A stretch of DNA of 32,130 nt from Clostridia bacterium (lineage in GTDB: Bacteria > Bacillota > Clostridia > Oscillospirales > CAG-272): the NCBI GenBank assembly GCA_017411605.1, contig JAFQPR010000104.1, positions 1-32,130 on the forward strand, read 5' to 3'. Position 1 is the first letter of the stretch; every line of letters begins with the position of its first letter. This document shows, one piece after another, positions 1 to 32,130 of this stretch. Made by a program: the position numbers and the translations under genes. The notes under the pieces were generated by a model. That model was not told where the DNA came from and made no database searches. It was given only the letters and a program-made list of their open reading frames with translations.

Positions 1-228
1 CCGTCAAAGCCGCTCGGCGAAGAGATTTTTAGCAGAAATTTTCGTTCTTCGACCCGAAGCCGAAGAAAACTATTGCGAGCGGGAGAAAACGAGGATTTAT
101 GCAAAACCGCCAAGGCCGCTCGGCGAAGAGATTTTTAGCAGAAATTTTCGTTCTTCGACCCGAAGCCGAAGAAAACTATCGCAAGCGAGAGAAAACGGGA
201 ATTTATGCAAAAATATCAAAGCCGTGGA
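1..228. repeat. 106-bp tandem repeat, two full units and a truncated third
   Basis: Bases 1-106 and 107-212 are near-identical copies; a third copy starts at 213 and stops after about 15 bases, where the asnS stop codon lies (229-231). Each unit holds a short inverted repeat (TTCTTCG with CGAAGAA) that could form a hairpin in either transcript. The period is not a multiple of three, so the open frames running across it change between units and are unlikely to be genes. The array continues off the left edge or starts there; this cannot be told. It may belong to a dispersed repeat family. Confidence 0.85.
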
Positions 229-1623
229 TTAATACTCGGCGTTACCGACGGTTCTCGGATACGGAATTACGTCACGAATATTGGACACACCCGTAAGATA
301 CATTATAATTCTCTCGAAGCCGAGACCGAAGCCTGCGTGCTTTGTGCCGCCGAACTTACGGAGATTGAGGTACCACCAATAGTCCTCCTCTTTGAGTCCG
401 AGCTCTGCCATTCTTGCGGTGAGAACGTCGATTCTCTCCTCTCTCTGAGAGCCTCCGATGATCTCGCCGACACCGGGAACGAGAAGGTCCATTGCGGCAA
501 CGGTCTTACCGTCGTCATTGAGGCGCATATAGAACGCCTTGATATCCTTGGGATAATCGGTGAGGAATACGGGCTTCTTATAAACCTGCTCTGTGATATA
601 TCTTTCGTGCTCGGTCTGAAGGTCAACACCCCAATAGACGGGATACTTGAAGTTCTCTCCCGATTTGAGAAGAACGTCAATAGCCTCGGTATAAGTAACC
701 TTTGCGTAGTCCGCGTTTCTGAGAGCGGTGAGACGCTCAAGGAGTCCCTTATCGACGAAGCTGTTAAAGAACTGAAGCTCTGCCTCGCAGTTATCCATAA
801 CGTGGTTGATTATATGCTTGATCATATCCCAAGCAAGCTGCATATCGTCGTTAAGATCTGCAAAAGCTATTTCGGGCTCGATCATCCAGAACTCTGCGGC
901 GTGGCGCGCGGTGTTCGAATTCTCGGCTCTGAAGGTCGGACCAAAGGTATAGATATTGCCGAAAGCCATAGCATAGGTCTCGCCCTCAAGCTGACCCGAA
1001 ACGGTGAGGTTAGTGCTCTTACCGAAGAAGTCCTTCGAGAAGTCAACCTTGCCGTCCTCGGTTTTGGGAAGGTTATCAAGGTCAAGAGTGGTAACTCTGA
1101 ACATCTCGCCCGCGCCCTCTGCGTCGGAGCCGGTTATAATAGGAGTATTAACGTATACGAATCCTCTCGAGTGGAAGAACTCGTGAATTGCGTAAGCGGC
1201 TTCGCTTCTCACTCTGTAAACCGCGGAGAAGAGATTTGTTCTCGGACGGAGATACGCCTGCTCACGAAGATATTCTACGGTATGTCTTTTCGGCTGAAGA
1301 GGATATTCGGGAGTTGAAGTTCCCTCGATCTCCACTTTCTCCGCCTTAAGCTCGAAGGGCTGCTTTGCGCCGGGGGTGAGAACTATCTTACCCGTAACAA
1401 CGAGAGCGGCGCCGACGTTCTGCGAAGCGATCTCGTCATAATTGTTTACTTTTTCTCTCTCAAAAACGACCTGAACACTCTTGAAGTAAGAGCCGTCGTT
1501 GAGATCGATGAATCCGAACGCCTTCGAATCGCGGAGGTTTCTTACCCAACCGCCAACCGTTACACTCTTATCCGCAAATGCTTGCGGCGACTGATAAATT
1601 TCTTTGATAAGCTGTCTTTCCAT
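229..1623 (-). CDS. asnS: Asparagine--tRNA ligase
   Basis: Cytoplasmic class IIb aminoacyl-tRNA synthetase that charges tRNA-Asn with asparagine using ATP. The 464-residue product has the usual length. The N-terminal OB-fold anticodon-binding region shows [11 protein letters not shown] and FIDLNDGS. Motif 2 near residue 228 reads [17 protein letters not shown], an AsnRS rather than AspRS signature. Motif 3 near residue 430 reads [15 protein letters not shown], and the protein ends in [16 protein letters not shown], as the family does. I chose the ATG at 1623 over an upstream in-frame start at 1671 because GGGAG lies just upstream of it and the family begins there; the longer start would also overlap the promoter. 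It is monocistronic, with a good promoter at 1662-1690. The stop codon sits directly against a tandem repeat. Confidence 0.97.
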
Positions 1624-1661
1624 TTGCTCACTCCCAAGACTTAATTTTCTTATAATACAGT

Positions 1662-1690
1662 AGTATAACACATAAATCGGTCTTTTTCAA
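1662..1690 (-). promoter_or_regulatory. Sigma-70-type promoter of asnS
   Basis: On the minus strand TTGAAA, a 17-nt spacer and TATACT, ending about 38 nt upstream of the asnS start codon. Hexamers and spacing both fit a housekeeping promoter. Confidence 0.75.
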
Positions 1691-2137
1691 TGCTTTTTTA
1701 AAATTTCTACGCATTTTTATTATTTTCCGCTCAAGCCCGATTATTCCGTAAAACAGGCTCTGTTTTCTCGTATTAAGCTTTCAAAAAAACGCAACTACCG
1801 GCGCACTTTGCCGGGGTACCAACGCCCAGCTCCGTCGCACCTCAAAGCAGGAAAACAACGGCAAAATGCAAACAATCCTTGTCATTGCCATTTTTTGGTA
1901 TTTTTTAGTTTTCTTCCTTATTATTATATATAATATTATATCAATTAAAATTCTCCGCTCTGCTGCGTACCGTTTATGCTTTATTTATACAAAAAAGCAG
2001 CTTATCGCACTTCAAAAAAGCAAGAAATTCCTTTTTTATTAATGTAAAGTTTAATAGTCATATATGCGTATTTTGTAACTAAAACGGCAAAAAAATCGTC
2101 TTCACGAGCAGAACAAGGTTTACAAAAATAAAGATAA
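1691..2137. other. AT-rich intergenic spacer
   Basis: No gene is visible between the asnS promoter and the terminator of the glycoside hydrolase gene. The only structures seen are a 7-bp hairpin (AAAACAG, loop GCT, CTGTTTT) at 1750-1766 and a 5-bp hairpin CCGGC/GCCGG near 1798-1815. Open frames here are short and lack ribosome binding sites. Confidence 0.6.
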
Positions 2138-2166
2138 GCAGAGGTATCGAAACTCGACACCTCTGC
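2138..2166 (-). terminator. Intrinsic terminator of the GH-A glycoside hydrolase gene
   Basis: GCAGAGGT pairs with ACCTCTGC over 8 bp, followed by a mismatch and a further TCGA/TCGA pairing around a 3-nt loop. On the minus strand the stem is followed by a moderately T-rich tract. It lies 27 nt after the stop codon at 2193. Confidence 0.7.
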
Positions 2167-2192
2167 CACCTATTTTAATTTATTCCCTGAAT

Positions 2193-3284
2193 TTACTTCT
2201 TTCCGTCAACTCTTTTATTGAAGCGAACGATAAGATCGATCTCACCGGGATCATACGGATGCCTTGCACCCGGACGGTAGAGATCGTGCTGCCATTTTGT
2301 GAAATCGTAATTCACGTTTTTATTTGGATCCTCATAGTGATTCCAGAACATTTCCCAAGGCTCATACGTCTGCGTTTTTCCAGCTACGAATCCCCAGCAA
2401 TAGCAACCGATTTTTTCAAGATAAAATACAGGATATATTTCGCGCACGTCGTTATGATTTATACGGTTGAGCCACTCGGTGCAAACGAGAGGCCTTTCAT
2501 ATTTTTTAAGCTCGTCAATAACGAGGACTGTCTTTTCAAGATTTCCATAACAATGGAAATTGACAAAGTCGGAAAGCTCGACCGCGCGTATCTCCTCCGG
2601 AGTCTTTACTCCGCCTTTAGCTACGGCTCTCCATACGTCGGCAGTCACGGGTTGACTCGGATCGCAGGCTCTGACAGTCCGAAACACCTCTTCGAGAATG
2701 GGAATCGCCCCTGCGGCAAGCGCTATGCCGGGCTCGTTGTATACATCCCAGAACAGTATTCTTTCGTCATCCTTATATTTTGTAACTATCTGTTCTATCA
2801 TCTCGATAAACTTTTCACGAAGTCCCGCTCTTTCAAGGTAGTGATAAGGCTTTTTCTTAAGCTCCTCCTCGGGTATCGGAAATCTTCCCTGATGATATCC
2901 GAGAGCATACTTTTGCTCGCCGAGAGGCTTAGGTACAAATTCCGACTCTATATCTCTTGGCAAAAGAACCTCGGTCGCAAGCACGTAGCAGACCGATATA
3001 CCGTGAGCTGCGGCTATCGTAAGGTATTCCTCAAGAACACTCATATAGCTATCGCGTTCCTGGAGCCATACGTCAAAGTCTGCGATAATGCGTATCGTAT
3101 TAAAGCCGATTTTTGCCGCAAGAGCCAGTTCTGCATCCGCAACCTTCATTCGCTCTTCTCTGCCATAGCTTTGCCATTGATCTATTCTGTTCGCGCAGTC
3201 GCTACCGATAAAGTTGCATCCTCTTATCCACGGATGCGAGTCATACCATTCCCATATTTTTGTTTTCGACCATTTTTTCTTCAT
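2193..3284 (-). CDS. Intracellular glycoside hydrolase, clan GH-A (GH5-like)
   Basis: A 363-residue TIM-barrel retaining glycosidase. LFWDVYNEPG holds the Asn-Glu pair typical of clan GH-A (N183, E184, acid/base), and PLVCTEW places the likely nucleophile at E270. The strand FNTIRI near residue 61 and the substrate-loop residues in NFHCYG near 242 also fit cellulase-like members. There is no signal peptide or binding module, so it probably acts in the cytoplasm on imported oligosaccharides; the substrate cannot be read from sequence. I chose the ATG at 3284, preceded by GGCGGAG, rather than an in-frame start at 3344 that falls inside a stable hairpin. It lies downstream of the giant esterase and peptide genes on the same strand and may be partly cotranscribed with them. 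A terminator follows. Confidence 0.8.
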   Translation of the reverse strand: MKKKWSKTKIWEWYDSHPWIRGCNFIGSDCANRIDQWQSYGREERMKVADAELALAAKIGFNTIRIIADFDVWLQERDSYMSVLEEYLTIAAAHGISVCYVLATEVLLPRDIESEFVPKPLGEQKYALGYHQGRFPIPEEELKKKPYHYLERAGLREKFIEMIEQIVTKYKDDERILFWDVYNEPGIALAAGAIPILEEVFRTVRACDPSQPVTADVWRAVAKGGVKTPEEIRAVELSDFVNFHCYGNLEKTVLVIDELKKYERPLVCTEWLNRINHNDVREIYPVFYLEKIGCYCWGFVAGKTQTYEPWEMFWNHYEDPNKNVNYDFTKWQHDLYRPGARHPYDPGEIDLIVRFNKRVDGKK

Positions 3285-3321
3285 AGCTTTTCTCCGCCTT
3301 TTCCAAATAAAATCTTTGCCG

Positions 3322-3351
3322 ATACGCCGCGTCACGGATGACACGGCGTAT
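3322..3351 (-). promoter_or_regulatory. Strong hairpin between the peptide gene region and the GH-A gene
   Basis: ATACGCCG pairs with CGGCGTAT (8 bp), then after one mismatch GTCA pairs with TGAC around a CGGA loop. It lies 37 nt upstream of the GH-A start. On the minus strand there is no immediate T run, so it may be a weak terminator of cassette 1, an mRNA-processing or stability element, or a leader structure. Confidence 0.5.
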
Positions 3352-3360
3352 TTATTAACT

Positions 3361-3384
3361 TATATCAAAATCCCAGATACCTCT
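3361..3384 (-). pseudogene. Orphan second copy of the peptide-gene 3' end
   Basis: On the minus strand this stretch again encodes Gly-Ile-Trp-Asp-Phe-Asp (GGTATCTGGGATTTTGAT), one base different from the same 18 nt inside the upstream peptide gene (3455-3634), then Ile-Ser-stop. It is not in frame with the peptide gene and has no start of its own. It is either a target duplication made when the adjacent palindromic repeat inserted, or the remnant of a second tandem peptide gene. Confidence 0.6.
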
Positions 3385-3434
3385 TGCCTTCTCCAGTGGG
3401 AGAAGGGGGACCACTTTAGTGGTGGATGAGGTGT
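3379..3434. repeat. REP-like palindromic repeat (two adjacent hairpins)
   Basis: CCTTCTCC/GGAGAAGG and CCACT/AGTGG form two consecutive hairpins, with ACCTCATCCACCACT at one end read on the minus strand. From general knowledge, sequences of this type are dispersed between genes in many Clostridia. Here it lies between the peptide gene and the orphan copy of its last codons, so it probably inserted at the 3' end of the peptide gene. Confidence 0.65.
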
Positions 3435-3454
3435 TCTCATACGTAATTGAAACA

Positions 3455-3634
3455 TTATCCTTGATCAAAGTCCCAGATACCGTCGTTGTCCTCTTTAGGA
3501 GTAGTTTCCGTTCCCGGAGAGGTCGTGATAATATTATCCTCTTCAAGCTTTACCACTTCAAGCTCGGGAGCTATATAACCTAAAGCCCCGAATTCATTCT
3601 TTTCATTCTGCATTCTGAATTCTGCATTCTGCAT
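3455..3634 (-). CDS. Short conserved acidic peptide A of cassette 1
   Basis: A 59-residue peptide with no recognised function. It starts 15 nt after the stop of the giant esterase gene and has a strong AAGGAGGGG ribosome binding site. The first 18 residues (from MQNAEFRMQNEKN) come from a heptanucleotide repeat. The rest reads YIAPELEVVKLEEDN, then IITTSPGTETTPKED, then NDGIWDFDQG. The last part is shared with peptide B at 22974-23105: 23 consecutive identical residues with 12 synonymous codon changes, which shows translation and purifying selection. It has no signal peptide, membrane segment or Cys, is acidic, and carries a Thr/Ser/Pro-rich stretch and one Trp. I recall short clostridial hypothetical proteins with a Y-x-x-P-E-x-E start. 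A modified-peptide precursor, a partner of the giant protein or a regulatory peptide are all possible. Confidence 0.8.
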   Translation of the reverse strand: MQNAEFRMQNEKNEFGALGYIAPELEVVKLEEDNIITTSPGTETTPKEDNDGIWDFDQG

Positions 3635-3649
3635 TTATACCACCCCTCC

Positions 3650-6600
3650 TTATTCGGTTACTACGGAGTCTTTGTATGCTCTTGCGCTCTCGGAGTATTT
3701 CATAAAGCGAGCTACGAGGTTTTCAAGCTCCGCGTTATTCTGTGTCTTAGACCATTCGTAATACGCGTTGATATGGAAGCTTCCGCCCTCTGCGCCGTCA
3801 ACAGTATAAGTTACGGTTTCGCATACCGCGTATGCGTAAGTATCAAGGTCAATATAAGTGCCCGTGGCGTTCGTACCCGTTACAGTGTTAACTTCTACGC
3901 CGTCAATATAGAACTTGTAGAGGCTTGCATTGGCATTTTCTGCAAGATAGAATCTTATAGTGGGAGTTGCGTCAAGCACAAAGGTTACGTCGGAAAGTCC
4001 CGTGCTCGGAGCGGTAGCGCTTCCCTCACCCGAGGGAGCGTTATTCTCGTCGTAATTTTCACCGAGAATAGCGTTTATCTTCGCTATTACATCAGCCGCA
4101 TCGGTATCAAAGTACGCGTATGCCGCTCTTACGTAAGAGAGCACGTCGCAAACGAGAGTCTTTTCAACGGCGCTTCCGTCAGCAAGGATCTTCTCGGCAT
4201 ACTTGATTATACCGAAGGTGAAGGTCGCCGTTGCGGTCTTTTCACCTACTGTAACGCTTGCCTTAAGAGTTACGTTGCGCGCCGCTTCTTTAGCGGAAAG
4301 AGGAATCGAGATGAGATAGAAGGTTTCGTTATCAACGGTTACCTGCTTTAAGCCCGTGAAGTCCGTGTACTCCGCGCCGTCAAGTGTAAATCCTGCGAGG
4401 AAGTCCGCAGCGGGAACGTATACGTTGAGTACAAGATCCCTCGCGAGAGTGAGGCTCATCTTGGGTACGAAGTCGATGCTTGCCGCCTCTGTCGGTCTGA
4501 GCCTGTACGTCACCGTTGTACCGTTATCGGAAATCTCAACGAAGGAAAGGCTAAGTCCGCTTTGTGTCTTATAAAGAGTTGTAGGCTTAATATGAGATTT
4601 CGGGAATGCGAAGGACGTATAGTTTCCGCCCTCCGCCTTATCAAATGCGAAGGTCGATGTGTTCGAGGTATTCATTCCCTGTATTCCGGGTCTCGTAGAA
4701 CCGAAGATTACACTGCCGCCCTCAATAACAACGTTTGCGCCGATAGATATGTGGCTTGCCACAATTCTTGCGGACGTATTACTGCAATTTGTAACGTCTA
4801 CTTTACAATTTTTGACTAAAAGGTTATTATTATGTATCGCAAGGTCATATCCGCTCGTCGCCTGAGTATAAAGCAAAGCATAGTTTCCGCGAAGGGCAGA
4901 ATCCGAATCAAGCTCAAACTCAAGTCCGTCAAGAGTCACGTAGAAGTTATGCACCTTCGACATATCGGTGTTTTCATTATACGCAACCGTCGTAGCGTCA
5001 TCAAGTGTTACGGTCGGAACTCTCGTGTTTATAGCGGAGAATCTTACTATCGGGTCTTTTCCGACGATAAACTTACCGTTCGTTACGGTAATGTAGGTTT
5101 TATATCCGCAGGCGTACGCCTCAGCTCTTATGAATGCGTCGGCAGAGCCGCCGTTACCCATAGTTACGGTATATCCGCCGAGATCTACCGTTATCTTGCC
5201 GTCAAGAGTTGACAGACTCTGCTTAGCGCCGCTCTGACTATCCGTATCCATATTGAAGTCGCGTCTGAGAAGGATAACCGAGCCGTCGCCCGCCGTGCAA
5301 GCCGCAGCAGAGATAGTCGTGGTAAATTTAGTGCCGCCCGCAGTACAATTTCCGTCCTTATCAAAGACTACGAAGGGATATTTGAGAAGCGATGCATAGC
5401 TGTCCGAAATCGTTCCGTAATCGGTAACGAGCGAGCAAAGGGTGTATACCGTGTTACTTCCGTCCACGTAATACTCGGAAAGTTTGAGATCTGTTATATC
5501 GGTATTTTCTGCGTCGTTCACCTGCGCGGTGCTGACGCTGTTTCCGCTCGGAGCGGTAAGGGTAATATACTCACCGTTCTCGCCCTTGGCGAATCTGCAT
5601 ATACTTCCCGTTCCCATAGAAGTGAGAACGAATTTGCCGACGTTACCGTCGTCAGTTACAGTACCTCCGATAACGGTAGCGCTTATCGGAACTGCATTAA
5701 CAGAGGCTACGAGAGTGTGATTCGCAGACGTTGAGGTTCCGCTGTATTTTACGTTACACTCGTTGACCGTAAGCTTATAATCGAAGCCGGATGCCGCAGT
5801 TCCCGAAGCTCCTCCGTAGGAGAAGAGGAATTTACCTGCCGCCGAGCCTGCCTCAACGTTGAGCTTATCAAGCGTAACGTAGAAGCTGTGAGGATTGGTT
5901 GCGCTCTCCGTCGCATAGTTCGCGCTGAATCTTCCGCCGATCGACGCGTATCTTACGATCGGGTCTGCGCCCGCGATTATTTTTCCGTTGGTTACCGTAA
6001 TTTCGGTCTTATATCCCGCGATATGCGCTTCGCATCTGATGAAGGCATCAGCCTTTCCGCCCGCGCCCATCGTAAGAGTGTATCCGCCGAGATCTACGGT
6101 CATTTTTCCGTTTAAGGTCGAGAAGCTGTTCGATCCGCTCGCCTGAGCGTCGGTATCCATATTAAAATCGCGTCTGAGAAGGATAACCGAGCCGTCACCC
6201 GCGGCGCACGCGGTCTGACCTACCGTAGTGGTAAAGAGCTTACCGCCGCCAACGCAGTTTCCGTTCTTATCGAATACTACCCAAGGATAATCCTCTGCGG
6301 ATGCGTATTCGAGAGAAATAGTTCCGTATTTTGTGAGAAGGTTATTTAATTCAAGAGTGTATACAATGTTATCACCCTCGGTTCCGCTTTCCGCGAGCTT
6401 CATCGCTCCCTCGTTATCGGATATGAAGGCGTCGGCGGGAAGAGCCGAGCCCGTAGGAATAACGACCTTCACGTATTCACCGCTCTCATTCTTGTTGAAG
6501 CGGATGGAGCTTCCCGTATCGGAAACGAGCTCGTAAACGTTAAGGTATGCCGCGTTATCCGCAATTATCTTACCGCCATTGATCTTATACGTACCCGTGA

Positions 6601-9600
6601 GCGCCTTGCCGCCGTTGTAGTTTCCGACGGTAAAGATCGTTGTTTCAGCCGCCGCGCCGCTTATATCAAACGTGCAATCGGTGAAGGTCATAGCATTGTT
6701 AGCGGGAGCCGCGCTTGAGCTACGCTCGTAATTATACGTTATGAGCTCTGCGGTGGTTGCTCCGTCTGCAAGACCGAATTTTATATTTTCAAAGTTAAAA
6801 TCAAAGTTTTTAACGTCTGCGGTGTCATAGTCCTCGGTATCCCAGCCAAGTATTCTGACAGCGCCAAGAGTCGTTACGAGAACAGTTCCGTTCACGGTAT
6901 TGACCGTTACGTCACCGTTTGTTTTTGCATCGGCGTTATAAAGCATTACGCCGTTGCAGGTTACGGTATGACCGCCAAGGTCAACGGTTATCGTTCCGTT
7001 ACCCTTGGAAAGGTTATCGAATTTCGTAGTAAAATCAAAGTCGCGCCTTAAGACCATAAACCACTCGTCGCCCGTAGAATAGGTAGCGAAGTAGTTGAGC
7101 GGTCCGTGGAAGGTTGCGTACGCCTTGACGAAGTTTCCGTCCTTATCGAAGATAACCGTCGGGTAATCCTCTGCCGAGGCGTATTCCTCGGGAATGACGC
7201 CGTACTTCGTCGAAAGCTCGCCGAGTTTAAGCGTATTCGTCGTGAAATATCCGTCGTTCGATTCGGCGCTGTAATTCACCACTCCGTCAGCGGAAAGATA
7301 TCCTACAGATGCGTCCGCCGTATAAGGTGTGGGCATTATCAGCGAGGTGTAATTACCTTCGCTGTCCGTCTCGAAGGTTACCGAACGTAAGCTGTTTACA
7401 ATGTTAAGCCATCTTTCCGAATCAAGCTTTATTCTGCCGCCGGTCAAGGTGTAAGAGAGTGAGAGCGCGTCGGACTTTCCGAAGAGAGTCGATTTAAGGT
7501 AAGGAAGATTTTCATTACCAATATTAAAGAGGCATCCGTCAAAGGCGATATTTACCGAAAGGTCAACGTCCGACTCGGTCGAGCTCATAAGCGAGGTCGC
7601 TGCGGTTCTGCCTACGATTCCGAAAACAACGCCCGTGAAGCTTACGTCAAATTCCCTGCCTTGTGCCGCTGTCACAGAGCCCTCATATGAAACAACGGGA
7701 GCATCCGCGAAATAAAGCGTTCCGCCGTATACGTTAACTACGGTCTTTTCCGAGGAAGCCGCGTCTGCCTTAAGCCAGATAGGACCGTGCTCACTCGTTT
7801 TTGCCGTGAGCTTATAGCCGTTAAGGTCGATATTTACCTCTTCAAAATCAGCTATTATCTCGGAATTATCCGAATCGGTGAGCGTATAATCAGCATTCAG
7901 AGTTACGGTATATCCGCTCACGTATGCCGCGAGCGCTTCGCTCCAGCTTGCGTGCTCCGAAACAAGAGTATCACCCGAATAGAGAGCTATGGGTTTATCG
8001 GTATTCACGGGAGCCTTAAGCGCGTATCCGCCGTCGTAGAGCTCCGCGATTCCCGCATTCGAGATACTGATATCGGTGACCGTTTCAACAACGGATATGT
8101 AGTCAATGTATATAGGACAGTCAACGCGCGAGCCGTTTTCCATTCTGCCCTCGGGGGTTACGTCAACGATAAGTCGCTTCGGCTCGTACTCTGCCGCTAT
8201 GCCGAAATCGCTCTCGTGAACGGTATATTCAAGAGTGAACTCAACCCACTCGCCCGCCTTGGTGTTTACGTTTTTGATACTCTGATTATAATCCATGGTA
8301 TCGTATACGTTATCAAGGTAAACGCCCGAAGCGGATTCTATATAGAAGAGTATATCACGGGAAACGGTATCGTACATTCTCACGGTTACGGTGTACTTTC
8401 TGCCGTAATCCGCCTTTGTTACGGTATTGCCGTTATTTATTATATTATCCGAGAACAGAGCCGTGGTCGTTCTCGCGTAGAACTCGTTATCATATTCATA
8501 TTCGGGAACGTTGGGATATCTTGAGCCGTTCATACCGACGATGAACTTGACGGCGCTCTCACCGTCAAAGGTTACCGCCTCGAACTTTTCACCTGCGGCA
8601 TAACGTGAGTCGGCAGAACGGACGTAGTTACCGAATCTCGATTTGTTGCCCGAGGTATATCCCGATGAGCCGAGAGCGGCAAAATCATCTCTGAAGGTCT
8701 CGCTCTCGCCCGCCTCACGCTCGGCTTTGACGTAGAAGATAACCTCATCGCCTACGTTCTTCGTAAGAAGATAATCGGTAACGTCCACGGAATAGAAGCC
8801 CGAGCCATAAAGATTAACCGAGCCGAGATATTCTCCGTCGGTAGAGCTCTTATCGGCAACCGCGTATATGCCTGCAACGTTCGCAGCATCATTCGCTACG
8901 CCAAAGTAGAGTGAATAGCTGTTTCCGCCCGAGCTTGCGGGAACGGTAGCGGTGATATACTTGCCTTCAACCGCAGCCGCCGTACCCTCTGCATACTCGG
9001 TAGTGAACGTCATTACGTAATCTGTACCGAGCGTAGTTCCATTATCACCGACAAGTGATGCGGGAACGGTTACCTTATAGGTAGTATTTCCGAGATAAGC
9101 GCCGCTCGGAGTGAAGGTCCACTCGGTATTTCCGTAAAGTGAGCTCCACTTACCGCTGACGGTGTTACCGTTCGGGTCGCATACCGTAACCTTAGCTATC
9201 TCGTCCGCCGAAACAGAGCCGATAAACTTGATTACTACGTCACCCGTAAACGATATGCCCGCATCGCCGGAGCGAGGTGTGGTATAAACTACCTTAACGC
9301 TCTCACCCTTAAGATAATATCCGAAGAAATCAAAGAAGGCGTCGTAGGTATCAACACCGTGGGTTATATCCTTACTGTGCGTGAGCATATGACCGACGGG
9401 AGATTCAAACTGAAGCGAGGGCGTATCGAGCGCACGCGCAAGGTTAGTTCTTATATTCGACGAGCCCCATGCGGATTGATAATCGTCGTAAAGGTTGCTC
9501 GTGATAAAGATAGGCGCGCCGCCTATGTCCATATCCTCATAAGCGGGACCGCAGCAGGCGTAAAGAACGTTTGCGTAAGCAAGTATTTCCTCACCCGCGC

Positions 9601-11071
9601 GTTTCTCGGAAGAGTATGTCAGCCAGGGCTGAAGCTCTCCGCCGTCAACGGTTATACCCGCGCGAGTCGTGTCCTCCGTCTTACCGTTCTGATAATAGGT
9701 CTCGCCTGCGTGATTCGGAAACTCGCGCTTTGAGGTATACTCGTTGATTCTCGCGTCCATCGCTTCCTCAAGAGTCATACCCTCGGGTACTTCGGTATAA
9801 TCGTGCAGCTCTGCGCTTCCAAGGAAGGTGAACCAACCGCCCTTCGAGTTTCCGTAAACACCGAAGGCGTCCTCGTTAAAGTTGTAGGTCGCGCTGCCAG
9901 CATCGTTTAAATATCTCAGATAGCGCATAGCCGCCGTGTAGATGCGCTTATCATTATAGATATGAAGAGAATAATTCATCTGGTCGCCGGTATATCCGCC
10001 GTTCCCCTTCTGACCGTCGAAATAGCCGTAGCTTGCCATTCTTGCCATAGGCTCCCAAAGGTAATCGAATACCGCGCTTGCATATCCATTGAACAGGAAA
10101 CCGTTCGTATGAGGTCGCTTATCTGCGCTTGTAATACCGCTCGTCGGGAAGGTCGAGGAGTTTGCGAGAGATACCACGGGAACAGCATTCTCGGGACTCG
10201 TGGGATAAACGATGTTTATATAGAGATTAAGATCAACGGGAGTTCCGTCGGGATTGACACAGTCGAATATATCGTTCGCCCAAGTGTGCATTACCTTAAT
10301 ATACTCACCCGTACCGTCGGTATCCGCAAACTTACCCTCGGCATCGGTATACCATACGGGAGCGGAGCCGTCGTTTATTCCGTTTGCAGTGGATTTTCTG
10401 TTACCCTCGGAGTCCGTCCATTTGACGATAACGTCCTCTTTATAGGATCTGAAATCGTTGTTCCAGGTCTCAACTATCTTCTCAAGCGTACCGTCCGCTC
10501 CGTGCTTATCGGCTTCCCAGAAAACGTTTCCGAGAGAAACGTTGCAGCCCGCGGGAGCAACAAAGCTTTCGGGATATTCACCTTCGGGAATCGACGAATT
10601 ATCGAAATACGTACCGGTAGTGATACTGCTTCTCAGAAGCTGAGCAGACCAATCAAGATCGGGGCTGACGGCTTTTGAGTTGTTAAGATAATCGAATACC
10701 GTAACGATATATCCGCGCTCAAGCATCGAGGTTATTATTTTGGTATCGCTATCGGTACCAACCCTCTCTGCCATAGTATTCACAACGTATATGATAACGG
10801 GCGTTCCGCCGTTCGCCATATAATCGGGTACGGCAGTATGCTTCTCCTTATCAAAATACACGGATATCTCCATAGGAATACCTATGTATCCGTCGCTATC
10901 AAGAGTAGCGGTGTCACCGATCTTATACGCCGCAAGGTTGGATTCTATTTCCACCATAGCGTCAACAGCTTCGCCGTCCGTGCTCGCCGCCGCCACGATA
11001 GCTATTCCCAGCGACAGGCATAAAACGATAATAAGACCGACTAATAATAATCTTTGTTTTTTGCTTTTCAT
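3650..11071 (-). CDS. Giant secreted multidomain protein with N-terminal alpha/beta-hydrolase (esterase-like)
   Basis: A 2473-residue exported protein. Residues 1-30 are a Sec signal peptide (basic start, then LLLVGLIIVLCLSLGIAIVA). Residues 40-590 look like an alpha/beta-hydrolase: nucleophile elbow GNSKG with Ser409, possible Asp at 529-530, and His candidates at 561-571. Residues 593-692 resemble an SbsA-type Ig (Big_5) domain. Residues 795-1000 look like a carbohydrate-binding-like beta-sandwich. From about 1080 to 2190 come beta-helix-like repeats; units beginning YGVIPEEYA, YGTISLEYA and YGTISDSYA start at 1290, 1582 and 1885. Residues 2194-2473 form a module also found in the giant protein at 23122-30618. 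No LPXTG, SLH or dockerin was seen. The start has AAGGAAG at good spacing. It is divergent from an AraC gene. The likely role is removing acyl groups from an external glycan; substrate and hydrolase class are inference. Confidence 0.85.
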   Translation of the reverse strand: MKSKKQRLLLVGLIIVLCLSLGIAIVAAASTDGEAVDAMVEIESNLAAYKIGDTATLDSDGYIGIPMEISVYFDKEKHTAVPDYMANGGTPVIIYVVNTMAERVGTDSDTKIITSMLERGYIVTVFDYLNNSKAVSPDLDWSAQLLRSSITTGTYFDNSSIPEGEYPESFVAPAGCNVSLGNVFWEADKHGADGTLEKIVETWNNDFRSYKEDVIVKWTDSEGNRKSTANGINDGSAPVWYTDAEGKFADTDGTGEYIKVMHTWANDIFDCVNPDGTPVDLNLYINIVYPTSPENAVPVVSLANSSTFPTSGITSADKRPHTNGFLFNGYASAVFDYLWEPMARMASYGYFDGQKGNGGYTGDQMNYSLHIYNDKRIYTAAMRYLRYLNDAGSATYNFNEDAFGVYGNSKGGWFTFLGSAELHDYTEVPEGMTLEEAMDARINEYTSKREFPNHAGETYYQNGKTEDTTRAGITVDGGELQPWLTYSSEKRAGEEILAYANVLYACCGPAYEDMDIGGAPIFITSNLYDDYQSAWGSSNIRTNLARALDTPSLQFESPVGHMLTHSKDITHGVDTYDAFFDFFGYYLKGESVKVVYTTPRSGDAGISFTGDVVIKFIGSVSADEIAKVTVCDPNGNTVSGKWSSLYGNTEWTFTPSGAYLGNTTYKVTVPASLVGDNGTTLGTDYVMTFTTEYAEGTAAAVEGKYITATVPASSGGNSYSLYFGVANDAANVAGIYAVADKSSTDGEYLGSVNLYGSGFYSVDVTDYLLTKNVGDEVIFYVKAEREAGESETFRDDFAALGSSGYTSGNKSRFGNYVRSADSRYAAGEKFEAVTFDGESAVKFIVGMNGSRYPNVPEYEYDNEFYARTTTALFSDNIINNGNTVTKADYGRKYTVTVRMYDTVSRDILFYIESASGVYLDNVYDTMDYNQSIKNVNTKAGEWVEFTLEYTVHESDFGIAAEYEPKRLIVDVTPEGRMENGSRVDCPIYIDYISVVETVTDISISNAGIAELYDGGYALKAPVNTDKPIALYSGDTLVSEHASWSEALAAYVSGYTVTLNADYTLTDSDNSEIIADFEEVNIDLNGYKLTAKTSEHGPIWLKADAASSEKTVVNVYGGTLYFADAPVVSYEGSVTAAQGREFDVSFTGVVFGIVGRTAATSLMSSTESDVDLSVNIAFDGCLFNIGNENLPYLKSTLFGKSDALSLSYTLTGGRIKLDSERWLNIVNSLRSVTFETDSEGNYTSLIMPTPYTADASVGYLSADGVVNYSAESNDGYFTTNTLKLGELSTKYGVIPEEYASAEDYPTVIFDKDGNFVKAYATFHGPLNYFATYSTGDEWFMVLRRDFDFTTKFDNLSKGNGTITVDLGGHTVTCNGVMLYNADAKTNGDVTVNTVNGTVLVTTLGAVRILGWDTEDYDTADVKNFDFNFENIKFGLADGATTAELITYNYERSSSAAPANNAMTFTDCTFDISGAAAETTIFTVGNYNGGKALTGTYKINGGKIIADNAAYLNVYELVSDTGSSIRFNKNESGEYVKVVIPTGSALPADAFISDNEGAMKLAESGTEGDNIVYTLELNNLLTKYGTISLEYASAEDYPWVVFDKNGNCVGGGKLFTTTVGQTACAAGDGSVILLRRDFNMDTDAQASGSNSFSTLNGKMTVDLGGYTLTMGAGGKADAFIRCEAHIAGYKTEITVTNGKIIAGADPIVRYASIGGRFSANYATESATNPHSFYVTLDKLNVEAGSAAGKFLFSYGGASGTAASGFDYKLTVNECNVKYSGTSTSANHTLVASVNAVPISATVIGGTVTDDGNVGKFVLTSMGTGSICRFAKGENGEYITLTAPSGNSVSTAQVNDAENTDITDLKLSEYYVDGSNTVYTLCSLVTDYGTISDSYASLLKYPFVVFDKDGNCTAGGTKFTTTISAAACTAGDGSVILLRRDFNMDTDSQSGAKQSLSTLDGKITVDLGGYTVTMGNGGSADAFIRAEAYACGYKTYITVTNGKFIVGKDPIVRFSAINTRVPTVTLDDATTVAYNENTDMSKVHNFYVTLDGLEFELDSDSALRGNYALLYTQATSGYDLAIHNNNLLVKNCKVDVTNCSNTSARIVASHISIGANVVIEGGSVIFGSTRPGIQGMNTSNTSTFAFDKAEGGNYTSFAFPKSHIKPTTLYKTQSGLSLSFVEISDNGTTVTYRLRPTEAASIDFVPKMSLTLARDLVLNVYVPAADFLAGFTLDGAEYTDFTGLKQVTVDNETFYLISIPLSAKEAARNVTLKASVTVGEKTATATFTFGIIKYAEKILADGSAVEKTLVCDVLSYVRAAYAYFDTDAADVIAKINAILGENYDENNAPSGEGSATAPSTGLSDVTFVLDATPTIRFYLAENANASLYKFYIDGVEVNTVTGTNATGTYIDLDTYAYAVCETVTYTVDGAEGGSFHINAYYEWSKTQNNAELENLVARFMKYSESARAYKDSVVTE
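4490..6330 (-). repeat. Two-unit internal repeat in the giant esterase gene, period 909 bp
   Basis: The codons for YGTISLEYA (6328) and YGTISDSYA (5419) are exactly 909 nt, or 303 codons, apart. The tract GCGTCTGAGAAGGATAACCG recurs at 6170 and 5261 with the same offset. A more divergent unit begins at 7204. This is an intragenic duplication of a beta-helix-like domain. Confidence 0.8.
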
Positions 11072-11098
11072 TTTCTGTGCTTCCTTTCATAATACTTT

Positions 11099-11113
11099 TG
11101 TGCAAGCTGCACA
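11099..11113. promoter_or_regulatory. Palindrome in the leader of the giant esterase gene
   Basis: TGTGCA-AGC-TGCACA, a perfect 6-bp inverted repeat with a 3-nt centre, 27 nt upstream of the giant gene start. It may be an operator for the divergent AraC regulator or a small mRNA hairpin. No clean promoter hexamers for the giant gene were found. Confidence 0.4.
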
Positions 11114-11184
11114 TTTTTTGATGCAATAAGCTGTAAAAAATATAAATAAACAATTAATGCTCAATTTTATTTTACCATTTTATA

Positions 11185-11214
11185 TTGACATCGCATTTTA
11201 TTTAGAGTTATAAT
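11185..11214 (+). promoter_or_regulatory. Promoter of the AraC regulator of cassette 1
   Basis: TTGACA (11185-11190), an 18-nt spacer and TATAAT (11209-11214). Both hexamers match the sigma-70 consensus exactly, 33 nt upstream of the start codon. Strong basal expression of the regulator is expected. Confidence 0.85.
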
Positions 11215-11247
11215 TACTAACAAAAAGTTAGATTTGAGAGAAGTAAA

Positions 11248-12048
11248 ATGAAAATATACAAGAAGGAATTCGGCTACTCCGAGGATTTCCGTTCAAGATA
11301 TCACGACGAAAGCTATTTTGCTAATACGCATATTCATCAGTACATCGAAATAATGTATGTCACCGACGGCAGTCTTAAGCTTACGGTGGATGGCAAGCAA
11401 TGCGAGGTAAAGAGCGGCGAGATAGCCGTAATTACCCCGTTCAGAATACACAGTATTTCATCGACAGACGCAAAATTCAGACTCGCGGTCTGCTCCGTCA
11501 GCTGCGTACCGAACTGCGCCGCGGATAACGAGCTGTTTTTTGCGAGAGAGGACGCGGTCTTTTGTGCGAGCGAGCTCCTTCTTTCGCATATGAACAGTGT
11601 ATTTCTTGCGGAAGATCGGCGCTACGTCGAATATCGCGGAGAAAATGTTCCCAGGCGAATAAAGGCGCTCCTATACCTCTTGCTCACGGAATACGCGGAA
11701 AAGGTGACCAAGGTACTTCCCCAGAAAAGCCGCGACGGGCTTTCCGCCCTACTTATATACATCCACGACCACTACACAGAAAATATTACGCTCGAGTCCG
11801 CCGGCCGCGAAATAGGCTACAATCCGAAATATCTCTCGCAGTGCCTCTCAACCATTCCCGGAATGAGCTTTTCTCTTGCGCTAAACTCCCTTCGCATAAG
11901 CTTTGCAAAAAGACTTCTCGTCACTACCAATTACAAAATAATAAACATAGCATACGAGAGCGGATTTGGCAGCGAGCAAAGCTTCCACCGCGCATTTTTA
12001 AAGCAATCAAAAATGACTCCCGGTGAATACAGAAAACGGTACAAATAA
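11248..12048 (+). CDS. AraC-family transcriptional regulator of cassette 1
   Basis: A 266-residue regulator. The N-terminal cupin-like sensor contains HIHQYIEIMYVTDG and VKSGEIAVITPFRIHSI. The C-terminal double helix-turn-helix shows ESAGREIGYNPKYLSQCL and, in the second helix pair, IINIAYESGFGSEQSFHRAF followed by MTPGEYRKRYK. This is the arrangement of sugar-responsive AraC activators. It is transcribed divergently from the giant esterase gene with a 176-bp shared control region, so regulation of that gene is the natural inference. The start ATG follows GAGAGAAG, and a consensus promoter lies upstream. A bidirectional terminator separates it from the convergent aldose epimerase gene. The ligand is unknown. 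Confidence 0.93.
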   Translation: MKIYKKEFGYSEDFRSRYHDESYFANTHIHQYIEIMYVTDGSLKLTVDGKQCEVKSGEIAVITPFRIHSISSTDAKFRLAVCSVSCVPNCAADNELFFAREDAVFCASELLLSHMNSVFLAEDRRYVEYRGENVPRRIKALLYLLLTEYAEKVTKVLPQKSRDGLSALLIYIHDHYTENITLESAGREIGYNPKYLSQCLSTIPGMSFSLALNSLRISFAKRLLVTTNYKIINIAYESGFGSEQSFHRAFLKQSKMTPGEYRKRYK

Positions 12049-12052
12049 CAAA

Positions 12053-12096
12053 AAAGCACCCTTTGCGACAACATTAGTTTGCATTTAGGGTGCTTT
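12053..12096. terminator. Bidirectional terminator between the AraC gene and the aldose epimerase gene
   Basis: AAAGCACCCT (12053-12062) and AGGGTGCTTT (12087-12096) form a perfect 10-bp stem. T-rich sequence follows on both strands, with a run of T on the minus strand. It lies between two convergent stop codons. Confidence 0.88.
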
Positions 12097-12099
12097 GAT

Positions 12100-13020
12100 T
12101 TATTTTACAGAAAATTCGGTTATGAGCTTTATACTCTCTTTCGCGGGAATAGATATAAGTCCTTTTTCTTCTGCGGATGACTCGAGATGGAAGCAATCTA
12201 TAGCCGAGGTCTGAGGCTCGCAAACGAAATACGGAGCGCCGTCCTTACGCCAGAGCATACGGTATTTATAATCGTCCGACGCTCTGTAGATTATGCGTTT
12301 TCCCGAGCGCTTATCGTATATTGCGCATTCGTTACCGCCGTGGCCGTAAAACGCGCTGAGAGCCGACTTTGCTATAGGATATTCGCCGCAGTTCATAAGA
12401 CGCTCTCTTTCTCTGCCGCCGATATATTCAAGGGTTGGCAGATATTTTTCGTCCCTTATATGCTCCTTCGTTACCGAAGCCCCGAAGTAGCAATCCTCGG
12501 TTGAAGAACCGCTAATGAAGGGGGCATTGAAGGTCGTATGGAACGCAAGCATAAAGGGCATATTTTCATCCGAAAGATTGGTCACGCTCACTACCTCTCG
12601 CATTCCGTCGGCACTCAAGGAGTATTCCCTCTCAAGCACAAAGGCGTGCGGAAATCCGAGATATTCTCCCGCTGCTGCAGAGTAGGAAAACTTAACGCGG
12701 TCTGCCCGAAGGTCGGTTATTTCGAAGGGCGTTTCATAAAGCTTCCCGTGAAGGTGGCAGCCCGTTTTCTTTTCGTTTATGGGAAAGACGTATTTCCTTC
12801 CCTCGAACTCAAATTCACCGCCCCTTATTCTGTTCGGAGGAAAGAGTATCGCGTTACCGAAGAGGAATATCTCAGAGAAGAGCTGCTCCTCGGAGTCCGG
12901 CGAGCGGAGAATATCCGCGCCGCTCTCTTTATGGACCAATTTATAGCAATTACCGCCGAGGTCGGAGCGGAAGGCGGCTTCATACCCGCCTCCCGAGATT
13001 TTTACGTCTGTTTTAATCAT
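12100..13020 (-). CDS. Aldose 1-epimerase (galactose mutarotase family)
   Basis: A 306-residue cytoplasmic enzyme that should interconvert alpha and beta anomers of free aldoses. Visible family residues are NRIRGG at 63-68, the HLHG motif with His89/His91, a second catalytic His at 161 in LAFHTTFN, and the likely base Glu268 in FVCEPQTSAID. The length is slightly short of the roughly 340 residues usual for GalM. Its ATG overlaps the stop of the DUF5107/TPR gene by four bases (ATGA at 13017-13020), so the two are translationally coupled and probably act on the same sugar. A GGTGAG ribosome binding site lies within the upstream gene. The true sugar could differ from galactose. Ends at a bidirectional terminator. 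Confidence 0.9.
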   Translation of the reverse strand: MIKTDVKISGGGYEAAFRSDLGGNCYKLVHKESGADILRSPDSEEQLFSEIFLFGNAILFPPNRIRGGEFEFEGRKYVFPINEKKTGCHLHGKLYETPFEITDLRADRVKFSYSAAAGEYLGFPHAFVLEREYSLSADGMREVVSVTNLSDENMPFMLAFHTTFNAPFISGSSTEDCYFGASVTKEHIRDEKYLPTLEYIGGRERERLMNCGEYPIAKSALSAFYGHGGNECAIYDKRSGKRIIYRASDDYKYRMLWRKDGAPYFVCEPQTSAIDCFHLESSAEEKGLISIPAKESIKLITEFSVK

Positions 13021-16000
13021 TTTACTATCTCACCGAAAAGATATGCGTGGAAGTTTGCAGAGTCATCAGCAAGCACCGCATCAATATATGCTTTAGACTT
13101 ATCCGTCTCGCCCTTAGCAAGATAGCCGTAGGCAAGAAGAAGGTTACCCTGACTCGTATGAGCCTTAACTATATCGTAGCCGAATGGGGGATATGCAGGC
13201 GCGCCGACACCGTAGTAATCGTTAACGTCGGCGGTAGCAACGCGACCCTCTCCCATAGAGATAAGAGCATCGGCAAGCATATCCGCGCGCTCGGGATTGC
13301 CCGCCTCGCGGAGCGCCTTACACTGGAAGTAGGTATGCACGGTGGGTGCGCCCTTGGTAGTATCCGACAGCGCAAGATACTCTTTAGCCGCTTCCTCGTT
13401 TCCGAGCTTCTTATGGCATGCGGCTATCATACCGTAAAGAGGAGCGTCGTTCACGAAGTAATTCTTCTCTTCTCCGTAGTTTTTCGGGAAGGTAAGTCCC
13501 GCTGTGAACTCGGCAAGAGCAGCCTCGTAGTCACCCTTATCGTAAAGTTCCTTACCTATAAGGTACTGAAGCCACGCGTGATGCGCGGTGAGGTTACCCT
13601 CTCCGCCCTCGTAGGTGTGGAAGGTATGCGCGGCAAGGATAGCCTTTGCCTTCTCATAATCCCCCGCAACAGTCGCAAGGATGGAATAATTAAGCGTGCA
13701 GTCGTCGCGCTTGTTAACGAGGTAGCTGTACTTTTCAAAGAGCGCTATTCTCTCCTCGAGAGGAAGATTCAGACTCTTATACATCTGCGTCAGCTCGTAG
13801 AATATTCTGTCACTCTCGGGAGCGAGCAGGAGAGCCTTTTCAAGGTACTCTCTTGCCTCAGCCGCGCGGCCGAGGTGGTCGAAATACGCAAGGGAGAGAT
13901 TCCTGTATGCGGGAGCAAATTCAATTTCGGATACCGTCTTCTCAAAGGCGGCTGCCGCATCGGCATAGCGCTCGAAGTTATAGAGGATGCATCCGAGATA
14001 GTAGGAAGCCATAGCAGTACCCGCAAACTCAAGCACTCTGATGCTCTCCTTTCTCGAGGGGAACTCGCACTTCCAGCTCTGCTTATCCGCAAGAGCGATA
14101 TACGCATCGGTATCGGCAGTGTTGCCGAGAAGATCGGAGACGAAGCCAAGGTAATAGTACTTCATAGCGCCGTCAGCGCATCCGAGAAGCACGCCTCGCG
14201 CCTCTTCAAAAAGACCGAACTGCATATACTCGTTTGCGAAGTAGATCGCGTTCTTTTCGGTATCAAGCCCCGAGAAGAAGAGCGGATCCTTTTCGAGGAT
14301 ATCTTTTCTTATGTTCACGTTACCGAGAAGAACTCCGCGCATATACTGAGCAAGAAGGTCCTTCGCATTCGTTTCGAGGGAGAGGTCGAGGAACGCAACC
14401 GCCTCGTGGGCTCTTCCGCGCAGCGCCTCTATCTTCGCAAGCAGATAATAACCCTGAGAGCGCTGAGGATAGGACCATATAGCGAGGTACGCATCATCGT
14501 ACGCCGCGTCAAGCTCGCCGAGGTAGAAACGGCAGAGCGCGCGAGAGTAATAAGCCTCTGTATCATATGGGTTGAAGTTACGGAGCGTTTCGCGCTCGAT
14601 AGCCTTAGTATAATAGCTGATAGCCGTCTTAAAGTCGCCACGGGTAAGGTGATAGTCACCCATAGCCTTGTTACATCTTATATCACCGGGGTCGCGCCTG
14701 AGTCCCTCAAGGAAGTAGTCCTCAGCTCTGTACGCAAAGTGCTTATACTGAACGAGGTGAGCGCCGTTGAGGTAAAGCTCCTCGACAGTTTCAAGCTCCT
14801 CGGGGCGCTTTGCGGGAAGACGGGGCGAGAGAGGCTCTTTGTTACCTCTTACGAATTCGGTATAGGAAAGAACGGTCTTACCGTCCGCATCGCAGACCTT
14901 AATAGTCGCTATGCCCGAAAGCTTGCAGGAAACGTTCTCGGTATAGGTAGTTTTCGGGGAAAGCTCCTCTACCTGTCTTTCAAAGACAACACCGCTCTCA
15001 TCCGACACGGTCACGGTGCAATTCTTGCGAAGCGAGGTGGAATATACGCCTACGAATACGCCGCTATCGGTTCTCTCAAGGTTGAGCGCCATCTCGCGGT
15101 CTGCGCACTTCGTTTCGCCGATATCCTTCACGGGATACCAATACTGCTCAAATGTCTTTGTTTCGTGAGGAGCTATCCAGGTGAAGTCGGGTTGGTTATC
15201 CGTGTAGCAGCCCGTCATAAGCTCAACGTATCTTGAGCCGTCATCGGTGAGGTTTGCGCACCATTTTGCGCCAAAATTACTGTCCCCCCACGTCCAGAGC
15301 TTCTTTCCGGGGGCTACGTGGTGGTTTGCAACCGTTACAACGCCGCACTTTTTACCCGCATCATAGCCCGATACGAACTCGGCATCCGACTGCCCCTTGG
15401 AGATAAGGAACGAGCAAGGAACCTTTACTGCGGGGAAATGGTGAATATCAGTTCCCTCTCCGTAATCGAAGGGACGAGCGGTCTTGTATACGCCCTTTGC
15501 TACGGGCCAATTGAGAACAGCGCGTCTGTCATGGTCGTTTACGTACTCAACGTCGGGCGGGAATACTATTTTATAGTCATCGTTTACCTCGACCGCGAGG
15601 TTTGCCCACCACATAAACGGATGCGGCTCGCTTGTTCCGTTATAGACGGTTATCTCCGCTTTTACGTATGAATGGTCATCGTCAACGCTGACTTTAACCA
15701 TGCCCTTCATATTGTGGAAATAATCAATTTCGCCCATATATGCAAACTTTTCTTTGCCTTTTTTACCAATTTCGACATCGGTAGGCATAAAAGTCGTCGG
15801 TCTGTGATGCTGAGGCCAGTTGAACTCAATACCACCCGAAACCCAAGGTCCCGCAAGTCCTACCATCGCGGGCTTGATAACCTTATTATAGTAAATGAAG
15901 TCGTATCCCGTTGTCTTATCGTAGGCTCTGTTTATCTTGCCGCCGATTTCGGGAAGAAGGTCCACCGAGATATACTCGTTCTCAAGAGTGATACTGTCAT

Positions 16001-16169
16001 ACTCCACGTCAACCTTCTCGTCGGAGAAATTAGTTACGTAAGGAATAGGATAGAGTCTTCCGCTCGCGCCCTGATACGGACGCTTTTCGAAGAAGAGGGG
16101 CAACGGCTCAGCGTTACCGATAGGATATGTCGGTATCGAAACCTTTTTTCTTTCAAGCTTGCTTTTCAT
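13017..16169 (-). CDS. DUF5107 domain protein with C-terminal TPR repeats (paralogue 1)
   Basis: A 1050-residue protein without signal peptide or membrane segment. The first 350 or so residues form a DUF5107 domain of galactose-mutarotase-like type, with GGKINRAYDK, SGGIEFNWPQHHRPTTFMP, HPFMWWAN and NQPDFTWIAPHETKTFEQYWYP. The rest is a long TPR array, for example AISYYTKAIERE, AAAAFEKTVSEIEFAPAYRNLSL and AAREYLEKALLLAPESDRI. The conserved His and acidic residues in the first domain suggest a carbohydrate-binding or catalytic site; I know of no established activity. It overlaps the aldose epimerase gene by 4 nt and is paralogous to 17487-20675. I chose the ATG at 16169: AGGCGG is 9 nt upstream, whereas the in-frame TTG at 16175 is too close to it. 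Confidence 0.9.
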   Translation of the reverse strand: MKSKLERKKVSIPTYPIGNAEPLPLFFEKRPYQGASGRLYPIPYVTNFSDEKVDVEYDSITLENEYISVDLLPEIGGKINRAYDKTTGYDFIYYNKVIKPAMVGLAGPWVSGGIEFNWPQHHRPTTFMPTDVEIGKKGKEKFAYMGEIDYFHNMKGMVKVSVDDDHSYVKAEITVYNGTSEPHPFMWWANLAVEVNDDYKIVFPPDVEYVNDHDRRAVLNWPVAKGVYKTARPFDYGEGTDIHHFPAVKVPCSFLISKGQSDAEFVSGYDAGKKCGVVTVANHHVAPGKKLWTWGDSNFGAKWCANLTDDGSRYVELMTGCYTDNQPDFTWIAPHETKTFEQYWYPVKDIGETKCADREMALNLERTDSGVFVGVYSTSLRKNCTVTVSDESGVVFERQVEELSPKTTYTENVSCKLSGIATIKVCDADGKTVLSYTEFVRGNKEPLSPRLPAKRPEELETVEELYLNGAHLVQYKHFAYRAEDYFLEGLRRDPGDIRCNKAMGDYHLTRGDFKTAISYYTKAIERETLRNFNPYDTEAYYSRALCRFYLGELDAAYDDAYLAIWSYPQRSQGYYLLAKIEALRGRAHEAVAFLDLSLETNAKDLLAQYMRGVLLGNVNIRKDILEKDPLFFSGLDTEKNAIYFANEYMQFGLFEEARGVLLGCADGAMKYYYLGFVSDLLGNTADTDAYIALADKQSWKCEFPSRKESIRVLEFAGTAMASYYLGCILYNFERYADAAAAFEKTVSEIEFAPAYRNLSLAYFDHLGRAAEAREYLEKALLLAPESDRIFYELTQMYKSLNLPLEERIALFEKYSYLVNKRDDCTLNYSILATVAGDYEKAKAILAAHTFHTYEGGEGNLTAHHAWLQYLIGKELYDKGDYEAALAEFTAGLTFPKNYGEEKNYFVNDAPLYGMIAACHKKLGNEEAAKEYLALSDTTKGAPTVHTYFQCKALREAGNPERADMLADALISMGEGRVATADVNDYYGVGAPAYPPFGYDIVKAHTSQGNLLLAYGYLAKGETDKSKAYIDAVLADDSANFHAYLFGEIVK

Positions 16170-16174
16170 AAACA

Positions 16175-16224
16175 AAAACCGCCTTTTTAAGTTTTTTCTT
16201 TAGTATAACCTAAAAGGCGGTTTT
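16175..16224 (-). terminator. Terminator-like hairpin carrying the ribosome binding site of the next gene
   Basis: A 13-bp perfect inverted repeat (AAAACCGCCTTTT and AAAAGGCGGTTTT, 24-nt loop) directly follows the regulator gene ending at 16240 and on the minus strand is followed by TTTTTGTTT. The 3' arm contains AGGCGG, the ribosome binding site of the DUF5107 gene starting at 16169. Transcripts reading in from upstream would terminate or hide this site. Confidence 0.7.
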
Positions 16225-16235
16225 ATGCAAGCCAA
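16201..16235 (-). promoter_or_regulatory. Candidate promoter of DUF5107 paralogue 1, inside the hairpin
   Basis: On the minus strand TTGCAT, a 17-nt spacer and TATACT. The spacer covers the 5' hairpin arm and the -10 lies in the loop, so transcripts starting here would lack the 5' arm and keep the ribosome binding site free. The -35 matches only three consensus bases. Confidence 0.5.
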
Positions 16236-16239
16236 ATTT

Positions 16240-17322
16240 TTATTCTGTTTTGTCGGGATTTTTAAACCTTACCCCATACTCGTCAAGCAGGGCAATAAGT
16301 CCGCGGCGCGAGTCCGTGCCGACCGTATCGAGCATCTTTTTAACTCGGTACTTGACCGTATTTATCGCGAGATAGTGCTTCTCGGATATCTTCTCATAGG
16401 TCAGCCCCGAGGTTAAGTCGTAAAGGATAGCGATATCGGTATCGTCGCAGTTGGAGAGCATAATGTCAAGAGCTTCCATATCGCAGAGGTTCTTGTCCCC
16501 GTAGAAGTCCACCTCCGAGGAGCTGTATATCTCCGCGCCGACGGGCGAGCCCATCGGGATATCTCCCCTGCCCTCAAGGAATTCCATATCGAAGGTCATA
16601 ACGGTCGAGTAGATGACCTCCTCTTTTAGTAAGAATCTATACAGCATAGCAAGCTGAACGCCCGCCTCGTGATAGTCAATTCTGCAAACGGGATAGGGGT
16701 TATCGAAGTATTCGGATATTTTCATACCCGAGCAGGAGCATATCCTGCGCCCCTCTGTGATACTCTTATATTTGTTATACAGCATCACTGCAATATTGTC
16801 GTTACAGCAGACAATATTCGATATTTCCCCGCATTTCTCGGAAAACTCGTCAAGGCATCGAAGCACGTCACCGTGATTCTTGAAAACCTCGTACTTACCG
16901 CCCGCCTCGTTCACCGCGTATCTTATTCCTATGTATTTGAGCCTATCGGGAAGAGAGTCCTCGTTATAGCCGAGGATAGCGGTCTTACCCTCGTTTTCCG
17001 ATAGAATGTATTTCGTCAGTCTGTACGCCGACTTAGTATAGTTCGGGGCTATACTGCTGTATTTATACATCGTATCGAGATATTGGAATCCGAATACGAG
17101 CGGATGCACGCCGCGCGCGTTAAGCTCCTCTATCCTGTCCGTTGACCACTTGAGCGATTGGCAGATGATTATGGCAACACGGCATACCTCGGGCAGCTCC
17201 GAGGTCTTTTTATATATAGCTATCTCATCGTGCTTCTTCTTTGCGACGGACGTGATACCGTCAAGAAGCTGATGCACTCGGTTATTATCCGAATAGTTCT
17301 CTTCTACCAGAATATAAAACAT
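16240..17322 (-). CDS. Transcriptional regulator: periplasmic-binding-like sensor with C-terminal HTH
   Basis: A 360-residue cytoplasmic regulator. Residues 1-290 or so look like the type I periplasmic-binding (LacI/GalR-type) sensor fold: AIIICQSL near 50, PLVFGFQ near 74, TAILGYNEDSLPDRLKYIGIRYA, and ISNIVCCNDNIAVMLYNKY, which mirrors the LacI core. The last 50 residues hold a LuxR/Sigma-70 region 4-like helix-turn-helix, SGLTYEKISEKHYLAINTVKYRVKKML. The HTH is therefore at the C-terminus, the reverse of the LacI layout. It sits between two DUF5107 genes that it probably controls in response to a sugar. I chose the ATG at 17322 (after GGGTAGAG) over an in-frame start at 17391, which would place a basic 23-residue tail on the sensor and overlap the promoter. 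Exact family assignment is uncertain. Confidence 0.75.
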   Translation of the reverse strand: MFYILVEENYSDNNRVHQLLDGITSVAKKKHDEIAIYKKTSELPEVCRVAIIICQSLKWSTDRIEELNARGVHPLVFGFQYLDTMYKYSSIAPNYTKSAYRLTKYILSENEGKTAILGYNEDSLPDRLKYIGIRYAVNEAGGKYEVFKNHGDVLRCLDEFSEKCGEISNIVCCNDNIAVMLYNKYKSITEGRRICSCSGMKISEYFDNPYPVCRIDYHEAGVQLAMLYRFLLKEEVIYSTVMTFDMEFLEGRGDIPMGSPVGAEIYSSSEVDFYGDKNLCDMEALDIMLSNCDDTDIAILYDLTSGLTYEKISEKHYLAINTVKYRVKKMLDTVGTDSRRGLIALLDEYGVRFKNPDKTE

Positions 17323-17377
17323 ATCTCTACCCGCAAAAAGCTTTATTTGCCGACTCCAAAAAAGCGAGCGGCTATGC

Positions 17378-17383
17378 ATTATA
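17378..17383 (-). promoter_or_regulatory. Possible -10 element of the regulator gene
   Basis: TATAAT on the minus strand, 55 nt upstream of the regulator start and just after the terminator of the preceding gene. No good -35 sits at 17 nt, so this is only a candidate. Confidence 0.35.
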
Positions 17384-17397
17384 GCGCCCAAGTTTTA

Positions 17398-17440
17398 AAA
17401 AAATGGGCTGCCCGAACGCAAAACGCATCCAAGACAGCCT
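17398..17440 (-). terminator. Probable terminator of DUF5107 paralogue 2
   Basis: GGCTG and CAGCC form a short stem with an imperfect interior. On the minus strand it is followed by CCATTTTTTT. It lies 47 nt after the stop at 17487. Confidence 0.5.
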
Positions 17441-17486
17441 CATTCGTTCAATTTATTTTAGCATACCAAAGCTTTTTTTGCAATAC

Positions 17487-20400
17487 TTATACGGTAAAAT
17501 CTTCGATATAAAGACCGAAGCCGTCAGCATCGAGCACCTTTTTATACCCTTCAGCGTCTATGCCGAGGAAGCTTGAGAAGAGATAGAGCGGATAGGAATA
17601 GTGAAGCTCACGCGCGCTCTTTGCCTCGTCAATATAGCCGATGAAGAACGGAGTCGTGCCGAAGTAGCCGAGAGTTTCCTCTTTTGCGGCAGCGCACCAC
17701 GCATCGTATCTCGAGCGGACGAGAGCCCGAGCCTCGTCAGCCTTACCGAGCGCCTCAAGTCCGCGAGCCGCATAGTAAGCGAAGGTATAAAGGTACATAT
17801 CGGTGAAGAAATCAAAGTTAAACGTGCCAAACCACAGGTAGATATCCTTTGCCTCGTCAGCGCGGCCGAGCTTCTCCAAGCACTTTGCCTCGAAGTACTT
17901 ATAGGGAGCGCGTTTAACTGCGTTCCAGAGTCCCGAGCCGAGCGATTCGGGAAGGACCTGAGCGGAGCGGAATATCTCGAGCGCCGCTTCGTAGTCACCA
18001 TTAAGGTACGCGTCCTTGCCTAGAAGATAGTGAGCAAACATATACTCGTCGGCGATATAGTGCTCGCCGCCCTCGCAGGCAACGAAGCGTCTGCCTAGGA
18101 GAAGGTCAAGCGCAAGCCTCGGCTTGCCCTCGTGGTTATAAGCTCTCGCGAGCTCTACTGTTATATCGTCGCGGTTCATATCTCTTGACTTGATGAACGC
18201 CTCGATAGCCTCGGGTGGCTCTCCCACCTTAGCCATAAGGTGAGCGCACTCGAAGGTTATCTGCTTTTCGTCACGCGGAGCAAGCTCTGCTGCGCGCTTC
18301 ATAAGAGTAAGAGCCTTTACTTTATCATTCTTATGCGAGTAATAGCCCATAGAAAGGCATCGGAGCGCTCTGTAATTATCCTCGCTCTCGCAAACGCGCT
18401 CAAACTCCGCGATTCCCTCGTCATACATACCCTTTCCGTAAAGAAGGCAGGCGTAGAGATAACGCGCGTAATTGTTACACGGGTCGGCGCAAAGCAGCTT
18501 TTCAAGCACGTGCTTTTCAAACATTCTCGAGGGGAACGCGATACCTACCTCGCTCTTCGGCGCATCGGTATTGTCAAGCATCGCGAGAACGAAGCGCGGC
18601 ATCGAAGAAAGGCTGCGATAATTTGACACGCCCAGAAGGAGAGCCTTTATCTCGGAGTGAAGTCCTGCCTCATAAAGATACTCTGTGATATCGAGGCAAA
18701 CCTGGCTTATATCAGTATGAACAAAGTCGCAGAAGGTCTTATAATCACCCGTGGTGATAGCAACGAAGGCGCGCGTGAAGAGGTTTATCTTATCCTTATT
18801 TAAAGCGCAATTCCATACACGGTCAGCGCCATCTTTATCTCCACCGAGATACTTTGCATAGCCGAGGAAGCTCTGTGCAACAACGGCGCGGGAGTTACCG
18901 CAAAGGGACTCCTCAAGATGCTCGACAGCACGAAGATAGTCGCCGCGTCTTATATCAATAAGACCTATATGCTGCATTGCCGCAGCCTTATAATCGTAGC
19001 ACCAGGCTGCCTTGAAGAGATAGTTATATCCCTCGTCTATCTTAGCGAGCGAAAGCAGGCAAAGTCCCTTGAGATAATATGCCTTACCGCTCTCGTGGCG
19101 AATATTGAAGCGGGAGAGTGACTTCTCCGCTTTGTTTATATACTCAAGAGCGAGAGCCGCGTTGTTATTCTTAAGATAAAGCTCTGCAAGCGCGGTCAGT
19201 GCCGGAGCAAACTCGGGATCGCGCTTCAAGGCTTCAAGATAGCACATCTCTGCGGAATACTCGGGCGAGCGGTACTGCTCAATATGGAGCGCCTCGCGGT
19301 AAAGCTCCTCTGCGGTTTTAACCCCCTTGAAGTAAGGAAGCTCGCGTCTTGGCTCGGGGATCTCGCGGTCAGACTTCGCCTTTATCTCGTAGTCGATATA
19401 GGTTACGACGCCTACCTTGATATTTATAGAAACACCGGGGTGGATATCGGTCTTGCATAGCTCGGTTATCTCATAGCAAGGGATATCGACGGTCTTATTA
19501 AATACGACACGCTCCCCGTCCATTACGGTAACGACAGCTCCGCTTATTGCCCCAGTTGCCTGAAGAGAGATATTGCCGCACTCGTCGATATATACCGCGC
19601 CAAACTCGTTTGCAAACGCGGGGATACCCTTATCGTGGATCGGGAACCACTTCTGCGAGAAGGTCTTCGTTTCGTAGGGCTGAAGCCAGGTGAGGTCGGG
19701 CTGGTTATCCGAATAGCAGCCTGCCATAAGCTCGGCATACTGACCGTCGGTATCGGTGAGAGCCTTTTCCCAGGTCTTTGAGAGCTGATTATACGCCCAA
19801 GTGAACATCTTCTTACCGGGTGAAATATGGTGGTCGGCAATGTGAACAACGCCTGCCGCCTTACCTCTGTTATATCCGCCGAAGTAATCGTACTCGGACT
19901 CTGCGCTGAAGTAAGAGGTCGCATCTCTCGTGCTCTTATGCTTAGAGATATCGGTATCTCCGTTATAATAAATACCGTTGAACGCGCCGAATCTATCGTT
20001 ATTCGCGATAGGATAGGTAGTTACGGAGCGCTTATAGTGGAATCTTACGTAGTTTACGTCCTCGGGGAAGAATATTTCGTAGCTCTCGTCAACGGGAACT
20101 GCGGCGTTTTCCCACCAGAGGAAGGAATGACGGTGAGCGGTGGTGTTATCTACCTTGACCTTTGTTTCGAAGATACACTCGCCGTCGCGGAGCGATATGC
20201 CTACCATCCCCTTCATACGGTTAATAGGGTCATGCTCCGAGAGCCATACGGTAGCGTATCCGTCACCATTTTCTATGTAATAGTCAACAGGCATAAAGGT
20301 TGATGCTCTGTGGTGGAAGGGCCAGTTGAACTCAAGTCCGCCCGAGGTCCACGAGCCGAGAACGCCGATAAGCGCAGGCTTAATTACGTTATTCTTATAG

Positions 20401-20675
20401 AAGAAGCCGTAGCCGTTCTTCTTATCGTTTGCGTACCATATCTTTCCGCCAAGCTCGGGGAGAATGCCTATCTCGATAAACTCGTTTTCAAGAGTGAGAA
20501 GAGTATACTCTCTCTTTTCTCGAACGTCGCGCTGCGCCTCGAGAACGACCTTATTGGGATAAGGATTTCCCGAAGTTCTCTGATGAACTCTGTTCTCGGC
20601 GAACATAGGAAGGTCTTCCTGCTTCGCCTCGGGGTAAGTATCAATTAGAATTCGTTTTTCTTCTGCAAGTACCAT
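17487..20675 (-). CDS. DUF5107 domain protein with C-terminal TPR repeats (paralogue 2)
   Basis: A 1062-residue intracellular protein, paralogous along its full length to 13017-16169. The DUF5107 half shows GGKIWYANDKKNGYGFFYKN, SGGLEFNWPFHHRASTFMP, HSFLWWENAA, VHIADHHISPGKK and NQPDLTWLQPYETKTFSQKW. The TPR half shows AEELYREALHIEQY, ALTALAELYLKNNNAALALEYINKAE and many degenerate repeats to the C-terminus. Conservation of the HH pair and the acidic and aromatic residues between paralogues suggests a common sugar-handling site, with divergence implying different substrates or partners. The ATG at 20675 has AAGGAG 10 nt upstream. It has its own promoter (20713-20741), a terminator after it, and the sensor-HTH regulator gene downstream. 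Confidence 0.9.
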   Translation of the reverse strand: MVLAEEKRILIDTYPEAKQEDLPMFAENRVHQRTSGNPYPNKVVLEAQRDVREKREYTLLTLENEFIEIGILPELGGKIWYANDKKNGYGFFYKNNVIKPALIGVLGSWTSGGLEFNWPFHHRASTFMPVDYYIENGDGYATVWLSEHDPINRMKGMVGISLRDGECIFETKVKVDNTTAHRHSFLWWENAAVPVDESYEIFFPEDVNYVRFHYKRSVTTYPIANNDRFGAFNGIYYNGDTDISKHKSTRDATSYFSAESEYDYFGGYNRGKAAGVVHIADHHISPGKKMFTWAYNQLSKTWEKALTDTDGQYAELMAGCYSDNQPDLTWLQPYETKTFSQKWFPIHDKGIPAFANEFGAVYIDECGNISLQATGAISGAVVTVMDGERVVFNKTVDIPCYEITELCKTDIHPGVSINIKVGVVTYIDYEIKAKSDREIPEPRRELPYFKGVKTAEELYREALHIEQYRSPEYSAEMCYLEALKRDPEFAPALTALAELYLKNNNAALALEYINKAEKSLSRFNIRHESGKAYYLKGLCLLSLAKIDEGYNYLFKAAWCYDYKAAAMQHIGLIDIRRGDYLRAVEHLEESLCGNSRAVVAQSFLGYAKYLGGDKDGADRVWNCALNKDKINLFTRAFVAITTGDYKTFCDFVHTDISQVCLDITEYLYEAGLHSEIKALLLGVSNYRSLSSMPRFVLAMLDNTDAPKSEVGIAFPSRMFEKHVLEKLLCADPCNNYARYLYACLLYGKGMYDEGIAEFERVCESEDNYRALRCLSMGYYSHKNDKVKALTLMKRAAELAPRDEKQITFECAHLMAKVGEPPEAIEAFIKSRDMNRDDITVELARAYNHEGKPRLALDLLLGRRFVACEGGEHYIADEYMFAHYLLGKDAYLNGDYEAALEIFRSAQVLPESLGSGLWNAVKRAPYKYFEAKCLEKLGRADEAKDIYLWFGTFNFDFFTDMYLYTFAYYAARGLEALGKADEARALVRSRYDAWCAAAKEETLGYFGTTPFFIGYIDEAKSARELHYSYPLYLFSSFLGIDAEGYKKVLDADGFGLYIEDFTV

Positions 20676-20712
20676 AGCTTTTTAGCTCCTTGTCATTTTT
20701 TATTACACTAAC

Positions 20713-20741
20713 ATTTTACAACTAACGAAAGCAAAATACAA
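20713..20741 (-). promoter_or_regulatory. Promoter of DUF5107 paralogue 2
   Basis: On the minus strand TTGTAT, a 17-nt spacer and TAAAAT, 38 nt upstream of the start codon. Reasonable hexamers with ideal spacing. Confidence 0.6.
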
Positions 20742-20828
20742 TACAAAAAAATCTGTCACGCCGATACGGTTTTGTTGTACTTTTTGGAGGGAGCAGGTCG
20801 CAACAAAAACAATCCCCACAGCATAGCA

Positions 20829-20890
20829 AAAAAAGAAAGCAAGGAGCAGCTTTGCAAAAAAATACGCCGCAAACCATTGCTTTCTTTTTT
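20829..20890. terminator. Long stem-loop between the ankyrin gene and DUF5107 paralogue 2
   Basis: AAAAAAGAAAGCAA (20829-20842) and its exact complement TTGCTTTCTTTTTT (20877-20890) form a 14-bp stem with a 34-nt loop. The T run is inside the stem end on both strands, so it could terminate transcription either way. It lies 134 nt after the ankyrin gene stop and upstream of the DUF5107 promoter. Confidence 0.6.
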
Positions 20891-20937
20891 CATTTATTAT
20901 CGTAAAATACAAATCAAACGACAAAAATGCTTATTTT

Positions 20938-20969
20938 TGACTACAATATTTTACATTTCTCGACATTTC
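20938..20969 (-). repeat. 32-nt intergenic element, copy 1
   Basis: On the minus strand GAAATGT, three variable bases, GAAATGTAAAATAT, then TGTAGTCA. A second copy lies at 22875-22906 and differs only around the variable bases. It contains a direct repeat of GAAATGT at 10-nt spacing, like a protein-binding site. It lies about 260 nt upstream of the DUF5107 paralogue 2 start. Confidence 0.6.
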
Positions 20970-21024
20970 TATTTTTAATAGTAGCACCGACGCCAATTAT
21001 CTTGGGCAGATATCTTATTAAAAC

Positions 21025-21855
21025 TCACTCAAAGAGAGCATTAATCTCTTCATTATTTCTTTTTGCAAGGTAATCAGAAACGGTTTTTCCATCCGAATCA
21101 ACAGCGTTTACATCTGCTCCGTTATCCAAGAGATATTTAACGATACTTACATCAGAGCTCCTAACCGCAAACATCAGAGGGGTAATTTTTTCATTTGATA
21201 CAGATGCATTAACGTCAGCATATCCGTCTTTCAAAAGCACCTTAACTATTTCATAATGATCAAACATTATTGCATAGCAAAAAACGCGCTGCCAATCCAC
21301 GTTTGATTTATCACAATTATCAAATGCATAACAGAATAAACTATATATTTTTTCTGCATCCTCTTTAGCAAGAACGGGAGTATTCCAAGTCATATCTATA
21401 AATATCGCACCTTGACCATAATCATCAACGTAGTCGATAGAAGCTCCTTTAGAAATAAGGTACATAACAATTTCGTACCAATCGTCCTCGCAATAATCTA
21501 ACGCAACGTGTATCGGTGTATACTCGCGATCATCCGGAATATAACTATTAACGTCCGCACCGCTTTCAACCAAAAGCTTAACCATTTCTAAATTTCCCGC
21601 CTTGCAAGCTTCTGCCAGAGGATAATAAATTCTTGTCATGAGGATTTCGCCCTGCCACCACGACGGTGCAAGAGTAGGATAAGTATTAAGAGCGGACGGG
21701 CACTCGGCTATTATGGACTTAACAAGCTCATAATCATTAGCGATTATCGCATTATTCAACGCTTTGGCATATTTACGTTCTTCCCTTGTTGAGCATGACA
21801 CCATACTTAAGCAAGCTAAAACAAGCACCAAAATCAAAGCTATCGCTTTTTTCAT
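21025..21855 (-). CDS. Ankyrin-repeat lipoprotein
   Basis: A 276-residue exported protein. Residues 1-21 form a lipoprotein signal (LILVLVLACLSMVSC, lipidated Cys21), so it should sit on the outer face of the cytoplasmic membrane. Ankyrin repeats follow: PLAEACKAGNLEMVKLLVESG near 78, TPIHVALDYCEDDWYEIVMYL near 112, a longer spacer with AKEDAEKIYSLFCYAF, then FCYAIMFDHYEIVKVLLKDG and TPLMFAVRSSDVSIVKYLLDNG near 230. Ankyrin domains bind protein partners; none can be named. It starts 30 nt after the small membrane protein gene and is probably cotranscribed with it. The start ATG has an AGGTAGG-like ribosome binding site. Confidence 0.85.
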   Translation of the reverse strand: MKKAIALILVLVLACLSMVSCSTREERKYAKALNNAIIANDYELVKSIIAECPSALNTYPTLAPSWWQGEILMTRIYYPLAEACKAGNLEMVKLLVESGADVNSYIPDDREYTPIHVALDYCEDDWYEIVMYLISKGASIDYVDDYGQGAIFIDMTWNTPVLAKEDAEKIYSLFCYAFDNCDKSNVDWQRVFCYAIMFDHYEIVKVLLKDGYADVNASVSNEKITPLMFAVRSSDVSIVKYLLDNGADVNAVDSDGKTVSDYLAKRNNEEINALFE

Positions 21856-21885
21856 TTTTTATTACCTACCTAAAAATAAACTTTA

Positions 21886-22566
21886 TCAATCTCTATCGAT
21901 CTTTCCTAAAAAAGGTTTTCTGTTTGGCATCATATAATATGCGGAAATATATGCGGGATCAAGATACTCTTGAAAATCTCTAACTTCATCAAAGCCGAAT
22001 TTTCGTTTTACGGAGCTGTTAACTAAATTCTGAGTGAAGAACGAAATTGCTACCGTAACAAGATAGGCGATCGGAAAATAAATGAGTGCAAATCGCCATC
22101 CAAAGGCAAACGAAAGACATAACCCGATAAAAAACAGAGAAGCCGTTCCGCCGATCAAATCATCAAATGGAGCAAATAGCAATGCTTTAACGATATTATA
22201 ACTTCGATATAAATCATCTATGCTTTTTACACCTTTAGCGGCGTATGAAACACCTGCAAAACAAGCATTCTCCGAACCGAGAAACATTCTCTCATAAATT
22301 GCATTAGAAGAAAACCGTAGCTTCTCTCGAGTTATCGTAAACTCGCAATACTCACCTATCCAAACATAACGATAATTGGATACAAGCGATATATAAAGAA
22401 GATTATTTTTGAACTTTGTTTTATTATGAACTGATATAGAAATCTCTAAATCGCGACTAGTTGAATGCTCAATAATTTTGCTTTTGCGCGGATGAACTAT
22501 ATAATTAACACCTGCTATAGAAATCATAGCAGCATGTCTCGATGTATTCTTAAAGTTTAATTTCAT
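21886..22566 (-). CDS. Small two-segment membrane protein of unknown function
   Basis: A 226-residue protein I do not recognise. The N-terminal 130 residues are soluble and beta-rich with basic patches (YIVHPRKSKIIEHSTSRD). Two adjacent hydrophobic segments near 142-160 (TASLFFIGLCLSFAFGW) and 162-186 (ALIYFPIAYLVTVAISFF) form a hairpin, and a polar C-terminal tail of about 40 residues follows. An in-frame upstream start at 22692 exists, but it would begin before the transcription start; the ATG at 22566 lies 88 nt after the -10 and fits better, although its ribosome binding site (GGAT) is weak. It is the first gene of a two-gene unit with the ankyrin lipoprotein. Confidence 0.7.
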   Translation of the reverse strand: MKLNFKNTSRHAAMISIAGVNYIVHPRKSKIIEHSTSRDLEISISVHNKTKFKNNLLYISLVSNYRYVWIGEYCEFTITREKLRFSSNAIYERMFLGSENACFAGVSYAAKGVKSIDDLYRSYNIVKALLFAPFDDLIGGTASLFFIGLCLSFAFGWRFALIYFPIAYLVTVAISFFTQNLVNSSVKRKFGFDEVRDFQEYLDPAYISAYYMMPNRKPFLGKIDRD

Positions 22567-22627
22567 ATCTGATCCAAAAAAGTCTGCGACGGTATTGCTA
22601 TTATAAATGATATTAACACAACCAATA

Positions 22628-22641
22628 TACGTGCGCACGTA
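22628..22641. promoter_or_regulatory. Perfect 14-bp palindrome in the leader of the membrane protein gene
   Basis: TACGTGCGCACGTA is its own reverse complement and lies just after the -10 element, where a repressor could block transcription. It could also be a small leader hairpin. Confidence 0.5.
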
Positions 22642-22653
22642 ATACTTTTTTGT

Positions 22654-22682
22654 ATTATAGCATAGACAATCGATCTTGTCAA
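22654..22682 (-). promoter_or_regulatory. Perfect-consensus promoter of the membrane protein and ankyrin unit
   Basis: On the minus strand TTGACA, a 17-nt spacer ending TGC, and TATAAT: exact -35, exact -10 with an extended TGN, ideal spacing. The strongest promoter in the window. Confidence 0.9.
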
Positions 22683-22836
22683 GCAAGTGCAACCGCTCGT
22701 TGCAACTACTCCGGTAAAATCAATGCAATATTATATGAAATCTATTATATTCTAATCATAAAACTCAAAATAAAAATGAAAATATAATCACAAAAATATA
22801 TTGATATTTCAACTTATATTTTTATTAACCGCAAAC

Positions 22837-22867
22837 ACAATGCATTAAAAAACAGCATTGTTTTTTT
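22837..22867. terminator. Hairpin with T tract, orientation uncertain
   Basis: ACAATGC and GCATTGT form a 7-bp stem with an 11-nt loop; on the plus strand T residues follow. No plus-strand gene ends nearby, so its role is unclear. Confidence 0.35.
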
Positions 22868-22874
22868 AAAAATA

Positions 22875-22906
22875 TGACTACAATATTTTACATTTCCGAA
22901 CATTTC
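22875..22906 (-). repeat. 32-nt intergenic element, copy 2
   Basis: Second copy of the element at 20938-20969, in the same orientation and nearly identical. It lies between the terminator of cassette 2 and the promoter of the membrane protein gene. Confidence 0.6.
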
Positions 22907-22930
22907 TCAAAATCGTTATATAAAATGAAG

Positions 22931-22956
22931 GCTGCTCCGCAAAAAAGCAGAGCAGC
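22931..22956 (-). terminator. Terminator of the giant protein and peptide operon of cassette 2
   Basis: GCTGCTC and GAGCAGC pair (7 bp), continued by a wobble pair and GC/GC around a 6-nt loop. It lies 17 nt after the stop of the short peptide gene, which supports that gene as the last one of the operon. Confidence 0.75.
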
Positions 22957-22973
22957 TCCAAAAATAAGGTTAT

Positions 22974-23105
22974 TTAACCTAAGTCAAAATCCCAAATACC
23001 GTCGTTATCCTCTTTTGGTGTTGTTTCGGTACCCGGCGAAGTCGTAATAATATCCTTTGCTTTAATCTCAACGATCTCGATTTCCGGATCTATATATTTT
23101 TTCAT
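22974..23105 (-). CDS. Short conserved acidic peptide B of cassette 2
   Basis: A 43-residue peptide of unknown function starting 16 nt after the stop of the giant protein gene, with TTGGAGGT as a clear ribosome binding site. It begins MKKYIDPEIEIVEIKAKD, continues IITTSPGTETTPKED and ends NDGIWDFDLG. From the double Ile to the Phe-Asp it is identical over 23 residues to peptide A at 3455-3634, while 12 of those codons carry synonymous differences. The N-terminal part keeps the pattern Tyr-Ile-x-Pro-Glu-hydrophobic-Glu. There is no signal peptide, transmembrane segment or Cys. A terminator follows at once. It may be a modified-peptide precursor, a partner of the giant protein or a feedback signal; none is shown by sequence. 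Confidence 0.82.
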   Translation of the reverse strand: MKKYIDPEIEIVEIKAKDIITTSPGTETTPKEDNDGIWDFDLG

Positions 23106-23121
23106 CGATCTTTACCTCCAA

Positions 23122-26100
23122 TCAAGCGTTTCCCTGAGTAAGCGTTACAGTTCCGCTATCGGGTACGATATCTATAAGCACGTAGCTCGTTCCGTCCTCA
23201 GCCTTAATAACCTCGTAGGCTTCTGTGCCGCAAACCGCAACGCTCCAGCTGTCGGGAACGCTTACCTTGACGGTAAGCGCCACGTTGTAAACGTCATCCC
23301 TCTCGCCGTCCGTGAGCGTGATTCTTATCTCGCCGTTTTCAAACTCGGTCTCAAGCTCTGCAGTTGCCCATTCGCTGAAATAGAGAGTCGCCTCGGTATT
23401 GGTTGCTATCCAGATATTTCTTTCAAGCGCATACTTAAAGAGCATTTCCGCCTGAGCCTCTGTGATATTATGACCGTTTGCAGATTCGTTCTCAAGCATC
23501 AAATGTATGCAGAAGCACGCCCAGCCGTTAATATCGAGCGCCGCATCAATATAATCCGTCCAGTTGGAAATATCGTCGTTGACAAGTCCCTCGGGATTTG
23601 CATTATAATGCTCAACCATATATCTCGGGATCGTAACTCGCTCTTCAAACGTGCCGAAGTTATCACTCGTTACTATCTTGGTATAGAGATCAAGGTCAGG
23701 ATCGTACGTAGCGCCAAAGGTGGAGTTAACACCTATAAGATCACCGTTTTCGTACGCATTCTTTATTACCTGATTAAGATATTCCTTATAGCTCGGTATC
23801 ACAGTACCGTCGGGGAGCGTATAATCGATAGTTCTGACGCCGATACCCGGATTTATAAAGGAGAGCATCTCTCCTTTCGGTCCGACATACTCAGGGAATA
23901 GCGTCTCGAGTATCTGCTTAGATGCATATATCTCCTTGGTAACGCTTCCCTCGGGCATAACCTCCGATACAATTATCTCCTTTGAATTGGTCACGTACTC
24001 GAAGGAGCCTCCGTCGTCGTTGCTTCCAAAGTAATCGTGAGTAAACGAGTGGTTTACTATCTCGCAATCGGTAGAGCTCAAAATATCGTTCCAGAAATCT
24101 ACGCTCTGCTGATTTACCTCGTATACGTATTTGCCGTCAACCATAACATAGTTCGGAATACCGTCGCCGTCGCTGTCTTCTACCGCAAGCGTTGCCACCT
24201 GCTTTACCGGAAGCGCAAACGTGAAATTAAGCTCAGGATTTTCCTCTACCATTTCCTTAGCGAATCTTGCGGTAGCCCAATTTCCGTCGTCAATAACGAA
24301 CGTAACTGCGGCATCTGCGCCGTTCTTGTTTACGATCTTTGCGCTAGGAGCGTTAAGCCTTGCGCTTACGGTTTTTTCAACCGTAGTATTGGCAAATCCG
24401 TATCCTACGGTTATTTCAACCGTACAATTATTATATACGTCGGAAAATTCCATATTTTCAAGAATTCTCACGCAAACATTCACGTTGCTCGAAAGCGCTG
24501 ACTCTGCTATAGCCGTGATAGCCTTAATGAGCGCCGCCTTATCGTCAGCAGTCATCGCGCCGATCTCAAGAGCCTCGATTACCTTTGCCGCCTCCGCGCT
24601 CGGCTCACTCTCGTATCCCTCGATGGCGATATATGCATACTGCGCATCGCCTGTAAGTTCAAAGGAATTTATCATTTTCTCAACGCAAAGCTTAGCGATC
24701 TCGGTAAATTCATCGGGTAATTTTCCTATAGTCAGAGAGTCCCTTACGTCGGGAATCGCATAAGTATCAAGCCTCAGCTCCTCGGGAATGAGAAGCTCCG
24801 CAAAGCAAAGCCCCGCAATATATCTGCCCACAGTCGTATTAAGATGAACGTTATCTCTCTGGAGTCCCTTTACATGATTGAATGAATCGCCCTCGTCGAC
24901 GTAATACTGAAGCCCGAGATACGTGCTTCTTGCGTTCTGGATTGCCGTACCCACGGGGATGAAGCCGTCAAAGCCTCTTCCGCTCTCGGTACCCTTGTAT
25001 TCTATCGCGCTCTTTGCCACGCCGAGCATTTTATTATAATTTGTCAAACCGCCGTTGAGCGCCGCAGCATGATAATTCGACCACGTCATATAATAATATA
25101 TCTCAGCGGTACCGCACCATACGCTTATACGGTCGATAAGATACGGTATAGATGCGGTGAGCGAATAGAATTTCTCAACAGCCACCGTACCGTCGGAGTA
25201 AACTGCACCGCTCGCATCGATGCCTCCGTACAACGCCTCGTTACCGTAGGGCTGAAGCGTTACGTAATCCCACGCATCGTATGTGAGTCCCGCCTTGCTT
25301 GTGTAATCCGAGTAGGATTTCCAAATACCGTTCGTATCGTCGTTTATGAGATAGAAGGTATAAGCCTCGGAGCCGCTTTCCGCAACGGTAGCATGCCACG
25401 CGGCAGTCTTTGCGCCGCTGTAAAGCACGCCGATCTGCACGAAAACGTCGTCTCCGACCATAGATTTTATTAAGCTGTAAAGTTGGCTATCCTGATTTAC
25501 GCTGACGTCAGCCGCGTCGTTTGAAAGGCTGTTTCCTATAAGGAGGAGCTTGAATGCCTTTTGAAGCGTTATCTCAACTCCGCTCTGCGAATATCCGTCA
25601 AGTGCGGTGCCCGCAAAGCCATTCAGAGTAACGTTCGTTCTGTTCTTAAGAAAATCCGATCCGAGATATGAAAGACCGTCTCCCACGGTTATTGAAAGCT
25701 CACCGTCGCACGCAGACTCGGTTGCGAAGGCAGCGTTACCTATCGAGGATATTCCGTTTGCAACCGTGACCTCGGAAAGCTCCGTATAGTCTGCAAAATA
25801 GGACGCGGGGATCTCTCGTATTCCCTTCTCTATAACGATCCTCTTGACCTCGCTTTTTTCGATCTTATCAAGCCACGGAGAGCTTTCGTGAAGCTCGGCG
25901 GGCTCGCTCTCGTCAACGGGCGCAAGCGTCAGAGTTCCGAGAGAAAAGCTGTAAGAAAGATTTCCGACCTCTCCCACGAACGAGGCATCAAGATCAACGT
26001 ACTTGAAGCCGTGCTTATCAGCGTACGCCTTTACGTTGTTCGACGAGCCGTAGCTGTAAAGAGTAAGATCCGTGCAATTGCTTGCGTATCTGTTTACGAA

Positions 26101-29100
26101 TATATGTATGCTTCCGTTGTTGTTTGTGAAGTCTACTATCTCAATATTGGGGTTTTCGATATAAACGTCGGTAAAGAGCGCATTCTTCTGATCGTATCTA
26201 CCGATAGTGATCTGCTGTATCTTAGTGATATTTGCGGGAATCGTATAGCTCGTGATACCGGACTTAAACGAATCCATAAAGAGGTTTGCGGGGTATTCGG
26301 TAAGACTGTCGGAAAGGTCGGAGTACTCAAGATTCTTCAAATATCCGAAGCTGCCGCGTCCAAGCTTCGTTATACCGTCGCAAACGATAACGCGAGTTAT
26401 AAGATCTCTGTATTCCTTGAAGGGCTGATTTGCGCAGTTCCAAGCACAGTTGTAGGTTTCCCCGCTTCCTGTAACCTTGAGCGTGCCGTCCTCGTAGAGC
26501 GTATAAACAGCGCTATCGGTAGGCGTTGTTCCCGCGCCGAGATTTCCGGTCGTAATAACCGAAAGAGCCTTGAGATTGAACTTATTGCAGTTTGAGCAAT
26601 TCTGACGCATAGCACCGTCCGAGGTCTTGGATACGCTTTCGCTTATATACCAATCACCAAAAGTATGTCCGTGAGCGGCAACGTAATCAGAGGCGTAGGA
26701 ATATCCGCAATCAGAGCAGGTATGGAGAGTATATCCCTGTCCCTCGCAGGTAGGAGGCACGAGAGATTCAACGTAAGCGTGCTTAACCGCAAGCACGCTG
26801 TCTCTGTAAGCTCTTGCGCTCTGGCAGTATTTCCAGAAACGCTCGGTAAGAGCCACGAGAGCCGCCTTATCCGCGCCGGTGTAGCTCTCTCCGCAGACGT
26901 ACGTATAATAAGCGTTTACGTGGAAGCTGCCGAGATCGGTATCACCCTTTTTAGCGGTAACCGTCTCGCAAAGCGCATATGCGTACACGTCGATATCAAC
27001 GTATGCTCCCTTACTGTTGGTGCCGGAAACGGTTTGAGCAAGCTTTCCGCCGACGAAGAACGTATAATCATCAGCATCGGCGCCCTGCGCAAGATAAAAT
27101 CTTACCGAAGGAGTCTCGTTGAGCACGAACGTCACGCTGGCGAATTCGGTCATATCCGAATAGGATGCACCGTCGTAAATAGGCTGGTTTTCAGCATCAT
27201 AATTTTCGCCGAGAATTTTATCCATTCTCTGCATTGCGACATCATCGTCGGTCTTGAAATATTCATACGCCGCACGAATGTAGGAGATCACGTTGAGTAT
27301 AAGGCTCGACTCTTCCCCCTCTCCGTCTGATGCGATATTCTCCGCATACTTAGGAATACTGAAGGTAAAGGTACCGGTAGCTATCTTATCACCCGTAACG
27401 ATCCTGGCCACAAGCTTGATATCTCTCGCAGCCGCTCTTGCCTCGAGGGGAACGCTTACGAGATAATAGTCCTTGGAATCAAGAGTTTCAACTCTTACGT
27501 CCCCAAGCTCCTCTGCACCGAAAAGCTCGCCGTCAAGCGTAAAGGAATGGAGTATATCAATCTTTGGAACGTAAACGTTCATAACGAGGTCTCTATCGAG
27601 AGTTATACTCATTTTGGGAGTAAAGTCAATACCAACAGTGTCCACGGGTCTGAGACGGCAAAGCATACCGTCCTCCGTGTCCTTGACCTTTGCAAAGGCA
27701 TAGTCCGCACCGCTGACGCTCTTGTAGACCTCGCTTGCAGGCGGAACGGCAGCACCGCTATCAAGAAGGAGAGACGTGTAGTTGCCGTCTGCGCCCTTGC
27801 CGAATTTTATGCTGTCTGCTCTGCCGTTTGCATTGCTGTCGGTAGCTATAAGATCAGAGTATGAAAAGCTGTTTTTTGCGATAATGCTTCCTCCGTTAAC
27901 GGTAAGGTTGCATACGACTCTGTCGTAGCCGTCAGTAGCGGTCATATCAAGCATTTTCATCAGCGATTTAGATCTGTTCAAATCGAAGATACAATTATTG
28001 AACGTAACGTCTACATCAACGTAGAATCCATCGTCTGCAACGTCATTATACTCGCCCTCCGAGGCTCTGATCAAGCCATAATTCGACTTGCTTGCCGAGC
28101 AGGTGAAGGTTACGTTGTCAAATACAAATGGAACTGTGAACGGAGATGCACATTTATACTTATACTGAATACAAATCATCGACCCTTTTTCATACGCGTT
28201 CTCTATATTTCCGTTTTTGAACGTAAACGTAGCGCGCTTGCTGGTGGTCGCATAATTTCTCTGAATGAATATAGCGTAATAATAATTAATCTTAAGAGTA
28301 TAGCCATTTAAATCGAGCGTATAAGAGCCTGTGAGCGCAGAAACGCTGGTCGCAGTATTTACAGCTGCGTTATTTCTCAAGAGAATTATGTAATCCTTTG
28401 AGGAAGCATTTAAATTCAATATAGCTTTATTTGCCGCGCCAAGCTCTGCGTATCCGCCGACGAAAGTATTGGTATCACCGTTCTTATAGAAGACCACTAT
28501 GGGATAGGCATCGGCGTCTATAAACTCCTCGTCAATATCACCGTAGGGGGTTGACGTTGAGGGAGGAACTACGGGCTCGTCGGAGGATATAGTATAGGTT
28601 TCGGTTTCATCATCGTAAGCGGTTCTTACGAACGCATGCTCTTCGCCGCTAACGGTAAGATATTTATCGTTTTTCGAGGGAGCTTCCGTTCCCTTAGGAA
28701 GAATGAGCTTCGTGTAGTTGCCCGCTGCATCCGCACCGAATACTACGGTATCCGCTCTGCCGTTTTCATTGCCGTCTGCCGCGATAAAGTCAGCCTTGGA
28801 GAACGCACCGCCGGCAATGATCTGTCCGCCGTTTACGGTTACGTTATACACGGTTCTGTCATAAGCGCCAACACCGGTCATATCAAGCATCTTAACGCCT
28901 GCTGCGGAATTTTTGTAATCGAACGTGCAGTTGTTAAACGTAGCCTGCAAATTAGCATAGAAGCCGCTATCCTCACCCATCGATGCAGATGGATTTTCAG
29001 GCGTGTAGAACAGACTGTATTCACCATCACCTGTGACCTTGAAGGTTACGTTATCAAAGGTCATAGGAATCGCGAAGGGTCTGTTGCATCTTGCAGTATA

Positions 29101-30618
29101 GTCGAGGGCAAAGAGTGCGTGAGAATCACCCGCCTTAAGTATAGTTCCGTTCTTGATATTTATCTTTACTCTGGTATCAAGCTCAGTAGTAGTGCTCACG
29201 AGATCTCTCTTAATATAGAAGAGGAGCGTATTTCCGCACTGAGTAAGCTGATAACCATTGAGGTCTAACGTCAAGCTTGCCGTGAGGGCACCGATGTTTT
29301 TGTAAGTTCTTGCCTCTGCGTTATCTCTCATAAGGATAACGAAATCCTTCTTCCAGGCACTCGTCGTATTGATAATTGCATTCTCAGCAACACCGAGATC
29401 GTAATATCCGCCAATGAATGCATATCCGTCGGTAGTTTTTTCAAAGGCTACGAAGGGATAGGTCACGGGGTTAGAATACTTGGCGTCGATAATACCGTAG
29501 TTTTCGGTAGCAACGGGCTGCATTTCAACCTTCTCGGGGATGGTAAACTCGAAGCAGTTCTTGCTTGCGTTGTAAACGTAGTCCTTGCCCTCGCCGTTTT
29601 CAAGGCTGTGATATGTGGAAACGTATTCTACCTTAACACGGCTTCCGTCCTCGGAGAAATAGAACATTGCAACCATACCCGTGGTATAGTCCTGCTTCGA
29701 ATCGAGGCTCTGAGGATCGATAAGGAACTGAGTTACGGTATTTCCGTTATCTCCGAGATCCTGACGCCATACGATATCGTTGTTGGGATCGTGGCCGGAA
29801 AGCACTAAAATTATATTCTCGTGCTGAGATGCGAGCTTATACCAGATATCGTTTCCGTTATTTCTCGAGGAGGTGTAATTAGCCTTTCTCGGAGGAACGC
29901 TATTGTTCGCGTCAAACGTGGTACCGTCCTTGCACATATAAGCGTGAGTGGTGAGGATGACCTTGTAGTCGGGGTTAGCCGCTATCTCGCCCGATGCCCA
30001 AGTGAGAATATCGTTATGAGGTCCGTAATCAAAGACGAAGACCATATACTTGTGTCCGCCGATGGTAAACTTCATATAGTAGTTACCAAGGCTCGTTCCG
30101 TCGTAATATCCGATCTCACCGCCCGTGAAATTGGGGTTAGCCGCAAAATACTCGTCAAGCTTAGCTACGGTATCGTGGTTACCGCGAACGAGGGTATAGG
30201 GGATGCCCGCATTTTCAAGCTTTGCGTGCTGTTCAACGGCAATATCCCATTCAAGATCGGTCTGATCTATACCGTCGTCTGCGGTCTGATCCACACCGTC
30301 CTTATCGGTGATATCACCAAGTCCCATTACAAGACTGATTTTTTTGGAGTCCTTGTTTGCAACGATCCAATCGTAGATATACGACGTGGTATCCTTGCCG
30401 TAGTACACGTCTCTGTAAACGTGCTTCTGAGTATCACCGATAACCGCGAACGAATAAGCGTAATCCTTCGCAGGATCGGTGTTTTCGGTGAACTCGGCAG
30501 GTATACCGTCAGCATACGCAGCAGAGCTCGTGAGCACAGTTGCTGCCAAAACCACCGTGATGATAATTACCGCAAAAACGGATAATAAACCGATCTTCTT
30601 GCCGTTCTTCATCTTCAT
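23122..30618 (-). CDS. Giant secreted multidomain protein: metallophosphoesterase, SGNH-like and NodB-like modules
   Basis: A 2498-residue exported protein. Residues 1-35 are a Sec signal peptide. Residues 52-345 form a calcineurin-like metallophosphoesterase with complete metal motifs: GDTQ (Asp62), GLGD (Asp102), GNHD (147-149), His225 and SGHD (His276). Beta-helix-like units begin at 374 (YGIIDAKY) and 692 (YGDIDEEF). Residues 985-1275 share the C-terminal module of the giant protein at 3650-11071. A CxxC-rich stretch near 1290-1345 (CSDCGYSY, CSNCN) precedes BspA-like leucine-rich repeats to about 1640. Residues 1686-1960 resemble DUF4886/SGNH hydrolases (LLLIGNSLSND; RDNVHLN with His near 1925). 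Residues 2100-2400 look like a NodB-type deacetylase (VIDDG, then HSFTH near 2186). The ATG at 30618 follows AGGAGG. It may remove phosphate and acyl groups from external glycans, which is inference. Confidence 0.85.
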   Translation of the reverse strand: MKMKNGKKIGLLSVFAVIIITVVLAATVLTSSAAYADGIPAEFTENTDPAKDYAYSFAVIGDTQKHVYRDVYYGKDTTSYIYDWIVANKDSKKISLVMGLGDITDKDGVDQTADDGIDQTDLEWDIAVEQHAKLENAGIPYTLVRGNHDTVAKLDEYFAANPNFTGGEIGYYDGTSLGNYYMKFTIGGHKYMVFVFDYGPHNDILTWASGEIAANPDYKVILTTHAYMCKDGTTFDANNSVPPRKANYTSSRNNGNDIWYKLASQHENIILVLSGHDPNNDIVWRQDLGDNGNTVTQFLIDPQSLDSKQDYTTGMVAMFYFSEDGSRVKVEYVSTYHSLENGEGKDYVYNASKNCFEFTIPEKVEMQPVATENYGIIDAKYSNPVTYPFVAFEKTTDGYAFIGGYYDLGVAENAIINTTSAWKKDFVILMRDNAEARTYKNIGALTASLTLDLNGYQLTQCGNTLLFYIKRDLVSTTTELDTRVKINIKNGTILKAGDSHALFALDYTARCNRPFAIPMTFDNVTFKVTGDGEYSLFYTPENPSASMGEDSGFYANLQATFNNCTFDYKNSAAGVKMLDMTGVGAYDRTVYNVTVNGGQIIAGGAFSKADFIAADGNENGRADTVVFGADAAGNYTKLILPKGTEAPSKNDKYLTVSGEEHAFVRTAYDDETETYTISSDEPVVPPSTSTPYGDIDEEFIDADAYPIVVFYKNGDTNTFVGGYAELGAANKAILNLNASSKDYIILLRNNAAVNTATSVSALTGSYTLDLNGYTLKINYYYAIFIQRNYATTSKRATFTFKNGNIENAYEKGSMICIQYKYKCASPFTVPFVFDNVTFTCSASKSNYGLIRASEGEYNDVADDGFYVDVDVTFNNCIFDLNRSKSLMKMLDMTATDGYDRVVCNLTVNGGSIIAKNSFSYSDLIATDSNANGRADSIKFGKGADGNYTSLLLDSGAAVPPASEVYKSVSGADYAFAKVKDTEDGMLCRLRPVDTVGIDFTPKMSITLDRDLVMNVYVPKIDILHSFTLDGELFGAEELGDVRVETLDSKDYYLVSVPLEARAAARDIKLVARIVTGDKIATGTFTFSIPKYAENIASDGEGEESSLILNVISYIRAAYEYFKTDDDVAMQRMDKILGENYDAENQPIYDGASYSDMTEFASVTFVLNETPSVRFYLAQGADADDYTFFVGGKLAQTVSGTNSKGAYVDIDVYAYALCETVTAKKGDTDLGSFHVNAYYTYVCGESYTGADKAALVALTERFWKYCQSARAYRDSVLAVKHAYVESLVPPTCEGQGYTLHTCSDCGYSYASDYVAAHGHTFGDWYISESVSKTSDGAMRQNCSNCNKFNLKALSVITTGNLGAGTTPTDSAVYTLYEDGTLKVTGSGETYNCAWNCANQPFKEYRDLITRVIVCDGITKLGRGSFGYLKNLEYSDLSDSLTEYPANLFMDSFKSGITSYTIPANITKIQQITIGRYDQKNALFTDVYIENPNIEIVDFTNNNGSIHIFVNRYASNCTDLTLYSYGSSNNVKAYADKHGFKYVDLDASFVGEVGNLSYSFSLGTLTLAPVDESEPAELHESSPWLDKIEKSEVKRIVIEKGIREIPASYFADYTELSEVTVANGISSIGNAAFATESACDGELSITVGDGLSYLGSDFLKNRTNVTLNGFAGTALDGYSQSGVEITLQKAFKLLLIGNSLSNDAADVSVNQDSQLYSLIKSMVGDDVFVQIGVLYSGAKTAAWHATVAESGSEAYTFYLINDDTNGIWKSYSDYTSKAGLTYDAWDYVTLQPYGNEALYGGIDASGAVYSDGTVAVEKFYSLTASIPYLIDRISVWCGTAEIYYYMTWSNYHAAALNGGLTNYNKMLGVAKSAIEYKGTESGRGFDGFIPVGTAIQNARSTYLGLQYYVDEGDSFNHVKGLQRDNVHLNTTVGRYIAGLCFAELLIPEELRLDTYAIPDVRDSLTIGKLPDEFTEIAKLCVEKMINSFELTGDAQYAYIAIEGYESEPSAEAAKVIEALEIGAMTADDKAALIKAITAIAESALSSNVNVCVRILENMEFSDVYNNCTVEITVGYGFANTTVEKTVSARLNAPSAKIVNKNGADAAVTFVIDDGNWATARFAKEMVEENPELNFTFALPVKQVATLAVEDSDGDGIPNYVMVDGKYVYEVNQQSVDFWNDILSSTDCEIVNHSFTHDYFGSNDDGGSFEYVTNSKEIIVSEVMPEGSVTKEIYASKQILETLFPEYVGPKGEMLSFINPGIGVRTIDYTLPDGTVIPSYKEYLNQVIKNAYENGDLIGVNSTFGATYDPDLDLYTKIVTSDNFGTFEERVTIPRYMVEHYNANPEGLVNDDISNWTDYIDAALDINGWACFCIHLMLENESANGHNITEAQAEMLFKYALERNIWIATNTEATLYFSEWATAELETEFENGEIRITLTDGERDDVYNVALTVKVSVPDSWSVAVCGTEAYEVIKAEDGTSYVLIDIVPDSGTVTLTQGNA

Positions 30619-30664
30619 TTTTTGTGCCTCCTAATATAAATTTTGTGATATAAAATTTACGAAT

Positions 30665-30678
30665 TTGTAAATTTACAA
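30665..30678. promoter_or_regulatory. Palindrome in the divergent control region of cassette 2
   Basis: TTGTAAATTTACAA is a perfect 14-bp palindrome between the giant gene and the AraC gene, embedded in further AATTTAC repeats at 30655-30680. It could be an operator for the regulator or part of the giant gene promoter. Confidence 0.45.
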
Positions 30679-30706
30679 TTTTATCATAGCATTTTTGTAA
30701 TTTCCG

Positions 30707-30715
30707 TGCTATAAT
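30707..30715 (+). promoter_or_regulatory. Extended -10 promoter of the AraC regulator of cassette 2
   Basis: TGC followed by TATAAT, 41 nt upstream of the start codon at 30756. The -35 is poor, so it would depend on the extended -10. Confidence 0.6.
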
Positions 30716-30755
30716 TTATATATCGAAAAATATAAATATTGTGTTCAGGTGGATT

Positions 30756-31625
30756 ATGCGAAAGGAAAAAATTATTAGAAATAAAATAGAAATGCCCTTT
30801 CACTGCAAGCGATACACTAAATATGAAAGAGTAATATGGGAGTCGGATATTCACGTTCACGCTTACGTTGAGGCTGTTTACGGTCTTGAGGGTGAGTGCA
30901 ACTGTATCGTTGGAAACCGCACCTTCAAGGTTACCGAGGGAGATATGCTTCTTATACCGAGCGACGTGCCTCACGAGGTTGGAAGGCATGACGAATGGAC
31001 AAGCTATATCGTATTAAGATTTTTGCCCAGCGTTCTCTTCTCCAAAAGCCAAACCGCCCCGGAATACTCGAAAATGTTCTCTCTTTTGCAAAATTTAGGC
31101 GAATTTCAGCTGTTTTTCCCGAGCGAGAAGATTCGTGAATTTCCATTTGGCTTCCTATTCAAGAACATGGCTCGCGAGTGGGCGGGAGAGAAAATTGGAT
31201 ACGATATTTGCATACGCGCTCATATCCTCGAGCTTTTTATGCACGTCATAAGAATATGGAACGAAAGCAACTCTGAGCTTATAGTAAAATCAATGTCGAA
31301 TGAGATAAATCAGCTTCTCCAATCCGCTACATCGTACATTGAATCAAACTTCGCCTACGTTGACAGAGATAGCTGTGCCAGAGCTATTGGAGTAAGTCCC
31401 TCATATTTATCAAAATTGTTTACTGGCGAATTAAAAACTTCTTTCTCCGAATACGTGAATATGATAAAGCTAAAGGAAGCCGAAAAGCTTTTACTCACCA
31501 CCGATAAAAGCATAACAGAGATTTCTCTTTCATCAGGATTTTCTTCAACCGCATACTTCATTTCTCTTTTCAAAAAAAAGCACAATTTAACTCCCTCAAA
31601 ATACAGAAAAAGTGCAAAAATTTAA
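30756..31625 (+). CDS. AraC-family transcriptional regulator of cassette 2
   Basis: A 289-residue regulator with an N-terminal cupin-like sensor (DIHVHAYVEAVYGLEGE, VTEGDMLLIPSDVPHEV) and a C-terminal AraC DNA-binding domain: DSCARAIGVSPSYLSKLF in the first HTH, ITEISLSSGFSSTAYFISLF in the second, then LTPSKYRKSAK. It is divergent from the giant protein gene with a short shared control region, exactly as the AraC gene at 11248-12048 is from its giant gene, and probably activates it. I chose the ATG at 30756, although AGGTGG is close (3 nt); an in-frame GTG at 30741 has no ribosome binding site. The two regulators are distantly similar, so the cassettes likely respond to different signals. It ends at a strong terminator. 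Confidence 0.92.
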   Translation: MRKEKIIRNKIEMPFHCKRYTKYERVIWESDIHVHAYVEAVYGLEGECNCIVGNRTFKVTEGDMLLIPSDVPHEVGRHDEWTSYIVLRFLPSVLFSKSQTAPEYSKMFSLLQNLGEFQLFFPSEKIREFPFGFLFKNMAREWAGEKIGYDICIRAHILELFMHVIRIWNESNSELIVKSMSNEINQLLQSATSYIESNFAYVDRDSCARAIGVSPSYLSKLFTGELKTSFSEYVNMIKLKEAEKLLLTTDKSITEISLSSGFSSTAYFISLFKKKHNLTPSKYRKSAKI

Positions 31626-31632
31626 AGCTAAT

Positions 31633-31681
31633 CACAAAAGCGCGCAAGGACACCCTACAATATACCTTGAGCGCTTTTGTG
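31633..31681 (+). terminator. Intrinsic terminator of the AraC gene of cassette 2
   Basis: CACAAAAGCGC pairs with GCGCTTTTGTG (11 bp), extended after one mismatch by CAAGG/CCTTG. It is followed by TTATTTTTTG. It lies 7 nt after the stop codon. Confidence 0.88.
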
Positions 31682-31695
31682 TTATTTTTTGCGTT

Positions 31696-31719
31696 TTTTG
31701 ACAACTTAAATTGTCAAAA
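31696..31719. repeat. 9-bp inverted repeat
   Basis: TTTTGACAA, CTTAAA, TTGTCAAAA. Perfect arms. It lies between the AraC terminator and the 23S remnant and could end minus-strand transcription leaving the rRNA region. Confidence 0.5.
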
Positions 31720-31720
31720 T

Positions 31721-31790
31721 CGAGGTTTAATTAGTATCGATAGGCTGAAGACATTACTCTGCTTCATCTCCGACCTATCAAGATCGGAGA
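31721..31790 (-). pseudogene. Degenerate copy of the 23S rRNA 3' end
   Basis: On the minus strand it reads GATAGGTCGGAGATG, then AGTAATG, then GATACTAATT, closely following the 3' end of the real 23S gene at 32005-32130, but with about a quarter of bases changed and no further 23S sequence upstream. It lies past the rRNA terminator. Confidence 0.65.
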
Positions 31791-31821
31791 ATATAATTTT
31801 TCTAATATAAAGAAAACAAAC

Positions 31822-31847
31822 AAAAAAGGCTTCGCATCCGCGAAACC
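31822..31847 (-). terminator. Terminator of the rRNA operon
   Basis: GGTTTCGC, loop GGAT, GCGAAGCC (8-bp stem with one G-T pair) followed by TTTTTTG on the minus strand, about 160 nt after the 23S 3' end. Confidence 0.85.
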
Positions 31848-32004
31848 CGAAATCTCAAAACTCTCACCGAAGTGAGTATATATAATCGAGGTTTTACCCT
31901 CGAGGTGAACTATTTAAAATGCTCATTAAAAACCGAATAAACTATTTTGGAAACGAAAAGCTCAAATCTGTGTTGCCGAACTGCTTTTGTTTGCAAAATA
32001 GCAG
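31848..32004 (-). other. Trailer between the 23S 3' end and the terminator, without a 5S gene
   Basis: The 157-nt trailer shows three hairpins on the minus strand: GAACTGC/GCAGTTC with inner TTTTG/CAAAA at 31978-32007, TCGAGG/CCTCGA at 31886-31903, and CTCAC-TTCG-GTGAG at 31863-31876. None of it resembles 5S rRNA, and no tRNA is visible. Confidence 0.6.
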
Positions 32005-32130
32005 TTCAAGCCCTCGGTCAATTAGTATCGGTCAACTGAATACATTACTGCACTTACATCTCCGACCTATCAATCTCGTAGTCTACGAGCGACCTTACTC
32101 ATTTGAAATGATGGGATATCTCATCTTGAG
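32005..32130 (-). rRNA. 23S ribosomal RNA, 3' end (partial)
   Basis: On the minus strand the sequence runs into the window from the right edge and ends with the typical 23S tail: GATAGGTCGGAGATGTAAG, GCAGTAATG, TTCAG, GACCGATACTAAT, ACCGAGGGCTT. Only about 125 nt are inside the window. The exact mature 3' end is estimated within a few bases from the conserved GGGCTT. Confidence 0.93.

Follow-up and report, generated by a model that had tools for sequence, protein, structure and literature searches.

The closest described system is that of the Linear Polyphosphorylated Peptides (LPPs; LppA, LppK, LppB, LppS, LppD and LppN) of Popov et al. (2026, PMC13381572). According to the main text of that paper, the RRE LppB binds the YxxP of the leader, with D70 and N33 fixing the Tyr and the Pro, the HprK-like kinase LppK phosphorylates Ser3 of the core, and the SipW-like LppS, with its Ser/His/Asp, removes the leader. 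The leader consensus given there is YxxPxVLxHQxIxFETxxS, and a cluster has one to three precursors with variable C termini. The role of the LPPs is stated to be unknown in the Discussion, and the words secreted, surface, exoprotein, S-layer and Clostridi- are absent from the main text. HprK and NTP-transferase genes are also described from lasso peptide clusters (PMC7533575).

We turn our attention to the window, by which we mean the whole stretch of 32,130 nucleotides that was analysed. It is contig C103 of the assembly G000 (2.8 Mb, 82% complete) of a gut bacterium, and its terminal segment, 32002-32130 on the minus strand, is the 3' part of a 23S rRNA gene. Two small peptide genes in it, A and B, are well supported as precursors of an LPP-like kind. 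The features, in window coordinates, are the following.

3355..3381 (-), partial extra tail end (GIWDFDIS, stop), separated from the upstream peptide A by a palindrome-rich insert
3455..3634 (-), peptide A, 59 aa, LPP-like precursor
3464..3532 (-), 23-codon block of peptide A, identical in protein to that of B
3643..3649 (-), Shine-Dalgarno-like GGAGGGG before the ATG of peptide A
3650..11071 (-), giant A, 2473 aa, signal-peptide-like N-terminus, Big_5; partner gene of peptide A
3656..3937 (-), C-terminal A4 domain of giant A, about 96 aa
22974..23105 (-), peptide B, 43 aa, LPP-like precursor; leader MKKYIDPEIEIVEIKAKDIITTS, core PGTETTPKEDNDGIWDFDLG
22983..23051 (-), 23-codon block of peptide B
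23115..23119 (-), Shine-Dalgarno-like GGAGG before the ATG of peptide B
23122..30618 (-), giant B, 2498 aa, signal-peptide-like N-terminus, Metallophos, LRR_5 and DUF4886; partner gene of peptide B
26791..27084 (-), A4 domain of about 96 aa, internal in giant B

The initial annotation had described A and B as minus-strand reading frames that start 15 and 16 nt past the stops of the 2473-aa and 2498-aa genes, each with its own strong ribosome binding site, and this description is confirmed. It holds also for the comparison of the two blocks, where 12 of the 23 codons differ by 12 nucleotides, all in third positions, with no residue changed; when 12 substitutions were placed at random, the protein of the block stayed unchanged in none of 200,000 trials. 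Peptide A consists of an N-terminal extension, the leader YIAPELEVVKLEEDNIITTS and the core PGTETTPKEDNDGIWDFDQG. The first 17 or so residues (MQNAEFRMQNEKN...) have a repeat-derived look and resemble the extension MQNSKCRMQNEKNE and its variants, and the body of the family starts at the Tyr of YIAPELEVV. Peptide A is off the consensus at one position, where it has Asn in a place held by Asp in 60 and by Glu in 8 of the 68 peptides compared. Searches of Pfam (E up to 0.1) and NCBIfam (E up to 1) give no match for either peptide, and no signal peptide is seen on the small peptides by eye.

The initial annotation had pictured a family of two, and this picture is incomplete: peptide B matches 31 places in G000, and 24 of them have the same main tail (GTETTPK...DGIWD). 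It had also missed that the family is multi-copy, that the peptide divides into leader and core, and that it is related to an already described class of RiPPs. When substitutions are compared among these 24 of the 31 places, the tail (21 codons) has a pS of 0.69, which is near saturation, a pN of 0.037 and a ratio of 0.053, and the leader (19 codons) has a pS of 0.60, a pN of 0.34 and a ratio of 0.56. The 13 copies without the MQNSKC-type extension give ratios of 0.085 for the tail and 0.49 for the leader. A high pS together with a low pN means that the copies are old and that the tail is held by selection, recent copying not being the cause. That the peptide is translated and selected at the protein level, as had been proposed from the pair, is thus strongly supported by the 24 paralogous tails.

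The extension MQNSKCRMQNEKNE and its variants are present in 11 of the 24 main-tail copies, peptide A included; in the window the corresponding repeat-like stretch, MQNSKCRMQNEK and variants in translation, lies at about 3595-3634. Contigs C12, C19, C39, C44, C46 and C73 end at or near copies that bear the extension. A second partial tail end lies 3' of a peptide gene on contig C44 of G000 (L042, contig coordinates 24918-25082). The inserts in front of the partial tail copies are palindrome-rich in the window (3355-3454, minus strand) and different in C44, and they look as if they had landed in the tail, with a full tail kept upstream.

We now consider the family in other genomes. The front half, YxxPEIEVV..DIITTS, is conserved across genomes while the tails vary, and this conserved half is the leader. 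Leader matches are found in 64 of 245 genomes of the order (E up to 0.1) and in 39 of 391 genomes of the class (E up to 0.001), G000 being counted in both. Several genomes of the class have many matches (16 in G477, 13 in G284, 12 in G285, 9 in G318 and 8 in G563). Ser is present in 68 of 68 leaders, where the pattern allowed S, N or T, and YxxP in 57 of 68, the other 11 starting with Phe, a result that is partly by construction because the rows were picked by a leader pattern. In an alignment of 26 hand-picked relatives only one Asp and one Ser are invariant, and the Tyr is nearly so. Copies within one genome often have a common tail; for instance, SINSQGNNDNTVGIWELPLNWDL or a close variant of it forms the end of nine copies in G005. 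A common core per genome is not universal, however, because G012, G014, G016 and G477 have mixed tails, those of G477 being mostly dissimilar (mean similarity 0.14). Clostridia bacterium RGIG4071, a MAG from roe-deer caecum, has two related copies, both directly behind a large ORF, with the tails PGTETSTQDNNDGIWDLEFDL and PGTETSTQDDWDGSWEISSAVEL. Because the tails of other genomes differ, the search for the GIWDFD motif would miss most of the relatives.

The next question is "what are the proteins that the peptides accompany?" The A4 domain is common to the peptide-bearing giants of G000, in which it has 23 copies with E below 1e-26. Leaving aside the strong copy on C14, which runs off its contig, 22 of 22 strong copies adjoin a peptide gene, 21 with the peptide downstream and one (C85) with the peptide upstream. 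The peptides at these 22 copies comprise 19 with the main tail, one with another tail (C100) and two truncated by the end of the contig (within the leader on C19, behind an extension of the MQNSKC type on C73). The weak A4 matches on C80 (two), C98 and C49 have no peptide in view by the pattern, and a further weak match, on C45, is cut by the contig end. An A4 domain that is strictly a C-terminal partner domain was considered and rejected, since giant B and the giants of C62 and C95:3449 carry it internally. By a simple rule, 30 of the 34 proteins upstream of peptides are signal-peptide-like, compared with 39 of the 159 ORFs that served as controls from these loci, and of the four that fail the rule, three start right at the border of the sequence examined. 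For five genomes from four further families the count is 35 of 38, these being the peptides with full-length upstream genes among 43 that were listed from a larger number matched. A protein encoded upstream in G261 (L142), secreted-looking by eye, presumably ends in two dockerin-like repeats, and in G098 (L135) we take the 339-aa protein that follows the peptide to be an SLH protein by its look.

Each of the two giants is preceded by a divergent gene for a regulator of the AraC family with a cupin or AraC-binding domain (11248-12048 and 30741-31625, plus strand), and similar-looking regulator genes are seen by eye near other peptide-bearing giants. The window also has two large proteins with DUF5107 and TPR (13017-16175 and 17487-20675, minus strand); an aldose-epimerase gene is close to them.

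Because the leader resembles leaders that are bound by an RRE, PqqD was searched. A discrete PqqD over the cut-off is found in 22 of the 25 genomes of the genus (G000-G024), and an HprK-like kinase also in 22, on contig C26 in G000. Three genomes of the genus (G006, G015 and G022) have neither the kinase nor a discrete PqqD over the cut-off, nor a peptide match, and in G004, G009, G010, G019, G020 and G021 a match to peptide B is absent in a weak single-sequence search despite the presence of kinase and PqqD. Among 244 genomes of the order (G000 left out, the peptide scored by the leader profile, the counts uncorrected for phylogeny), peptide and kinase occur together in 48, the peptide only in 4, the kinase only in 18 and neither in 174; for PqqD at 44 bits or above the corresponding numbers are 44, 8, 23 and 169. 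Twelve families hold both peptide and kinase.

The genes are also linked in position. In 12 genomes of the order, belonging to 8 families, the peptide gene precedes PqqD by 0.8-3.1 kb and shares its strand; one of the 12 is G149, in which the leader matched only at an E of 0.019. In the clearest cases, the operons of G098, G261 and G221, the peptide is together with the kinase, PqqD, a SipW-like peptidase, a putative ABC exporter and an NTP-transferase. The order in G098 is giant, peptide, 339-aa protein, kinase, PqqD, peptidase, ABC and NTP-transferase, and in G261 two peptides lie between secreted-looking proteins and the kinase; ABC genes are present in the operons of G098, G261 and G163. 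PqqD neighbourhoods could be called cleanly in 12 of 20 loci, and these 12 have an HprK-like gene in 10, an S24/S26 peptidase in 8, an ABC gene in 5 and an NTP-transferase in 5. In G000 itself the genes are on three contigs, with the kinase on C26, PqqD and the peptidase on C80 and the NTP-transferase on C70; ABC genes are seen there only 3.5 kb beyond the kinase, and none could be clearly assigned as the exporter. A chain-length-determinant-like gene, named by eye, neighbours the kinase in G000 (C26), G261 and G016, and genes that look by eye like polysaccharide genes surround the NTP-transferase on C70.

The individual proteins can be related to solved and curated families. The kinase profile matches in the PDB (E up to 0.1) only HPr kinase (1ko7, 0.039) and PEP carboxykinase (0.072). 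The kinase-like protein of G024 matches in NCBIfam (E up to 0.01) only SynChlorMet ScmC (TIGR04249, 3e-9) and HprK-related kinase A (TIGR04352, 1e-3), in both cases far under the curated cut-offs (36.5 of 125 bits and 18.3 of 200 bits), which sets it apart from these families. The SynChlorMet cassette includes radical SAM genes. In L089 of G037 a 100-aa ORF with a leader-like start (YEKPMVYFEEL) lies between PqqD and an HprK-like gene (227-529 relative to PqqD), and a gene that looks by eye like a radical SAM gene follows; this locus is possibly a radical-SAM variant of the same system. The NTP-transferase on C70 belongs to PF14907, which a protein of G012 also matches, and similar genes are found in the operons. 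The peptidase of G000 matches PF00717 and, under its cut-off, TIGR02228. Ser, His and a GD-type Asp are present in 23 of 23 peptidases examined by motif (21 with a narrower pattern); the Asp, whose assignment is uncertain, is placed 8-17 residues after the His, in contrast to 25 residues in LppS as described (PMC13381572).

The best solved relatives of the PqqD profile are the lasso RREs TbiB1 and TfuB1, ahead of LppB. The counterparts of N33, D70 and F74 of LppB are kept in 25, 26 and 22 of 28 PqqD proteins respectively, and G000 has all three. In the Trp-type PbaB1, Q and G stand in place of D70 and N33. The B2 peptidase (PF13471) is not found in G000 or G005 and is found in 3 of 40 relatives; as for a cyclase, G000 (82% complete) gives only a weak match to PF00733 over 48 positions and no full cyclase-like match.

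Combining these results, we compare the system with the LPPs as far as the main text of PMC13381572 describes them. Common to both are the YxxP leader, a discrete RRE with the D and N that fix Tyr and Pro, a SipW-like Ser/His/Asp peptidase, an HprK-like kinase, an NTP-transferase and a Ser just past the leader; in the operon forms there are also ABC genes that may encode the exporter. They have in common also the chain-length-determinant-like neighbour and the polysaccharide-looking genes (both by eye here), and the lack of a macrolactam cyclase, subject in the incomplete G000 assembly to the partial PF00733 match. The leader here is nevertheless different: in the 26 hand-picked rows it reads YxxPExEIxxxxxxDIITTS, one residue longer from Tyr to Ser, without HQ and with D-[IV] in place of FET, so that the full consensus is not matched while the acid and the Ser are kept. 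Because of this departure the cut site and the phosphorylated residue are not certain; the acid at -2 and the Ser at +3 of the LPPs likely have their counterparts in the Asp and Ser of DIITTS, from which we infer the exact cut site. The arrangement differs as well, since the 24 main-tail precursors of G000 are dispersed and not one to three in a cluster, the enzyme genes are spread over three contigs, the precursors adjoin genes of secreted proteins, and the main-tail precursors have one common, frozen core. The paeninodin-type lasso system (PbaA, PbaB1), as described in the same source, likewise has an RRE-bound leader, an HprK-like kinase and an NTP-transferase, but it has a WxxP leader with Q/G in the RRE instead of YxxP with D/N, and its B2 peptidase and cyclase have in G000 no match and a weak partial match, respectively. 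The modified-peptide core, one of the functions that the initial annotation had offered, is favoured by this LPP-type set of RRE, kinase and peptidase genes.

Another of its suggestions, a partner of the exoprotein, is favoured by the co-variation of the tail with the C-terminal sequence of the upstream protein. Within each genome we compare, by Mantel correlation, the similarity of the tails with that of the last 110 residues of the upstream proteins, leaving out peptides without a readable upstream gene, G012, G002, the truncated copy on C19 and peptide A of the window, whose Asn fails the pattern. The tail tracks the C-terminus in five of the six genomes tested: G000 (r 0.42, p 0.007, n 20; leader 0.33), G285 (r 0.95, p 0.0005, n 9; leader 0.65), G563 (r 0.67, p 0.018, n 7; leader 0.61), G284 (r 0.68, p 0.0005, n 10; leader 0.21) and G477 (r 0.58, p 0.001, n 11; leader 0.36). 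No co-variation is found in G005 (r -0.30, p 0.85, n 8), where the tails are nearly invariant. G285 and G563 have two core types with two matching C-terminal types; in G285 five peptides with one tail are behind one C-terminal type and four with the other tail are behind the other. The rest of the upstream protein (up to 600 residues) is uncorrelated with the tail in G000, G563 and G477 and correlated with it in G285 (0.73) and G284 (0.46). On the DNA the leader lies between the C-terminus and the tail, and linkage alone would predict for the leader a correlation at least as strong; the comparison, limited by the unequal length and variability of leader and tail, therefore favours a functional pairing without being proof of it. 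Recombination or duplication that moves 3' gene ends together with the peptide could explain part of the co-variation, and duplication of whole loci does contribute to it.

The reading that we consider probable is that A and B are dispersed precursors of one LPP-like RiPP whose core would pair specifically with a domain of the secreted protein from the gene upstream, the partner role being suggested by the patterns in these sequences. The peptide is encoded just past the gene of the secreted protein with its own ribosome binding site, and this adjacency means that the two are probably made together. By homology, the Tyr-x-x-Pro of the leader and the beta-strand-like EIEIVEI would bind the discrete PqqD/RRE. 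The HprK-like kinase would phosphorylate the conserved Ser of D-[IV]-[IV]-T-[TA]-S, the SipW-like Ser/His/Asp peptidase would cut near D-[IV] to free a core of about 20 residues (here approximately TTSPGTETTPKEDNDGIWDFDLG), and the NTP-transferase and ABC exporter, in lineages having both, would finish and export it. The co-variation suggests that the mature core then may act as the cognate partner of a domain in the upstream-encoded protein, for example by docking that protein at the surface or on exopolysaccharide. One core would serve nearly all A4-bearing giants of G000, and its tail would thus be frozen while leader and giants diverge. The polysaccharide-looking neighbours (by eye) of the kinase and NTP-transferase genes make surface attachment a reasonable guess.

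Other explanations have to be weighed against this one. The peptide could be an intracellular reporter, co-made with the exoprotein and read without export by the kinase/RRE system as a measure of total exoprotein expression. The same core in 24 loci, the ribosome binding site close behind the stop of the giant, the presence of an HprK-like kinase and the small peptide's lack of a visible signal peptide would all suit such a device, which we nonetheless think unlikely: the peptidase beside PqqD in 8 of 12 loci and the ABC gene in the operons of G098 and G261 point to release and export, and a tail that co-varies with the C-terminus of an extracellular protein is not expected of a reporter. An unprocessed small partner, such as a chaperone that keeps the giant export-competent, with the RRE genes unrelated, would account for the position mostly beside secreted proteins and for the association of A4 domain and peptide. 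It is very unlikely in view of the strong co-occurrence and operon linkage with kinase and PqqD, the YxxP leader with matching RRE residues, and the very different rates at which leader and tail evolve. A fusion of giant and peptide by stop readthrough or frameshift was rejected, since 33 short spacers range from -4 to 28 nt with no constant frame.

The YxxP leader, the lasso RREs at the head of the PqqD relatives and the HprK and NTP-transferase known from lasso clusters (PMC7533575, as far as described there) recall the precursor of a lasso peptide or bacteriocin. We regard this as highly improbable, because the B2 peptidase is missing from G000 (82% complete), the cyclase match there is the weak one already mentioned, and 24 scattered loci that have one and the same core do not resemble the locus of an antibiotic. 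A lasso ring from G1 to E8/D9 can be drawn by eye on the core of G000 and not on those of several relatives, and it was set aside. As for a DNA repeat or gene conversion without protein function, the repeat-like 5' extension in 11 of the 24 copies and the occurrence of inserts and partial tail copies are what it would leave behind, yet the near-saturated synonymous sites of the tail with so low a pN contradict it, and we give it practically no chance.

We return to the LPP-like precursors paired with secreted proteins. In the open-licence literature that was searched, no description of such a pairing was found, and new with respect to the published LPPs are the scattered precursors, the frozen main core and the placement after secreted proteins. 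In a genome like G000, most precursors would escape a search confined to RiPP gene clusters. The finding suggests that the job of this phosphorylated-peptide class is to partner secreted proteins: LPP-like precursors that neighbour secreted proteins in several clostridial-looking families, and whose cores co-vary with the C-termini of these proteins, give a concrete hypothesis for the role of the LPPs. More tentatively, LPP-type phosphopeptides may form a surface pairing code, in which the mature, phosphorylated, possibly sugar-linked core would be the specific ligand or attachment point for a given C-terminal or internal domain of the secreted protein that is made along with it; we hold this extension to be possible, at less than even confidence. 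If true, this would give the LPPs their first biological role, and it would mean that bacteria have a new means of displaying giant enzymes on their exopolysaccharide.
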